A program made the translations under genes and the position numbers. Below the pieces are notes generated by a model. That model searched no databases. It had not been told where the DNA came from and worked only from the letters and a program-made list of their open reading frames with translations. From Spirochaetales bacterium (GTDB lineage Bacteria; Spirochaetota; Spirochaetia; JABEVK01), in contig CANJXC010000002.1 in NCBI GenBank assembly GCA_947478845.1, forward strand, positions 1 through 64,000: 64,000 nucleotides of DNA, read 5' to 3'. Of this stretch, positions 1 through 64,000 are shown one piece after another; positions within the stretch are counted from its first letter, which is position 1, and every line of letters starts with the position of its first letter.

Positions 1-87
1 CGCCACCTCGCTGACAGGCCTCCCTTTCTCAGTGACCTGCTTGATCGCCTCGTCCTTGAACTCGGCCGTGAACTTCGATACGCCCAT
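1..87 (-). CDS. IS3-family transposase OrfA, N-terminal 29 codons (partial)
   Basis: The visible product begins MGVSKFTAEFKDEAIKQV and continues TEKGRPVSEVA. This is the characteristic start of the helix-turn-helix OrfA protein of IS3/IS911-type elements ("F..EFK..AI..V...G..V..VA"). ATG is at 87, preceded by AAAAGGGGAGCCC, which supplies a ribosome binding site. The gene is cut by the window edge, so it is unknown whether the element is intact. In the family OrfA binds the terminal repeats and OrfB carries the DDE catalytic residues. Confidence 0.8.
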   Translation of the reverse strand, partial: MGVSKFTAEFKDEAIKQVTEKGRPVSEVA

Positions 88-149
88 GGGCTCCCCTTTT
101 GCCTAGACTTCTGAGTGTATCAGGTGTCTAGGAATTTGGGGGAAGTCCA
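1..149 (-). mobile_element. end of an IS3-family insertion sequence
   Basis: This is one end of an insertion sequence that continues beyond the left edge. It contains the start of an OrfA-type transposase and about 60 bp of leader. Read on the minus strand, the outer end begins TGGACTTCCCCCAAATTCC at about 149, which looks like an IS3-group terminal inverted repeat. The other end and any target duplication lie outside the window, so the boundary is inferred from where the repeat-like sequence stops. Confidence 0.7.
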
Positions 150-422
150 TTCTCTATCAAGCTACTGGAGTACTTCAAGCTTGAATCAATTGACATTTCG
201 ACCTTTGACTCGAGTGTTTCTGTTGTCGACCATCGCACTACATTGACCTATCAGGCGGGTTCCTTTTCCACCAAGGAATCAGCGATCCTGGCAGCGAAGA
301 TCAACGTGAGTGTATCGTTTGGTACAACAGCCATTGCGCTGTGGAGCTCACCCGAACATTTGCACACCCGAAGAGGACCTAGTTTCGGTCATCTATATGG
401 TGCGGTGCGCATTTGCCCATAA
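150..422 (+). pseudogene. headless ORF remnant abutting the IS end
   Basis: Immediately inside the IS boundary a reading frame stays open for 90 codons, from TTC at 150 to TAA at 420. It has no plausible start, and the frame runs into a TAG in the IS end at 129. The residues (FSIKLLEYFKLESIDISTFD and onward) resemble a normal soluble or extracytoplasmic protein but I cannot assign a family. It may be the 3' part of a gene disrupted by the insertion. It could also be chance, because codons near the end look random. Confidence 0.35.
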
Positions 423-791
423 CCCAGCCGCCCCAACGTGGAAAGTAACTGACTCAAAGTTAAAGAGGGTTTTTGTCCTGGCTTCGGATGTATGAGGAGG
501 CCCGGAAACTGATTCTCTCTTCGGTGTCGTCTGACTTGGTCCAGTAATTGGAAAAGCCCACCTAAAAACTTTCCAGACACAGGCGTACACACGGTAGACG
601 GTCTATTCCTTCGGCTATTTGTAGGCAGACTCGCCTAGGCCAAGGGGGGAAAATTCATTCTCATGCCTCGAAGTTATTTCCTACATTGGCAGTGAGTTTG
701 GGCAGGAAGACCGTTTCATCGTGAATTTTTTTTAGGCAGTACCCCTTCAAAAAGTTCGCGATTGGGGGGGCGAGGGCGATTCGTTGCCCAG
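423..791. other. non-coding or decayed stretch
   Basis: No convincing gene is seen. Short ORFs on both strands have no ribosome binding site, no recognisable motif and overlap one another. The stretch contains a run of eight T around 728-735 and a run of seven G near 765. Together with the flanking remnants it looks like a decayed junction. Confidence 0.5.
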
Positions 792-899
792 AGGAAGCCG
801 ACTTTCCAAATGGGCGCCGAAAAACTGTTGGGACGTGGCGACATGCTGTTCACCAGCAGCGTGCAGTTTCTGATCCGTGGGCCACACAACCTCTCCTAG
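792..899 (+). pseudogene. decayed 3' fragment of ftsK/spoIIIE
   Basis: The frame reads MGAEKLLGRGDMLFTSS and then VQFLIRGPHNLS before TAG at 897. GAEKLLGRGDMLF is the signature near the end of the FtsK/SpoIIIE motor domain, where it follows the Walker B/RecA core and precedes the linker to the gamma domain. Everything upstream (ATP-binding motifs) and downstream (gamma winged helix) is missing, so this is a relic of about 35 codons. It overlaps the 3' end of the minus-strand membrane protein gene by a few bases. It may come from a mobile-element FtsK or a rearranged chromosomal copy. Confidence 0.6.
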
Positions 900-1549
900 T
901 CCTGCTTTTTGCGGCCCAGAAACCCAAGTGTCACGTCCAAGGTTTCATGGTGCACCAGGGTGGAATCAAACCTCAATAAGCGAAAGGTGAGCTGCACGCA
1001 GAGTCCTATCGCGAACGCGGAAACCACAGTGCCTGCGCCTACCTGGCCGCCCAAAAGCCAGCCGATGGCCACCGCTGAAAGTTCGATGCTGCCGCGGCAA
1101 ACTCCCACAGGAAGCCCGGTTTTTCGCGTCAGGGCCACCATCAGGCTGTCACGGGGACCAGCGCCGAAACCGGAACCGATGTAAAAGTAGGAACCTAGGG
1201 CAATGACAAAAAGCCCTGCCAAGAGAAGTGGAAAGCCGAGCAACCAAGACCTCTGGGGCGTAAAACCCGGCCAGGCCAACAGCACGTTCATGAACACTCC
1301 GATGAGCACCATGTTTAAAATTGTCCCTAAGCCCAGTTTCTCTCGCAAAAGAGCGACGAGCAGCACGATAGCCAGCCCCGTTAAAATTGAGATGGTGCCT
1401 ATCGGGAGGCCGGATAGCTTTGAAAGGCCGGAGTGGAAGACTTCCCACGGGGCAAACCCGATGTTGGCTTTCATCGTGAGCACAATCCCCACTGCGTACA
1501 GAAACAATCCCAGAAGCAACCGCGACAACCGAGGTACTAGTCCTGTCAT
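896..1549 (-). CDS. YczE/YitT-like integral membrane protein
   Basis: A 217-residue membrane protein of the YczE/YyaS type. It has five or six hydrophobic segments, a motif MKANIGFAPWEVFHSGLSK after the first helix, and the glycine-rich GSGFGAGPRDSLMVAL motif repeated in related form in the second half. Family members have no firmly established transport substrate. I place the start at ATG 1549 (MTGLVPRLSRL) because AAGGGAGT lies just upstream; an extension to 1603 would add a charged, non-conserved leader. It is divergent from the 1633 gene, with a symmetric intergenic repeat between them. Confidence 0.75.
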   Translation of the reverse strand: MTGLVPRLSRLLLGLFLYAVGIVLTMKANIGFAPWEVFHSGLSKLSGLPIGTISILTGLAIVLLVALLREKLGLGTILNMVLIGVFMNVLLAWPGFTPQRSWLLGFPLLLAGLFVIALGSYFYIGSGFGAGPRDSLMVALTRKTGLPVGVCRGSIELSAVAIGWLLGGQVGAGTVVSAFAIGLCVQLTFRLLRFDSTLVHHETLDVTLGFLGRKKQD

Positions 1550-1564
1550 TCTGACTCCCTTCTT

Positions 1565-1627
1565 CCACCTTTTTGCACTTGCCTTGCAAAGCTTCGCAAG
1601 CAATACTGAGACTACTCAAAAAGGTGG
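1565..1627. repeat. 11-bp perfect inverted repeat in divergent intergenic region
   Basis: CCACCTTTTTG at 1565-1575 is exactly complementary to CAAAAAGGTGG at 1617-1627. The right arm contains the ribosome binding site of the 1633 gene, and the left arm lies upstream of the ribosome binding site of the minus-strand gene. A smaller near-palindrome, CTTGC at 1583-1587 with GCAAG at 1596-1600 around AAGCTT, lies inside. It may be a paired operator, or a hairpin sequestering the AAGGTGG site. Confidence 0.55.
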
Positions 1628-1632
1628 TTGTC

Positions 1633-2124
1633 ATGCGAGTTTCCCTCAGCATTTATTTCGTGTTGTTTTTAGCAGTGGCCGGTTCGGCGCTCGATGCCCC
1701 CAAGGGGCCAGCGGTGGTGACGTTTAAGGGTTTGATCACCCAGAAGAACAAGGCCGATACGGCCGTTCTTGATGCAGCGATGCTCGACCGTCTCAAAACC
1801 TACACCGTGAAAACCGTCACCCCGTGGTACACAGGGGCCCAGAAGTTCGAAGGCCCTTCCTTGCAGGACGTGCTCAAGCTAGTTGGCGCTACAGGCAAGA
1901 CCCTGAAAATCGTTGCGCTGAACGACTACGCGATCGAAGTTCCTCTCGAAGATGCCGCGCTCTACAGTCCGATCCTCGCCCGCCGCATCAACGGAGTTGC
2001 CCTTACCCCCCGCGACAAGGGCCCTTTGTTTCTCGTTTATCCCTACGATTCCAAGCCTGAGCTCTCCACTGAGAAGTTCTACGCACGTTCGGCTTGGCAG
2101 ATTGCAGTGATAGAGGTTCTCTAG
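1633..2124 (+). CDS. periplasmic molybdopterin-binding-fold protein, cysteine-free
   Basis: A 163-residue exported protein whose first 20 residues (MRVSLSIYFVLFLAVAGSAL) form a signal peptide. The rest resembles the small stand-alone form of the oxidoreductase molybdopterin-binding domain (sulfite-oxidase fold), with FEGPSLQDVL, LNDYAIEVPL and KGPLFLVYPYD as landmarks. The mature protein has no cysteine, so it cannot provide the thiolate that ligates molybdenum in true sulfite oxidases. It is more likely a binding or sensing protein. It ends 2 bp before the hybrid kinase start, which implies a shared transcript and probably a ligand-binding partner for that kinase. Start chosen at ATG 1633 with AAGGTGG upstream. 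Confidence 0.75.
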   Translation: MRVSLSIYFVLFLAVAGSALDAPKGPAVVTFKGLITQKNKADTAVLDAAMLDRLKTYTVKTVTPWYTGAQKFEGPSLQDVLKLVGATGKTLKIVALNDYAIEVPLEDAALYSPILARRINGVALTPRDKGPLFLVYPYDSKPELSTEKFYARSAWQIAVIEVL

Positions 2125-2126
2125 CT

Positions 2127-3923
2127 TTGAAAAATGTTCTGGGGCTCGGGATTCTTGTCTTGATCCTGAGCTTCGGATCGGTGATCTGGGTCGAAGTTCG
2201 GCAGTTGAGGGCCGTTCAGGCGTATTTGCCCGTCGGGACCGACAATGTTCTGTGGTCGTATGCCCAGTTGAACTTCGAAGCTCTCAAGCTCAACCGAGTC
2301 CTGCTTCTGGCTCTCGATGCGTCAACGATCGATACCGATACTGTGTCCTTGAGGTACAATATTTTTGCCAGCCGCAGCCAGTTGCTGCTGCAAAGCCCCC
2401 AATTAAAACGGATCTGGGAAGACGGGGGCTTTGCACCGGTTGTGGAAAGGCTTGAGGCCTTTTTCCCTGAGGTTGAGGCCGGTTCGGTTAATGGAGAGAT
2501 CAACTGGAATCGCGAGAAAGTGAAACACGCACTGTCGGTTCTTGACCCGCTTTTACCCGACTTAGCCCGCCTGTTGTTGGCTTCGAACATCCGATCCATG
2601 GCGGATGAGGACGCCCGCAACCAGAAACTGGTGGGCATTGCCAACGAGTCCTTGTTCGTGGGTTTTCTCCAGTTGATCCTTGCCATCGCCTTTGCCACCC
2701 TGCTTTACCGTCAATTGCGGGTTGCTCGGGCTGCCAGTCAGGCGAAAGGGCAGTTTTTGGCGAACATGAGCCACGAGATCCGGACCCCTCTGAACGGAGT
2801 GCTTGGCCCGCTTGACCTCGCTCTCGAAGAAACCGACAACTCAAAACGCAGCGACCTGATCCGGATAGCACAGAGATCGGCTCGGCATCTGATGGCCCTG
2901 CTGACCGACATCCTCGACCTCTCCAAACTGGAAAGCGGGCAAATGACCCTTGAGGTAGCCGGGTTTGATCTGAATGTGCTGGTAAGCGACCTCGAACTGA
3001 TGTTCCGCCAAGAGGCCTTGGCACGGGGTTTGGTGTTCCTCGTCGTGCGCGAAGAGGGCTTTCCAGCCAGGCAGTTGGGTGACTCTTTGCGTTTGAGGCA
3101 GATCTTGGCCAACCTTCTGAACAATGCGCTGAAGTTTACAAAGAATGGTAGCGTCACCCTGACCTGCTCGGCCGACCCCGAGAACTTGCGCTTCCTCGTT
3201 GCCGACACCGGGGTAGGAATGAGCCCGGAAACGGTGAAAACCCTCTTCCGCCGCTTTGGCCAGGCCGACGCCTCGGTAACCCGGCGCTACGGAGGCTCCG
3301 GTTTGGGCCTAGAGATCAGCCGTACCTTGGCGCAACTGATGGAAGGTACTATCGAGGTAGAGAGCCTCGAAAATCGCGGGAGTACCTTCACGGTGACCAT
3401 ACCCCGCAAACTGGAATCCACCAGCGAGGCTCCCCTGCAGGCACTTCTCGCGCCCGCACTTGAGGTTGTAGAAGTGCCGGTTGTCCCCTTACCGGTTGCC
3501 ACGCAGACTATTGGCAGCCGGCCGCTGACGGTGCTGGCCGTCGATGACGTGGCGATTAACCTTCTTGTGGTGAGCAGTTTGCTCAAGTTGCTGGGCCACA
3601 GGGTTTTGACAGCTTCGAGCGGCCCCATCGCCCTGGAGGTTATGGCCAAAGAAGGCCCTGCGGTGGACGTGGTTTTCATGGACCTTCATATGCCCGAGTG
3701 GAGCGGTTTGGAAACCACGCAGAAGATTCGCGCCCAAGAGAAGCCGGGCCACCGGATTCCCATTGTGGCGCTCACCGCCGATGTGCTCACGGAGTCTCGC
3801 GAGGCCTGTGTGGTGGCGGGGATGGACGATTTCCTTTCCAAACCGATCCAAAAGCCCGCTCTCGAGCAGCTTTTTCAGCGCCTGAAGCTAGCCTCAGGCG
3901 CCGCGGCAGACCGTAAAACCTAG
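2127..3923 (+). CDS. hybrid sensor histidine kinase/response regulator
   Basis: A membrane-bound hybrid kinase of 598 residues. An N-terminal helix (about 5-25) and a second helix (about 180-200) bracket a periplasmic sensor of roughly 150 residues. A HisKA domain follows with the phosphoacceptor in MSHEIRTPLNG (His216), then a HATPase_c domain (NLLNNALKFT, DTGVGM, YGGSGLGLEIS). A C-terminal receiver domain has VDDVAINLL near its start, Asp519 in FMDLHMPEW and the later KP pair. No output domain is present, so signalling must pass to a separate phosphotransfer protein or regulator. The start is taken as TTG 2127, 2 bp after the preceding stop, with GAGGTT upstream; an in-frame upstream TTG at 2094 lies inside the preceding gene. 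The stop overlaps the convergent pstS-like gene by 4 bp. Confidence 0.9.
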   Translation: MKNVLGLGILVLILSFGSVIWVEVRQLRAVQAYLPVGTDNVLWSYAQLNFEALKLNRVLLLALDASTIDTDTVSLRYNIFASRSQLLLQSPQLKRIWEDGGFAPVVERLEAFFPEVEAGSVNGEINWNREKVKHALSVLDPLLPDLARLLLASNIRSMADEDARNQKLVGIANESLFVGFLQLILAIAFATLLYRQLRVARAASQAKGQFLANMSHEIRTPLNGVLGPLDLALEETDNSKRSDLIRIAQRSARHLMALLTDILDLSKLESGQMTLEVAGFDLNVLVSDLELMFRQEALARGLVFLVVREEGFPARQLGDSLRLRQILANLLNNALKFTKNGSVTLTCSADPENLRFLVADTGVGMSPETVKTLFRRFGQADASVTRRYGGSGLGLEISRTLAQLMEGTIEVESLENRGSTFTVTIPRKLESTSEAPLQALLAPALEVVEVPVVPLPVATQTIGSRPLTVLAVDDVAINLLVVSSLLKLLGHRVLTASSGPIALEVMAKEGPAVDVVFMDLHMPEWSGLETTQKIRAQEKPGHRIPIVALTADVLTESREACVVAGMDDFLSKPIQKPALEQLFQRLKLASGAAADRKT

Positions 3924-4864
3924 AACTTCCCGGCCACTGACTCCGCGAGGAGTTTCTTTTGGGCCGCTAACTCGGCAGCCGGCAACGGGAAGTAACCCAC
4001 GCGCGCCGCGACTTTTGATACATTGTTCAACACAAAGCCCAGATACGCTGCCGACTGGGCCTTGGCGGTCAGGGTTCGTGCGTTGACGTAGGTGTAAAGG
4101 TAGCGGGACAAGCCGTAGGTTCTCGATTCCACGGTGTTGCGGTCGGCCAACATGCCGTTAAACTTCACAGCTCTGGCATCACCGTCTTTGTAATAAGCGT
4201 AGCCGACAAAACCAATGCCATACTTGTCTCCCTGCACGGCTGAGGTGAGCCTGTTGAAGTCTTGAAACCGTTGAACATCGGGTGCCGATTTGAGCATCAC
4301 ACCCTTGTCGTCCCAAAAGTGTTCCTGAAAGAAATCAAAGGTTCCGTGGCTGGTTTCGGGAATATAACGGCGAATCTTTTCAGCGGGCCAACTCGGGTTG
4401 ATATCTGACCACTTTTCCGCCTCGGCGAAGGCTGCTTGCACGGCTTCGTCGTCGAGGTCTTTCACCCAGGTGTTCTGCGAGCTCACTAAGAGGACAATCG
4501 CATCGAGCGCCAGTTTGAACTCAAGCACTTTGCCGCGAGACTCGGCGGCCTTCCGTTCGGCCGGGACAATGGGGCGGCTGGCATTAGCGAAATCAACCTC
4601 GCCAGTGGCGAACCTTTTAAGCCCTGCACCTGTGCCAATGTTGTCTATGGCGAGTTGCCCCGCGAACCCTTCGGCACGGAACTGATCAACCAACATCTGG
4701 GCAATCGGGTAAACGGTGCTCGAACCGCTGGTAAGAACTGAACCCACAACCCGGGAAGGGTTGACGGTGACAAACCCGTTGGAGTCCTTTCCCGCCCAGC
4801 CCCAGTCTTGGGCCCAAGCCACCGTTGCCAAAAAACCCAGCAAGATCGCAAGAGTCATTTTCAT
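3920..4864 (-). CDS. PstS-like phosphate-type substrate-binding protein
   Basis: A 314-residue periplasmic binding protein with a signal peptide (MKMTLAILLGFLATVAWAQ). It carries the PstS-family landmarks GSSTVYPIAQMLVDQF, IDNIGTGAGLKRF and FANASRPI at the ligand cleft. PstS proteins bind inorganic phosphate for the PstCAB importer. No pstC, pstA or pstB is nearby. The gene diverges from a TonB2-type uptake operon that carries a second PstS-like gene, so this protein may hand substrate on from the outer-membrane receptor. ATG 4864 has GGGGGTG upstream. Phosphate specificity is inferred from family only. Confidence 0.85.
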   Translation of the reverse strand: MKMTLAILLGFLATVAWAQDWGWAGKDSNGFVTVNPSRVVGSVLTSGSSTVYPIAQMLVDQFRAEGFAGQLAIDNIGTGAGLKRFATGEVDFANASRPIVPAERKAAESRGKVLEFKLALDAIVLLVSSQNTWVKDLDDEAVQAAFAEAEKWSDINPSWPAEKIRRYIPETSHGTFDFFQEHFWDDKGVMLKSAPDVQRFQDFNRLTSAVQGDKYGIGFVGYAYYKDGDARAVKFNGMLADRNTVESRTYGLSRYLYTYVNARTLTAKAQSAAYLGFVLNNVSKVAARVGYFPLPAAELAAQKKLLAESVAGKF

Positions 4865-4947
4865 CGGAACACCCCCTGTGAAAAACGCCCTATCTTACTG
4901 ACGCCATGGTGCCGCCGCAAGAGGGTTTTGCGAGCGCTAACCAAAAA

Positions 4948-4966
4948 CTCATCAAACCCCGATGAG
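4948..4966. promoter_or_regulatory. 6-bp inverted repeat in the divergent pstS / lipoprotein intergenic region
   Basis: CTCATC (4948-4953) and GATGAG (4961-4966) form a perfect inverted repeat with a 7-base spacer. It lies in the 211-bp region between the divergent pstS-like gene and the lipoprotein gene. It could be an operator or a small hairpin in the leader. No T-run follows, so a terminator is unlikely. Confidence 0.3.
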
Positions 4967-5009
4967 ACCCGCTTGCGTGAGAGAAGGATGAGAACAGCAT
5001 TAAAAAAAA

Positions 5010-5036
5010 CTAACCATTGCCAAACAGAAGGCTAAC
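5010..5036 (+). promoter_or_regulatory. Pho-box-like direct repeats at 11-bp spacing
   Basis: CTAAC (5010-5014), CAAAC (5021-5025) and CTAAC (5032-5036) repeat at exactly 11-bp intervals, 40 bp before the lipoprotein start. PhoB/PhoP-class regulators recognise short direct repeats at 11-bp spacing, and cyanobacterial and Bacillus boxes share a TTAAC/TTAACA-like core. The position between two uptake genes of the phosphate-binding type makes this the best regulatory candidate in the locus, but the three 5-mers are short. Confidence 0.4.
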
Positions 5037-5075
5037 AGTGCGCCGCTAGATTTTGATTGTTCCAAGGAGGAAACA

Positions 5076-6950
5076 ATGAAATTAACCATGGCCACCATTT
5101 TGGTTGCCTTATTGCTCGCTCTGGTCGGCTGTGAACAGCCGACATCCCCGGGCGGCAAAAACACGACGACGACCATTTCTCAGAATCCCGTCAAAGTCGG
5201 TGACGCGATTGTCGGCGGCTTCACGGTGACTCAGGTCGATGTGAACAGCACGGGATACATCGCTACCCGTGATTTTAAGATCACCCACACCGCTGCCGGG
5301 GCGGCTCAGTCCGCCCTTGACGGTTACATCAATGACATCAATACCGGCTACCGAACAACGAAGTCGGCGGTTCAAACTTACAGCAATGGCTCGACCACAA
5401 CTGGAGCTACAAGCAGCGACACGAAGACTTACTGGACGCTTCTACGCCACGAAGGCATTATTTCTGGCACTTGGACTACAGACGTAAGCCTCACCAAAGA
5501 CACCGAGTGGACGCTCGCCGGTCCCGTGTTTATCGGCGGCGATAATACAGGATCCGCAAAACTTTACATTGACGCAGGTACCATCATCAAAGGTACGTCT
5601 TCGTCGATCGCACCCGGCATGCTCGTTGTTAGCCGCGGGTCGCAAATATTCGCCGATGGTTCCAAGTACTACGGCTCGGCCACTGCCAAGAGCTCTCCCG
5701 CCTCAGTTGTCTCAACCGACAATGGCTCCACTGCCGTGTCGGTGGAGGGCACCTACGTTCTACCTATTGTGTTCACTTCCGCCAAAACTCTTGGTTCACG
5801 AGCTCCGGGTGACTGGGGTGGACTTGTGATCAACGGTAACGCCCCTGTCAATGACGGAGATTCCAAGTCGGGTACCGCACCCTACACAAGCACGGGTAAG
5901 GATACCGGAGAAGGCAACACAGGCTACTACGGCGGTAGCGACGCAGACGACAACAGCGGCGTGCTCAAGTACATCCGCAGCGAGTTTGCCGGTGTGCGCT
6001 TCACCGCCGACAACGAGCTCAACGGCATCGCGTTCCAAGGTGTCGGTCGTGGCACCACGGTAGATTACATCCAGGCCCACCTTAGCAACGACGACGGCAT
6101 CGAAATGTTTGGAGGTACTGTCAACATGAAACACGTCGTTTCGACCGGAAACTTGGATGACTACCTCGACTGGACTTCCGGCTGGACCGGCGCAGTTCAG
6201 TTCATGGTCGGACAGCAGTACCCCATTTCTGGGTTCGACAATGGCCTGGAAGGCGATGGCAAGGAAAACGACACCACCGCGACCCCGTACAGCAATCCCT
6301 ACCTGGCAAACTTCACCATGATCGGTGCAGGTACGACTTCGACCGACGGCACCGCGACCCCTACCAAGAATGCTGCTAACTTCCGCCGCGGAACCAAGGT
6401 GACCCTTGTCAACTCGGCCTTTGTCAACTTCTCAAAGTCGTTTCAGGAAACGGACTCTACGGGCAGTGCCTATATATCGGGCACGGCTTCTGGCGTCTCG
6501 TACAGAGGTGTTTTGACGACGATGGCTAGCCCCTCCCTCAGTACGGGTACATTTAACAGCATCAATTATTTCAGCACAGCGATCACCGGTGGAGCCACGG
6601 GAACCGCTTGGTTGAGTGGGACCGGTACAGGAATGTTCCAGGGTACAGTGGGTACGGACATCCTGCTGCCGGCCGGCTACAAAGCAGCTCTGTCGGCTGC
6701 TGTGGCTACGACGATTCCTGACGACTTCACCGCTGGTTCTTCGGGAAACCTTAAAACCAAAACAGTACAGACATACACTTACAGCACTGGCTTTCAGCCG
6801 ACTGGCGCTCAGTCGAGCAGTATTGTCTCGTCTACCGTCAGCAGTTCGGTAAACGGAGCAACTTTGACCTCCACCAGCTACATCGGAGCCGTCGACCCCA
6901 GTGCCAGCACCAACTGGACTACCGGCTGGACCACCACTGCTGCGAACTAA
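5076..6950 (+). CDS. large beta-helix-like lipoprotein of a TonB uptake locus
   Basis: A 624-residue lipoprotein: signal peptide plus lipobox LALVGC (Cys19), then a Ser/Thr/Gly-rich, beta-strand-rich body. Landmarks match a family common in Bacteroidota and some Proteobacteria, often beside TonB receptors: AGTIIKG (about 170), GDWGGLVINGNAPVN (about 247), YGGSDADDNSGVLKYIR (about 285), GRGTTVDYIQAHLSNDDG (about 324) and NLDDYLDWTSGWTGAVQF (about 360). The repeated VxYIxxxF-type strands suggest a right-handed parallel beta-helix. The role is unknown; I infer a surface or periplasmic capture protein for the receptor encoded downstream. AAGGAGG precedes ATG 5076. A strong terminator separates it from the Ton genes, so it is probably made in excess of them. 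Confidence 0.75.
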   Translation: MKLTMATILVALLLALVGCEQPTSPGGKNTTTTISQNPVKVGDAIVGGFTVTQVDVNSTGYIATRDFKITHTAAGAAQSALDGYINDINTGYRTTKSAVQTYSNGSTTTGATSSDTKTYWTLLRHEGIISGTWTTDVSLTKDTEWTLAGPVFIGGDNTGSAKLYIDAGTIIKGTSSSIAPGMLVVSRGSQIFADGSKYYGSATAKSSPASVVSTDNGSTAVSVEGTYVLPIVFTSAKTLGSRAPGDWGGLVINGNAPVNDGDSKSGTAPYTSTGKDTGEGNTGYYGGSDADDNSGVLKYIRSEFAGVRFTADNELNGIAFQGVGRGTTVDYIQAHLSNDDGIEMFGGTVNMKHVVSTGNLDDYLDWTSGWTGAVQFMVGQQYPISGFDNGLEGDGKENDTTATPYSNPYLANFTMIGAGTTSTDGTATPTKNAANFRRGTKVTLVNSAFVNFSKSFQETDSTGSAYISGTASGVSYRGVLTTMASPSLSTGTFNSINYFSTAITGGATGTAWLSGTGTGMFQGTVGTDILLPAGYKAALSAAVATTIPDDFTAGSSGNLKTKTVQTYTYSTGFQPTGAQSSSIVSSTVSSSVNGATLTSTSYIGAVDPSASTNWTTGWTTTAAN

Positions 6951-6976
6951 CCTCTCTGCTCTGATCTGATTTACCC

Positions 6977-7004
6977 AACCGGGGCCTTCGGGCCCCGGTT
7001 TTTT
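6977..7004 (+). terminator. rho-independent terminator after the lipoprotein gene
   Basis: A perfect stem AACCGGGGCC/GGCCCCGGTT closes on a UUCG tetraloop and is followed by a run of T. It lies 27 bp after the lipoprotein stop and directly before the DUF3450 gene. Transcription from the lipoprotein promoter would be reduced here, giving differential expression within the cluster, because no obvious separate promoter fits in the remaining gap. Confidence 0.9.
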
Positions 7005-7015
7005 AAGGAATGCCC

Positions 7016-7789
7016 ATGAAACGCCGTTTCGTTCCTATCCTCGGTCTCTTGACCGCCTTGGCCCTGCCTTTGGGCGCCCAAGCGACTCAGGATGCCTTGA
7101 CCGCCCTGGCCACCCGCATCAGCGAAAAGCGGGCCCAAGTGGAAACCCTCACGTCGGAACTCGACCTGGTCAAGGCTGACTACAACGAACGTCTGCGTTC
7201 CTTGGCTTCCCAACGCGCCGATTTAGAAACCCAAATTAAGCGCGAGCAGTTGCGCGTAGAACAAATTGGCCGCGACATGGCCGAGGTGCGCTCGCGCATC
7301 TCCACCAAAAAATCTGACCTCGGCGATACCCTTCCGCTGGCCAAGCGCGTCCTGGCCAACCTCAAGGCCTCCGTGCAAAAAGGCATTCCCTTCCAAACCG
7401 AAGGGCGTGTGGCAGAAATAGAGTCGCTCGAGCGTTTGGTGCTGGCCGGCAACCTCGACGCCAGTGGCTTTTTGGCGCGCGTGTGGAACCAACTCGAGGC
7501 TGAATACCGCCTGAGCAGCGACAATGGCCTGTACCGCCAGAAAGTGATTCTTGCGGGCCGTGAACAGATGGTGGAGGTGGCGCGCTTGGGGTTGGTGCTC
7601 ATTTACTTCCGCACCCTCGACGACCACTTTGGTATGGCGGTGCCCCGCAATGGCGCCTGGGAGTTCGTGCTCTCGCCAGACTCTCAGCAGATTAAAAAGA
7701 TCACGGCGCTGTTCGATGGCCTTCGGAAGAACCTCAAGGAAGGGTATTTTCCTCTGCCGAACCCCTATTTTCCGCAGGTGAAATCATGA
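7016..7789 (+). CDS. DUF3450-type periplasmic coiled-coil protein
   Basis: A 257-residue exported protein. The signal peptide ends near LGAQA; a coiled coil occupies about residues 25-100 (ISEKRAQVETLTSEL and LETQIKREQLRVEQI). The C-terminal half matches DUF3450 with IPFQTEGRVAEIESL, EQMVEVARLGLVLIYFRTLD and a final PLPNPYF segment. DUF3450 genes open the TonB2-type clusters of Vibrio and Shewanella, just upstream of ttpC; their exact function is not settled. The start is taken as ATG 7016, 6 bases after AAGGA, rather than ATG 7010 which abuts that site. The stop overlaps the next start (ATGA). Confidence 0.85.
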   Translation: MKRRFVPILGLLTALALPLGAQATQDALTALATRISEKRAQVETLTSELDLVKADYNERLRSLASQRADLETQIKREQLRVEQIGRDMAEVRSRISTKKSDLGDTLPLAKRVLANLKASVQKGIPFQTEGRVAEIESLERLVLAGNLDASGFLARVWNQLEAEYRLSSDNGLYRQKVILAGREQMVEVARLGLVLIYFRTLDDHFGMAVPRNGAWEFVLSPDSQQIKKITALFDGLRKNLKEGYFPLPNPYFPQVKS

Positions 7790-9171
7790 AGATGCCGAGG
7801 CTATTTTTCTTGGTGGGCCTGTTGGTGTCGGCGTCTGCTGTGCAAGCCCAAACCGCGGCCGCTGCCGACCCGCTCGTGGCGGCATACCAGCGCGAGTTTG
7901 TGTTCCTCGATAACGAAATCCGCCTCCTGAAGGAGCGTCAGAAGGCCGTGGCCACCGATGGCGACGCCCGCATCGAAGCCTCCAAAAAAGGCCTTGACGA
8001 CCTGGAAGCCCAACTGCTCGCGCTCACCTCCAAGTCGGCCCAAATGACCGAAGACCTCAAAGTGGCCGACTCCGAAAGCCAAAAAACCCAAGACTCCTTT
8101 GACCTGGCTCAAACTATCATTTCCCAGGGGAACACCCGCCTCACCAGCGCCGGTCTGCCTGTTTTCTCGGCTACTGTTCCTGGCAAATCTCCCACACTGA
8201 AGGGCGCGCAGCGGATTCAAGCCGAGCTGGAATACGTGTTCAACTCGTCGGTGACCTTGCTCGACCAGGTTTCCTCCATCCGAAGCGCCCCGGGAGACTT
8301 CTTTCTGGAAGACGGCCGCAAAGTGAGCGGCACCGTTGTGCAATTGGGCCGCATCGCTTCCTTTGGCAGTTCCGCCGAGGGCAGCGGTACCTTGGCCCCC
8401 GCGGGGAAAGACATCCTGCGCCTTGTGAAAACGGAAAACGCCGCTGCGGCTCAGGCCTTGGCCCAAGGAACCCCGACCCCCGAGCTCCCACTGTACCTCT
8501 ACCAAGGCCTCGACAAAAACGTGGAGATCCACGTGGAAAAATCGTGGCAAAAATCGCTGGAAGAAGGCGGGCCCGTGGCGTTTGTCATTGTGGGTGTGGG
8601 CGTTGTCGGGTTCTTGATCGCTGGTTTGCGGGCCCTTTTTCTGTTGGGCCTCGCTAGACGCGACGAAGCTCGCATGAAGAGCATTTTTGATCAGGTGGGG
8701 GCCGATGATTTGGAAGGCGCTGCCACCTCGTCCCAGAGCTTAAAGGGCTCGATGGGCCGCGTGATTCGGGCCGCGATTGCGGGTCTGAAGTCCAACCCCG
8801 AAACCGTAGAAGACGCCATTCAGGCCCAGATTCTCGAGGAGCACCCGAGGCTCGATAGGTTCCGCTCGCTAATCACCGTGTTCGTGGGCGCTGCGCCGAT
8901 GTTGGGTTTGCTCGGTACGGTTTCGGGCATGATCCGGGTGTTCGATATCCTCACCATTTTTGGTACCAGCGACCCGAAGCTGGTCTCTGGCGGTATTTCC
9001 GAAGCGCTGGTAACCACAGCCCTCGGGCTTTCGGTGGCCATTCCACTTCTGCTGGTAGGCAGCCTTCTCACCACTTGGTCCGACCGGGTGACCGGCGAGC
9101 TCGAAGTTCGCGCCCTTCGGCTGGTAGCCCATCGGCACGAGGGTAGGCGCTTGGCCGCGGTGGCCTCATGA
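7786..9171 (+). CDS. TtpC-type MotA/TolQ/ExbB proton channel with periplasmic coiled-coil domain
   Basis: A 461-residue ExbB homologue with an N-terminal extension. A signal peptide (ends AVQAQ) is followed by a periplasmic region of about 240 residues with coiled coil (IRLLKERQKAVATDG). One transmembrane helix (VAFVIVGVGVVGFLIAGL, about 265) comes next. The TolQ/ExbB core holds GAAPMLGLLGTVSGMIRVF and a final helix pair with SEALVTTALGLSVAIP. TtpC is the extra component that distinguishes TonB2 systems from canonical TonB1, and is thought to help energise transport through the thicker or modified periplasmic connection. ATG 7786 overlaps the preceding stop. Confidence 0.85.
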   Translation: MKMPRLFFLVGLLVSASAVQAQTAAAADPLVAAYQREFVFLDNEIRLLKERQKAVATDGDARIEASKKGLDDLEAQLLALTSKSAQMTEDLKVADSESQKTQDSFDLAQTIISQGNTRLTSAGLPVFSATVPGKSPTLKGAQRIQAELEYVFNSSVTLLDQVSSIRSAPGDFFLEDGRKVSGTVVQLGRIASFGSSAEGSGTLAPAGKDILRLVKTENAAAAQALAQGTPTPELPLYLYQGLDKNVEIHVEKSWQKSLEEGGPVAFVIVGVGVVGFLIAGLRALFLLGLARRDEARMKSIFDQVGADDLEGAATSSQSLKGSMGRVIRAAIAGLKSNPETVEDAIQAQILEEHPRLDRFRSLITVFVGAAPMLGLLGTVSGMIRVFDILTIFGTSDPKLVSGGISEALVTTALGLSVAIPLLLVGSLLTTWSDRVTGELEVRALRLVAHRHEGRRLAAVAS

Positions 9172-9782
9172 ACAAGCCTTTCCTCGACCAATGGGCGGAA
9201 ATCCTCGCCAAAGGCGATTGGATCATGACGGCCCTGATGGGAATTGCCGCCACCCTCTGGTTCTGCTTGGCCTATCGTGCTTTGTTGTTGCAGCGTGGAT
9301 CCCGCAAACCGTTGGAAGACTTGTTGGCCAACCCGCCCGCGTTTCTCGGCTCCGAACAGCGCGTGTTTCGTGGCTTCGTGGTTGAGGCTGTTGCGGCGGC
9401 GGGCCAGGTGCTGCGTACGGCCACAACGATGCGTGCGAGCGCTCTAGAGAGCTACCTTCACCCGCTGGTGGCCAAAATGAACGCTTTCCGCTCGCTGGTA
9501 ACCGCCCTAGTAGCGTTGGCACCTATGGCCGGCCTTTTGGGCACCGTTTTGGGCATGATGACCATGTTCAGCTCTATCGGCGATTCCAATTTCTCTTCGC
9601 AGTCGGGCGGTATTACCAACGGCATTGCCCAAGCCCTTTACGCTACGGAAGTCGCCTTGCTCATCGCGGTACCTTGCCTGGTGGTGGGCCAAATCCTCAA
9701 CCGGAGGGAAGACTCCTTGAAAGTGGAGCTTTCGCAGTTGGTTCGCCTTACCTGCGCCCGCCCCCACGAGGTGGCCTCATGA
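9168..9782 (+). CDS. exbB: ExbB proton channel subunit of the TonB2-type system
   Basis: A 204-residue ExbB/TolQ protein of the usual short form with three membrane helices: about 15-38, the APMAGLLGTVLGMMTMF segment near 120, and TEVALLIAVPCLVVGQIL near 165. ExbB pentamers with ExbD use the proton gradient to drive TonB. The start overlaps the ttpC stop (ATGA) and its own stop overlaps the exbD start, so the genes are translationally coupled. Confidence 0.9.
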   Translation: MNKPFLDQWAEILAKGDWIMTALMGIAATLWFCLAYRALLLQRGSRKPLEDLLANPPAFLGSEQRVFRGFVVEAVAAAGQVLRTATTMRASALESYLHPLVAKMNAFRSLVTALVALAPMAGLLGTVLGMMTMFSSIGDSNFSSQSGGITNGIAQALYATEVALLIAVPCLVVGQILNRREDSLKVELSQLVRLTCARPHEVAS

Positions 9783-10177
9783 GGTACCGCCAAAAGTCGG
9801 AAGAAAGCGTCCATATTGACGTCACCAACCTCATCGACGTTGTTATGATTCTGCTCTTTTTCTTTGTCATCTCCACATCGTTCGTCAAAGATATGCAACT
9901 CAACCTCGAGCGTCCTTCGGCCTCGAGTGGTACCGCCGCGAGCACGAAAAGCGTCCGCATCTACATCGATCGTACGGGCAACATTTTCCACGATGAACAA
10001 CCGGTGAAGCTCTGGATGCTTCAGTCGCTGGTTCGTGACTCGTTGGCCACCTCTTCTACGTCGGCCGTGCTCGTGATCGCCGACACGCAGACCAGCACCC
10101 AGGCCTTGGTCGACGTGATCGACCAGTGTCGCCTCGCCGGGGCTGCCGACGTCGGAGTGGCAACGGAAGCCAAATGA
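9779..10177 (+). CDS. exbD: ExbD energiser subunit
   Basis: A 132-residue ExbD/TolR protein. The single transmembrane helix carries the proton-accepting aspartate in VTNLIDVVMILLFFFVIS. The periplasmic domain follows, with the VRIYIDRTGNIF and LVIADTQTSTQALVDVID segments. Start ATG 9779 overlaps the exbB stop; the stop overlaps the tonB start. Confidence 0.9.
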   Translation: MRYRQKSEESVHIDVTNLIDVVMILLFFFVISTSFVKDMQLNLERPSASSGTAASTKSVRIYIDRTGNIFHDEQPVKLWMLQSLVRDSLATSSTSAVLVIADTQTSTQALVDVIDQCRLAGAADVGVATEAK

Positions 10178-10821
10178 TGAGCGCTCTTTGGGGTCGTGGC
10201 TGGCTTCGCTTCTTAATGGCCCTCCTAGCCGGTGCTGTTGGCGTGGCGATGACCCTTCAAGCCGTGGTGGTTCTCAACCTCTTCATTGACCCCCGCGACA
10301 AAGAAACCGGTAAACAAATCGTGAGCTTCAGCCTGCCCACCGTGAAACAGGCCGCACCTCCGCCCACGCCGCCCCCGCCAAAAAGCCGGCCCCGCTCGTC
10401 CGAGAAGTCGCTGGCGCCGCTGCCAGATTTGGGTGGAGCGGGAAGTTCGGCCATCTCTCTCGATGTTCCCGACTATTCGCAAGCTGACCTCGGAACCGCG
10501 GGCAGTGGGCTTTTGGGAAACACCGACAACGTGGCCATGACCGCCGAAACTGTGGATAAACCGCCCGTGGTGAAGCGGGGCAGTCTGGTGTACCCCGAGG
10601 CTGCCAAGCAGAAAGGCCTGACCGGTAGGGTGACGGTTTCCATTTTGATTGGCACCGACGGGCGGGTGCAAAAGTCGAAAATCCTCGACTCCAATCCTGC
10701 CGGAGTCTTTGACGCCGCTGTTTTGACGGCCCTTCCAGGGTGGGTGTTTGCGCCCGCTGAGTACAAAGGTCGCCCTGTGCCCATCTGGGTCACTCTTCCC
10801 TTGGATTTCTCTCCAAAATGA
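10174..10821 (+). CDS. tonB: TonB energy transducer (short TonB2 type)
   Basis: A 215-residue TonB: an N-terminal membrane anchor (about 10-36), a short proline-rich linker (APPPTPPPPKSRPRSS, about 62-77) and a C-terminal TonB domain with YPEAAKQKGLTGRVTVSILI, GRVQKSKILDSNP and a closing PIWVTLPLDF. The linker is short, as in TonB2 proteins that work with TtpC. ATG 10174 overlaps the exbD stop; a second ATG follows at once. The stop overlaps the TPR gene start. Confidence 0.9.
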   Translation: MMSALWGRGWLRFLMALLAGAVGVAMTLQAVVVLNLFIDPRDKETGKQIVSFSLPTVKQAAPPPTPPPPKSRPRSSEKSLAPLPDLGGAGSSAISLDVPDYSQADLGTAGSGLLGNTDNVAMTAETVDKPPVVKRGSLVYPEAAKQKGLTGRVTVSILIGTDGRVQKSKILDSNPAGVFDAAVLTALPGWVFAPAEYKGRPVPIWVTLPLDFSPK

Positions 10822-11984
10822 GTTTGCATGTGCGCGCTAGTTGCATCGCCGTTCTGATTTTAGAGCTTCTCACCGTGTTGCCCCTATTGGCTCAGGCCAC
10901 CTCAAAGGCCAACGACGAGGCCGACCAGTTGGCGGTTGCGGCTGTTTTGGTCCGCGACGGCAACTATGCCCGTGCAGAAACCGTACTGCAGGGTATCGAT
11001 CCGCTGGCCAAGGGAACCGATCAGGTGCGTTATCGCACCCTGAAGGGCCTCGTGAACCTGCGAAGTGCCAAATACGCCGAGGCTGAGTCTGAGTTCCGGT
11101 TGGCCAAATCGCTGGGTCAAAAAGACGCCACTTTAGATGCTTACCTCGCCCAAACGTTGTTTTCGCAGCAAAAATACGCCGAAACCCGAGAGCTGTTGAA
11201 CAAGTTTGCCCGCCTGAGCGCCTTCCCCGACCTCATGGGCATGAAGTGCCAAGCTGAATGGCTCTTAGGCGAAAAATCCGAAGCCATGATCACGCTTGAG
11301 CGCGCGCTGAAGACCTTTCCCAAGCAACTGGCCTTCCTGCAAACGAAAATCAGTTTTCTTCTCGAACTCAACCTGACTCAGGAGGCGGCCGACCAGGCGC
11401 GGGCCTACCTCGATCGCGCCGGAGGCCAGTCCTCCGCGTGGCTCACGGTGGGAGAGTCTTTTCGGCGAGCCCGTCAGCCGGCGCAGGCCGTCAAGGTGCT
11501 CGAAACCGCCCGACTGGCCTTTCCCGATCAGCTCAAGATTCAACTGTCGCTGGCTCAAGCTTACCTCGACCAAGGAATGGTACGAACCGCAGCGGGACTG
11601 CTCGAGCGCGCCGGTGCTTCTGACCCCCAGTACACCGCTCAGGCCGCCGACCTGTTCAAGAAGGCCAAGGATTTCAACCACGCCCTGTACCTCAACGGGC
11701 TGCTCACCGATGTCACCACCAAGACCCGACAACGGTTTTCGATTCTTCTCGACGCCGGACGTTTTGAAGAGGCCCTGGCGTTGGTCCCCCGGCTTGACCA
11801 AATGGGTCTGCTCGAAGAAGGCCGGCTGCGGTACGCCGCCGCCTATACCTCGTACCGGGGGCAAAAATACGACCAGTCCACACGTCTGCTATCGAGCCTT
11901 ACCGACCCCCAGTGGTACGCAGCCTCGGTACAGCTGCGCAAGGCCATCGAGGCGGCAAAGAATGAAACCAACCAGTACTTCTAG
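10818..11984 (+). CDS. TPR-repeat periplasmic protein of the TonB2 cluster
   Basis: A 388-residue exported protein with a signal peptide (ends LLAQA) and tandem tetratricopeptide-like helices over most of its length, for example VRDGNYARAETVLQGID, LRSAKYAEAESEFRLAK and LAQAYLDQGMVRTAAGLLE. A TPR protein ends the homologous TonB2 clusters of Vibrio and Shewanella and probably organises the energising complex or contacts the receptor. The start overlaps the tonB stop (ATGA). Confidence 0.8.
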   Translation: MSLHVRASCIAVLILELLTVLPLLAQATSKANDEADQLAVAAVLVRDGNYARAETVLQGIDPLAKGTDQVRYRTLKGLVNLRSAKYAEAESEFRLAKSLGQKDATLDAYLAQTLFSQQKYAETRELLNKFARLSAFPDLMGMKCQAEWLLGEKSEAMITLERALKTFPKQLAFLQTKISFLLELNLTQEAADQARAYLDRAGGQSSAWLTVGESFRRARQPAQAVKVLETARLAFPDQLKIQLSLAQAYLDQGMVRTAAGLLERAGASDPQYTAQAADLFKKAKDFNHALYLNGLLTDVTTKTRQRFSILLDAGRFEEALALVPRLDQMGLLEEGRLRYAAAYTSYRGQKYDQSTRLLSSLTDPQWYAASVQLRKAIEAAKNETNQYF

Positions 11985-11993
11985 GAGTTTTTG

Positions 11994-14900
11994 ATGAGCG
12001 ACATCCGGCGCCTTTTGTTGCTTGTTCTCATCCTCGGATTGTCTGCTTGGCTGGAAGCCCAACAAAATCTTGCCGGGTTGCGGTTGTATGCCTTTTCGCC
12101 CGAGGGGCTACCGGTGCGCGGCGTCGAGGTAAGGGTAGACGATATTGCCTACACCAGCGACGTGGACGGGGTGCTCGAGCTTCAGGATACCCCGGGGGTG
12201 CATACTTACACGGTCAATTGGCTCGGACGCCGTGCGGGTGTGGTTAAAGTGGCCTTAAGAACAGGTATGACCATAGAAATCATCCTGACGGTACGGCTCG
12301 ATCTTCCCGCCGACGCCATTGCCGAAGAAACGGGGCCGGCCCTTCCTGCTTCGGCTCAAACACCCACCGAGGCCCAACCGGCTGCGCCACCGGGAACTTT
12401 ATCGGGCGTGGTGGTGCACTTCGAAACCCGGAAACCTATCGCGGGGGCGACGATTTTGGTGCGAGGTGTGGCCACCGACGCCCGGACCGACGCCAACGGC
12501 CGCTACACCATCACCATCCCTTCGGGTCCGCACACTGTATCGATTATCCATCCTCAGTTCGCTACGCAAACCAAGGAAGAAGTGGCCGTTAAAGCCGACG
12601 CCGACACGGTGCTTGATTTTGACCTCACACCCTCGGCCTTCCAAATGGAAGCGATGCAGATTGTTTCGACCGAAGACATTCAGGTGCTCGGCGGCGTGGC
12701 CGCGCTCACCGACGAAACCAAGAACTCGGGCGTCGTGCTCAATTTGATGGGTTCGGAACAGATTTCCAAATCGGGAGATTCCGATGCCGCGGGTGCCCTC
12801 AGCCGGGTCACAGGACTTACCGTCGTTGGCGGCAAATATGTGTATGTGCGGGGCATGGGCGAACGCTATTCGGCCAGCTACATGAACGGGGCTCGTCTGC
12901 CGTCCCCCGAGCTCGACAGGAGGGTGGTGCCCCTCGACTTGTTTCCCACCGCCGTCATTGAAAGCCTCGCGATTCAGAAAACCTACAGCCCCGAACTCTA
13001 CGGCGATTTCTCAGGCGGCGCGGTAACGGTGCGCACCATCGGGGTGCCCAACGACCGGTTTCTACGACGCCTGCGGGGCAGTGTGGGGCTATCGCTGGGC
13101 TTCAACCTCGATAACCTTTTCCAAGTAGTCGATTTCCAACAAACTTCGGCCACCGACTGGTTGGGTTTTGACGACGGCACGCGCAAGCTACCGGTGGGTG
13201 TCGACCCCGATGTGGCGATCAACGAGGCCCAGTTAGGTGGGGCGGGGTACACCGCCGACGAAATGACAGCCTTGGGAAAGCTGTTTCCCAACGTTTGGGC
13301 GCCGGTGCAGAAGATGCTGCTTCCCGACGTGGGCGTCACCTTCAGCCTCAAAGACAAAGTTGACCTCGACCGCTTGCATCGGCTTGGCTGGGCTGCTGCC
13401 CTTATGTACAAGCACCAGATGGGCCTTGATGCAGAAATCAACCGGCAATTTGGTGACAATCTAGGCCGCAACCAGTCGCTCGATACCGTGACGACGACCA
13501 GCAGCCAGGAGGTCGACTGGAGTGGCTTGCTCAATGTGGAGTTTGATGCCGAGCGCGAGTTTCACCTTCGTTCTACCACCCTGTGGACACGCATCACCAA
13601 CGACGAGTTTTCGCTCACGCGCGGGTTCCAAAAAGAAATCATCGACGAGAAGATTTACGACGCCTCGTGGGTGGAGCAAAGCCTGTTGAACCAGGCCGTC
13701 GCAGCCGATTGGCAGGGTACGCTCTTTGTGCCGTTGAAGGTACATACCCAGTACAGCCTGTCACTGGCCTCCCGCTACGAGCCAGACCACCGCTTGATTG
13801 GCTTTGGCTCCGACGACAAAGTGGTATTCGATGTAACCAACAAAGCCGGTAACAGTTACCGCTTGTTCTTGAGCGCGCAAGACATTATCCATGATGCTGC
13901 CGCGTCGCTGACGTTGCCTTTTCCGTTTTTTGGTGAAGCCACCGACCAGATTGCGCTCGGTGGTCAGTACATCCGGCAAAACCGCACCGTGACCAATAAT
14001 CGCTACACCTACCAGTTCGGTACGGGCACCGTCACGACGGATGGCTTGGATACCATTCTTTTACCGGATCGCCTTGGAAACGGTGTGCCAGGAAAAATTA
14101 CGTTTTTTGAGAACACAAAACCCTCGGACAACTACAAGGGCACCCACACGGTTTTCGGTGGCTACGCAAACGCCGACCTGCTGTTATTGGGGTGGCTTCG
14201 CTCCAATCTGGGAGTCCGGGTGGAACAGTCGACTCAGGTGATCGATACCTATCAGTTGGGGCAGGTTCTTAAAATTCCCACCCAGGTAATTCTGAGCAAC
14301 TTGACCTACTTGCCGAGCCTTAACTTCACCGTGCCGGTGAACCGTCAAACTCAGGCGCGCTTCGGCGTCAGCCGAACTGTCAACCGCCCCGATTTTATAG
14401 AAATATCGAACACCATCAAGGAAGGGCTTCCAGGCAACGGCCTCTACAAGGGCAACCCGGCCCTGGTTTCGGCTTCCATCTGGAACGCCGACCTGCGTCT
14501 CGAACAATACCTGAACCCTACGGAAAGTTGGTCATTGGGAAGCTTTGCCAAGACCTTCACTAATCCGATTGAGGTCACAGAATCCAACGGAACTTCCGGA
14601 GAGAAAGGCCCCACCAACGTGCCCTCGGCCACAAACTGGGGCCTGGAACTGGAGTGGAATCTCACCGGCGGAGCCATGGCTGATTGGCTTCGCGGTCGTT
14701 CTCTGGCCAAAGAGTCGAAATCGACCGAGGAGTTCTTTTGGGACCGCCAATCAACAGCGTTTTGGGGCGCCTTCTTGAGAGATATTTCAACCACCGGAAA
14801 CCTTTCGTGGATTCAGAGCCAAATCGATTACGGGAGCATGAGCAAGGGCAACAACACCTCGTCGGTACGACCCCTTCAAGGACAGTCGCCGTGGGTCATC

Positions 14901-15215
14901 AACCTAGGCCTGAGCTACAAAAACAGCGCCTCGTGGTCCCAGGTGGTGCGCTCGGACACCAGCGTGAGCCTCAGCTACAATGTGTTTGGGCCCCGCTTAA
15001 AGCGCATCGGCACCGGGACCTTGCTCGATTCCTATGAACAGCCCTTCCATCAACTCGACCTCGTGGTAAAGCACAGGTTTGACGAAACGTGGAGCCTGGA
15101 TTTCAAGGCCAAGAACCTCTTCGACCTTCCGCTAGTTGAGACCGCCGGCGATTTGATCCTCTCCTCACAGCAGAAGGGCCGAACGTTCAGCATCGCAGGA
15201 AAATATGATTTCTAG
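11994..15215 (+). CDS. TonB-dependent outer-membrane receptor with carboxypeptidase-regulatory-like domains
   Basis: A 1073-residue receptor. The signal peptide ends at WLEAQ. Two Ig-like carboxypeptidase-regulatory-type domains follow (about 25-100, and about 130-215 with GTLSGVVVHFETRKPIAGAT). The plug begins near 220 and includes GGKYVYVRGMGERYSASYMN and YGDFSGGAVTVRT. The 22-stranded barrel fills the remainder and ends in an aromatic residue (SIAGKYDF), as outer-membrane proteins do. The final residues of the second Ig-like domain lead to ALTDETKNSGVVLN, a possible TonB-contact region. Position between the Ton machinery and a PstS-like gene suggests import of phosphate or a phosphorylated ligand; that is inference. 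ATG 11994 follows AGGAG. Confidence 0.9.
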   Translation: MSDIRRLLLLVLILGLSAWLEAQQNLAGLRLYAFSPEGLPVRGVEVRVDDIAYTSDVDGVLELQDTPGVHTYTVNWLGRRAGVVKVALRTGMTIEIILTVRLDLPADAIAEETGPALPASAQTPTEAQPAAPPGTLSGVVVHFETRKPIAGATILVRGVATDARTDANGRYTITIPSGPHTVSIIHPQFATQTKEEVAVKADADTVLDFDLTPSAFQMEAMQIVSTEDIQVLGGVAALTDETKNSGVVLNLMGSEQISKSGDSDAAGALSRVTGLTVVGGKYVYVRGMGERYSASYMNGARLPSPELDRRVVPLDLFPTAVIESLAIQKTYSPELYGDFSGGAVTVRTIGVPNDRFLRRLRGSVGLSLGFNLDNLFQVVDFQQTSATDWLGFDDGTRKLPVGVDPDVAINEAQLGGAGYTADEMTALGKLFPNVWAPVQKMLLPDVGVTFSLKDKVDLDRLHRLGWAAALMYKHQMGLDAEINRQFGDNLGRNQSLDTVTTTSSQEVDWSGLLNVEFDAEREFHLRSTTLWTRITNDEFSLTRGFQKEIIDEKIYDASWVEQSLLNQAVAADWQGTLFVPLKVHTQYSLSLASRYEPDHRLIGFGSDDKVVFDVTNKAGNSYRLFLSAQDIIHDAAASLTLPFPFFGEATDQIALGGQYIRQNRTVTNNRYTYQFGTGTVTTDGLDTILLPDRLGNGVPGKITFFENTKPSDNYKGTHTVFGGYANADLLLLGWLRSNLGVRVEQSTQVIDTYQLGQVLKIPTQVILSNLTYLPSLNFTVPVNRQTQARFGVSRTVNRPDFIEISNTIKEGLPGNGLYKGNPALVSASIWNADLRLEQYLNPTESWSLGSFAKTFTNPIEVTESNGTSGEKGPTNVPSATNWGLELEWNLTGGAMADWLRGRSLAKESKSTEEFFWDRQSTAFWGAFLRDISTTGNLSWIQSQIDYGSMSKGNNTSSVRPLQGQSPWVINLGLSYKNSASWSQVVRSDTSVSLSYNVFGPRLKRIGTGTLLDSYEQPFHQLDLVVKHRFDETWSLDFKAKNLFDLPLVETAGDLILSSQQKGRTFSIAGKYDF

Positions 15216-16146
15216 GCGCCTGATGGTTTTTCTCGTTTTGGTGCTGATTTGCGTTGTGCCCAAGCTTGCGGCTATGGGCAATCCGGAAATCTCCTATTTT
15301 ATCAACGGCAAGGCCTATGCCATTGTTGAGGGATCCCTTGCCGAAGAATCCACGGGGAAACCACTTCCTGCGGGTTCTCAAGGGGTCCGGCCACGGTGGT
15401 ATCAGGGCGGTTCGAGCGCGGCAAGGCCCTTGTTGCACGTGGCCGCCGTGCAGTTGCAGCGCGATACCAAGACCAAAGAGGACTACCTTTTTGAAGGCAT
15501 GGGCGGCGCTCAGGCGACAAAAGCGGTGCTCAACGGTCAGCTCGATTGGGCCGTTGTGGGGCGAGACCTCCTTTTATGGGAAAAAGAAGCCGGTTTAAGA
15601 GCCGAAACGGTAGCGTGGGATTCCTTGGTCGTCGTTGTCCCGGCGGATCTTCCGGTGGACGCGGTCTCACTCCGTCGACTGGCAGCCATTTTTGCCGGCC
15701 AAATCACCAATTGGTCAGAACTTGGCGGGCCGGATCTTGCGCTCACCCCGTTCGCGTTTTCTGAACGCTCAGGAAGTGCCGGAGCTCTGCGCGATCTGGT
15801 TCTCGAGCGCATCTATGGTGACGACGGACGGCTCACGAACCGCGCTGTGCTTCTCGACTACGATGCCGAGGTCTACGACCGTGTTGGCGCCCAGCCCGGA
15901 GGAATCGGAGTTGTTCCCCGATCGCTCGACAACGTGGAGGCGCATTTTCCCATCAAGTTCCTCAAAGTTGACACCATTGCGCCGGAACCCGACGAGATCA
16001 GTGCCGGACGCTACCCTGTGGCACGTCCTTTGAACTTTGTCACGTTGGGCGAGCCTTCCGACAAGGCGCGGCTAGTGCTCGATGCGCTCTTGGGTGAGAG
16101 GGTGCAAGGCGCGCTCGAAGGTCTCAAACTGCTGCCAGTGAATTGA
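15205..16146 (+). CDS. second PstS-like periplasmic binding protein
   Basis: A 313-residue binding protein with a signal peptide (ends PKLAAMG). It has the type-2 periplasmic-binding fold of the PstS family: GGAQATKAVLNGQLDWAVVG, an IFAGQITNWSELGGPD motif typical of PstS-like proteins, and SERSGSAGALRDLVLE. The ligand loop differs from the divergent pstS-like gene, so the two may bind different forms or act in series. The start overlaps the receptor stop by 11 bp, placing it firmly in the TonB operon. Confidence 0.8.
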   Translation: MISRRLMVFLVLVLICVVPKLAAMGNPEISYFINGKAYAIVEGSLAEESTGKPLPAGSQGVRPRWYQGGSSAARPLLHVAAVQLQRDTKTKEDYLFEGMGGAQATKAVLNGQLDWAVVGRDLLLWEKEAGLRAETVAWDSLVVVVPADLPVDAVSLRRLAAIFAGQITNWSELGGPDLALTPFAFSERSGSAGALRDLVLERIYGDDGRLTNRAVLLDYDAEVYDRVGAQPGGIGVVPRSLDNVEAHFPIKFLKVDTIAPEPDEISAGRYPVARPLNFVTLGEPSDKARLVLDALLGERVQGALEGLKLLPVN

Positions 16147-16228
16147 CGGCTTTCACGGTATGAGGATCCCAGCAGGCTTGACAGCTCGATCGATTGTTCT
16201 TCAGACTCTCCAAAAGCGGGTGAAAACT

Positions 16229-17260
16229 ATGAAATTAAAGACATCAGGGATAGGTTTGTTGCTCACCGTCATCGTGTTCGGTGCAACGTCGTGTGCCACC
16301 TACATTCCCGTCCAAGTGACTAAGCCAGCCGAAATCAATATGACCGACGCTCGTAAGATTGCGGTGCTGGATTTCGATTACCCGCGGCAAGTAGCGACAA
16401 CCGATCTTCTGGAAGTGATTTTTCTCTCCCTTCTGGGCGACAGCAACGAAAACAACAACACTCCCCAAGCGAGAATTGCTGATTACACAACCCAGAGCTT
16501 GCTGGAGGCCTTGAAAAACACCGGGTATTTCGAGTTGGTAGATTCCCGAGGCGTTGTCAGGGCACTGGCCGGTGCTGACAAATCGAGCATCAATGCTGTG
16601 CAAGTGGGGCAAAAAGCGGGGGTCAAAGCGATAGTCGTCGGTAAAATTGGCGAAATGGTCCGCAGAGAAGTTTTAAAAACTCGGGTAGAGCAAATAAAAG
16701 ACACGAATACAGGGGTTATGATCAAAGTTGATGTGATGTATCGGGTCATCACGGATGCGTTAGCTCTGAGTTACCGAGTTCTTGATACCAGCAATGGCGT
16801 GATTTTGGCCACCAAGACCTTTTCCGACACCAGAACCCAAGAGATTGTTGATAATGGAAAGACCGAACCCCTTGCTTTTGGAGATCAGTGCAAGGACATG
16901 GTGAACGGCTGGATTCCCCAGATTACCCGCCAATTGGCTCCCTATACGGTTACAGAATACCGGACACTCATGAACGATAAGGCCAAAGACCCCGACATGA
17001 AAGTCGCTGATGAATTGGTAAAGAAGTCCTCGTACGCCAAGGCACTTGCCCTGTTTCTTCAGGTTTGGGAATCGACGGGAAACCCGGCGGCCGGCGTCAA
17101 TGCGGCGATCATGTACGATGTTACCGGCGATATGGATCAAGCCCTGAGCCTTCTTCAGACGGTAATCGATAAATCCCCAAACCCAACCGCTATTGAAGAA
17201 ATGGATCGATTGAAACGAGCCAAGGCCGATGCCCAGCGTTTAGCCGAGCAAACCAAATAA
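16229..17260 (+). CDS. CsgG-like lipoprotein with C-terminal TPR-like region
   Basis: A 343-residue lipoprotein: basic start MKLKTSGIG, lipobox GATSC, then CATYIPVQVTKPAEIN. The N-terminal domain has RKIAVLDFDYPRQV and QSLLEALKNTGYFELVDSRG, the nucleotide-lacking CsgG/curli-export-type fold. GQKAGVKAIVVGKIG is its second landmark. The last 100 residues look like a TPR pair (ADELVKKSSYAKALALFLQV). Function unknown; outer-membrane assembly or cell-envelope stress are possible roles. A TTGACA hexamer at 16178-16183 may be its -35 box, though no good -10 follows. Start chosen at ATG 16229 because the upstream 23 residues are not signal-like. Confidence 0.65.
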   Translation: MKLKTSGIGLLLTVIVFGATSCATYIPVQVTKPAEINMTDARKIAVLDFDYPRQVATTDLLEVIFLSLLGDSNENNNTPQARIADYTTQSLLEALKNTGYFELVDSRGVVRALAGADKSSINAVQVGQKAGVKAIVVGKIGEMVRREVLKTRVEQIKDTNTGVMIKVDVMYRVITDALALSYRVLDTSNGVILATKTFSDTRTQEIVDNGKTEPLAFGDQCKDMVNGWIPQITRQLAPYTVTEYRTLMNDKAKDPDMKVADELVKKSSYAKALALFLQVWESTGNPAAGVNAAIMYDVTGDMDQALSLLQTVIDKSPNPTAIEEMDRLKRAKADAQRLAEQTK

Positions 17261-17282
17261 GCCATTTTTGCCTCTTCCAAGC

Positions 17283-17657
17283 TCAAAAAGTACCCCCCAG
17301 TTTCAACGAGACCGAGAGCATGTTCTCTCCGCCGAATTGCTTGATCGCGGTTTTTTTGTAGGTTTCATTGGGGTGAAGGCAATTGTGCGACGCTTTCACT
17401 TCGATTGGACCCCAAACGATGCCAGTCGAGAAGCCATAATCCGACTGGAAGGGGGCGAAGTAGGGAAGGTCGGCCACCATGTCGGTTTTGGTGTAGGTTT
17501 CCAGAAAAAGTGTTTCAAGAAACAAGACTCTCAAGTCGACGATTCCCGACTGGTAATCCGGGAAGTTCGTCCAGAGGCTTTTGCCATCCTCATTGACGAT
17601 AAACTCTGAGTAAGAAAGGTGTTGCTGGAGCGTCAGTAACAAAAGGAAACTGAACAT
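17283..17657 (-). CDS. small exported protein of unknown function
   Basis: A 124-residue predicted secreted protein. The first 14 residues (MFSFLLLLTLQQHL) are a short signal-like helix. The remainder alternates polar and aromatic residues (YGFSTGIVWGPIEVKASHN) and ends in a phenylalanine after VSLKLGGTF, which suggests a small outer-membrane beta-barrel or strand-rich protein. GCGAGGAACAACC before the ATG gives a sound ribosome binding site. It has no recognisable family. It is convergent with the CsgG-like lipoprotein gene. Confidence 0.55.
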   Translation of the reverse strand: MFSFLLLLTLQQHLSYSEFIVNEDGKSLWTNFPDYQSGIVDLRVLFLETLFLETYTKTDMVADLPYFAPFQSDYGFSTGIVWGPIEVKASHNCLHPNETYKKTAIKQFGGENMLSVSLKLGGTF

Positions 17658-17782
17658 GGTGGTTGTTCCTCGCTTTCTGCCCCTACAAAGAGAATCAGAG
17701 CCGACAAGGTGTTGGTTGTCAGAAATCTGGTTCTTTTATGTAATGATTTGCTGATTTTGATTATAACCTATATTCTCTGTCT

Positions 17783-17799
17783 CTAGGAATAATTCCTAG
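17783..17799. promoter_or_regulatory. 17-bp perfect palindrome, probable operator
   Basis: CTAGGAAT-A-ATTCCTAG is a perfect dyad in an AT-rich 216-bp divergent region. It lies 75 bp upstream of the reductase gene and 126 bp upstream of the small exported-protein gene. On the minus strand TATAAT occurs just after it. A dimeric repressor or activator site is the simplest reading. Confidence 0.5.
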
Positions 17800-17873
17800 T
17801 CAGGGCAGGTTTTCTCACTTCCGCTCTCCGCCCAAGAGATTGACAACGAAGCTCGTGGCCAAGACAATCGGCT

Positions 17874-18905
17874 ATGCCGCAGAGCCCTTCTTTCAACCGC
17901 CAGATTGTGTTGCACTCGCGTCCCGTGGGCGTGCCCACTCACGATAACTTCCACCTTGTAGAAACAGATCTACCGAGAGTTGGACCCGGACAGGTCTTGT
18001 TGCGCACTTTATGGCTCTCGCTCGACCCCTACATGCGTGGAAGGATGAATGCAGGACCTTCCTACGCCCCAGCAGTGGAACTCGGGCATCCCATGGTTGG
18101 TGGCACCGTGTCGCGGATTGAGCTCTCAAATCATGCTGGCTTCGCGGTTGGCGATTTAGTTGTGAGCTACCATGGCTGGCAAGATTTTGCGGTGTCGGAC
18201 GGAGTTGGACTCAACAAGTTGCCTGAAGGACTAAAAAACCCCTCGTGGGCGCTCGGAGCGCTGGGAATGCCGGGGTTTACGGCCTACATGGGGCTACTCG
18301 ACATAGGCCAGCCCAAGGCGGGTGAAACCGTGGTGGTGGCCGCAGCCAGCGGCGCCGTGGGGGCTCTGGTGGGGCAGATTGCCAAACTTCAAGGTTGCCG
18401 GGTCGTCGGAGTGGCAGGAGGCGCCGAAAAATGCGGTTACGTGGTGGAAGAACTAGGCTTCGACATCTGCCTTGACCGCCGTGAACCTGGCCTGGCCGAC
18501 GCCTTAGCGCGGGCGTGCCCCAATGGGATTGATGTGTATTTTGAAAATGTGGGTGGGGTGGTGTTTGATGCCGTTTTTCCGCTGCTGAACGTGCACGCTC
18601 GCATCCCTGTGTGCGGGCTAATCGCGGGGTACAACAGCGTCGGTCTTCCCTCTGGCCCCGACCGTCTTGGTGCGCTCATGGGGACCATTTTGGTCAAACG
18701 AATTACCGTCAAAGGGTTCATCATATTTGACGACTACGGGCACCGATACGAGGAGTTTTTTGCGCAGATGAGCCAGTGGGTCGAGCAAGGGAAGCTGAAG
18801 TTCCGGGAAGATATTGTGGAAGGACTCGAGAACGCACCCCATGCCCTCATGGGCATGCTGGAAGGAGAGAACTTCGGAAAGTTGATCGTGCGGGTCGGGC
18901 CGTAA
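17874..18905 (+). CDS. curA: NADPH-dependent enone/curcumin reductase (zinc-independent MDR family)
   Basis: A 343-residue medium-chain reductase of the CurA / leukotriene B4 12-hydroxydehydrogenase group. Landmarks are SLDPYMRGRMN near residue 45, VVVSYHGWQDFAV near 90, the Rossmann motif VVVAAASGAVGALVGQIAK near 150, and YFENVGG near 220. The family reduces activated double bonds with NADPH and lacks catalytic zinc. It is cytoplasmic, with no clear operon partner. The gene symbol is by family resemblance. Confidence 0.85.
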   Translation: MPQSPSFNRQIVLHSRPVGVPTHDNFHLVETDLPRVGPGQVLLRTLWLSLDPYMRGRMNAGPSYAPAVELGHPMVGGTVSRIELSNHAGFAVGDLVVSYHGWQDFAVSDGVGLNKLPEGLKNPSWALGALGMPGFTAYMGLLDIGQPKAGETVVVAAASGAVGALVGQIAKLQGCRVVGVAGGAEKCGYVVEELGFDICLDRREPGLADALARACPNGIDVYFENVGGVVFDAVFPLLNVHARIPVCGLIAGYNSVGLPSGPDRLGALMGTILVKRITVKGFIIFDDYGHRYEEFFAQMSQWVEQGKLKFREDIVEGLENAPHALMGMLEGENFGKLIVRVGP

Positions 18906-18920
18906 ACTCGGTCCGCAACT

Positions 18921-19040
18921 CGGAACCAGGTATTCCACAGGGGATTGGCCCAAGGCTTTGCGGAAGAGTCGGCCCAGCGACTGCGGAGTTTGCCCCAAGG
19001 TCAACAGAAGCTCGTACACGTAGGCTGACGGGTGCGCGCC
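18921..19040 (-). pseudogene. relic of an AraC-family transcription regulator
   Basis: The minus frame reads SAYVYELLLTLGQTPQSL followed by GRLFRKALGQSPVEYLV. The second half is the recognition-helix signature of the AraC/XylS DNA-binding domain and the first half resembles the helix preceding it, but about 40 residues of the first helix-turn-helix are missing between them. No ligand domain or start remains. It fills much of the gap between the reductase and the galactosidase, so the galactoside genes may once have had an AraC-type activator. Confidence 0.55.
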
Positions 19041-19081
19041 GCTCGATGGCACCCTCGGAGCGGTGCTCATGAGGTTATTCG

Positions 19082-19104
19082 GGTGACAAGTAGACTCCGT
19101 CACC
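19082..19104. promoter_or_regulatory. inverted repeat upstream of GH42 gene
   Basis: GGTGAC (19082-19087) and GTCACC (19099-19104) form a perfect 6-bp inverted repeat about 110 bp before the beta-galactosidase start. The rest of the 18906-19212 gap holds the AraC relic and no other gene. It is a possible operator. Confidence 0.3.
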
Positions 19105-19212
19105 TGGGCGTGCAATTTCGAGTGAATGGCTGATTCCCAGGCTGCGCAGGCACAAGGGCAGGGGAATCCCCGGTGCCTAGACAAGTGCAACGGTTAACGG
19201 TGAAATGGAAGC

Positions 19213-21192
19213 ATGCAAAACCTTCTTCACGGTGGCGATTATAATCCTGACCAGTGGCTAGATCAGCCCAAGATTATCGACGAGGACTTTCGGTTGTTTC
19301 CATTGGCGGGTGTGAATACTGTTTCCATAGGTATTTTTGCCTGGACCCGGCTCGAACCCTCCGACGGGGTTTACGACTTTAGCTGGCTCGACACCTTGAT
19401 GAACCGTTTAGCCAAGGCTGGAATGAAGGCCATACTCGCCACGCCCTCGGGCGCCAAACCGGCGTGGATGAGCCAGAAATACCCCGAGATTCTCCGTTGC
19501 GCACCCAACCGGGAACGCGACCTGCAAGGGGAGCGCCACAACCATTGCTACACTTCGCCGGTGTATCGGCGTAAGGCGGTGGAAATCAACTCCCGCCTGG
19601 CCGAGCGCTATCAGGCCCATCCGGCTTTGCTTATGTGGCACGTTTCCAACGAATACGGCGGCGAGTGCCATTGTCCGCTGTGCCAACAGGCCTTCCGCAG
19701 CTGGTTAAAACACCGATACGGGGACCTGGAGTCCCTCAACAAAGCCTGGTGGACCGACTTTTGGAGCCATCGCTACACCGATTGGTCGCAACTGGAGAGC
19801 CCTGCCCCGAACGGTGAAAGATCGGTCCATGGACTCAACCTCGACTGGAAGCGGTTTGTGGATGACCAGTCGCTTCAGTTTTTTCTTACCGAAGCCGCGC
19901 CCCTGCGGGAAATCACCCCCAAAACCCCCGTCGTGGTCAACATGATGGGAACCTACCCCGGACTCAACTACTGGAACTGGGCGCCCCATGTAGACCAAAT
20001 TACCTGGGACAGTTACCCCCGCTGGCATAATCCCCAACATGACGATTTGGATGAAGCAGCGCTGACAGCCTTTGTGCACGACCTCAACCGCTCGCTCAAA
20101 CAGGGCAAACCGTGGCTATTAATGGAGAGCACGCCCAGCCAAGTGAATTGGCAGCCGGTGAACAGGCTCAAGCGGCCGGGGCTTCACCGATTGGCTAGTC
20201 TGCAAGCCGTGGCCCACGGAAGTGATTCGGTGCTGTACTTCCAGTGGCGCAAGGGCCGCGGAGCGTTCGAAAAGTTTCACGGTGCGGTCGTTGACCACGA
20301 GGGAAGCGAAAATACCAGAACTTTTGCGGAAGTTGCCCAAGTGGGGACAGACCTCAAAGCTTTGGCTGCTGTTGTGGGCACACGAGTACCGGCCCAAGCT
20401 GCTGTGATCTACGACTGGGAAAACCGCTGGGCCATCGACGATTTTGCGGGCTACAACCGTCCCGAGCGCGACTACCCTGCTGCGGTGTCGGGGTTCCACC
20501 GTGCCCTTTGGAACCGGTCGGTAGCCGTCGATGTGCCCAACCAGGACCAGGTCCTTTCGGCTTACAAGCTAGTGGTAGCCCCGTGGTTGTACTTGGTGAA
20601 GCCTGGTACCGAGCAACGGTTGCAGGAGTTTGTGGAAAAAGGCGGCACTCTGGTGCTCACGTTTTTTTCCGGTTGGGTCAACGAGACCGACCTCACGAAC
20701 CTCGGCGGGTTCCCGGGCCCCCTGCGAAAGTTGGCCGGAGTGTGGGCCGAGGAACTTGACCCGCTTTGGAAAGGGCAGACTAACTCGGCCCTTCCCGTGC
20801 CCAACAACGACCTTGGGCTGGGTGGAACCTATGGAATCACTTCGTTTTGCGAGCTGGTGCATCCAGAAGGGTCAGAAGTGCTGGCCACCTACGGCAGTGA
20901 CTGGTATGCTGGCCGCCCGGTGCTGACCCGCAACCGCGTCGGCAAGGGCGAAGTGTACTATTTGGCGGCGCACACCGACCGCCGGTTTGTTGACGACCTG
21001 ATGGCCGCCTTGGCCAAACGCTCGGGGGTGGCTGCGGTAATCGAAGGCCTTCCCCACGGTGTGGTGGCCGAACGGCGCACCGACGGGACCACCGATACGG
21101 TTTTCACGTTTAATTTTAACACTCACGAGGCTGGCGGGTTGGCCCCTCTGGGGGTGAAGTGGGAGGAACGGCCCGCCGGCAAGCGGGGCTGA
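19213..21192 (+). CDS. GH42 beta-galactosidase
   Basis: A 659-residue cytoplasmic glycoside hydrolase of family 42. It begins GGDYNPDQWLD, then GIFAWTRLEPSDGVYDFSWLD. The acid/base catalyst is Glu147 in WHVSNEYGGECHC and the nucleophile is Glu305 in WLLMESTPSQVNW. CHCPLCQ just after the acid/base is the usual zinc-cysteine cluster. The trimerisation (about 400-600) and C-terminal beta domains are present, so it is full length. It hydrolyses terminal beta-galactosyl bonds, often in galacto-oligosaccharides. No signal peptide, consistent with the ABC importer downstream. Confidence 0.95.
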   Translation: MQNLLHGGDYNPDQWLDQPKIIDEDFRLFPLAGVNTVSIGIFAWTRLEPSDGVYDFSWLDTLMNRLAKAGMKAILATPSGAKPAWMSQKYPEILRCAPNRERDLQGERHNHCYTSPVYRRKAVEINSRLAERYQAHPALLMWHVSNEYGGECHCPLCQQAFRSWLKHRYGDLESLNKAWWTDFWSHRYTDWSQLESPAPNGERSVHGLNLDWKRFVDDQSLQFFLTEAAPLREITPKTPVVVNMMGTYPGLNYWNWAPHVDQITWDSYPRWHNPQHDDLDEAALTAFVHDLNRSLKQGKPWLLMESTPSQVNWQPVNRLKRPGLHRLASLQAVAHGSDSVLYFQWRKGRGAFEKFHGAVVDHEGSENTRTFAEVAQVGTDLKALAAVVGTRVPAQAAVIYDWENRWAIDDFAGYNRPERDYPAAVSGFHRALWNRSVAVDVPNQDQVLSAYKLVVAPWLYLVKPGTEQRLQEFVEKGGTLVLTFFSGWVNETDLTNLGGFPGPLRKLAGVWAEELDPLWKGQTNSALPVPNNDLGLGGTYGITSFCELVHPEGSEVLATYGSDWYAGRPVLTRNRVGKGEVYYLAAHTDRRFVDDLMAALAKRSGVAAVIEGLPHGVVAERRTDGTTDTVFTFNFNTHEAGGLAPLGVKWEERPAGKRG

Positions 21193-21198
21193 ACCCGT

Positions 21199-22551
21199 TT
21201 ACCGGTAAACCAACGTGGTCACGCTGCTGAGCGGAAACACGATTGGTCCCGCCCCGAGCAGTCCCAAGGGAGCTAAATCCTCCGAGGCCGAGGTGCGCCA
21301 AGCTTCGGGCTTGGTCCCCACGCCGCGAATCTCGGCGCTTCTATCCTGGCCCGAGGCGTTGACAACGACGACCACGAGGCTGCCGTCGGTGTTGCGGAAG
21401 GCACTGGCCCGCAACTTGGGCACCACGTCGGGGCCGGCTTCTAGGTTGACGGCCCCCGGCCTTACAAAGCGGGACCATTGACCGAGCACGGAGAGCTTTT
21501 TGGTCGGCTCAAAGGTGTGAGCCTGGGTGTCAACATAGACCAACCCGTCGGCCCAGTCGTACTTCGAGGCGGCAATCCAGTATTGCCAAGAACTGACGTG
21601 GGCGAGGGTCAGGTCAGCATGAACGGTAAGTGCCAAGGCAAGCCCGGCCTTCATGCTCAGGTCTTTGCCGGATCGCATTTCGGTCCACTCGGACATCCAT
21701 AGTTGGGTTCCGGGAGCTTTTTGGCTCAGGTAACGGACGAAATCGAGACGGTCGTTGTCTTTAGACCAGTAGGAATGGACGGAATAGGGGCCCAGCGCCA
21801 ACCAAAGCGCAGGGTCACTTTGAAGGGCTGTGAGGTATTCGGCGTTGTGTGCAACATCCCATTGGCCCGATTCGATGGCCGAAAGCTTAACTTCCAAGCC
21901 GCGAGCCTGAAACTCTGCATTTACGGCCTGCAGGGTTGCCAGAGCTTCAGAAGGCGAGTAGTGCGAGCCTTCCTGCCCGTTGGAGAGTTGCCAGTCCCAC
22001 TGAGGTTCGTTAAACGGGCTGACGGCAACCACCGGCCAGCGTCGCTGCAGCTCTTGCGTGGCCTGAGCAAGGAAGCGGGCAAAGACGGGCCGTTGCTCCG
22101 GCGCCAGATTGGACTTATTCTTATTTCCGGTGGCGGTTAAGGTAATGGTGAGCGGGGCTGGCGGAGAATTGGCGAACACCACCACCCGGGCACCGCGCTT
22201 GACGGCACCGTCGATTACGTCCAGAGCGCTTTGGTCCACCGACCAGTCGAGGGTGCCATCGGTTCGGTAGGGGGTTTCGGCTTCCCGCCACGGATCGGGC
22301 AGCTTTGGACCGGCCTTCCCTGCTCCGAGGTTGTAGCGCACCAAGGTGAGTCCTATGCCATGCACAGGATCGAACAGGGCGTCGAGCAGGGCGTTGCGGT
22401 CGGCTTCTGGCCAGGTGCCTACCTCTGTTGCCCACCAGGCGGCAGAGGCTCCAAAGTGCTCTAGCCTCTGGTGTTCCTGCTGGGTTTGCACCGTGATTGA
22501 CAGGGTTTGAGGCGTAAAAAGCGCGAGGAACCAGGCGAAGATGAGATCCAT
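21199..22551 (-). CDS. secreted GH30 glycosidase (endo-beta-1,6-galactanase-like)
   Basis: A 450-residue extracytoplasmic enzyme. Signal-like start MDLIFAWFLALF, then EHFGASAAWWATEVGTWPEA, the opening of GH30 galactanase-like proteins. The acid/base is Glu182 in SPFNEPQWDWQ and the nucleophile is Glu288 in MSEWTEM. A small C-terminal beta domain ends the protein. Family members cleave beta-1,6-galactan or related chains. It probably releases galactosides outside the cytoplasm for the importer and intracellular galactosidases. Start is ATG 22551 with CCGGAGG upstream; longer in-frame extensions lack signal features. It is divergent from lacZ by 69 bp. Confidence 0.85.
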   Translation of the reverse strand: MDLIFAWFLALFTPQTLSITVQTQQEHQRLEHFGASAAWWATEVGTWPEADRNALLDALFDPVHGIGLTLVRYNLGAGKAGPKLPDPWREAETPYRTDGTLDWSVDQSALDVIDGAVKRGARVVVFANSPPAPLTITLTATGNKNKSNLAPEQRPVFARFLAQATQELQRRWPVVAVSPFNEPQWDWQLSNGQEGSHYSPSEALATLQAVNAEFQARGLEVKLSAIESGQWDVAHNAEYLTALQSDPALWLALGPYSVHSYWSKDNDRLDFVRYLSQKAPGTQLWMSEWTEMRSGKDLSMKAGLALALTVHADLTLAHVSSWQYWIAASKYDWADGLVYVDTQAHTFEPTKKLSVLGQWSRFVRPGAVNLEAGPDVVPKLRASAFRNTDGSLVVVVVNASGQDRSAEIRGVGTKPEAWRTSASEDLAPLGLLGAGPIVFPLSSVTTLVYR

Positions 22552-22608
22552 GGGGGCCTCCGGCTTCCAAAGTAGTGGTTTTAGGACCAGGATAATAGAG
22601 TTTATTGA

Positions 22609-26898
<4,290 letters not shown>

Positions 26899-26912
<14 letters not shown>

Positions 26913-27573
26913 GATACTCATAGTTGATGACCAGAAGCTGTTCGCTGTCAGCTTGTCGGGCATACTTTCCAGCCTGAGCGATGGCCTTCTCGCCGACCTC
27001 AAAATTGCAGGGACCGGTGAGGAGGCCCTGGATCTGATGGCCCGCTTTCAGCCCGATTTGGTGCTCTTAGATATCTTTATGCCCGGTATGGGTGGCCTTG
27101 AGACCCTGAAGCTGCTGCGCTGGGCCCATCCGGGCGTGAAAGTGATCATGCTGACCACCTTTGGCTACGACACCTACGTCAAGGAAGCCGTTGCCGGAGG
27201 TGCCTCCGGTTACCTGCTCAAAGATACCACTCCCGAGGAAGTTTGGTCGTCTATCCTCACCGTGATGGGCGGGCAAACCGTACTCAGCCAATCGGTGGTC
27301 GAGACCCTTTCCGGCCGGCCTCGCGCTTCGGACTACCCCAGGTCGCTTACCCCGCCTTGGTTTACTCAGCTTTCCGAAAAAGAGCGCAAAATTCTTTTGT
27401 TGATTTCCAAGGGCCTGAGCAACGAGCAGATCGCCGAACGGCTAAACTTGGGCAAACACACCATCCGCAACTACGTCAGTGCCCTGTACGAGAAAATTGA
27501 GGCCAAAGACCGCTTCGGCGCCATACGCATCGCCATCGAAGCCCAAATCCACACCATGGTTTTGGATCAATAG
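26899..27573 (+). CDS. LuxR/NarL-family response regulator, CTG start
   Basis: A 224-residue regulator. The receiver domain reads DPFRILIVDDQKLFAVSL, has Asp58 in LVLLDIFMPGMGG, TTFGYD and the LLKDTTPEEVW end. A LuxR helix-turn-helix follows (LSEKERKILLLISKGLSNEQ, LGKHTIRNYVSALYEKI). No ATG, GTG or TTG occurs early enough to include the acidic pair DD; the first TTG (26953) would delete it. CTG at 26899 sits 6 bases after a consensus AGGAGG (26887-26892) and gives a standard regulator N-terminus. Gene pair with the upstream kinase. Confidence 0.85.
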
Positions 27574-27578
27574 GGGAC

Positions 27579-27597
27579 GTTTTCGCGACGCGAAAAC
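27579..27597. promoter_or_regulatory. 19-bp perfect dyad after the response regulator
   Basis: GTTTTCGCG-A-CGCGAAAAC is a perfect palindrome 6 bp after the regulator stop and 117 bp before the substrate-binding-protein start. No T-run follows, so it is more likely an operator than a terminator. Confidence 0.45.
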
Positions 27598-27626
27598 TCC
27601 GGGCGCTCGGCCCAAGCCGAACGCCG

Positions 27627-27674
27627 TGACATTTGTCATCGAACTGATGACAGGCTTCCCTATCGGGATTGTCA
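27627..27674. promoter_or_regulatory. cluster of TGACA/TGTCA half-sites
   Basis: TGACA-TT-TGTCA (27627-27638) is a perfect dyad. TGTCATC (27634-27640) pairs with GATGACA (27646-27652) as a second dyad, and TTGTCA recurs at 27669-27674. The set lies 40-87 bp before the sugar-binding-protein gene. It is a natural candidate binding site for the neighbouring NarL-type regulator; that link is inference. Confidence 0.45.
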
Positions 27675-27713
27675 CTTCGGGTCTAGGCTAAGTCAAAACC
27701 CATAGGAGGGTAT

Positions 27714-28994
27714 ATGAAGAGAACACTTTCGTTCGTTATGACGGTTGCTCTGTTGCTGAGCACCGCTGCACTCGGTTTCGCGGCTCCCAGCAAGGTCACC
27801 GTCTGGTGTTGGGACCCGAACTTCAACGGAGCTTCAATGAAAGCCGCTGCGGCCGTCTACAACAAGACGCACACCGACGTCACCATTGAAATCGTCGACA
27901 TTCCCCAGCAGATCGAGGCTAAGATTGAGGCCGGTCTCCAGGCTGGTGGAAAGGGACTGCCCGATATCGCCCTGTTCCAGGACTTCATCATCGAGAAGTT
28001 CGTCCAGAACTACCCGAAGGCCTTTGTTGACCTGAAGGCCGCTGGAATCGACTATTCCCAGTTTGCCGCCTACAAGGTTGGTCCCATGACCGCCGGTAAT
28101 TCAGTGTATGGTGTTCCCTTCGACACCGGTTCCACGGGTCTGTGGTTGCGCGCCGACTACATCAAGGCTGCCGGTCTTAACCCCGACAGCTACATGAAAT
28201 CCATGAAGTGGTCGGAAGTCATCAAACTCGGTGAGACCGTCAAGGCCAAGACCGGAAAGCCCCTGATCACTTACCAGAGCGACAACTTCGACATGCTGCG
28301 CATCCTTGTTCAGTCTACCGGCGGTCAGTTCTTCAAGCCCGATGGCTCGTTGAACCTCCGTAGCGACGCGTTTAAGAAGTCGTTGGCCGCGTTCAAGGAA
28401 ATGAACGACAAGGGAATGCTGTACCTTGCCGAAGGCTGGAGCAACTGGATCGACTCGATCAACAACGATCAGGCCGCTGGGTTCCTCAACGCCATCTGGA
28501 TGGTCGGTACCATCAAGTCGAAGCCTGAGAACAAGGGCAAGTGGATGGTTGTTCCCACTCCGCTGATCGACGTGGCCGGGGCCAAGGCTGCCTCGAACAA
28601 CGGTGGCTCGAGCTGGTACGTATTTAACTCGGCACCCAACAAAGCCGGAGCCATCGACTTCTTGAAGTCGGTCTGGGCCAGCAAGGATCCCGCCGCGCTA
28701 AGCTTCTACAACGACATCCTCAAGGGTCAGGGCGCCATGGGCACCTACATGCCTAGCCGCGCTGGTTCCAACTACACCGTCAAGGACGACTTCTTCTACA
28801 AGAACCAAGCCGTGTTTGCCGACTTCTCCAAGTGGATGGAGCAGGTTCCCGTACTCAAGTACACCCCCAACTACAGCGCCATGCGCGACGCCGTCGCCAA
28901 TGCAACGCTCAAGTACTTCCAGGGTAAGATTGCGAGCATCGATGATGCCATCGCTGCTGCCGAGACAGAATACAAGGAAGTGATGGGCAACTAA
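27714..28994 (+). CDS. sugar ABC transporter substrate-binding protein
   Basis: A 426-residue family 1 solute-binding protein: signal peptide ending LGFAAPS, then KVTVWCWDPNFNGASMKAAA, the ugp/mal-type N-lobe start. GVPFDTGSTGLWLRADYIKAAG is the hinge segment. Lipobox is absent, so it is soluble periplasmic. GGAGGG precedes ATG 27714. With the two permeases downstream it forms a carbohydrate importer, probably for galactosides released by the GH30 enzyme. Confidence 0.9.
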   Translation: MKRTLSFVMTVALLLSTAALGFAAPSKVTVWCWDPNFNGASMKAAAAVYNKTHTDVTIEIVDIPQQIEAKIEAGLQAGGKGLPDIALFQDFIIEKFVQNYPKAFVDLKAAGIDYSQFAAYKVGPMTAGNSVYGVPFDTGSTGLWLRADYIKAAGLNPDSYMKSMKWSEVIKLGETVKAKTGKPLITYQSDNFDMLRILVQSTGGQFFKPDGSLNLRSDAFKKSLAAFKEMNDKGMLYLAEGWSNWIDSINNDQAAGFLNAIWMVGTIKSKPENKGKWMVVPTPLIDVAGAKAASNNGGSSWYVFNSAPNKAGAIDFLKSVWASKDPAALSFYNDILKGQGAMGTYMPSRAGSNYTVKDDFFYKNQAVFADFSKWMEQVPVLKYTPNYSAMRDAVANATLKYFQGKIASIDDAIAAAETEYKEVMGN

Positions 28995-29015
28995 GGCCCT
29001 CCAAAGGAACCTGTT

Positions 29016-29903
29016 ATGAATCGAAAAGGGGCATTTGCCCGATACCTAAACCGGAGCGGATGGCTCTTCGTGACGCCCGCTCTGGTCCTGTTCGGCGTCT
29101 TTATGCTCTACCCCATCCTGTCGTCGCTCTACTTGGTGACGCGCAAATGGCGGGGAATGACCGACTCGTTTGTCGGTTTGGGAAACTTCGTCCGCATGGC
29201 TCAGGACAACCAGTTCTGGCATGCGTTGGGCAACAATTTCCTTTTGATGATTCTGCAGGTTCCTTTGATGGTCATTTTGGCACTGGTCTTGGCGGTGGTT
29301 CTCAACCAGGGAATCCGCCGGGGCCGGGGCCTCCTTCGCCTCATGTTTTTTCTTCCCGCTGTCACCTCGCTCGTTGCCTACTCGATTCTGTTCCGTATTT
29401 TGTTGCAAACCAACGGAATGCTAAACAATCTGATGCTGAGCTTGGGGGTCATACAACAACCGATCGGCTGGCTCAACGACCCTTTTTGGGCTACCATAAC
29501 GATGGTGATTGCTCTCACGTGGCGCTGGACCGGGTATAACATGATTTTCTTCCTCGTTGGCCTGCAGAACATCGACCCTGAAATTTACGAAGCCGCCGAA
29601 GTCGACGGGGCCAGCAAGATCACCGTATTTTTCAAGATCACTCTCCCGCTTCTGGTTCCTGTCATTCTGTTTTCGGCGGTGACCAGTACCAGCGGAACCC
29701 TGCAACTGTTTGACGAGCCCAACATCCTGACCAACGGAGGCGGGCCGGCCAACGCGACGATGACGGCGGCCCTGTACATTTACCGGCAGGCTTTCGTCAC
29801 GAACTCCGACTTCGGCTACGCCACCGCGATGTCTTACGTCATCGTTTTGATAGCCGGCATCCTGGCTATCGTCCAAATCCGCCTTCTCGGAGATCGCAAA
29901 TGA
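29016..29903 (+). CDS. sugar ABC transporter permease (MalF/LacF type)
   Basis: A 295-residue inner-membrane permease with six helices and the EAA loop (IYEAAEVDGASKITVFFKITLP) that docks the ATPase. NLGLGNFV-like opening FVGLGNFVRMAQD is typical of the carbohydrate uptake CUT1 family. The gene is 21 bp after the binding-protein gene and its stop overlaps the next start. Confidence 0.92.
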   Translation: MNRKGAFARYLNRSGWLFVTPALVLFGVFMLYPILSSLYLVTRKWRGMTDSFVGLGNFVRMAQDNQFWHALGNNFLLMILQVPLMVILALVLAVVLNQGIRRGRGLLRLMFFLPAVTSLVAYSILFRILLQTNGMLNNLMLSLGVIQQPIGWLNDPFWATITMVIALTWRWTGYNMIFFLVGLQNIDPEIYEAAEVDGASKITVFFKITLPLLVPVILFSAVTSTSGTLQLFDEPNILTNGGGPANATMTAALYIYRQAFVTNSDFGYATAMSYVIVLIAGILAIVQIRLLGDRK

Positions 29904-30763
29904 GCGTCGTACGATCTCCCTTTACGCCCATCCGGTTGCTGATGTGGATTATTCTTGCCATTGGTTCGTTCGTTTGCGTATTTCCCTTCTACTGGATGGT
30001 GGTGGGCTCCACCTTGAACCCCAACGCTGTTATTCATGGCAATTTGCTTCCGGGGAACGAATTGTGGATCAACCTCGAAAAAGCTACCAAGAACTACAAC
30101 CTGCCGTTGTTTTTCTGGAACTCCTTGTTCATCGCCTCCATCACGGTATTTTTGGGCGTCATGGTCAACGCTATGGCCGCCTTCGGCTTCGAAAAGTATC
30201 CCTCCAAAGCCCGAGAATGGTTCTTCGGAATCCTGCTCCTGACTCTCATCATTCCCCAGATTTCTATTGTTTTGCCGTTATTCAAGCTCGTAGCGGGCTT
30301 TTTTGCTCCGATTGATATGCTCTTTGGGACCAGTTTTGGTGGCTTGCTCGACAGCTCTTGGGGCATCATCATGCCTTTCCTGATGTCGGCCTTCATCATT
30401 TTTTTCCTGCGACAAAACTTCAAAATGTTTCCCACCGAAATCGTGGAGGCTGCCCGGGTAGACGGCAGCGGCGAATGGCGGATTTTCCTGCAGATCGCCA
30501 TGCCCTCCATGACCGCCAGCTTCTCCTCCGCGGCCATTCTGATGTTCATCGGCCAATGGAACAGTTACCTGTGGCCGCTGATGACCATACTCTCCGATGG
30601 AACCAAAACTCTTCCCATCGCTATGAGCTCCATGATGAACGCCTATACCATTGAATACGGCGGCCTGATGCTCATCGTCACCGTTTCTATGATTCCTGTG
30701 CTCGCTGTGTTTTTGGGACTTCAGCGCCAGTTCGTCGCCGGCTTAGTGGGCTCCATCAAGTAA
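29900..30763 (+). CDS. sugar ABC transporter permease (MalG/LacG type)
   Basis: A 287-residue CUT1 permease with six helices and the EAA loop EIVEAARVDGSGEWRIF. It pairs with the upstream permease. No ATP-binding gene follows; in CUT1 systems a shared ATPase (MsmK/MalK type) elsewhere often serves several importers. ATG 29900 overlaps the upstream stop. The 3' end overlaps the convergent HAD gene by 8 bp. Confidence 0.92.
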   Translation: MSVVRSPFTPIRLLMWIILAIGSFVCVFPFYWMVVGSTLNPNAVIHGNLLPGNELWINLEKATKNYNLPLFFWNSLFIASITVFLGVMVNAMAAFGFEKYPSKAREWFFGILLLTLIIPQISIVLPLFKLVAGFFAPIDMLFGTSFGGLLDSSWGIIMPFLMSAFIIFFLRQNFKMFPTEIVEAARVDGSGEWRIFLQIAMPSMTASFSSAAILMFIGQWNSYLWPLMTILSDGTKTLPIAMSSMMNAYTIEYGGLMLIVTVSMIPVLAVFLGLQRQFVAGLVGSIK

Positions 30764-31571
30764 TCTGTTCGAGGACGAACTTACGCAAGGCAACGGCCAC
30801 CCCATCTTGGGCATTGGTGGCCGTCAGCCAATCGGCCTTGGCCTTGAGGTCGGGCGAAGCGTTCCCCATGGCGATCGCGAAACCGGTGGCGGCAAACAGA
30901 CTTTCGTCGTTCTGGCTATCGCCGATAGCCAGAGTCTCGTCGGCGGCAATACCTAAGTCAGCTAGAATTTCGGTGAGCGCGGCGCCTTTGCTAACGCCGG
31001 GCGCCATGAACTCCAGAAACTGCGGTGCTGTCCGGACGCACTGGAGCCTTGAACCAACCATGCGGGCAATTTCCGTGTCCGCCTCACCGGCCGCGAGAAC
31101 TGTCACGATTTTTACAGGATCGACGATGGAAGACAGTTGGTCGCTCCGGTAGCGCTCAACCTCTGGTTCACCGAGAGTTCGCAGGAGTTCCCTGCCCTCG
31201 CTGATTTGCGGAGCCAGGATGCTATGGGGAGTGAAGACCATGGCATCCAAGCCCTTGGCGTTCAGACAGTCGAGCCCAAACTGCACTTGTGCAACGCTTA
31301 AGGTGTGCTTGTGTCGGAACACCCCTTCGAGGTCGAAAGCCACCCCTCCGTTGAGCCCGATGTGCTCGCCATTGAGGCCCAGTTCGCGGGCAAACGGTAG
31401 AATTGACGCCGGCAGGCGTCCGCTGGCAAGAACAACGAAGACGCCAACAGCCGTGAGTTCGCGGATGATGCTCTTCGTGCCGGCACTGAGTTGATGTTCC
31501 GGATTAAGGGTAGTGCCGTCTAAGTCGAGAGCGACGAGGCGAACCGGGCGTGAAGGGCGCAATTTTGGCAT
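30756..31571 (-). CDS. HAD-family phosphatase (Cof/YidA type)
   Basis: A 271-residue Cof-type haloacid-dehalogenase phosphatase. Motif I is ALDLDGTTLN (nucleophile Asp18), motif II VLASGR, motif III lysine in KGAALTEIL, and motif IV AIGDSQNDESLF. The C2 cap lies between motifs II and III. Such enzymes dephosphorylate sugar phosphates or flavin nucleotides in the cytoplasm. It may handle sugar phosphates from the galactoside island, but its separate minus-strand transcription makes this only a suggestion. Confidence 0.9.
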   Translation of the reverse strand: MPKLRPSRPVRLVALDLDGTTLNPEHQLSAGTKSIIRELTAVGVFVVLASGRLPASILPFARELGLNGEHIGLNGGVAFDLEGVFRHKHTLSVAQVQFGLDCLNAKGLDAMVFTPHSILAPQISEGRELLRTLGEPEVERYRSDQLSSIVDPVKIVTVLAAGEADTEIARMVGSRLQCVRTAPQFLEFMAPGVSKGAALTEILADLGIAADETLAIGDSQNDESLFAATGFAIAMGNASPDLKAKADWLTATNAQDGVAVALRKFVLEQIT

Positions 31572-31661
31572 GAAATCTCCCAGAAAACCATCCTAGCCCG
31601 GAGAGGGGTTTCTCGCTATACTCTTGCGGTCGGCGTCGAAGTTGCCGACAAGGAGTCCCCC

Positions 31662-32153
31662 ATGAAAATTGCGCCCAACACGGTTGCCACCATTCATTAC
31701 ACACTCAGTGATGCCAAAGGGGAGCTTATCGAGTCCTCGCGGCAGGAAGAGGGAGAACCTCTGGTCTATATCCATGGCACGGGCAACCTTATTTCCGGAC
31801 TCGAGGATAAACTCACGGGAAAGTCTAAGGGCGACAAGCTTATCGTTGCGGTGAAGGCCGAGGATGCCTACGGCGAGCGGGATGAAAGCTTGATTGAAAC
31901 CGTGGAGAAAAGCGAGTTTGACGACACCGAAGAACTCAACGAAGGCAAAGAGTTTCAGTATGACGATGAAGACGGCAACATTTTCCATGTCCGCATTGTT
32001 AAGATCGACGGCGATAGTGTGACCGTCGACGGCAACCATCCGTTGGCTGGAAAAGACCTGTCCTTTGACGTCGAAGTGATCGACGTTCGCGTAGCTACCA
32101 AAGAGGAACTGGAGCATGGCCATGTGCATGGCGAGCACGGCCACCAGCACTAA
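31662..32153 (+). CDS. slyD: SlyD-type FKBP peptidyl-prolyl cis-trans isomerase
   Basis: A 163-residue FKBP. FKBP strands bracket an inserted chaperone flap (about 70-120, YGERDESLIETVEKSEF), as in SlyD. LIESSRQEEGEPLVYIHGTG is the active-site start. The C-terminal tail is histidine-rich (GHVHGEHGHQH), which in SlyD binds nickel. It is cytoplasmic and assists folding and metallocentre assembly. AAGGAG lies before ATG 31662. The MFS gene begins 3 bp after its stop. Confidence 0.93.
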   Translation: MKIAPNTVATIHYTLSDAKGELIESSRQEEGEPLVYIHGTGNLISGLEDKLTGKSKGDKLIVAVKAEDAYGERDESLIETVEKSEFDDTEELNEGKEFQYDDEDGNIFHVRIVKIDGDSVTVDGNHPLAGKDLSFDVEVIDVRVATKEELEHGHVHGEHGHQH

Positions 32154-32156
32154 TTC

Positions 32157-33359
32157 TTGAGAAAGTCCGCCTACTGGCAGCTCTCGGGCTTAATGTTCTT
32201 CCAGCTCATGTTTCTCGGTTCTTTCGGGCCCGTGATAGGAACTTACCTCAAAGACACCTTGCATTTCACTGGGGCTGAAGTTGGCCTAACCCTCACAGTG
32301 TACCAGCTTTGCAGCCTAGCCTCGCCGCTGCTGGCGGCGTTCATCGTCGACAGGGTGATTTCTGCTCGGTTGCTCTATGCAGCGCTGCAAGTCTGTCTTG
32401 GTTTCATGGCGTTTTTCTTGGGCGGGGTGCATGAGTTTGTCCCGTTTCTGTTGTTGTTTGGCCTGTTTGCGCTCTTTGTAGGCCCCACTTACGGGCTGGT
32501 GAATGCGCTTTCTTTTTCACGCATGCCAGACAGGAGAAAAAACTACGGTTTGGTGAGACTGTGGGGGACAGTTGGATGGATCCTCACGGGCCTTGGAATG
32601 GGGCTGATCTGGCTGATTCCTGGCTCCAACATGAACTGGTTCTTTTTCGTGACCGGTTGCAGCAGTCTGGCGGCAGCCGCAGTGACCGCTATCTTGCCCC
32701 ATGTGCCTTTGGAGCCACAAAAAGGAAGGTTTGAGCTGATTCCCCGGGCCGCCTTCCGCGTGTTGCGCCAGCCAAGCATGATCAAGTTCGGAATACTTTG
32801 GTTCGTCAGCGGAATCCTCGACCGTTTCTACTACATTGCCACTGCTGCTTACCTAACCTCGCTGGGGTTCGCTGCCAGCCAAATCATGCCCATCATGACG
32901 TTGGGGCAATTTACCGAGGCGGGCCTTTTACTTCTCACGGGGCCGGCCCTTCGGCGACTCGGTCTGCGCAATGTGCTGCTCCTTGGCTTGGGCATGCAAC
33001 TGTTGCGTTTTGTGTTGTTCTGGTCGAACCTGGGGCCCGTATTCCTTCTGTTGGCCCTTGCCAGCCATGGCTTTGTCTTCGCCTTCTTTTTTGCGGTGGG
33101 CACCATTTTTGTGGACGGCCACACGGAACCGGACAACCGAGCAGGAGTCCATCAGCTCACAAGTCTAATTTTCTTCGGAAGTTCGTCCGTGGTAGGGGCC
33201 CTGCTCACGGGCTTCGCCTTCGATTGGTTTGCCACGGGCGGGGTGGTCGACTACAAGCTCTACTACCTGCTTCCCATCGGGCTAGCAGTCCTCAACTTGA
33301 TACTGGCTCCCCTGTTTTTCCGGCGCTCCGACCCTGTTCCGGGCCAGGCTAATCCCTGA
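32157..33359 (+). CDS. MFS transporter (MFS_1-like)
   Basis: A 400-residue 12-helix carrier of the nucleoside/oligosaccharide-symporter-like MFS group. The family loop between helices 2 and 3 appears as FIVDRVISARLLY, and FSRMPDRRKNYGLVRLWGTVGW is the usual helix-4 region signature ("R..G..G"). The substrate cannot be told. The start is TTG 32157, only 3 bp after slyD, suggesting translational coupling. Confidence 0.8.
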   Translation: MRKSAYWQLSGLMFFQLMFLGSFGPVIGTYLKDTLHFTGAEVGLTLTVYQLCSLASPLLAAFIVDRVISARLLYAALQVCLGFMAFFLGGVHEFVPFLLLFGLFALFVGPTYGLVNALSFSRMPDRRKNYGLVRLWGTVGWILTGLGMGLIWLIPGSNMNWFFFVTGCSSLAAAAVTAILPHVPLEPQKGRFELIPRAAFRVLRQPSMIKFGILWFVSGILDRFYYIATAAYLTSLGFAASQIMPIMTLGQFTEAGLLLLTGPALRRLGLRNVLLLGLGMQLLRFVLFWSNLGPVFLLLALASHGFVFAFFFAVGTIFVDGHTEPDNRAGVHQLTSLIFFGSSSVVGALLTGFAFDWFATGGVVDYKLYYLLPIGLAVLNLILAPLFFRRSDPVPGQANP

Positions 33360-33411
33360 TCAAGCTTGAAAGTATGCCCCGCTTCTTGTAGCTTAAGGCG
33401 GGGAGGGGTTC

Positions 33412-34020
33412 ATGGTCGATATTCTGTTGAAGGGTGGACCGGTGCTTTGGCTCATCCTTGCTCTGGTGGTTCCTGTCTTGGCTGTCGTTGTCGACCGCCT
33501 GCTCTACTTCCAAAGAATCCGCACCGATGAAGACAAACTCCTTGCCAGGGTCAAAGCAGCCATCGAAAAGGGCCGGCACGACGAAGCTCTTGCCATTTGC
33601 GACACCAACGAGGCGCCCTTAGGCGCCTTGATACGAGCCGGCATCGACAACCGTACCCTTCCTGAGTCGGAACTTCGCGAGGTAGTGCGCGAGGCGGCCG
33701 TGCGCGAGTTGCCCCGTGTGGAAGCGGGCATTGCGGCCGTGGGCACCATTGGAAATATTGCCCCTTTGTTGGGGCTCCTAGGAACCGTATCGGGCATCAT
33801 CAATTCCTTCAATGTGCTCGGTGATTTTGGGGCCGCCAGCGACCCGTCAGTTTTGGCTAAAGGCATTGCCGAAGCCTTGATCACCACGGCAGCGGGAATC
33901 ATGTTGGCGGTGCCGAGCATGGTGGCCTACAGCTTTCTCGCGGGCACCGCCAACAAGGTCATCGGGGCGCTCGAAGGTCAGGCTGGCGATTTGGTGCGCA
34001 TCCTCAAGAGGCGCGGGTGA
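33412..34020 (+). CDS. second MotA/TolQ/ExbB proton channel
   Basis: A 202-residue ExbB/TolQ protein of canonical length. The first helix (VLWLILALVVPVLAVVVD) is followed by a cytoplasmic region with RVKAAIEKGRHDEALAICD. The core has GNIAPLLGLLGTVSGIINSF and GIAEALITTAAGIMLAVP. A possible promoter TTGAAA lies at 33366-33371. It heads a three-gene set with ExbD- and TonB-like genes, distinct from the TonB2 cluster. Confidence 0.9.
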   Translation: MVDILLKGGPVLWLILALVVPVLAVVVDRLLYFQRIRTDEDKLLARVKAAIEKGRHDEALAICDTNEAPLGALIRAGIDNRTLPESELREVVREAAVRELPRVEAGIAAVGTIGNIAPLLGLLGTVSGIINSFNVLGDFGAASDPSVLAKGIAEALITTAAGIMLAVPSMVAYSFLAGTANKVIGALEGQAGDLVRILKRRG

Positions 34021-34439
34021 GAGTCCCGCTTCCCCGCCGGCTCGGCCCCCCGGGTGCCCCCAACCTGACGCCCCTGATCGACGTGGTGCTCATGATTGTC
34101 ATTTTCTTTCTGGTGGCCACCGTGTTCCGCGTTGGTCCGGGGTTGGCGCTCGACCTACCGAAGAGCACCACGGCAGCAAACGTGAGCCTCACCGAACTGC
34201 GCATCGTCGTCGCTAGCCCCACCGAAATCTGGTTTGGAAAAGTGCAGACCAATCTGGAGGGGCTTTCGGGCTTGGTGACCAAAGCCATCGAAGGAAAAGA
34301 CCTCAAGAAGCTACGCGTGGTCGTGGAAGGCGGAAAAGACACGACCTACCAGTTGGTGGTAACGGTGCTCGATATTCTGCGGCGCAACAAAATCGAGGGG
34401 GTCAACCTTCTGACCAAGCTGACCCACACTACCCGATGA
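34017..34439 (+). CDS. second ExbD/TolR protein
   Basis: A 140-residue ExbD/TolR protein with one helix carrying the aspartate in LTPLIDVVLMIVIFFLVA and a periplasmic domain (FGKVQTNLEGLSGL). The start is GTG 34017, which overlaps the upstream stop. An unusual Pro/Gly-rich leader PRRLGPPGAPN precedes the helix, as is common in ExbD proteins. Confidence 0.9.
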   Translation: MRVPLPRRLGPPGAPNLTPLIDVVLMIVIFFLVATVFRVGPGLALDLPKSTTAANVSLTELRIVVASPTEIWFGKVQTNLEGLSGLVTKAIEGKDLKKLRVVVEGGKDTTYQLVVTVLDILRRNKIEGVNLLTKLTHTTR

Positions 34440-35371
34440 AAGTTTCTGAAGCGACTCAGGCGTGGGTGGATTGGCGAAACCGCCGAACTATGCAACGAAG
34501 CCTCATCAGCTGGGGAATCAGCCTGGTGGCTCCGGCCTTGGTTCTCACCGTTGCGGCCTTGACGGGTACCCTGCTCCTTCTGGCCTGGGGCGACGACGGT
34601 CACACCATTTCGGTAAAACTGGGCAACCCAGACGGAGAGAACACTCCGCTTTCGGTCACCTCTCTGGCTGATCCAATGCTCAGTTTCCTGACCCAGCAGG
34701 CGGCGCAAAGCGCAGAAGTTGACCAATTGCCGGCCCCAATAGCCATCCCGAAAGCCGAAGCCAAACCGGTAAAAGCAGCTCCTGCTCAGTCCTTAACAAA
34801 GCCAACTGCCAAGCCTGCTGCGGATCCACCTGCACAAGCCGCCACCACCATAGTGAAAGGCGCAGAACATGGAAACACCACGCAGGCGGTTTTTGAGGGG
34901 AATCTAAGAGGCATCCGAGAAAACCTCCACCCGCTGATCTCGTTGTTCATGCCTTTGCCCAAGGCCCTCGACGCCGGACTGCTCGATCACTTGCAACCCG
35001 ATGCCCTCAACAGCGCTGACGATTTTCGCAAAATGCTGTTGGCCCTCTACGAGCCTTCCGGCACGCAATTGCGCCTCAAGGGTCAACCACCGGTGGTGGG
35101 ACGGGACTACTACTGGGTTGTACTTCTGAGGGCGGGCTTTGACGCCAACAAGGCCGACTACAAAACCGAACGCAAGCTGAACCCCATCACCTTGAGTTTC
35201 AAGCTGTCTGCGGCCACCGGGGGGGATATTCCCAAGCTCACCGACATCAAACTTGAGAAGTCTTCGGGAGACGCCGAGATCGACAGCATTGTGAAAACGG
35301 TGTTTGAGCAGTACCGGTATTCCAACCCCTTAGGTGCTACTGTGGCCGGCAAGTTCACCTACGAGTTCTGA
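34436..35371 (+). CDS. TonB/TolA-like periplasmic energy transducer
   Basis: A 311-residue protein with one N-terminal membrane helix (about 25-50), an Ala/Pro/Lys-rich linker (AIPKAEAKPVKAAPAQS) and a C-terminal domain that resembles the TonB/TolA C-terminal fold (SSGDAEIDSIVKTVFEQYRY). It lacks the usual YP....G..G.V opening of TonB, so the receptor or partner may differ. It overlaps the exbD-like stop (ATGA) and completes the three-gene set. Confidence 0.7.
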   Translation: MKVSEATQAWVDWRNRRTMQRSLISWGISLVAPALVLTVAALTGTLLLLAWGDDGHTISVKLGNPDGENTPLSVTSLADPMLSFLTQQAAQSAEVDQLPAPIAIPKAEAKPVKAAPAQSLTKPTAKPAADPPAQAATTIVKGAEHGNTTQAVFEGNLRGIRENLHPLISLFMPLPKALDAGLLDHLQPDALNSADDFRKMLLALYEPSGTQLRLKGQPPVVGRDYYWVVLLRAGFDANKADYKTERKLNPITLSFKLSAATGGDIPKLTDIKLEKSSGDAEIDSIVKTVFEQYRYSNPLGATVAGKFTYEF

Positions 35372-35751
35372 AGCCTCATCGCCTCAAGTACATCGGCAAG
35401 GTTCAGGCGGGAGTTCTCGTTGTTGGGTTGTACCTCCAAGGCCCGCTCAAAACGGGTTTTGGCCGTGTTCCAGTCCTCGCGCACAAAGGCGCACACGCCC
35501 CAGTTGTTCCAAGCGCGGGCAAGAGTTGGGTCGAGGCCCACGGCACGCTCATAGCATTTCTCGGCCGCGCTGAGGCGGCCGGCGTCGTCGTGGATAAGCC
35601 CAATCTCGTTCCAGGCCGTGGCGTCTTCTGGCTTTCCGGAACCCGGCGCTGCGCCTAAGGCTCCCACCGAGCTTTCGAACTTCTCCAAAGCCTGGGCGAG
35701 CTTGCCCTCTTGTTTAAGCAGCAGGCCCTCGTAATACAAATCCTTGTTCAC
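35359..35751 (-). CDS. small TPR-repeat protein
   Basis: A 130-residue protein consisting of three or four tetratricopeptide repeats: YYEGLLLKQEGKLAQALEKF, AWNEIGLIHDDAGRLSAAE and AWNNWGVCAFVREDWNTA. No signal peptide is seen, so it is probably cytoplasmic. The start is GTG 35751 with AGAGG upstream, 11 bp after the permease stop. It is likely co-transcribed with the ABC-2 exporter genes and may act as an adaptor. Its 3' end overlaps the TonB-like gene by 13 bp. Confidence 0.75.
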   Translation of the reverse strand: MNKDLYYEGLLLKQEGKLAQALEKFESSVGALGAAPGSGKPEDATAWNEIGLIHDDAGRLSAAEKCYERAVGLDPTLARAWNNWGVCAFVREDWNTAKTRFERALEVQPNNENSRLNLADVLEAMRLQNS

Positions 35752-35761
35752 CGGTACACCT

Positions 35762-36763
35762 CTATTCCCACTGGAACAGCCAGGCTGCAAGGCCAAAACA
35801 AGCGGCGGTGAACAAAGTCAGGAAAGCCAAATCAGGACCAAGTTGGGCGAGCCCCGCTCCTTCGAGCATGATGGCTCGGGCTGCCTGCAGAAAGTGGGTA
35901 ATGGGGAGGGCCTGACTCACCCATTGCAAGGCGACAGGCGATCCCTCGAGGCTAAAAAAGATGCCCGAGAGGAGCAACATGGGCGAAGTAACCAGGTTAA
36001 TAACCCCGTTGGCAAGCTCTTCGTTCTTAAAACGGGAGGCAAACACCAAGCCAAGAGCAATCATGCTCAAGGTGCCCAAAACCATCACCAGCAAGAGGTC
36101 AAGGTACGAGCCCTTCATCATGAAATGCAGGAAAAGGTTGGTCCCTTCGTACACAAAAATCGAAGTGAGGATGACAATGACAAACCGGCTGACCCCCTGA
36201 GCAAGGACAAACTCGAGCGCCGACACGGGGGTGGCTTTGAGGCGTTTGAGCACGCCGTTTTTGCGGTAGCGCACGATGACAAAGCCTATGCCGAACAGGC
36301 ATCCGAACATCATATTCATGCCGATAACGCCAGGCACGAGTTGGTCAACGTAGCGGATAGGTTGCCCGGTCACCTGCTGTTCTGTGTAACTCTCCCCGCC
36401 CTCCTGCCGTGTGAGAAGCAGACGTACCACAGAAGAGTTTTTCGATTCCTTGTTCACCCAGTAGGTTTTGGTGGCCGTGTCGATCACGGCATCGAGGCTG
36501 TGATGACGCAATTTATCTAGCACCGAATCTGCCTTTGTTTCGGCAGTGTAGGTGAGAAACTGCACCTGCTCGGTTTTCAGAAAGGCCAGTGACGGGTCTC
36601 CCGCCCCCAGCACCCCCACTTTAAAAAGGGACGAACTGCCGTTGAAGGCAAACGCGAAGCCAAAAACCAACACGAGAGGGAAAAGTAGGCTCCAATAAAA
36701 ACTGCCGCGGTCACGGACATACTCCATGGTGCGGGCTTTGAACATGGCGATAAAGGGTTTCAT
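35762..36763 (-). CDS. ABC-2 type transporter permease
   Basis: A 333-residue membrane protein. The first helix (SFYWSLLFPLVLVFGFAFAF) is followed by a large extracytoplasmic loop of about 170 residues, then five helices including MLLLSGIFFSLEGSPVALQW near the end, as in ABC-2 exporters of the NatB/YhgE type. The cargo is unknown. It is 8 bp after the ATPase gene. Confidence 0.88.
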   Translation of the reverse strand: MKPFIAMFKARTMEYVRDRGSFYWSLLFPLVLVFGFAFAFNGSSSLFKVGVLGAGDPSLAFLKTEQVQFLTYTAETKADSVLDKLRHHSLDAVIDTATKTYWVNKESKNSSVVRLLLTRQEGGESYTEQQVTGQPIRYVDQLVPGVIGMNMMFGCLFGIGFVIVRYRKNGVLKRLKATPVSALEFVLAQGVSRFVIVILTSIFVYEGTNLFLHFMMKGSYLDLLLVMVLGTLSMIALGLVFASRFKNEELANGVINLVTSPMLLLSGIFFSLEGSPVALQWVSQALPITHFLQAARAIMLEGAGLAQLGPDLAFLTLFTAACFGLAAWLFQWE

Positions 36764-36771
36764 GGGTTTCC

Positions 36772-37620
36772 TCAGACTCGCAGGGACGAGCCGGTCAGTT
36801 TGATAAAAAGGTCTTCCAAATCGGGTTTATGGATGCTCAGGCCCTCGAGGTTCACCCCGCGACCGAGTAGTTCTTTGAGGGTAAGGTCAAGGTTGGCCGA
36901 CTGAATTTCCTCTGCGGCCGCCGAGTCTGTGGCCGGGACCCGCACCAAAGCGCCCTCAAAATGCTTATGAAGCAGCTTGTGGGGCTCGTCGAGCTCAAGA
37001 ATCTTGCCGTGGTCCATGATGGCAATCAGGTCGCACAGCTGTTCTGCCTCGTCCATGTAGTGGGTGGTTAGCACGATGGTGGTGCCCTCGGCTTTGATCT
37101 TTCCGATAAGGTCCCAAAAGTTGCGTCGGGCTTGGGGGTCGAGGCCTGTGGTGGGCTCGTCTAGGAAGACGATTTCTGGCCGGCTGACAATGGCGAGGGC
37201 CAGAAGCATGCGCTGACGCTGGCCTCCTGAGAGTTTTTGGTTGTCGCGCTTGAGAATGTCATCGAGCGAACAAATCTCGATGATCTGTTCCATGGAGCGC
37301 GGGTTGGGGTAAAACGACCGGAACAGCTCAAGGGTTTCTTTGACGGTGATGAACTCAGGAAGAGACGTGCTCTGAAACTGGATACCAACTTTCTTGCGGA
37401 AGTCCTCGCCCACGGGGTGGCCCTGGAAGATCACCTTTCCCTCGGTTGGGGTCACAATGCCTTCCATCATCTCGATAGTGGTGGTTTTTCCGGCACCGTT
37501 GGGGCCTAGCAGGCCGAAACAGACGCCTTGGGGAATCTCGAAAGTGACGCCGTCTACGGCGTGAACCGGGCCGTAGCGCTTTTTCAAGCCTTCGACGCGC
37601 ATGATGGGAATTGCTGTCAT
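36772..37620 (-). CDS. ABC transporter ATP-binding protein
   Basis: A 282-residue ATPase. Walker A GPNGAGKTTTIEMM, signature LSGGQRQRM, Walker B IVFLDEPTTGLDP, and the switch His in LTTHYMDEAEQ. The C-terminal part (LDEPHKLLHKH on) is the extra domain of the DrrA/NatA subgroup. With the permease it forms an exporter. It is divergent from the ankyrin lipoprotein gene. Confidence 0.93.
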   Translation of the reverse strand: MTAIPIMRVEGLKKRYGPVHAVDGVTFEIPQGVCFGLLGPNGAGKTTTIEMMEGIVTPTEGKVIFQGHPVGEDFRKKVGIQFQSTSLPEFITVKETLELFRSFYPNPRSMEQIIEICSLDDILKRDNQKLSGGQRQRMLLALAIVSRPEIVFLDEPTTGLDPQARRNFWDLIGKIKAEGTTIVLTTHYMDEAEQLCDLIAIMDHGKILELDEPHKLLHKHFEGALVRVPATDSAAAEEIQSANLDLTLKELLGRGVNLEGLSIHKPDLEDLFIKLTGSSLRV

Positions 37621-37672
37621 GGCGATTAAAGTACCTCAGCCAACAAGGCTGGGCAAGCCGATACTCAGAAGT

Positions 37673-38410
37673 ATGAACACTTCCCGGCCGCTCGGTCAGG
37701 TGGGCCTCCTGCTTTTCGCAGCGCTTCTCACCTCGTGCACACAAAACTTCTTCAACGAACGCTTTTCCATGAGCACTAGCTACTACTTTCCCGATGGGAA
37801 CCTGTACGCCTTCGCTTCCGCCGCGGCCGAGGGAAAGCTCGAGGTGATGGATCAATTGATTCAGAGACAAAAAGTGGAAGTGGACCAACGGGGTCGGGAA
37901 GGCCTTACGGCTCTGGCCTGGGCTGTAGGCGCCAAAAGCCTAGTAGGCGTGGACTGGTTGCTGCGTCACGGGGCGCAGACCGACCGGGCTTTTTACGGAG
38001 CGATGACAGCGCTCACAGTAGCTGTTACGCTGGATGAAGCCGACATCGTTGCCCGCCTGCTCAAAGCAGGAGCCGACCCCAACTTTGAGGTGGAGGGCAA
38101 CGGAAGTCCACTCTCGAAGGCTGTACGCTACGCCAGCGCCCCGGTAGTGAACTTACTTCTCGAGGCCAACGCCCGTGCCGACGGCATTAACGGCGAGGAG
38201 GGCCGCCCGCTGGTATATGCCCTTTCGCTCAACAAATACGACAACGCTTTGGCGCTGCTTGAGCACAAGGCCGACCCCCGCTTCCTGCCCAATATGGAAC
38301 TCTGGATTACCAACTGGATGGACAAGATGCAGGGAAAATACTCCGGGGATCCAGCCTTTCAAAAGGTCCACGAACTTCTGATCAAGGCTGGATTCAAGCT
38401 CAAGGTCTGA
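37673..38410 (+). CDS. ankyrin-repeat lipoprotein
   Basis: A 245-residue protein with a lipoprotein signal (LLFAALLTSC) and four or five ankyrin repeats: FASAAAEGKLEVMDQLIQRQ, GLTALAWAVGAKSLVG and MTALTVAVTLDEADIVARLL. Such lipoproteins usually mediate protein binding in the periplasm. The start is ATG 37673, since the 24 codons further upstream overlap the divergent gene and are not signal-like. No partner gene is apparent. Confidence 0.8.
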   Translation: MNTSRPLGQVGLLLFAALLTSCTQNFFNERFSMSTSYYFPDGNLYAFASAAAEGKLEVMDQLIQRQKVEVDQRGREGLTALAWAVGAKSLVGVDWLLRHGAQTDRAFYGAMTALTVAVTLDEADIVARLLKAGADPNFEVEGNGSPLSKAVRYASAPVVNLLLEANARADGINGEEGRPLVYALSLNKYDNALALLEHKADPRFLPNMELWITNWMDKMQGKYSGDPAFQKVHELLIKAGFKLKV

Positions 38411-38658
38411 CCTACAGACGCCGGGGCGCAAGTTGACCATTGCTCTTGAGAACCGTATTCTGATTCCTACTAGGGTTTCTCCCCTCGAAGTTGCAGAGCG
38501 GTTCGCCGTAAGGATACGGCTCATTCCCACCTAGTCCCTGAGTTCCTGCTTCCGCCCAACCCAAGTCCACAACTGAGGCAACGGCATGGCCGAGCGAGTG
38601 TCTCGGACGCACAATTCCTGCAAACCGACAAACCCTGCCGTCTCAAGGAGTCTCGCCC
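38411..38658. other. intergenic region before the ABC exporter
   Basis: No gene is seen in these 248 bases. The only structure noted is a small inverted repeat GCCGTA-AGGA-TACGGC (38505-38520). It may carry the promoter of the exporter operon, but no good -35/-10 pair was found. Confidence 0.4.
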
Positions 38659-40410
38659 ATGATCAAACTGTTTCGTTTCTTGAAACCCTACTGGTTTCTC
38701 GTTGTTCTCACCCTAGGCCTTGTCTTCCTCCAGTCGATGGCCGATCTCTACCTGCCCACTTTGATGTCGAGCATCATCAACGACGGCGTGATGAAAGGAA
38801 ACACCGATAAGATTCTTGAAATCGGGGCCTGGATGCTCGCCGTTACCGGGGGTGGAATGTTGGTTTCCATTGTCTCGAGTCTGTTGTCCTCGCGCGTAGC
38901 TCTCGGCATGGGGCGCGACATCCGCAGCCGCCTGTTCCGCAAGGTCACCAGCTTTTCGCTCGAAGAATACGACCACTTCGGTGCCGCCACGCTGATCACC
39001 CGCAACACCAACGACATTGTGCAGGTGGTGAACGTCACGGTGATGATTCTGCGCATGATGGTGGCCGCGCCGTTGATGATGGCTGGCGGTATCCTGATGG
39101 CCTACAGCGAAGACGCGGGCCTTACTTGGGTGCTCGGGGTGGCGGTTCCCGTGCTGCTGGTGCTGATTCTGGCGCTCGCGGGTAAAGCCTTGCCTCTATT
39201 CCAGGCCATGCAAAAACGCATCGACCGCATCAACCTGGTGCTCCGCGAAAAACTGACCGGCATCCGGGTGATCCGGGCCTTCGGGCGGGAACAACGGGAG
39301 GCCGAGCGCTTCGGGCAAGCCAACGAGGAACTCACCGATACCTACATCAAGGTCAACGTCATCATGGCCTTCATGATGCCGGGCATCATGCTCATTATGA
39401 GCTGCACCCAACTGGCAATTCTGTGGTTTGGCATCATCCGAATCGACGCCGGCGACATGCAGATCGGCTCGCTCATGGCCTTCACCCAGTACGCGGTGCA
39501 GATTCTGATGAGCCTGATGATGGTGAGCATGGTGTTCATCATGGTGCCGCGGGCCTCATCGGCGGCTAAACGCCTCAATGAAGTGCTTGCCGTCGACCCA
39601 ACCATCAACGACCCCGGCGCAAACGCTGACGCGGTAGCGCCCGCAGTGTTGGGCGAATCTGCCGCAAAAGGTACGGTTGAGTTCCGCAACGTGAGCTTCC
39701 GCTACCATGGGGCCGAACAAAACGCCCTGGAAAACCTGAGCTTTGTGGCGCAACCTGGTCAGGTTACTGCCATCATCGGTTCTACCGGAGCCGGAAAGAC
39801 CAGCCTTCTCAACCTGATTCCTCGTTTCTACGATGTTGCTGAAGGGCAGGTCTTGGTTGGCGGCGTGGATGTGAAGGCTCAGACCCAAGCCGACTTGCGC
39901 GGCAAACTGGGCTACATCCCCCAAAAGGCTCTTTTGTTCACCGGCACGATAGAAGACAACCTGCGCCAGGGCAAAGCCGACGCTAGCGAAACTGAACTGG
40001 CCACCGCCCTCCGAGTGGCCCAAGCGCAAGAGTTTGTGACCGAAATGGAGGGGGGGCTCCAACACACCTTGGCGCAAGGCGGCACCAACGTGTCGGGTGG
40101 CCAGAAACAGCGGCTTTCGATAGCCCGTGCGCTGGTTCGACGGCCCGAGGTGTATCTTTTTGACGACAGCTTCTCCGCCCTCGATTACCGCACCGACCGC
40201 GATTTAAGAACGGCCCTCAAGGCCGAGACTAAGGACGCTACAGTACTGCTGGTTGCCCAGCGGGTGGGAACCATCCGCGATGCCGACCAGATTCTTGTCC
40301 TCGACGAAGGGAAATTGGTGGGCCAAGGTACCCATAACCAGTTGCTGGATAACTGCCCCACCTATCAGGAAATAGTGGCTTCCCAACTGAGCCAGGAGGA
40401 AGCCCGATGA
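38659..40410 (+). CDS. heterodimeric ABC exporter subunit A (degenerate nucleotide site)
   Basis: A 583-residue membrane-plus-ATPase half-transporter. The six helices span about 10-300. Walker A is GSTGAGKTSLLNLI, the signature is NVSGGQKQRLS, and Walker B is VYLFDDSFSALD, where the catalytic glutamate is an aspartate. In heterodimers such as TM287/288 and BmrCD one site is likewise degenerate. It overlaps the next gene by 4 bp. Multidrug, lipid or peptide export is typical; cargo unknown. AAGGAG precedes ATG 38659. Confidence 0.93.
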   Translation: MIKLFRFLKPYWFLVVLTLGLVFLQSMADLYLPTLMSSIINDGVMKGNTDKILEIGAWMLAVTGGGMLVSIVSSLLSSRVALGMGRDIRSRLFRKVTSFSLEEYDHFGAATLITRNTNDIVQVVNVTVMILRMMVAAPLMMAGGILMAYSEDAGLTWVLGVAVPVLLVLILALAGKALPLFQAMQKRIDRINLVLREKLTGIRVIRAFGREQREAERFGQANEELTDTYIKVNVIMAFMMPGIMLIMSCTQLAILWFGIIRIDAGDMQIGSLMAFTQYAVQILMSLMMVSMVFIMVPRASSAAKRLNEVLAVDPTINDPGANADAVAPAVLGESAAKGTVEFRNVSFRYHGAEQNALENLSFVAQPGQVTAIIGSTGAGKTSLLNLIPRFYDVAEGQVLVGGVDVKAQTQADLRGKLGYIPQKALLFTGTIEDNLRQGKADASETELATALRVAQAQEFVTEMEGGLQHTLAQGGTNVSGGQKQRLSIARALVRRPEVYLFDDSFSALDYRTDRDLRTALKAETKDATVLLVAQRVGTIRDADQILVLDEGKLVGQGTHNQLLDNCPTYQEIVASQLSQEEAR

Positions 40411-42620
40411 GCGACCACAACCGAAATGCCATACCGCCCCGCGCTCCGATGCGCTCTGGCGGACCCATGGGAGGAGGCGGCCCGATGGGCGCCATGGGGC
40501 GAGCTGTGGAGAAACCCAAAAACTTCCGCGAGACCTTTCAGCGCCTCCTTGGCCGCCTGAAGCCGTTTCAGGTGCGTCTCACCGCTGTTTTCGCACTTGC
40601 CATTTTGAGCACCCTGTTCACTATCGGGGCTCCGCAGGTGGTCCGCGAGGCGATGAACAAAATGCAGGACTCGTTCATGGCAAAGGCTGTGCTCACCAAA
40701 ATGGAGGCCCTCCAGCTTCAGCTCAAAAGCAACATGACCAACACGACCCCGGCCAAGATGCCCAGCTCTGCCCAACTCAAGGCCATCAAGGAGTTTATGG
40801 CCCTTCCTCTGTTGAAGGACGTCACCGACAGCGCCGAGAAGGCCCGCCTGACCCGCGTCATGCTCGATTCTCTGGCCCAGCTCAAAGACCTCCTTCCTGC
40901 CTCGGCCGACGGTAAGACCCCCGACGCAAAAACCGGCGGGATGTCGTTTACCCAGCAGCAGGTCGACGACACCATGAGGGCCATTGGAGCCACCGGCGGT
41001 CACTTTGACTTCGCCTACCTCGGGATTCTGGTGGGTCTGTTGGCAGCGCTCTACCTGATCAGCGCCCTGTTTACTCTGAGCATGCAGCTGGTGATGGCCG
41101 GTGTGGCGCAGAATCTGGTGTCGAAAATGCGCATCGAAGTGAATGCCAAACTCGACCGCCTGCCTTTGAAGTTTTTCGACAGCCGTACCCACGGCGAAGT
41201 TCTTAGCCGCGTCACCAACGACATCGACACCATAGCCAATACCCTGCAGCAGAGCCTGACCCAGATCATCACCTCGGTGATCAGCATCATCGGTTACATC
41301 ATCATGATGCTCACCATCAGCTGGTCGCTCACGCTGTTTGTATTGGCCACCCTGCCGCTCTATGTCGTGGCCACGGTGGTGATTGCCAAAAACTCGCAGA
41401 AGTATTTCGCAGCCCAGCAGAAGGAACTTGGCAACCTCTCGAGTCATGTCGAGGAAATGTACACCGGCCACAAAGTGGTGAAGGCCTTCGGGCGAGAGCA
41501 GGATTCGATCGACCATTTTGAAGCCGTCAATAACCGCCTCTACGACTCAGGCTGGAAGGCGCAGTTCATTTCTGGGGTGATGTTCCCGGCCATGAACTTC
41601 GTCAGTAACCTCGGCTACGTGCTGATTTCTGTGGTCGGTGGCATGGGTATCACCCAGAATTGGCTCAAAATTGGCGACATTACGGCCTTCATCCAGTACG
41701 CCCGTAACTTCACCATGCCCATCGTGCAGACGGCCAACATCGCCAACATCATCCAGTCGACGGTGGCCTGCGCCGAGCGCGTGTTTGAAATCCTCGACGA
41801 GGTCGAAGAAGATCAGCAGCCTGGGTTGGAGTTTTCGCACAAAACTTCCCAACCTAGCGGCGCGCAGCGGAGTCTGGTCCGGGATTCGGTGGTCCTCGAG
41901 CACATGAGTTTCCGCTACAAGGCCGAGGAACCGCTCATCGAAGACATGAACCTCAGGGTGGAGCCAGGGCACACGGTGGCTATTGTAGGCCCCACCGGAG
42001 CCGGTAAGACCACGCTGGTCAACCTCCTCATGCGGTTTTACGAACTCGACTCCGGTAAAATCCTGCTTGGGGGGAAGGATGTGCACGAGCTGCGTCGCAC
42101 CGAACTGCGCCAGCATTTTGGCATGGTGCTGCAGGACACCTGGCTGTTTGAGGGCACCATCCACGACAACATCGCCTACGGCAAACTGGGCGCTACCGAG
42201 GCGCAGATTGTCGCCGCCGCGCAGGCTGCCCACGCCGACCACTTTATACGCACCCTTCCCGAGGGGTACAAAACGGTGCTCAGCGAAGAGGCCAGCAACC
42301 TCAGCCAGGGCCAGAAGCAGTTGCTCACCATTGCCCGCGCCATTTTGGCCGACCCAGACATTCTCATCCTCGACGAGGCCACCAGCTCGGTCGACACTCG
42401 CACCGAGGTGCTGATCCGCAAGGCCATGGAAACCCTAATGGCTGAGCGCACCAGTTTCGTCATCGCCCACCGCTTGAGCACCATACGCGATGCGGAACTG
42501 ATACTGGTGATGGATAAGGGCCGCATCGTGGAGCAGGGCACTCACGAAGGCCTGCTTGCGCAAGAGGGCTTCTACGCCCAGTTGTATCGAAGCCAGTTTG
42601 CAGCCCCAGCGGAAGCGTAG
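40407..42620 (+). CDS. heterodimeric ABC exporter subunit B with external insertion
   Basis: A 737-residue partner subunit. Unusual is a disordered Met/Gly/Pro-rich N-terminus (RSGGPMGGGGPMGAMG) and an insertion of about 110 residues between helices 1 and 2 (about 85-195, including QLQLKSNMTNTTPAKM), which would lie outside the membrane. Walker A is GPTGAGKTTLVNLL, signature NLSQGQKQ, and Walker B ILILDEATSSVD with the catalytic glutamate, so this subunit holds the active ATPase site. It overlaps the upstream stop (ATGA). Confidence 0.93.
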   Translation: MSDHNRNAIPPRAPMRSGGPMGGGGPMGAMGRAVEKPKNFRETFQRLLGRLKPFQVRLTAVFALAILSTLFTIGAPQVVREAMNKMQDSFMAKAVLTKMEALQLQLKSNMTNTTPAKMPSSAQLKAIKEFMALPLLKDVTDSAEKARLTRVMLDSLAQLKDLLPASADGKTPDAKTGGMSFTQQQVDDTMRAIGATGGHFDFAYLGILVGLLAALYLISALFTLSMQLVMAGVAQNLVSKMRIEVNAKLDRLPLKFFDSRTHGEVLSRVTNDIDTIANTLQQSLTQIITSVISIIGYIIMMLTISWSLTLFVLATLPLYVVATVVIAKNSQKYFAAQQKELGNLSSHVEEMYTGHKVVKAFGREQDSIDHFEAVNNRLYDSGWKAQFISGVMFPAMNFVSNLGYVLISVVGGMGITQNWLKIGDITAFIQYARNFTMPIVQTANIANIIQSTVACAERVFEILDEVEEDQQPGLEFSHKTSQPSGAQRSLVRDSVVLEHMSFRYKAEEPLIEDMNLRVEPGHTVAIVGPTGAGKTTLVNLLMRFYELDSGKILLGGKDVHELRRTELRQHFGMVLQDTWLFEGTIHDNIAYGKLGATEAQIVAAAQAAHADHFIRTLPEGYKTVLSEEASNLSQGQKQLLTIARAILADPDILILDEATSSVDTRTEVLIRKAMETLMAERTSFVIAHRLSTIRDAELILVMDKGRIVEQGTHEGLLAQEGFYAQLYRSQFAAPAEA

Positions 42621-42658
42621 GGGCGTGTCCGCTGGACCTCGCCCAGGGGGGCTCTCGC

Positions 42659-42769
42659 CTGCCGGGCGGAACGGGCCCCAGCGACGGCGGGACAGCGCTG
42701 CGGAGCGGACTACCTTCGGGGCGTATGCTCCTACGCGCTGTCCCGCCTGCGTCCCGTTCCGCCCGGCAG
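42659..42769. repeat. long hairpin-forming inverted repeat
   Basis: CTGCCGGGCGGAACGGG (42659-42675) is exactly complementary to 42753-42769. Nested inside, GGCGGGACAGCGC (42686-42698) is exactly complementary to 42735-42747, and GGAGC/GCTCC pair around the tip. The total is 30 paired bases plus a small apical stem. It lies 39 bp after the ABC exporter stop, and may end transcription or be an intergenic REP-like element; no T-run follows. Confidence 0.7.
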
Positions 42770-42877
42770 ATGCTGATCGATTTGCGCGAAGTCCAGAGGT
42801 CGGTCCCTTGCGGGGGGTGAATGGGCACCTCACGCGGAGGGGGCGTTGTACACGGGTACGACTGTCCATCGCCCCCT
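42701..42877. repeat. duplicated intergenic element, copy 1
   Basis: This copy has a left block with CTACCTTCGG (42710-42719) and CCTGCGTCCC (42746-42755), and a right block of 80 bases (42798-42877) beginning GGTCGGTCCCTTG. The right block ends in a GGGGGCG...CGCCCCC hairpin that encloses GTACACGGGTAC. Copy 2 has the same blocks in the same order and spacing. The left block overlaps the distal half of the long hairpin. Confidence 0.65.
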
Positions 42878-42932
42878 CCCACTGCAAGGCTTGTAGGCCA
42901 GAGCCTTCGGGCCGATTGTAACAAATCTGTGC
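42878..42932. other. spacer between element copies
   Basis: A short non-coding spacer, with no feature seen beyond a fragment GAGCCTTCGGGC that forms a weak hairpin. Confidence 0.3.
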
Positions 42933-43119
42933 GGGCGGTCCCTTGCGGGGTGGGCTACCTTCGGAGCGTAATGTCCGTCTCGGCCGTCTTCCTGCGTCCC
43001 ACTCGACATGCCTCAGGGATTGCAAAGAGCCAGGCTGGACGGTCGGTCCCTTGCTGGGGGTGAATGGGACTTCACGCGGAGGGGGCGTTGTACACGGGTA
43101 CGACTGTCCATCGCCCCCT
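42933..43119. repeat. duplicated intergenic element, copy 2
   Basis: An 18-base start of the right block (GGGCGGTCCCTTGCGGGG at 42933-42950) leads into the left block, with CTACCTTCGG at 42955-42964 and CCTGCGTCCC at 42991-43000. These are 36 bases apart, the same as in copy 1. The right block follows at 43041-43119 and differs from copy 1 at only a handful of positions over about 80 bases. The middle is diverged, so the ends are selected or recently converted. It ends 35 bp before the AAA+ gene. Confidence 0.65.
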
Positions 43120-43154
43120 AGCTCCGCCAACGGCCTGAGGCTATTCTAAAGCCC

Positions 43155-44873
43155 ATGAAACTCGACCAATGGAAGAAGAAACTTGGCGCCCTCGACCCCT
43201 CCCTGGGAGGTGACCGCCGAGAAGCTGTGCTGGTGCGGTTGGAGCAATTGGCCGTCAGCGACAGCGCAGCGGTGGAGTCGGCCTCTTGGGGTGGGCTGGG
43301 AACTTCGGCCTGGTCGGAAAGCGGGCTGCTTCTTCAGGTAGAGGGCAATTTGTGCTTTGTGGCCCCGGCCCCCGGTCCGCTGAGGGTGTGGTCGCTTCGT
43401 AGCCTTTCGGTGGCACCTGCCTTGCCGTTGGCTCCGGGCTGCACCTGGGCGGGAGAGGGGCGGGCCTACACTTTGGAGGCCTCGGTTGCAGAGCCTCGAG
43501 TCACGGCGTCAACCAAACCAAACGCGTCTGGGGCCGGGCCCTACCCCTTGGTGAGGGTGAGCCGGCAAATGGTCGAAACCGTGGTGGCGGAGTTCGAAGC
43601 CCTCCAATCGGACCTCTGGGGCTTGGCTGCAGTTTGCTTCGACCAACTAGGGTTGGCCACTCCTGACCGGCGGGCACAGGCTGCTCTCACCCTCCTTCCC
43701 TTCCTGCCCGATGCTGGGCCGGGTCCCGACGGCATGAAACGCTTTTATCGCGGCGAAGTGCTCGACGCCGAACAACGGCAAACTCTCGAGGCTTGGATGC
43801 CGCTGCTGGAAACCAAGCTCTCAACGCTACGTTTGGCGTCTTGGGGGCAGGGTCTAGCCAAGCTCAAGGCACAAGACCAGCAGGACGGCCGGGTGCGTTT
43901 TCCCAAGGCGGCCGAAGCCTTCCTGCAGTGGGCCGATGTGTTCGCCGGCGCTGAAGGGACGGAGTTTCTGAAGGCCCTCAATCGCCGCATTTTCGACCCC
44001 CAAGGCGCACCCACGGACTCTGCAGCCGCGATAGCTCTGGAATCTCCTGTTGCTAGCGGTGAGGAAGCCTTACTCGCGGCCCTGGCCAAGCTTGACACCC
44101 TCACGGGAATGGAACCCATCAAAGACCAAGTAAAAAGCCTTTCCAACCTCATGCGTGTGCACGACCGACGGGAGGAATTGGGCCTGAAGGTGCCCCGCAT
44201 CAGCCTCCATGCGGTGTTCACGGGCGGGCCAGGGACGGGCAAAACCACTGTTGCCAGGCTATTGGGCGAAATCTTTGCGGCTCAGGGCTTCCTCAAAAAA
44301 GGCCATCTGGTGGAGACCGACCGTGCCAGCCTGGTGGCAGGTTTCGTAGGGCAGACAGCGGGCAAAGTGGACGAGGCGGTGTCGAGGGCCCTCGACGGGG
44401 TGCTGTTCATCGACGAGGCCTATTCGCTAGTTCCCCAGGACGCAGGAAACGACTTCGGCCAGGAGGCCGTCGACACCCTACTCAAGCGCATGGAAGACTA
44501 CCGCGACCGTCTGGTGGTTGTTGTAGCCGGCTATCCGGAAAAGATGCTCCGCTTCCTCGACTCAAACCCAGGATTGGCTAGCCGTTTCGGGCGGCGTTTT
44601 GTCTTCGATGATTTTTCCCCTGCGGAGCTGGAGCAAATCTTTCTGCGCTTCACCGGCGAAACGGGCATGAGTCTCACCGATTCGGCCCTCGGACGTTTGC
44701 GGGTGTACCTTACCGCCGTGTGGCAAAACCGCGACACCCATTTTGGCAACGGCCGGTTGGTGCGCAACCTGTTCGAGCAAACCCTTGAGAAGCAGGCCAA
44801 CCGTCTCGCTCCCCTTGCTGAACTGAGCGCCGAGTTGCTTTCAACCATTGAACCCGACGACCTGCCCGGCTAA
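43155..44873 (+). CDS. CbbX/SpoVK-like AAA+ ATPase with novel N-terminal domain
   Basis: A 572-residue protein. Residues about 315-570 form a CbbX/SpoVK-type AAA+ module: LTGMEPIKDQVKSL, Walker A GGPGTGKTT (about 357-365), the pore segment DRASLVAGFVGQTAGKVD, Walker B VLFIDEAYSL (about 415), sensor VVVVAGYPEKM and arginine finger region FGRRFVFDDF. The first 310 residues have no family I recognise and are rich in Leu, Ala and Gly. CbbX remodels Rubisco, but no Rubisco genes are here, so another substrate is likely. It stands alone, following the duplicated element. Confidence 0.8.
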   Translation: MKLDQWKKKLGALDPSLGGDRREAVLVRLEQLAVSDSAAVESASWGGLGTSAWSESGLLLQVEGNLCFVAPAPGPLRVWSLRSLSVAPALPLAPGCTWAGEGRAYTLEASVAEPRVTASTKPNASGAGPYPLVRVSRQMVETVVAEFEALQSDLWGLAAVCFDQLGLATPDRRAQAALTLLPFLPDAGPGPDGMKRFYRGEVLDAEQRQTLEAWMPLLETKLSTLRLASWGQGLAKLKAQDQQDGRVRFPKAAEAFLQWADVFAGAEGTEFLKALNRRIFDPQGAPTDSAAAIALESPVASGEEALLAALAKLDTLTGMEPIKDQVKSLSNLMRVHDRREELGLKVPRISLHAVFTGGPGTGKTTVARLLGEIFAAQGFLKKGHLVETDRASLVAGFVGQTAGKVDEAVSRALDGVLFIDEAYSLVPQDAGNDFGQEAVDTLLKRMEDYRDRLVVVVAGYPEKMLRFLDSNPGLASRFGRRFVFDDFSPAELEQIFLRFTGETGMSLTDSALGRLRVYLTAVWQNRDTHFGNGRLVRNLFEQTLEKQANRLAPLAELSAELLSTIEPDDLPG

Positions 44874-44877
44874 ACCC

Positions 44878-46122
44878 TTAGTCCACCCCATGAGGCTGAA
44901 ACAAGGCTGGATGCCAGCGCAGGGCCACCAGCCAGATCAGGGAGTTGATTCCGTAGGCCACGGTGGTGAGCCAGAAGACCGTGCTTGGGAGCCCGTAAGT
45001 CTGGCCAAACCAACCAACGGCGAGCGACAGCACTGCCGTTGAAGCCCCGTGGACCAGACTGAACAAGAACCCGAAGGCCGACGAGCGCACCTGAGGCTTT
45101 ACGGCAGCACTGAGCAAGGGCATCACCGAGCCGGGGTTTCCCACCGCGGAGAGGAGCCCAAAGGCAAAAAAAAGTGGGTAAAAAGCCCAATGGGGCCAGG
45201 GCAGTTGAAGGCAAACGTAGCTCATCGCGGCAAACCCAACCAGGTAGATGAGCATCAGCCTTACTCGCCCCAAGGGGCCCTGCCGTGCCTGAGCAAAGTC
45301 ACCCAGCCAGCCACCCAGCAGGGAACTGCCGATGTAGCCACAGACAAAAACCGCCAGCACATAGGTCCCCTCGGCATTGCTGAACCCGCGCACGTCCACG
45401 AGGTAGGTGACGGCGAACGAGACCATCACCGGGCTGGTCGTAAAAATCAGGCTCAGGGCGAGGAACCATAAAGTCCGATTGCCCATCAGCTCCCGCAGGT
45501 CGGCCAGATGGACGCGATCGGTTTGTACCAGGCCGTCTGTTGCACCCCTTCCGGGGTCGCGGAACAAAATCAAGATTAAAACGCCGCTAAACATGCTCAG
45601 TCCGCCCAGCAGGAACATGGCCAGCCGCCAGCCATCGGGCGACTTCGAAAGAAGGCCGACGACCGGAGCCAGAACGACAAACCCCAAGCCTCCTATGGCC
45701 CGCAGAGCTCCAAAGGCTTTTCCCCGTTCTCGTTCTGGAAAAAGGTCGGCGGTGATCGAAGAGGCAAGGGGTTCGGCAGCCACCGTTCCTACCGAACCCA
45801 AGGCATAGAGCAACAGCAACTGTGTTTCGTTTTGGGCCAGACCAGCCAGCACGGTGAAAATACCCCACACGCCGGTGACGAGGAACATCAGGGCTTTTCG
45901 GCTCCAGCGGTCTGCCGCCATCGACCAAAGTGGACCAAACACCATGCGTGAAACTTTTCCGATGGCACTAAAAACGCCTAGGGCTTCCAGATTAAGGTGA
46001 AGGGCGGCCCTTATGGCGGGAAACAACGCATTCACCAAACCCGTCTCGGCCGTATCGACCATGTTGGCCAGCGCCAGTACCAGCAAGTTCTGCCACCGAC
46101 GTCCGGGTTTTGGGGAAGACAT
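44878..46122 (-). CDS. MFS transporter
   Basis: A 414-residue 12-helix carrier. The helix 2-3 loop motif reads GPLWSMAADRWSRKALMFL, and the mirrored helix 8-9 motif is GGWLGDFAQARQGPLGRVR. The family resembles sugar-phosphate/anion:proton or drug antiporters; the substrate cannot be judged from sequence. Its 3' end lies 4 bp from the convergent AAA+ gene; it diverges from gluQ by 28 bp. Confidence 0.85.
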   Translation of the reverse strand: MSSPKPGRRWQNLLVLALANMVDTAETGLVNALFPAIRAALHLNLEALGVFSAIGKVSRMVFGPLWSMAADRWSRKALMFLVTGVWGIFTVLAGLAQNETQLLLLYALGSVGTVAAEPLASSITADLFPERERGKAFGALRAIGGLGFVVLAPVVGLLSKSPDGWRLAMFLLGGLSMFSGVLILILFRDPGRGATDGLVQTDRVHLADLRELMGNRTLWFLALSLIFTTSPVMVSFAVTYLVDVRGFSNAEGTYVLAVFVCGYIGSSLLGGWLGDFAQARQGPLGRVRLMLIYLVGFAAMSYVCLQLPWPHWAFYPLFFAFGLLSAVGNPGSVMPLLSAAVKPQVRSSAFGFLFSLVHGASTAVLSLAVGWFGQTYGLPSTVFWLTTVAYGINSLIWLVALRWHPALFQPHGVD

Positions 46123-46150
46123 GCCTGTATTGTACCCCTAAACTAGCCAC

Positions 46151-47068
46151 ATGGACACAGGAAGATTTGCCCCCACCACGAGCGGACGGGCCCACCCAGG
46201 AACTCTTTTGGCAGGAGTTCTCGCTTGGTTGGATGCTCGCAGCCTTGGAGGCCGTTTTGTGTTGCGCCTCGAAGACATCGACCCCGGCGCCCAAGACCCC
46301 CGAATCCGGCAGGGACTGGTCGACGATCTGCACTGGTTTGGTCTGGAGTGGGACCAGTTGGTTTGGCAATCCGAAGGCCGAAGGGGTCACGAAGAGGCAC
46401 TCGAGACCCTCGCATCGCTAGGGTTGCTGTATGAGTGCGGGTGCTCCCGCAGGGTGGTTCAGGAGGCGGGAGTTCCCTCGGCTTCGGGGGGCTGGGTGTA
46501 CCCGGGCACCTGCCGAATGCGCCGGGTTCGCAATTGGAGGGCCTCGCGCCTAGGTTTAAGGGCCGATTTGACCGACCTTAAGGTGTCGGTTGCCGACGAA
46601 ACGGGGACAGACCTCTCCCAAGTTCTGGGCACGGCGATGGGGGACCCACTGGTTCGTCGCCCTGACGGGGGTGCCACCTACCAGTTGGCGGTCGTGGTCG
46701 ATGACGCCGCTGCGGGCGTCACACGGGTCGTTCGTGGCCGCGACATCGCCACCAGCACGGCCACTCAGGCAGCCCTCATCGATCTGCTGGGACTGAAAAG
46801 GCCAGTTTGGCGGCATCACCTGCTGCTGCTAGAAACTCAAGGCAAAAAGTTGGCCAAACTTCATCAGTCGGTGGCGGTGCCGCAGCTTCAGGATTTCTAC
46901 ACTCCGCAGGCCCTGCTTGGTTTCCTTGCCAAGGCGTGTGGCTTGCAATCGACCGCCCATCCGGTGGGTCTGCAACAGTTGCTGGCACAGTTTGCTTGGG
47001 CTCGGGTGGAATCTCAGGACGTGGTGGTCGCCTGGCAGTCAGGTGCCCTTGAGCTGTCGACTTCATAG
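46151..47068 (+). CDS. gluQ: glutamyl-Q tRNA(Asp) synthetase
   Basis: A 305-residue truncated GluRS-like enzyme lacking the anticodon-binding domain. It glutamylates queuosine at position 34 of tRNA(Asp). The HIGH-like motif is in RFAPTTSGRAHPGTL, the zinc ligands lie in YECGCSRRVV with a later YPGTC, and the KMSKS-like segment is GKKLAKLHQS. Length and order fit the family. Queuosine biosynthesis genes are not in the window. Confidence 0.9.
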   Translation: MDTGRFAPTTSGRAHPGTLLAGVLAWLDARSLGGRFVLRLEDIDPGAQDPRIRQGLVDDLHWFGLEWDQLVWQSEGRRGHEEALETLASLGLLYECGCSRRVVQEAGVPSASGGWVYPGTCRMRRVRNWRASRLGLRADLTDLKVSVADETGTDLSQVLGTAMGDPLVRRPDGGATYQLAVVVDDAAAGVTRVVRGRDIATSTATQAALIDLLGLKRPVWRHHLLLLETQGKKLAKLHQSVAVPQLQDFYTPQALLGFLAKACGLQSTAHPVGLQQLLAQFAWARVESQDVVVAWQSGALELSTS

Positions 47069-47085
47069 CTATAGAATGGCAATTT

Positions 47086-47505
47086 ATGGAGACTCTTGAA
47101 AACCGGGTGGCCGAAATTGAGGCCGAGTTTGAGCTCGTCGGTGAATGGAACGACCGCTACAGGCTCCTGGTCGACTGGGGCATCAGCTTAAAGGCCCTTC
47201 CCGAGGCCGAGCGTACCGAGACCTGTTTTGTCTCAGGGTGCTCGAGCCCCTTATGGCTCAAAGCCGGCGTGAACGAGGGGGTTTGCTCTGTGGGTGGCTT
47301 TAGCCCAGGAGTGCTTCCCAACGCCCTGGTGGCGCTACTGGTGCGCCTTTACGATGGTCTACCGGCCGAGGGCCTTGGCCCTGAAATCGACCTTTCCGAG
47401 CGCTTAGACTTAGGACGGCATTTGACACCTACCCGCGAGCTGACTTTCGGTCGCCTGCAGAAATTGGTTGCCCAAGCTCTTCGTTCTCCCGTGGTCGTTT
47501 CATGA
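47086..47505 (+). CDS. SufE/CsdE sulfur-acceptor protein
   Basis: A 139-residue SufE-family protein with the acceptor cysteine in CFVSGCSSPLWL. It takes sulfur from a cysteine desulfurase (CsdA or SufS) and passes it on. It overlaps the tcdA start by 4 bp, which matches the CsdE-CsdL pairing of enterobacteria. No desulfurase is in the window. Confidence 0.9.
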   Translation: METLENRVAEIEAEFELVGEWNDRYRLLVDWGISLKALPEAERTETCFVSGCSSPLWLKAGVNEGVCSVGGFSPGVLPNALVALLVRLYDGLPAEGLGPEIDLSERLDLGRHLTPTRELTFGRLQKLVAQALRSPVVVS

Positions 47506-48278
47506 TCGATCTGAGCTACCAAAGCCGCTTTGGTGGCCTCGAGCGCCTTTACGGCGATGGAGTCCTGGCCACTTTGAGCTCCTCGCACGTCTTGGTGGTG
47601 GGGCTGGGCGGAGTTGGTAGCTGGGCGGTCGAGGCCCTGGCTCGCTCCGGTGTCGGTCACCTCACCCTGATCGATCTCGACGATGTGTGCGCTACCAATA
47701 CCAACCGTCAACTTCCCGCGCTCGACCCGGAGTGGGGCCGCCTCAAAACCGAGGTTCTTGCCGACCGCGTGAGGCGCATTAATCCCGAGTGCCAGGTGCA
47801 CGCAGTGGCCGATTTTCTGACGGCTCAGAGCGCCACTAGGCTCCTTCAGGGGGAGCCTCAGGTTGTCATCGATGCCATTGATTCGGTGGCCGACAAGGCG
47901 GTGTTGGTGCAGGCCTGCCGCGAGCGCCAGCTTCCTCTTCTCGTGTGCGGGGCTGCCGGTGGGCGAACCGACCCCACTCAGGTCCGAGTGGCGGATCTCG
48001 GCCGTGAACAGGGCGATAGCCTTCTCAAGGCCCTCAAAAAAAACCTGAAGGCGCGAGGTCTGTCCCCCGATTCCCGAGGGCTGTGGGGAATCGAATGTAT
48101 TTTTAGCCTGGAACCGGCGATTTTGCCTTGGGAAGTTTGTGCTTCGGTCGCCAGGCCTGACTCAGGCGGCTCTGGCCGAATCGATTGCAATGCGGGTTAT
48201 GGCGCCAGCGCCTTCGCCACCGGTACTTTTGGTCTGACGCTCGCTTCCCGCGCTGTGAAGGTCATCTTGAGTCGCTAA
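47502..48278 (+). CDS. tcdA: tRNA threonylcarbamoyladenosine dehydratase (TcdA/CsdL)
   Basis: A 258-residue E1-like protein that converts t6A37 of tRNA to its cyclic ct6A form. ATP-binding motif VVGLGGVGSWAVEALARSG, then DLDDVCATNTNRQ with the catalytic arginine, and the DAIDSVADKA turn. It is translationally coupled to the SufE gene, as in csdE-csdL. Conserved Cys residues later in the protein (ICAGC-like CGAAGGRTDPTQ) are only partly matched. Confidence 0.88.
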   Translation: MIDLSYQSRFGGLERLYGDGVLATLSSSHVLVVGLGGVGSWAVEALARSGVGHLTLIDLDDVCATNTNRQLPALDPEWGRLKTEVLADRVRRINPECQVHAVADFLTAQSATRLLQGEPQVVIDAIDSVADKAVLVQACRERQLPLLVCGAAGGRTDPTQVRVADLGREQGDSLLKALKKNLKARGLSPDSRGLWGIECIFSLEPAILPWEVCASVARPDSGGSGRIDCNAGYGASAFATGTFGLTLASRAVKVILSR

Positions 48279-48373
48279 CGAGGAAAGAGAAGATGGTGGG
48301 CCAGCCGCCCAAGGGCCTCAGGGGCTGACTGAGCGCTGAAAGGTTTGTTGTCTGCTGGGCGGAGTTCGCCCGG

Positions 48374-51328
48374 TCAGGTCTGAAGTGCGCCTAAGTACTG
48401 GTTGATGTCTACCTCATCGCGCAGATGCTCGGGGATATACGCATCAGCGTACTTCTTGTACACCCCCGAGGTCAGGAAAAGGTCAAACAGTTCGGCATCG
48501 ATTTCCCGGTTCTTTTTGAAAAACGACAGCACCTTGACGGCCTCCGAAAGTTTCTTGGGCGTCTTGTAGGGGCGGTCACTGGCCGTGAGGGCCTCAAAGA
48601 TATCTGCTATCGTCAGAATGCGACTCTGCATGGAAAGGTTTTCGGACTTCTTCTGGTAGGGATATCCACTACCGTTCAGAGTTTCGTGGTGTTCGCCGGC
48701 AATGGTGGTGACGTTGGATTGACCCTTAGGCCAAGGAAGCTGGTCGAGCATCAGAATGGTCTGCATGACGTGTTCCTTAATCTTGAAATGCTCTTCGTTG
48801 GTCAGGGTGCCACGGCCAATAGAAAGGTTGTAGATTTCGCCCTGGTTGTAGAGCAGCGGCGGAACCGGTGTTTTGAAGTCGTAGACTTTGGTGTTCGCCT
48901 GAGCATCCACAGACGTGTAGGCATCCGAGAAGCTGACCTTTCTGGGAAAGACATGGATAGGTTTGTCGTCGAGAAGGCGCTCGAGGCACGGCAACTCGCT
49001 CTTCGGTACTTCGCGCAGGCGCTCCTCTTCTTCCCAACTCAGACCGACGCGGTCATCGAAGTAGCGCAACCAGGTCCGTGCGCCAATGGTCTTGATCATT
49101 TCTACCTTGTCGGGGCTGAGGAACTCCCCTCCGAGATTGCTCTTGCCGAGGAACAACCACTCTTCGTCCAGTTGCTGTTTGAAGGCTAACAAGGCGGCGT
49201 CGGCTTTTTCGGTGGCGCCCGGGTCGGCCATCACAGTTTCGTGGCGCTTGATCACAGCGTCCCGGTAAATGATCTCGAAGCGGGCGCGGATTTCGTGAAT
49301 GCGGTTATAAATCGTTTCTAATTTGGTCGATTTGTCTACCACGTATTCGGGCGTGGTGATCTTTCCCACGTCGTGGAGCTTGGCCGCGAGTTGGAACTCC
49401 TTTAGTTCGTCCTTACTCAGACTGAAACCAGCGAACTCGCCTTCGGTGACCGCGGATGTGACTTTGGCAAGCTCGATGGCGATAATGGGCACGCGCACAC
49501 AATGGCCGCCCGTATAAGGGCTTTTTCGGGAAAGCGCACTGTTGATCACGTCTATGATGGCATCAAACAATTTCTCGAGGTTATCGATGAGCTGGTTGTT
49601 GTACAGAGCCGTGGCCGCACTGGCGGCCAGAGCCTCGACGAAACTCTGCATGTCGGGCCGGAAAGGCACATAGCGAGAGTTGTCGGCCGATCTGGCGTTG
49701 ATGAGCTGGAGCACCCCGAGTTTGTCTCCACCAAGGGGAATCAGCGGCACATTGAGAAAGCTTTGCGAGCGGTATTTGTTCCCTTCGTCGAACTTTCGGG
49801 TTCCGCTAAAGTCAAACGAAAGGTCTTCATAAGCGTCGGGAATATTGACCGTTTTTCCCGTTAAGAAGGTGTGGCTGGACACGTTGTTGTGGTTTTCATC
49901 GCCGTTTTCGGAGTAGAGGTTGACCGGCTTGATAAAGGCGGGAATCGGCGTCGGGCTCGTGCCTCCGTAATGGGTCTTTAGGTTCTCGTTTTTGTTGACC
50001 ATGATGTTGAACTCAAGTTGCCGCGTTCGGGAGTTGTACAAATAGAGCGTACCACCTTCGGCATTGGTCAGTTTCATAGCTGTGTCGATAATCTTTTGGC
50101 ACAGCGTATGAGCGTCTTTCATGGTCGAAAGAGCGGTTCCGGCGTCAACAATCTCGTTCAGCTTGAGCTGAGCATCGCGGAGGGCCTGTGTCTCGCGGGC
50201 AAGGGTGGCTTTCATGGTGCCGAATCCCCGGGCTAGGGTGTCAAACTCGCGGATGCGGGAGCCCTGCGGCGATTCTCCGCTGAAATCCATCCGGCACGCC
50301 CGTTCGACATCGGTGCTAACGGCGTTCATGATTCGTGTCAGCCGCGTGGTGAACAGAAACGTGAAGGGAATCAGAAGAAGTACGAGAAGGATGGTCGCAA
50401 ACACCACTCCGAGTTCCATGCGCTGGTAGTCGACTTCAAAGTCCTCCCCAGGAGCGGTGAGCACTAGCTCCAGCGCCTGACCCGCTACCCTGTAAGAAGC
50501 GTTCTTGGTCAGCCAACCGGGGCGCCTCTCAAAGTTGGCGGACTTTGCCATGATGTTTTTCTTGGAGTCTAGGAGCATGACACCGCCCTTAGGGGAAACG
50601 ACCTGGGTGTCGATGAACTGCTGGAGTCCGCGAAGGGTAAGGTCAACTCCCAGTACTTTTTGCCCCCCTGCAAGCGCAATGGAGGCCGTCACACCTGGCT
50701 CCTTCAGCGAGTTAAAGGTGTAGGGTTCGCCAAGGACCGCGTCGGGAGCTCCGAGGGCAAGCTTGAACCAAGGCCGTTCAGCGGGTACGTAATTAAAGCT
50801 AACCTCTTGCCGCCGAGAGATCAATTTCCCCTGCGCATCAAGGAAAGTCCACTGCTGAACTCGGTTGGGGTTGGTTCCGGTAATGGTTCGTACCAGCATT
50901 TCCGCCGCAGAGGGGGCCTCGTGGGCGGCCAAGATGCGCTGGTCTCCCCGGGTCGCTATCACTTGTAAGAAACTCCCGTCGACGTCGCCAACGTAAATTG
51001 AATATAGGTTCGGACTTGCCCGAAGCGCCCTCAACATGAAGCTCAGGAAGTTGTGGGACGTCCCATCACCCACTACCGGGTCGGCCGCATGGAAGTCGAA
51101 TGAGGCGTAGCGGGCCAGCGAAATCGTGTCTTTGAACTGCGAATCGGTCCTTTCACCAATGGTTTCCGAGATGCGGGAAAATAGAGTCTCAGCATTCCGG
51201 CGTGCGGCATCAGCCCCAATGTTGACAACAATAGCCACAGTGGCGGCTCCCATAAGGCAAACCGCCAATACGAGGGACAAAGCGATGCTCATGCGTAACC
51301 CAAAGAGAACGGGGGAGCGAGAATTCAT
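48374..51328 (-). CDS. sensor HD-GYP phosphodiesterase with dCache, HAMP and GAF domains
   Basis: A 984-residue membrane signalling protein. An N-terminal helix (about 10-35) opens a dCache-type periplasmic sensor to about residue 310. The second helix (VFATILLVLLLIPFTFLF) leads into HAMP, and then a GAF domain (about 400-590, EGGTLYLYNSRTRQLEF). The HD-GYP domain begins YTGGHCVRVP, has KLHDVGKITTPEYV and later EHHETLNGSGYP. An insertion of about 150 residues separates HD and GYP halves. Predicted to hydrolyse cyclic-di-GMP in response to an external ligand. Start at ATG 51328 (MNSRSP) with GAGAGG upstream. Confidence 0.9.
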   Translation of the reverse strand: MNSRSPVLFGLRMSIALSLVLAVCLMGAATVAIVVNIGADAARRNAETLFSRISETIGERTDSQFKDTISLARYASFDFHAADPVVGDGTSHNFLSFMLRALRASPNLYSIYVGDVDGSFLQVIATRGDQRILAAHEAPSAAEMLVRTITGTNPNRVQQWTFLDAQGKLISRRQEVSFNYVPAERPWFKLALGAPDAVLGEPYTFNSLKEPGVTASIALAGGQKVLGVDLTLRGLQQFIDTQVVSPKGGVMLLDSKKNIMAKSANFERRPGWLTKNASYRVAGQALELVLTAPGEDFEVDYQRMELGVVFATILLVLLLIPFTFLFTTRLTRIMNAVSTDVERACRMDFSGESPQGSRIREFDTLARGFGTMKATLARETQALRDAQLKLNEIVDAGTALSTMKDAHTLCQKIIDTAMKLTNAEGGTLYLYNSRTRQLEFNIMVNKNENLKTHYGGTSPTPIPAFIKPVNLYSENGDENHNNVSSHTFLTGKTVNIPDAYEDLSFDFSGTRKFDEGNKYRSQSFLNVPLIPLGGDKLGVLQLINARSADNSRYVPFRPDMQSFVEALAASAATALYNNQLIDNLEKLFDAIIDVINSALSRKSPYTGGHCVRVPIIAIELAKVTSAVTEGEFAGFSLSKDELKEFQLAAKLHDVGKITTPEYVVDKSTKLETIYNRIHEIRARFEIIYRDAVIKRHETVMADPGATEKADAALLAFKQQLDEEWLFLGKSNLGGEFLSPDKVEMIKTIGARTWLRYFDDRVGLSWEEEERLREVPKSELPCLERLLDDKPIHVFPRKVSFSDAYTSVDAQANTKVYDFKTPVPPLLYNQGEIYNLSIGRGTLTNEEHFKIKEHVMQTILMLDQLPWPKGQSNVTTIAGEHHETLNGSGYPYQKKSENLSMQSRILTIADIFEALTASDRPYKTPKKLSEAVKVLSFFKKNREIDAELFDLFLTSGVYKKYADAYIPEHLRDEVDINQYLGALQT

Positions 51329-51384
51329 GTCAGACCTCTCGAAAAGAGTATAGGCCGAAACCTCCAAAAATTGAGAGCAATCCT

Positions 51385-53298
51385 CTAGTGGTTGTCCTCG
51401 GCCAGCGCCTTCCGCTTCTCGATCAGCAGTTCAACCACCTGGGGGTCTGCCAAGGTGGAAATATCGCCCAATTCACCGTACTCGCCCGCCGCGATTTTTC
51501 GTAGAATGCGGCGCATGATCTTGCCCGATCGGGTCTTGGGAAGCCCGGTGGTCACCAGGATATGATCGGGAATCGCAATGGGGCCGATGTGGTGCCGAAC
51601 CTCGTTGCGCAGTTCTCCCACCAGTTCAGGTGTTTCTTCCCAACGTTCTTTGAGCACCACGAAGGCAAAGATGCCCTGACCCTTAATGTCGTGCGGTACC
51701 GGGACCACGGCTGCCTCGGCGCAACCGGGGTAACTAACCAACGCACTTTCCACCTCGGCTGTTCCCATGCGGTGGCCCGAGACGTTGATCACGTCGTCCA
51801 CACGGCCAGTAATCCAGTAATAACCGTCCTCATCGCGACGGCAACCGTCCCCGGTAAAATACACCGCCTCGTAGGGTTTAAGGTAGGTGGCCATGTAGCG
51901 CTGGTGGTCGCCGTGAATGCTCCGGCTCATGCCCGGCCAGGCGTTCTTGATGGCCAGCAGGCCACTGACGTTGTTGCCGTGGAGTTCATGCCCTTTCTCA
52001 TCCAGAAGTACTGGCTGCACACCGTAGAAAGGCAGGGTTGCCGAGCCGGGTTTGAGGGGAGTGATTCCAGGAAGAGGGGTAATCATGATTCCCCCGGTTT
52101 CGGTTTGCCACCAGGTGTCGACGATGTCGCAGCGCTTTTCGCCCACAACTTCGTGGTACCACTTCCAAGCTTCGGGGTTGATGGGTTCACCCACGGTTCC
52201 CAATACCCGGAGGGAAGTGCGTTTGTGCTTGGTAACGAAGTCGTTGCTTTCCCGCGCTATCGACCTGATGGCCGTAGGTGAGGTGTAGAACTGCGTGATT
52301 CCCAAGCGGTCGACCATTTCCCAGTACCGACCTGCATCCGGGTAGGTGGGAATACCCTCAAAGAGAACCGTCGTGGCGCCATTGGCCAAGGGCCCATAAA
52401 CCACATAGGTGTGGCCGGTGATCCAGCCTATATCGGCGACACAGGCATACACGTCGCCAGGCTTCCATCCAAAAACCTGTTCGTGGGTCATTTTGGCGTA
52501 AAGCAGGTAGCCTGCCGTGGTATGCAGGATTCCCTTGGGCTTGCCAGTGGATCCTGAAGTGTAAAGCAGAAAAAGCGGGTCTTCCGAGTCCATGGGAACA
52601 GCCGGGCAATAAGGCCGTTGAGCAGCTACGGCTTCATCGAGCCAAACATCCCGGGGCGGGAAAAACGGGACTTTGTTTCCAGTGCGTCTGGCCACAAATA
52701 TAGTCTTCACCGAGGGGCAGGCCATGACGGCCTCGTCCACGGTCCGCTTGAGCGGAATAACCTTGCGCCCGCGCACCCCCTCGTCGGCCGTCATCACGGC
52801 CACACATTTGGCGTCATTGATCCGGTCGCGAAGGCTTTCGGCGGAGAATCCCGCGAACACGACGCTGTGGATAACTCCGATGCGGGTGCAGGCCAACATC
52901 GAATACACCGCCTGGGGAATCATCGGCATGTAAAGCGCTACGGTGTCGCCTTTGCGGATTCCGGCAGCAAGCAAGGCGTTGGCCACCTTGCAAACTTCAC
53001 GGTGCAGTTGGCGGTAGGTGATACGTTCCTCTTCGCCCGGCTCATCGCGTTCCCAGATGAGGGCGACTTGGTCGGGCCGGTCTGCTAGGTGCCTGTCAAC
53101 GCAATTGGCGCTTACGTTGAGCTTGCCCCCAAGAAACCAGGTGGTAAGCCCCTCGCTCCAGTCGATATCTGACACCCGGTCGAAATCGCGTATCCAGGTC
53201 AGCTCCGAGCGGGCCGCCTCGCCCCAGAAAGCTTCAGGCTCGCGCACGCTGCGCTCCCAAGTCTCACGGTACTGTTTGAGGGTTTTGACAGGCTGCAA
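51385..53298 (-). CDS. acs: acetyl-CoA synthetase (AMP-forming)
   Basis: A 637-residue Acs of typical length. The P-loop YTSGSTGKPKG, IVDTWWQTETGG, and the C-terminal acetylation site LPKTRSGKIMRR (the lysine regulated by acetylation in other bacteria) are all present. It converts acetate, ATP and CoA to acetyl-CoA in the cytoplasm. The start is TTG 53298, preceded by CGGAGG, and no ATG is near. The 131-bp gap to cheX holds its promoter. Confidence 0.95.
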   Translation of the reverse strand: MQPVKTLKQYRETWERSVREPEAFWGEAARSELTWIRDFDRVSDIDWSEGLTTWFLGGKLNVSANCVDRHLADRPDQVALIWERDEPGEEERITYRQLHREVCKVANALLAAGIRKGDTVALYMPMIPQAVYSMLACTRIGVIHSVVFAGFSAESLRDRINDAKCVAVMTADEGVRGRKVIPLKRTVDEAVMACPSVKTIFVARRTGNKVPFFPPRDVWLDEAVAAQRPYCPAVPMDSEDPLFLLYTSGSTGKPKGILHTTAGYLLYAKMTHEQVFGWKPGDVYACVADIGWITGHTYVVYGPLANGATTVLFEGIPTYPDAGRYWEMVDRLGITQFYTSPTAIRSIARESNDFVTKHKRTSLRVLGTVGEPINPEAWKWYHEVVGEKRCDIVDTWWQTETGGIMITPLPGITPLKPGSATLPFYGVQPVLLDEKGHELHGNNVSGLLAIKNAWPGMSRSIHGDHQRYMATYLKPYEAVYFTGDGCRRDEDGYYWITGRVDDVINVSGHRMGTAEVESALVSYPGCAEAAVVPVPHDIKGQGIFAFVVLKERWEETPELVGELRNEVRHHIGPIAIPDHILVTTGLPKTRSGKIMRRILRKIAAGEYGELGDISTLADPQVVELLIEKRKALAEDNH

Positions 53299-53429
53299 GG
53301 GGACACCTCCGTTATTTCCGACAGTTTACGTCCGGTTAGGCCCGAGGTCTACCATTTTTTTGGATCACTTTTTGTCACCTTTGTCAGACTTTGCTTGCCG
53401 GGAGCCTAACGGTGACCTAAGCTGATGCG

Positions 53430-53918
53430 ATGAGCAGCGAAATACTCTCTGTGATCGTCCGGGCAGCCTGTGAGGCCTTGGATCAGATGTTCTCACTTGC
53501 ACCCACGGCGTCGGAACCCCATATCCTAGACCAGAAGGCCTCTCACGGCTGGGATGCCTCTGGAATCATTGGCCTGACCGGGGCCGGAAAAGGCATGGTG
53601 GTTTTGCGCCTGCGCAAAACCATGGTGAACGACCTGCTGAAGAAGTCGGGTATGGAGGCCAACAGCCCGGAAGAAGAGCAAGAGTTGGTCAACTCACTCT
53701 TGGGCGAGCTCACCAATGTGGTTTCCGGGCACGTGATCAACACCCTTACCGAGTACGACCTAGACATCACTGTTCCCCTCATCGTGCAAGGGCCCGACCA
53801 CAAAATCAACTGGCCGGTTTTTGCGCCGGTGAATCAGGTTCCCATCAAGACCACCCTAGGCGAAATGGAACTTCTGGTGTGTTTTGCCCTGGGGAGAACG
53901 CCGGCCCGAAGCCCCTAG
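53430..53918 (+). CDS. cheX: CheX-type CheY-phosphate phosphatase
   Basis: A 162-residue protein of the CheX/CheC/FliY phosphatase family. The catalytic E-x-x-N is Glu93-Asn96 in LLGELTNVVSGHV. Flanking strands (GKGMVVLRLRKTMVND) fit the pattern. CheX dephosphorylates CheY-P and ends chemotactic signals; it is widespread in spirochaetes and Thermotogae. No other chemotaxis gene is here. It could instead serve another receiver protein. Its 3' end lies 4 bp from the amidase gene. Confidence 0.82.
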   Translation: MSSEILSVIVRAACEALDQMFSLAPTASEPHILDQKASHGWDASGIIGLTGAGKGMVVLRLRKTMVNDLLKKSGMEANSPEEEQELVNSLLGELTNVVSGHVINTLTEYDLDITVPLIVQGPDHKINWPVFAPVNQVPIKTTLGEMELLVCFALGRTPARSP

Positions 53919-53922
53919 GCTT

Positions 53923-55416
53923 TTAGTACCCGGCAGGCGTCTTTTCGGCCCAAGGGCGAGCAGTTTCCAGTTGAGCTGCCAGCCGGAACAGAGCCGCCTC
54001 ATCGGCGAACTTCGCCACAAAGTGCATGCCCATAGGGAGGCCGTCACTGCTTTCGAGAGGAACCGACATCGCAGGCTGACCGGTCACGTTGAACACCGCG
54101 GTCCAGGGCATGAAATCAAAGGTCTGAGCAGCCAGTGGCTTGATCACGCCCAAGGCCCTTAGAAGCCAACCGCCATCAAAACTGCCAATCACCTTAATCA
54201 GGGCTTTCTCGGCCGCTGACGGCTGCAAGGCGCCTAGGGGCACAGGGGGTTTCGACAAGGTGGGAGTCAGTAGCAGGTCGTAACCCTCAAAAAAACCTGA
54301 GACCCCCCGGGCGGAGACTTGCAGGTAACGGGAGGCCTCGGCGTAGTCGCGGGCGTTCAGGGCTTTTCCTAGCATTCCCAAGCCAAAGCTCGATGGGTCG
54401 AAGTCGTTAACGTTGATTTTTTTGCCGGCCAACCTAGCGGTCAGTTCGATATCCGCACGAAGCTCGGCGGCAAGAATGGTGACAAAGGCCAGCGAGAAGG
54501 GCTCGGCCTCAATAAACGGTGCGTCCTCGATTACCTCATGACCCAACTCTCTCAACAGGACTACCGTGCGCTCGAGACCGTGCAGCACTTGGGGATCGAC
54601 CTTGCCTCCCATGAGAGGTTTTCCCGTAACCGCGATGCGTAGTTTTCCAGTCGGTACCGACAGCTCGTTCAGGAAAGGCCGCCCCGAAGGGGGTGCCGCG
54701 TAGGGGGCCCCCACGTCGGTTCCCTGAGTCGCGTCGAGAAGAGCCGCTGAATCACGCACAGAGCGGGTGAGCACGTGCTCGATGGCAAAACCATGCCAGG
54801 CTTCTCCGAAGAAGGGACCCGTGGGAGTTCGGCCTCGGGTGGGCTTGAGGCCAAACAGGCCGCAGGCGGAGGCCGGAATGCGAATCGAACCTCCACCGTC
54901 GCCACCAGAGGCCAAGGGCACCATACGCGAGGCGACGGCGGCGGCAGAACCCCCCGAGGATCCGCCCGCGGTCCGTTCCCGATTCCAGGGGTTGCGGGTG
55001 GGGCCAAAAGCCAAGGGCTCTGTGTAAGGGGTAAGGCCAAACTCAGGTGTATTGGTCTTGCCCAAAATGTTGAGTCCGGCCGCCTTCCATCGCCTCACAA
55101 GCTCGCTGTCGGCCTTCGCGGGGAGGTTTTTCAAAAGTCGGTTGCCCTGCGAGGTCGGAACTCCCTCAAGGGTAGAGAGCAAATCCTTGAGAAGGAAGGG
55201 CACCCCGGCAAAAGGCGCTTGGGGAGAAAACCCGTGGACTGCGGTGGCGCGGGCACGGTCGTAGAGCTTGGTGATCACAGCATTGAGGCCAGGGTTGTGC
55301 GCCTCGATGCGGGAAATGGCTTCTTCAACCAGCTCTAAAGGCGTCACCTGTTTGGTGCGCACCAAGTCGGCTAATCCGAGTCCGTCATAACGCGGGTAGT
55401 CGGGGAAAGAACTCAT
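53923..55416 (-). CDS. amidase (amidase signature family)
   Basis: A 497-residue enzyme with the Ser-cisSer-Lys triad: the lysine in [14 protein letters not shown], the cis-serine in [15 protein letters not shown] and the nucleophile in [13 protein letters not shown]. It hydrolyses amide bonds. The substrate, whether a nitrile-derived amide, aminoacyl-amide or peptide amide, is unknown. The GatA equivalent would need a GatBC context, which is absent, so it is a stand-alone amidase. Confidence 0.9.
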
Positions 55417-55444
55417 AGTGCAGAAAGTGTAGCATGCAAGGGGC

Positions 55445-57139
55445 CTAGTGGGTCATCCCATTCCCGCTCAGAAAGCCACCCTCAAGCTCAAGCGAGTTCT
55501 CAAACCCTGCCCTATCGATGGGCCTATGCGACACCCAAAGAAGCGATTTGCCCGCCAAATGGTTGCGCACGGCTGACACCAACTCCTCGGCCGCTTCATC
55601 GTCCAGACCCTCGGTGGGTTCGTCGAGAATGGTGATCGGTGCCTGGCGAAGCAGTGCGCGGGCGAGCACCAGACGTCGCCTTTGACCACCTGAAAGGCTT
55701 TCTCCGCCTTCATCGACCCACGTGGCAAGGCCTTCGGGCCAGGCCCGCAGGGTAGCCTCGAGCCCCACCACAGCCAGCACCTCCCAAAGAGCCTCGTCGG
55801 TCGCCTCGCTTGAGGCCAGCCTGAGGTTCCCTGCCACAGTGTCGGCAAACAGCCACGGGTCCTGCGCGGCGCAGGCAATGTGGCGACGAAGGGTGGTCTC
55901 ATCCAAAGAAGGAAAAACCACTCCACCAAGACTTATCGAGCCCGCGTCGGGATCCTCGAACCTCGTCAGCAGGCGCACGAGGGTAGTCTTGCCGCCGCCG
56001 CTGGGCCCGGAAAGCACAACGTGTGTGCCTTCGCGAAACTCGAGGGATAGGTTGGCGAGCACACAGTGGTCACCGTAGGAGAACCGCAGCTCGCGGATGA
56101 CCAGTGACGAGTTTTGGGGTAAGGCGGTGCTCTGGTCAACGTAGGAAGGGCTGGGCGTCTGGTTGGCTACTTTGCTGAGGCGGGCCGCAGCTTCGGCGGT
56201 ACCGGGAAGCTCCAGCCACATGGCCGGCAGCGCCCCGAGAAACTCAGGCAGTCCCAAAACCACCAGAACAAACCCCACCAGCATTGGACCATCGAGCCGC
56301 GCATCGGGAGGCACAAGGGCGGCGGTTCCCAGTATCGTCCAGGCCACCAGACCGCCGGCGAGGCCGATGAGCGCCTTGAACCCGAAACCCAGCCTCAGCA
56401 GTTCCCCCTGCTGCTCCAGCCGGTCAGTGTCGCACCGACCTACCGCTGCGTTCTGGCGCTCCCGGGCTGGCGCGTGGAGGGCCAACTCGTCCAAGGCATC
56501 GAGGGTGTCGAGAAGGCGCCTTCGCAGGAGGCCTTGGCTACGCACAAGGGCTGGGGCCAATTGGCGCCCGGAGTGCCAGCATGCGGGAGGAAGAACAAAA
56601 AAGCTGAGCGCGCTCAGGAACAACAGAGGTACCGCAAAGCCCACTGAAAGCACAGCGGCAAAACCGACCGCAGCGGCCAGCAACAGCAAAGCCGAGGCCA
56701 AGGGCACCGCGAGCCTCTGGTAGAGATTGTCCAAGGAATCGAGGTCTTTGGTCAGGCGTCCCAACACCTCCCCGGCGTGAAGGTTGCCGGTCTGGCGGGG
56801 CGACAAAAGCACCAACCGTTCGAACAACCAGACCCGAAGTGCTCCAATAAGCCGGAAGGTGGCATCGTGGGTTACCACTCGCTCGCCCCAGCGGAAGCCT
56901 GTGCGGCCTAGAGCCAGGGCGCGAATGGCGCCAGAGGGGGATATCACATCGTAAGCTTCGGCGAGCACTGCCGAAACTCCCGCCAAGCTGCAGCCGGTAA
57001 GAAACCAACCCGACACAGCCAGAAGTGCCAGAGCGCATAGCTGCGCCGCCAGCGACAAACCGAGCCCACCCCACAGGTGGTTGCCGAACTCAGCCATGCG
57101 AGCCACAAACGGCCGCAGGTCCCCGAGGCCTGCGTTCAT
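55445..57139 (-). CDS. cydC: thiol-reductant ABC exporter subunit CydC
   Basis: A 564-residue half-transporter with six helices and an ATPase of the CydC type: Walker A SGPSGGGKTTLVRLL, signature SLSGGQRRRLVLARALL, Walker B ITILDEPTEGLDD. CydDC exports glutathione and cysteine to the periplasm and is needed to assemble cytochrome bd oxidase and c-type cytochromes. It overlaps the cydD stop by 4 bp (ATGA) with GGAAGG upstream, so the start is ATG 57139 rather than the longer frame from 57154. Confidence 0.85.
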   Translation of the reverse strand: MNAGLGDLRPFVARMAEFGNHLWGGLGLSLAAQLCALALLAVSGWFLTGCSLAGVSAVLAEAYDVISPSGAIRALALGRTGFRWGERVVTHDATFRLIGALRVWLFERLVLLSPRQTGNLHAGEVLGRLTKDLDSLDNLYQRLAVPLASALLLLAAAVGFAAVLSVGFAVPLLFLSALSFFVLPPACWHSGRQLAPALVRSQGLLRRRLLDTLDALDELALHAPARERQNAAVGRCDTDRLEQQGELLRLGFGFKALIGLAGGLVAWTILGTAALVPPDARLDGPMLVGFVLVVLGLPEFLGALPAMWLELPGTAEAAARLSKVANQTPSPSYVDQSTALPQNSSLVIRELRFSYGDHCVLANLSLEFREGTHVVLSGPSGGGKTTLVRLLTRFEDPDAGSISLGGVVFPSLDETTLRRHIACAAQDPWLFADTVAGNLRLASSEATDEALWEVLAVVGLEATLRAWPEGLATWVDEGGESLSGGQRRRLVLARALLRQAPITILDEPTEGLDDEAAEELVSAVRNHLAGKSLLWVSHRPIDRAGFENSLELEGGFLSGNGMTH

Positions 57140-58791
57140 TGCCTTCCGCCCCAAAGCTTCCCGTCGCGAAGCTCCAGCACGCGGTCGACGATACCCAAGG
57201 GTTGGGCATGGTGGGTAAGGACCACCAGCGTGTGATGGGCGCGCAGTTTTTGCAGACGGTCGAGGATCAAGGCCTCAGTTTCGTGGTCGAGACTGGCCGT
57301 GGGCTCATCGAGCAACAGCAGGGGTGCTTTGCGCAGGAAAACGCGGGCCAGACCCAACCGCCGCTGCTGGCCGCCTGAGAGTCCGCGGCCCTCCTCTCCC
57401 AGCGGGGTCAACAAACCCTTCGCGAGGGAAGCCGACCAGGCTCCGAGGCCGGCGAACTCCAAAGCTTCCTCGAGCTCTTCGTCGGTGGCCTCGGTTCGCG
57501 CAAGGCGGAGGTTCTCTGCCAAAGTGGCCGAAAGCAGCCGGGGGTGCTGATTCATCCAGCCAAGGCGGGCTTTCCAGCCTTCCGGGTCGAGGTTGCTCAA
57601 GGGAATATCATTGACCAGAATCGAACCCGAGTCGGGTGCGAGTTGCCCGGCCAGAAGCCTCAACAGGGTGGTTTTTCCCGCGCCGCTCGGGCCGGTGATA
57701 GCCACGGCTTCTCCAGCCCCCACCGTGAGGTTGAGTTCCTGCAAAATTGGCACACCCGGCGCATGGGAAAACGCTACCCCCCGCATCTCTAGGCGCACGG
57801 GCCCCTCCGGTGGTGTTAGGCGCCCGCGCACGCCGGGCCGCGCTTGGGCTTCGAAGATGGGCATCAGTTGAAGGGCAGCCGCTTTTGCCTCGGCCTGGGC
57901 GTGGTAATGAACCCCGAGTTCCCGCAAGGGCAGGTAGAACTCGGGAGCCAGGAGGAGCACAAACAGGGCCAGAGCCAAATCCGGCGTGCCCGACCACGAC
58001 CCGAAGTTCAGCAGGTGCAACAGGCTGAAGCCCAGATACACCGCGGTGAGGGCGATGCCGAGCATGGTGAAGAACTCGAGCACGGTGGAACTCAGGAAGG
58101 CCAGCCGGAGCACCGACATCGTCCGTACCCGAAACTCCTCGGCCACCGCTGCCACCCTGGGGGTCTGCTGCCTGTGGGCATCGACGAGCCTGAGGCTAGG
58201 TAGCCCCCGCACCAAATCGAGGAAGGCCCCGCTCATGCGCGACAAACTGAGGAACTGCTTGGTCTGTTCCACCCGCGCTCCGCGGCCCACCAGGCTCATG
58301 AACAGGGGAATCAGCGGCGCTGTCGCCAACAGAAGCAGTCCACAGGCCCAATTAAGCGGAAAAACCACCGCCAAAAGGAGACCGGGGCCCGCCACCGCTA
58401 GGCTGCGTTGCGGTAAATAGCGGGCCAGCCACGCGTCGAGGCCGTCCACCTGTTCCAGGAGCTTTGACACGAGCACCCCCGACTGTTGTCCGGTCTTCCA
58501 CACAGGGCCGAGTTCGTGAATCTTGGCCAGAAGTTCCAACCGAAGCGGAGCCCTTACCAACTGTGAGGCTCTTACCCCCGCTTCCTCGCGCGCCCATTGG
58601 GCCAATACCTTGAGCATCAGTACACCCGGCAAGGGAGCCCAGAGCAACAGAAGTTCGTCCCACGATTTCTGGTCGGTTATCAGACCGGCAAGAAACCAAG
58701 CGACCAGCGCGGCTTGCGCTAGGGTGAACAGCATTCCCAACAGGCCGGCGGCAACTGCGAGGTTGGTCCAAAGGCCCACGCGCTTGGCCAA
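57136..58791 (-). CDS. cydD: thiol-reductant ABC exporter subunit CydD
   Basis: A 551-residue half-transporter: six helices, Walker A TGPSGAGKTTLLRLL, signature GLSGGQQRRLGLARVFL and Walker B LLLDEPTASLD. The start is uncertain. TTG 58791 (MAKRVGLWTN) is the first conventional candidate but lacks a clear ribosome binding site; an upstream stretch reading DLWLNSL in frame matches the usual CydD N-terminus, so translation might begin at a non-standard codon close to the tlpA stop. It is preceded by the TlpA gene and followed by cydC. Confidence 0.85.
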   Translation of the reverse strand: MAKRVGLWTNLAVAAGLLGMLFTLAQAALVAWFLAGLITDQKSWDELLLLWAPLPGVLMLKVLAQWAREEAGVRASQLVRAPLRLELLAKIHELGPVWKTGQQSGVLVSKLLEQVDGLDAWLARYLPQRSLAVAGPGLLLAVVFPLNWACGLLLLATAPLIPLFMSLVGRGARVEQTKQFLSLSRMSGAFLDLVRGLPSLRLVDAHRQQTPRVAAVAEEFRVRTMSVLRLAFLSSTVLEFFTMLGIALTAVYLGFSLLHLLNFGSWSGTPDLALALFVLLLAPEFYLPLRELGVHYHAQAEAKAAALQLMPIFEAQARPGVRGRLTPPEGPVRLEMRGVAFSHAPGVPILQELNLTVGAGEAVAITGPSGAGKTTLLRLLAGQLAPDSGSILVNDIPLSNLDPEGWKARLGWMNQHPRLLSATLAENLRLARTEATDEELEEALEFAGLGAWSASLAKGLLTPLGEEGRGLSGGQQRRLGLARVFLRKAPLLLLDEPTASLDHETEALILDRLQKLRAHHTLVVLTHHAQPLGIVDRVLELRDGKLWGGRQ

Positions 58792-58820
58792 GGAGTTGAG
58801 CCAAAGGTCTTCGGGGGCTT

Positions 58821-59351
58821 TCAGGGCAGGGCCGCCAGCTTCTTCAGCCCCTCCACGATTTCAGGTCTACTCCAGTCGGCCCCACCGGTATGAGCGGCCA
58901 CGAGTCGGCCCTGTTTGTCGATAACGGCGGTCGTGGGTAAGCCCTGGACGCCCCAAGCGTTTCCCGTGCCTCCTGTAGTGTCGAGAAGCACGGTAAAGTT
59001 GGCCGAGTTTTCGTCTAAGAAAGCCTTCACCGTGCCGAGGGGTTCGCCTACGTCTACCGCGAGAACCACAATGTCTTTGCTCTCGGCCAAGCTTTTGTTC
59101 AAGGCCACCATCGACGGCCATTCCTGTTTGCAAGGCCCACACCAAGTGGCCCAGAAGTTCACCACCACCACTTTTCCGCGAAGGGCAGCCAACTCGGTTT
59201 TGGCTCCCTCAACGGAGCTTAGATTCAGGCTTGGGGCCGTGGAAGGCTCTTTCAGGGGTGTCAGACCCATGCCGGTGAGCAGGGGCTCCAGGTTGGCCTT
59301 TGGGGTGCAAGAGGCCAAGGCCACCAACAAAAGGATTAAGCAGGTGCGCAT
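58821..59351 (-). CDS. TlpA/ResA-like thioredoxin lipoprotein
   Basis: A 176-residue membrane-attached thiol-disulfide protein. Lipobox VALASC puts it in the lipoprotein class; the thioredoxin domain has FWATWCGPCKQEW (active-site CGPC), DVGEPLGTVKAFL and the cis-proline in VQGLPTTAVID. It reduces disulfides in the periplasm, for example in apocytochrome. Being first in the minus operon with CydDC, it likely uses the exported thiols. Start taken as ATG 59351; a TTG 59360 start would add three residues. Confidence 0.85.
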   Translation of the reverse strand: MRTCLILLLVALASCTPKANLEPLLTGMGLTPLKEPSTAPSLNLSSVEGAKTELAALRGKVVVVNFWATWCGPCKQEWPSMVALNKSLAESKDIVVLAVDVGEPLGTVKAFLDENSANFTVLLDTTGGTGNAWGVQGLPTTAVIDKQGRLVAAHTGGADWSRPEIVEGLKKLAALP

Positions 59352-59427
59352 AGGAAACAAGGTAGCATAAAGCCGAGCACCTCGGCCGTCTGTTTAACGA
59401 AATATAGCCCAATTAACCCGCGTACTT

Positions 59428-59433
59428 TATAAT
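59428..59433 (+). promoter_or_regulatory. TATAAT -10 box close to the ATG; possible leaderless promoter
   Basis: A perfect TATAAT ends 6 bases before ATG 59440. The expected transcription start would fall at or next to the A of ATG, and no ribosome binding site exists between. The intervening GC-poor sequence suits a promoter. No good -35 is found at 16-18 bases. Confidence 0.45.
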
Positions 59434-59439
59434 AAGCAC

Positions 59440-60783
59440 ATGAAAGCTGGAAATCTGCACCGCTTGATCCATGTGGTCAACAAGGCCTTGGTCGAGTTGG
59501 GACACCCCTTGCCACTGCCGGTGCTGGAGCCGATGTGCGTCATTATCCACCGCATTATGAGCTACCAGACCCGCCAGTTTCACTCCATGCGCCACATCTT
59601 CGGCTTTATCGACGACACGACGGATGCCTACACAGTTCTCGCCGCGGTGTTCCATGATTTGGTCTACTTTCAGGTGGATGATGGCATACCGCCGGTTTTT
59701 CGCGAACTGTGTTTTGCGTCGGTAGTGATGAAGGAAGGGCAGGTCTATTTGCGAACCGACCGCTCGGACGACAAATTGTTCGCTTTGGCGCTCCACGTTT
59801 TTGGCTTTGAAGGCGGCCGGCAATTGACTCCCACCACCGGCCTCAACGAGTTTCTGAGCGCTTTTTTATTCTTGCGCATGATGGAAGACTACGTTTCCCG
59901 TACCGACCTCGTGGCAGTTACCGTCTGCATAGAGGCGTCGATTCCTTTTCGCGGACTTAATTCTCAGGGTCAGGATGTGGGTCAGGCCTTGGCCACACGC
60001 CTGGCCTCCTTGGCAAACCCGGTGGTTTCTCCGGCCGAGTCTCGAACCATGGTGGCCCGAGCCATCGAGTTTGCCAACCACGATGTACAGGATTTTCAGC
60101 TGCTTGAGGTGGGAAGCTTTTTGAACAACACTTGGAGGTTGCTCCCCGAAACCAACCCGTCGCTGCGCTTTCCCGGTACCTTTACCATTCGGGACTACCG
60201 GGTGGCCTTGGGTAAGATGCTGGGTTTCTTCCGGTATATCAAAGCCGAGAATATCTTTCACAGCGCACCGGGGGTTAAACTCGAGTTTGAGGCAGCAACG
60301 CTCCGCACGCGAGTCAACCTTAAGTTGGCCTGTGACTACATGGAAGCCAAACTGCTGGGTTTATCCCTTCTCGAAGCCATGGCTCTTGTGACCGGTGGCG
60401 ATGCACCAATCTCGCTATTTATGGGTGACCTACCTCAGGAGGGTGAGAGCTTCGACACCATGGAGAAGTTCCTCCCCCCAGCACCCCGGCCAGCCTGGCT
60501 TGATCCGGCTGATGCCCTGTTTCTTCTGCTTTCGGTGGGCCGGCAAGAAGATTCCAAGTTCGACCTCAAGAACTCTCCGTTGGCCACCTTTCTGTACTGC
60601 AGCCTTGAGCCCGGTCAGCGCGCCGACTTAGTGCGGAGTATGACCCAATTTTTCGCCGGGACTATGTGGGCCGAGCCCTTTCTGGACCTGTGGCCCCGGA
60701 ACATAAGGCGCGCTGTGTTTCATGCCTGCGCGCAAATTGTGCCCACTCGTAAGGCCGAGTTGGAGCGCTGGGAAGGGCTTTAA
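59440..60783 (+). CDS. HD-like protein of unknown function
   Basis: A 447-residue soluble protein. Near the N-terminus MSYQTRQFHSMRHIFGFID followed by VLAAVFHDLVYFQVD (His72-Asp73) resembles an HD metal-binding core, with helical spacing H...HD as in phosphohydrolases. Further conserved residues appear in LRMMEDYVSRTDLVAVTV. Domain after residue 240 is unassigned. Catalysis is not shown. No signal peptide or membrane helix. It is divergent from tlpA. Confidence 0.55.
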   Translation: MKAGNLHRLIHVVNKALVELGHPLPLPVLEPMCVIIHRIMSYQTRQFHSMRHIFGFIDDTTDAYTVLAAVFHDLVYFQVDDGIPPVFRELCFASVVMKEGQVYLRTDRSDDKLFALALHVFGFEGGRQLTPTTGLNEFLSAFLFLRMMEDYVSRTDLVAVTVCIEASIPFRGLNSQGQDVGQALATRLASLANPVVSPAESRTMVARAIEFANHDVQDFQLLEVGSFLNNTWRLLPETNPSLRFPGTFTIRDYRVALGKMLGFFRYIKAENIFHSAPGVKLEFEAATLRTRVNLKLACDYMEAKLLGLSLLEAMALVTGGDAPISLFMGDLPQEGESFDTMEKFLPPAPRPAWLDPADALFLLLSVGRQEDSKFDLKNSPLATFLYCSLEPGQRADLVRSMTQFFAGTMWAEPFLDLWPRNIRRAVFHACAQIVPTRKAELERWEGL

Positions 60784-60820
60784 GAGCCTCAGTTTGACCC
60801 CGCCACCTTTTGGGAGAAGC

Positions 60821-61636
60821 CTACGAAAGCCGCCGGGAACTAAAGCGCGCATACAGGCCTGGCAGGTAGTGAGCCGAAAAAAGTGCATAACGCGATTCTA
60901 AATTGAAGGCTACATACGCGTGCGCCTTGCCTCGCAGGGCGGCCTTCAGAATGTGGCGCGCGACGGGCTGTGGAAGAGCGCCGCTTTGGGTTCGAGGGTC
61001 CTGCACCCCCTTGGGCTTGCCATCGGGCCCCAGTGCGGCCTTGTCGAGGGCTGTTCGTACATAACCCGGAAAAGCAGTGGTAACCGACACTTTCCTGGCC
61101 CAAAGTTCGCTTCGCAGCACCGCGCCAAAACCCGTCAGAGCGTGCTTGGCCGCAGAATAGGCCGAACGTCGAGGGGCACCGATAAGGCCGGCAACGCTGG
61201 AAACCAGCACGAAGCCGGAACCGGCCGCCATGGAGGGTAGTAGACCCCGCACCAGATCCACCGGTGCCATAAAATCCAAATCGACAATCTGATCAAAGCC
61301 CGCTGTGGCGAGCTCCTCAAACCCAGAGCGCTGCGAAATGCCGGCGTTTAAAATCACCAGCGCGAACGACCCCGCGATTGCCAGCGCCCTAGCCGGAGCC
61401 GCCACACGGGCCGAGCGGTCGAGGAGGTCGAAGGCCAAAACCTCGTGCCCGCCTGAGTGCCCGGCGTGGTTCGATTGAGTTTGGCACTGTCGGGCCACTT
61501 CACCAAGGGTTTCGGCATGGCGGCCCGAGAGCAGGACTCTCGCACCCCGGCGCGCGGCTTCGAGGGCCAGATGGAGGCCAATACCCGACGAGGCGCCGGT
61601 AATCCAAACCCACCGCTGGGAAAGTTCGATGTTCAT
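60821..61636 (-). CDS. short-chain dehydrogenase/reductase
   Basis: A 271-residue SDR. The nucleotide-binding motif is ITGASSGIGLHLALEAARRG, NAGIS follows, and the catalytic triad is SSVAGLI / SAYSAAKHA with Tyr and Lys in the YxxxK form. Such enzymes reduce ketones or oxidise alcohols using NAD(P)H. The last part (RSELWARKVSVTTAFPGYV) is typical of the DltE/YdfG-like group. The start overlaps the stop of the OmpA-like gene by 4 bp. Confidence 0.9.
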   Translation of the reverse strand: MNIELSQRWVWITGASSGIGLHLALEAARRGARVLLSGRHAETLGEVARQCQTQSNHAGHSGGHEVLAFDLLDRSARVAAPARALAIAGSFALVILNAGISQRSGFEELATAGFDQIVDLDFMAPVDLVRGLLPSMAAGSGFVLVSSVAGLIGAPRRSAYSAAKHALTGFGAVLRSELWARKVSVTTAFPGYVRTALDKAALGPDGKPKGVQDPRTQSGALPQPVARHILKAALRGKAHAYVAFNLESRYALFSAHYLPGLYARFSSRRLS

Positions 61637-62085
61637 GGGTCCAAACTACCCGTTTCGCGGAACATCACGCAACGGAGTTCTTGCTGGTGGGCGTCGGTGC
61701 GGCCGTATTGCGGCTCCAGTGTGCGGCTCACGATTCGGCTCGGGTCAATGCCGTGGGCAAGAAGGGCTCGCAGTGCCACCGCGGTGCGGCGCTTGGCCAC
61801 TTGGCGGTTGCTCGCCGGGTTGCCCGAAGCATCCGCGCTGCCCGTGAGCTCAATCACCACCCGGTTGGCCTTGAGCCACTGGGCCAACCGGTCGAGTTCC
61901 TTGGCAGCGGGTACGCTCAGGCGCGAGGAGTTGGCGTGGAAGCGAATGCGCTGCACAGGAAGAACAGTCGCAACCGAAACGGTGTCGAGCTTGGTTGGTG
62001 CGGCCGTGTCAGGCTTTTTTGTTGGCTTTTGGGGCCTCTTCTTACGCCTCCAAAGCCACCACGTCAGCGCTGCGAGAAAGCCCAC
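61633..62085 (-). CDS. OmpA-like C-terminal domain protein with membrane anchor
   Basis: A 150-residue protein: a short N-terminal helix (GFLAALTWWLWRRKKR), a Lys/Pro/Thr linker and an OmpA-C domain with IRFHANSSRLSVPAAKELDR, ELTGSADASGNPASNRQVAK and RRTAVALRALLAHG. OmpA-C domains bind peptidoglycan. The start GTG 62085 is the first candidate; the frame is open upstream and would extend the helix, but without a standard start codon. It overlaps the SDR start and lies 19 bp after the toxin gene. Confidence 0.7.
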   Translation of the reverse strand: MGFLAALTWWLWRRKKRPQKPTKKPDTAAPTKLDTVSVATVLPVQRIRFHANSSRLSVPAAKELDRLAQWLKANRVVIELTGSADASGNPASNRQVAKRRTAVALRALLAHGIDPSRIVSRTLEPQYGRTDAHQQELRCVMFRETGSLDP

Positions 62086-62104
62086 ATCGAGAACGAGAAA
62101 GAGC

Positions 62105-62473
62105 TCACTCGGAACGATAGGGCAACACCCGAACGTCCAGATGATCTTGAATTGTCACTAAAGCGCCTTCCAGCAGTTCTTGTTGAAACGACTTCAAGGC
62201 GGCAAACAGCGTGGGTCCGAGGGCCTCGGGACTTGTGTTCAGGGCACGAAGCAAAAGCACGCTGGGCCTGCCCCCTTTAGGAGAAGCCAAAAGGTGGCCG
62301 AAGTCGAAATCTTTGGTCATGACCAACCACCCAGATTCGGCCGCCTTGCAAACCACCTCGGTATCGGAAGCGCTCAGGCGACCCATCTCCGACCAGTGGT
62401 AGGCCTCGATGCCTTTTGCATCTAGGGCTGCGAGCCAGTGGCTCGAAAGGTTCAGGTCGATCAGTATGGTCAT
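62105..62473 (-). CDS. DUF5615 PIN-like toxin
   Basis: A 122-residue PIN-like protein with acidic residues typical of the active site in MTILIDLNLSSHWL and MTKDFDFGHLL. DUF5615 proteins form toxin-antitoxin pairs with DUF433 proteins; in Mycobacterium the pair is called VapC45/VapB45. Predicted RNase activity is family-based only. ATG 62473 overlaps the antitoxin stop (ATGA). Confidence 0.82.
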   Translation of the reverse strand: MTILIDLNLSSHWLAALDAKGIEAYHWSEMGRLSASDTEVVCKAAESGWLVMTKDFDFGHLLASPKGGRPSVLLLRALNTSPEALGPTLFAALKSFQQELLEGALVTIQDHLDVRVLPYRSE

Positions 62474-62694
62474 AGCGTAAGGACAACTTCTCGCTCGTTG
62501 ACGCGCCACGAAGCGTAGGCCAAAGCCTGCGTCACATCCTCGGCCACAAGGTAAGGATATTCATTCAAAATCGTAGCCACCGAATTGCCCGAGGCCAACA
62601 GGTCGAGCACGGTGCTCACGGTAACCCGCATTCCTCGTACGCACGGTTTGCCACCCATCACCTCGGGATTTATCGTAATCCTGTCGAACTTCAT
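62470..62694 (-). CDS. DUF433 antitoxin
   Basis: A 74-residue DUF433 protein: MKFDRITINPEVMGGKP, CVRGMRVTVSTVLDLLASG and ILNEYPYLVAEDVTQALAYA. It has a winged helix-turn-helix-like fold that binds DNA and usually neutralises a PIN-like toxin. ATG 62694 is chosen because the DUF433 core begins there. It heads a four-gene minus operon with toxin, OmpA-like and SDR genes. Confidence 0.85.
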   Translation of the reverse strand: MKFDRITINPEVMGGKPCVRGMRVTVSTVLDLLASGNSVATILNEYPYLVAEDVTQALAYASWRVNEREVVLTL

Positions 62695-62840
62695 GATAGT
62701 TGGAAAATAGCACCGGGCCGTGGAGAAGTCAAAGTGCGGGGGAGGGGGGACTTCAGATTTCGGATGTAACCTCAAATCTGTCTCGACACCCAAAAAAGTA
62801 GAACGCATTCAGATGACCACAAGCTAGCCATTGACGTTAC

Positions 62841-62849
62841 GGGGGGGGG
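62841..62849 (+). repeat. poly-G tract in the ribosome-binding region
   Basis: Nine consecutive G, then AGT and the ATG at 62853. The tract serves as or overlaps the Shine-Dalgarno sequence of the following lipoprotein gene, so its length would affect translation. A second G-rich stretch lies about 100 bp upstream (62739-62749). Confidence 0.6.
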
Positions 62850-62852
62850 AGT

Positions 62853-64000
62853 ATGATTACATCTTTGAGGGGGCTATCTGTGACTTACAGGCAAGCAAGG
62901 AGTTTGTTTCTTTCCTTTCTGGGCTTCCTTCTCCTAGTTTCGTGTGCGCAGCCGCTGACTCCCCCTTCCATCATGAAGTCTAAAGGGAGCCTCTGGATCT
63001 ATATTTCTGGCGGCAGTAGTACGCAGAGGACGATTCAGCCAGTCGCCAACGACTTGACGATTACTCAGTACACGATTTCCGGAAGTGGACCGGCAGGGGT
63101 GACGTTGGCTCCGTTGACCCAAGCTTCGGGCACCTTCAGCGCACCCTCCATAGACGCTGGTGACTGGTCAATCACGATACAAGGAAGAAATGCGGGCAAC
63201 GCTGTGGTTGCTTCCGCAACCACGACATTGACAGTTCCTGCGGGAGGTACAGTCAACAAGACCGTCCAGCTCGTGGCTGAAACCGGCAACGGCACCCTTT
63301 CGCTCACGGTAACTTGGCCTGCGGGAACGGTTGTAGACACCGTGTACGGTACCCTGAAGCTGGATGGGGGTTCAGCAGAGAACATCTCGCTTGTGATTTC
63401 GGGCAACAGTGCTACCCTGACGGCATCCAAGCCAAACGGGGCCTCAACCCTCGTCATCAATCTTGCCAACGCTGGTCAGCTCTTGGCGCCTCCTATGATG
63501 GAGGCGGTTATGATTTACAAAGCTATGGTGTCACCGGGCACGATAGACTTTACGAGTGCCGACCTTGCGGGGGGTGGCACGGTAGCCGCACCTTCTTTTA
63601 GCCTGGCGGCAGGAACCTACAATAACCTCTCGACGCTAACCCTTTCGACTGTGACTGCTGGGGCAACTATCAGGTATACAACGGATGGCACCCTACCTAC
63701 GGGTACGACGGGTATAATTTATACTGGCCCGATTACAATTGGCACCACTTGCACGGTTAAGGCAATCGCTTGCTTCTCCAGTTGGGCGAACTCAGCGGTA
63801 GTGACAAACACCTATGTTTTACAATCGGCGACCCCGAACTTTAGTGTAGCCCCTGGAACCTACAACAACGACCAAACTGTATCGGTCACCAGTTCAACCA
63901 CGGGAGCGACGATACGGTACACCACCGACGGAACAACACCAACAAAATCGGTTGGCACCATATACTCCGCTCCGCTCGTGGTCGCCTCAACCCAGACTGT
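62853..64000 (+). CDS. lipoprotein with chitobiase/beta-hexosaminidase-type C-terminal repeats (3' end beyond window)
   Basis: A frame that stays open for 382 codons to the edge. Signal peptide and lipobox give FLLLVSCAQPLTPP (Cys at about 31). The body is Gly/Thr/Ser/Val-rich and beta-stranded. Two repeats near the end, PSFSLAAGTYNNLSTLTLST and PNFSVAPGTYNNDQTVSVTS, each followed by TGATIRYTTDGT or AGATIRYTTDGT, match the chitobiase/beta-hexosaminidase C-terminal domain, a putative carbohydrate-binding module common in spirochaete lipoproteins. The full length and any enzymatic domain are unknown. Preceded by the poly-G tract. Confidence 0.8.
   Translation, partial: MITSLRGLSVTYRQARSLFLSFLGFLLLVSCAQPLTPPSIMKSKGSLWIYISGGSSTQRTIQPVANDLTITQYTISGSGPAGVTLAPLTQASGTFSAPSIDAGDWSITIQGRNAGNAVVASATTTLTVPAGGTVNKTVQLVAETGNGTLSLTVTWPAGTVVDTVYGTLKLDGGSAENISLVISGNSATLTASKPNGASTLVINLANAGQLLAPPMMEAVMIYKAMVSPGTIDFTSADLAGGGTVAAPSFSLAAGTYNNLSTLTLSTVTAGATIRYTTDGTLPTGTTGIIYTGPITIGTTCTVKAIACFSSWANSAVVTNTYVLQSATPNFSVAPGTYNNDQTVSVTSSTTGATIRYTTDGTTPTKSVGTIYSAPLVVASTQT

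Follow-up and report, generated by a model that had tools for sequence, protein, structure and literature searches.

The window, that is, the whole stretch of 64,000 nucleotides analysed here, encodes on its plus strand, from 5076 to 16146, a beta-helix lipoprotein, DUF3450, TtpC, ExbB, ExbD, TonB, a TPR protein, a TonB-dependent receptor and a PstS-like binding protein (PstSB), in this order. The genes from 7786 to 10821 are linked by stop/start overlaps, a gap of 6 bases separates the TPR gene from the receptor gene, and the receptor and PstSB genes overlap by about 11 bases, so the stretch reads as a single tight operon. PstSA, a predicted periplasmic phosphate-binding protein (3920–4864, minus strand; PF12849, 1.8e-25), is encoded divergently, and the region between its gene and that of the lipoprotein (4865–5075) serves as a promoter region common to both. 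Such an order is far beyond what chance would give: L204, from a spirochaete of a different family, has it complete with PstSB, and several further lineages have it lacking PstSB. A preliminary description had proposed a TonB2-type uptake cluster with two PstS-like proteins, and every gene it named lies where it had put it. A hybrid histidine kinase gene lies at 2094–3923. A DUF6340-like gene (16160–17260) has the same strand as the operon, but was excluded from it because no homologue was found beside the cassettes of relatives.

The energiser comprises a DUF3450 (TtpB-like) periplasmic coiled-coil protein (7010–7789; PF11932, 2.7e-28), a TtpC-like protein with a periplasmic N-terminal part and a MotA/TolQ/ExbB channel domain at residues 323–440 (7786–9171; PF01618, 1.8e-28), ExbB (9168–9782; PF01618, 1.1e-20), ExbD (9779–10177; PF02472, 1.6e-25), TonB (10171–10821; PF03544, 1.6e-19) and a TtpD-like TPR protein (10818–11984), which matches Pfam TPR families and occupies the position of TtpD2 in TonB2 operons. 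The six kinds of gene and their order are identical to the TtpB2-TtpC2-ExbB2-ExbD2-TonB2-TtpD2 arrangement of Vibrio (PMC6957404), as the preliminary description had recognised. The Vibrio system differs in that it serves siderophore uptake and contains neither an ElpS-type lipoprotein nor a PstS. In the gene trees, the sets of Alteromonadales (the only TonB2-type sets compared) form a separate and distant group. Genome-wide, this TonB is the sole TonB_C match and the Plug domain of the receptor the sole Plug match.

The receptor (11991–15215) carries a CarboxypepD_reg domain (PF13620, 5.6e-17; PF13715) and a Plug domain (PF07715, 2.5e-9); its N-terminal domains, at first taken to be Ig-like, are thus of the CarboxypepD_reg type. 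It scores 168 bits against TIGR01782 (TonB-Xanth-Caul), under the cut-off of 310. The lipoprotein (5076–6950) had been listed as an additional gene of the locus; it is present, but not in a side role, as in almost all of the roughly 100 relatives it adjoins the receptor, whose constant partner it is. In the family alignment the lipobox Cys19 is nearly invariant and 32 columns are invariant, and the AlphaFold model shows a beta-helix core at residues 125–460 with pLDDT mostly above 90. A search for a solved structure of the lipoprotein found none, and the best Foldseek matches are beta-helices, none below an E-value of 6e-3. With its lipoprotein signal and conserved Cys, its pectin-lyase-like beta-helix core and its co-encoded receptor, the protein fits the ElpS/FI–FIII family, in which the stand-in homologues L096, L102 and L136 represented CC0170 and Fjoh_3856. 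L096 and L102 show the Caulobacter lipoprotein-receptor-gsp order, and in L136 (Flavobacterium) the lipoprotein homologue lies beside PhoBR-like genes.

Previous work showed that ElpS of Caulobacter crescentus is a surface lipoprotein produced on phosphate starvation and encoded beside the TonB-dependent receptor CC0171 (PMC2996285). The window pair resembles it in this arrangement, and alphaproteobacterial loci with the lipoprotein-receptor-T2SS order, such as L096, score as its homologues. The Caulobacter locus differs in having no TonB/ExbBD/Ttp genes of its own and no PstS in the operon; T2SS genes follow instead, and ElpS is released in a T2SS-dependent manner, probably via a secreted protease (PMC2996285). 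In Flavobacterium johnsoniae, pectin-lyase-like lipoproteins likewise lie beside CarboxypepD_reg receptors (PUSIII/PUSIV): FI and FII adjoin receptors induced at low Pi, the FI/FII/FIII systems are strongly induced by Pi depletion, and one of them adjoins phoBR (PMC8115612). These are, however, systems of Bacteroidota for which no dedicated TonB2-type energiser is reported, with a phosphodiesterase in PUSIII and no PstS. The SusCD and PusCD pairs also combine a TonB-dependent receptor with a lipoprotein partner, whereas no SusD-family match was found among the proteins of the window cluster, in which the lipoprotein is a beta-helix.

The two binding proteins differ in how closely they follow PstS. 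PstSA shares 50% identity with its paralogue, the PstS from the genome's pstSCAB operon on contig C20, and retains the ligand loops GSST, GTGAG, ASR and SHGT; against TIGR02136 (cut-off 206.6) it scores 188 bits and the operon PstS itself 170. PstSB (15205–16146, plus strand; PF12849, 5e-17) reaches 73 bits, and relative to L204, L206 and 4n13 two of its loops are altered (GSG to GGAQA, and SR to GR, in VGR); for both reasons we call it PstS-like rather than PstS. Its scaffold and SGS loop are retained, its best solved relatives are phosphate-binding proteins (4n13 foremost, 2.6e-19), and in both L204 and L206 an orthologue comes after the receptor. The pstCAB genes were said to be missing, which is true of the locus but not of the genome, where pstS-pstC-pstA-pstB, split over contigs C20 and C13, is followed by phoU-phoB-phoR. 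The PstS genes of the window differ from those of a canonical PstSCAB transporter in lacking an adjacent permease or ATPase, the inner-membrane part being encoded elsewhere.

The surroundings of related loci also point to phosphate. PHO transport genes lie within about 10 kb of 11 of 100 related loci, compared with 0 of 40 controls (Fisher p 0.02); the other 89 show no pst gene in the visible stretch. In the closest relative, a spirochaete (L206), the receptor and PstSB are followed by pstC and pstA, the products of which score 274.8 and 251 bits, both above the cut-offs of the curated models. The cassette is joined to pstSCAB-phoU and phoB in L153 (genome G505); in L088, from a gammaproteobacterial MAG, it has Porin_O_P-phoU-pstB-pstA-pstC as neighbours, and in L059 it occurs with PhoR/PhoB-like genes. 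Related clusters of Alteromonadales (L074, L099) run from phoB-phoR-pstS through lipoprotein-receptor-DUF3450 to TonB, and in Kordiimonas (L096) pstSCAB-phoU precedes lipoprotein-receptor-gspD-gspE. The earlier proposal of a dedicated, phosphate-linked outer-membrane system is thus supported by curated-model matches in the neighbourhoods of L153, L088 and L206. At the locus itself, two Pho-box-like repeats with 11-bp phasing lie on the minus strand of the shared promoter region (4977–4994 and 5021–5038). By an ad hoc scoring both rank in the best 0.02% of window sites, and as a sign of Pho regulation they are suggestive only. A sigma-70 promoter scan gave no excess over shuffles.

Taken together, the gene content and its conservation make it rather likely that the operon encodes an outer-membrane importer that is self-contained, draws its energy from TonB and takes up phosphate or a small compound bearing phosphate, ligand and direction of flow being inferred. 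The ElpS-type lipoprotein would present the ligand to the receptor at the cell surface, and TonB, powered by the proton channel of ExbB and ExbD and assisted by TtpC, DUF3450 and the TPR protein, would open the receptor plug. Once the ligand had entered the periplasm, PstSB and/or PstSA could bind phosphate and hand it on to the PstC-PstA-PstB encoded outside the locus. What finally arrives at the PstS proteins is, with good probability, inorganic phosphate. For the compound that crosses the receptor, Pi itself has about an even chance and is slightly likelier than an ester. We propose more tentatively a trans-envelope pump, in which TonB would move Pi via the ElpS-gated receptor and the PstS of the operon would pass it directly to PstCAB; if so, the outer- and inner-membrane steps of phosphate uptake would be one coupled system. 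The loss from PstSB of phosphate-loop parts that its orthologues keep counts against the importer, as do the weakness of the Pho-box signal and the 89 of 100 relatives with no pst gene in view.

In the textbook view, phosphate passes the outer membrane passively via porins; since these can already admit it, one may also ask why TonB should be required. The receptor might instead import an organophosphate, such as a nucleotide, a phytate-like ester, a phosphorylated glycan or a teichoic fragment, from which phosphate would be cleaved in the periplasm before binding to PstS. We regard this as a serious possibility, though one short of an even chance. The authors of the Flavobacterium study proposed organic phosphorus for the low-Pi receptors, some of which are accompanied by phosphatases (PMC8115612), and the beta-helix bears a general resemblance to polysaccharide-active folds. 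The genome encodes one PhoD-type phosphatase, so an ester route is possible, but no PhoA-family phosphatase was found in it, and none of any kind was recognised in the operon or beside it in L204, L206 and L207. The PstS-type gene and pstCA directly behind the receptor of L206 also argue against the organophosphate reading.

Another possibility would be that the operon is real but that PstSB has drifted, in the host lineage, to another oxyanion or ligand. The two altered loops raise this prospect, which we nevertheless consider unlikely given the retained scaffold and SGS loop, and given that PstSA keeps all its loops and shares its promoter region with the operon. A role in sensing, in which receptor and lipoprotein would detect external phosphate and then signal, was considered for CC0171 (PMC2996285), and the hybrid histidine kinase gene lies nearby. 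However, deletion of cc0171 did not abolish ElpS production (PMC2996285), the locus has no sigma/anti-sigma gene, and the operon ends in a binding protein, followed in L206 by permease genes, which makes a sensor very improbable. Slightly less probable still is an iron or siderophore system that lies beside PstS genes by chance: it would explain the match of the six energiser genes to the Vibrio iron operon, but the receptor belongs to the ElpS-partner group, the pst/pho neighbourhood is repeated across related loci, and the operon contains no iron gene.

To our knowledge, receptors that are induced by starvation and paired with ElpS-type lipoproteins have been on record since 2010 with no ligand or route assigned to them, and phrase searches of the literature collection covered gave no match for a phosphate system dependent on TonB or for a TonB system of spirochaetes. 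In the present genome, which has just one TonB, a single operon holds the receptor and its lipoprotein, an energiser of their own and a PstS-type protein. Together with the pstC-pstA of L206, it offers a testable ligand and direction of flow for the question of TonB-driven phosphate uptake, and the genome, free of redundant TonB systems, provides a clean genetic setting.

The host is a spirochaete, as its genome has three FlaA (PF04620) matches, compared with 0 of 14 controls. The TonB set had been thought unexpected in such a host, but Plug domains occur in 111 of 248 genomes of its class; TonB receptors are common there, and the idea that TonB is foreign to spirochaetes was ruled out. The cassette type itself has a sporadic distribution, occurring in 4 of 297 class genomes. 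The receptor tree was rebuilt to include three class relatives from a deeper class search, which superseded the solitary position of the window receptor in the first tree, built with no class relatives. In the rebuilt tree the window receptor stands apart from the other spirochaete ElpS-type receptors (AU p ~1e-47), and because of this placement the acquisition of the whole cassette by the host lineage would fit. The acquisition suggested in the preliminary description is thus borne out in part, by the sporadic distribution and the receptor tree; the GC content of the cluster (0.576, against 0.579 for the window) gives no signal of transfer. A placement of the genes in unrelated lineages, which would have spoken against the earlier interpretation, was not seen: six of the seven gene trees have a supported branch that puts the spirochaete copies together on the same side, that of ExbD being less resolved.

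All ten genes that the preliminary description assigned to a TonB2-type cluster are present at the positions claimed. The genes at 5076-16146 lie on the same strand and are likely, to judge from the sequence, to form one transcript, since stop/start overlaps link them from 7786 to 10821, only 6 bases separate the TPR and receptor genes, and the receptor gene overlaps that of the terminal PstS-like protein (PstSB, 15205-16146, + strand) by ~11 bases. The gene of the second PstS-like protein, PstSA (3920-4864, - strand), is divergently oriented across a 211-base gap (4865-5075), where Pho-box-like repeats are no more than suggestive. Adjoining PstSA, the stretch 1573-3923 encodes a hybrid histidine kinase, whose gene overlaps that of a protein with a molybdopterin-binding oxidoreductase domain. 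Directly downstream of the operon and on the same strand, 16160-17260 encodes a TPR lipoprotein with weak DUF6340 similarity, of which no homologue was seen adjoining the cassettes of relatives.

The host is a spirochaete, given three FlaA matches (PF04620) in its genome and none in 14 control genomes. Its only TonB_C domain and its only Plug domain both lie inside the cluster, so that the energiser (DUF3450-TtpC-ExbB-ExbD-TonB-TPR) very probably works for this one receptor only. The reported lack of pstCAB holds at the locus but not genome-wide: contig C20 ends with pstS-pstC-pstA-pstB, and contig C13 starts with the end of pstB, followed by phoU, a PhoB-like gene and a PhoR-like gene. While the ElpS-type lipoprotein-receptor pair, the TonB2-type energiser and PstS are known parts, we found no description in the literature searched of all three combined in a single operon as the genome's sole such system, nor of such a combination joined to pstCA, as in a relative.

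The beta-helix lipoprotein is the receptor's key partner. Their genes are adjacent in 19 of 20 receptor relatives from other classes of the phylum, the exception (L019) sitting on a 4 kb contig, and in most of the 80 loci retrieved with the lipoprotein's own profile, which span Pseudomonadota, Bacteroidota, Poribacteria, Gemmatimonadota, Acidobacteriota and others. In the family alignment the lipobox is conserved and 32 columns are invariant. AlphaFold confidently predicts a beta-helix core at residues 125-460; Foldseek returned generic beta-helices only (best E 7e-3), and no solved structure is related by sequence. In Caulobacter, the published order is elpS (cc0170), cc0171 and type II secretion genes; ElpS is a surface lipoprotein produced under phosphate starvation, and its authors noted that cc0171 homologues co-occur with it (PMC2996285). 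Alphaproteobacterial loci such as L096 have this gene order too, gspD and gspE coming after lipoprotein and receptor. In Flavobacterium johnsoniae, the related lipoproteins FI and FII likewise adjoin receptors, which are induced by Pi depletion only (PMC8115612).

Phosphate genes were sought around related loci. Window-type clusters, defined as lipoprotein plus DUF3450-TtpC-ExbB-ExbD-TonB-TPR-receptor, occur at L059, L060, L088, L090, L100 and L123, and the DUF3450-to-receptor cassette also at L153 and L154, with the lipoprotein at L154. The L153 cassette comes after pstS-C-A-B-phoU and PhoB above cut-off, that of L088 adjoins Porin_O_P, phoU, pstB, pstA and pstC, and L059 has PhoB-like and PhoR-like genes. 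In Alteromonas (L074; L099 is similar), PhoB, PhoR and PstS above cut-offs are followed by an oxygenase, the lipoprotein and the receptor, and a more distant DUF3450-to-TonB set is present. Within the host's class, L204 has the exact window gene order, including PstSB, and L206 runs from TtpC to the receptor, then PstSB, PstC (274.8 bits, cut-off 196.45) and PstA (251 bits, cut-off 193.45). PstS, PstC, PstA or PhoU, the only families counted, lie within about 10 kb in 11/100 loci and 0/40 control stretches (Fisher p 0.02), a comparison in which two query proteins came from test loci and the controls were mostly contig starts, some short.

PstSA is 50% identical to the PstS of the genome's own pstSCAB set and retains its loops. 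Among solved structures, PstSB is closest to 4n13 (2.6e-19), the binding protein of a phosphate ABC transporter; the loops of the window's PstSB read GGAQA and VGR, and this protein may have drifted. The L204 and L206 orthologues retain the GSG/GST and SR loops, so that the operon's phosphate reading does not depend solely on the window's PstSB. In the best-supported order, which we infer beyond the gene content itself, the lipoprotein would capture the ligand at the cell surface, TonB-driven passage through the receptor would follow, PstSB and/or PstSA would take up the ligand in the periplasm, and delivery to PstCAB would come last. Either Pi or a phosphate ester may cross the receptor: Pi itself would be consistent with an operon in which no phosphatase was recognised and a genome from which PhoA is absent, and a phosphate ester with the one PhoD-type protein that the genome encodes.

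The receptor type occurs in 4 of 297 class genomes, spread over three families, and is absent from the two other searched genomes of the genus. In the receptor tree, the four members form a clade (support 100) nested in a group (100) with Pseudomonadota, two unplaced MAGs and one Myxococcota MAG; the remaining 20 spirochaete ElpS-receptors fall apart from them, with Bacteroidota, and monophyly of all spirochaete receptors is rejected (AU p 1.1e-47). Rather than scattering the genes among unrelated lineages, the DUF3450, TtpC, ExbB, TonB, TPR and receptor trees each contain a supported branch (99-100) with the spirochaete copies on the same side; the ExbD grouping is less resolved. The proposed acquisition gains some support from the sporadic distribution and the receptor's separate position; GC content bears no trace of recent transfer. 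The simplest reading of these trees is that the whole cassette was transferred, probably into some Spirochaetia, and diverged afterwards.

A family of small lipoproteins (about 165-210 aa) is encoded close to the ElpS-type lipoprotein and receptor, or directly adjoining them, at L040-L047, L045-L058, L065-L078, L103 and L130, in spirochaetes of other classes, Poribacteria, Gemmatimonadota and Latescibacterota. By profile its two sub-groups belong to a single family, and two members tested had no Pfam match; absent from the window, it is likely a third component. In Alteromonadales, the ElpS-type protein (L074 8462-12529, L076 9686-13783) joins three tandem beta-helix domains of the ElpS-type family in one chain, and the Alteromonas oxygenase gene (2OG-Fe(II), PF13640; L074 7455-8252) lies between pstS and the ElpS-type gene. 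One genome (G505:C1) carries both L153 and L154, two whole DUF3450-to-receptor cassettes with equal ORF lengths and identical match scores, one adjoining pstSCAB-phoU and the other an ElpS-type gene.
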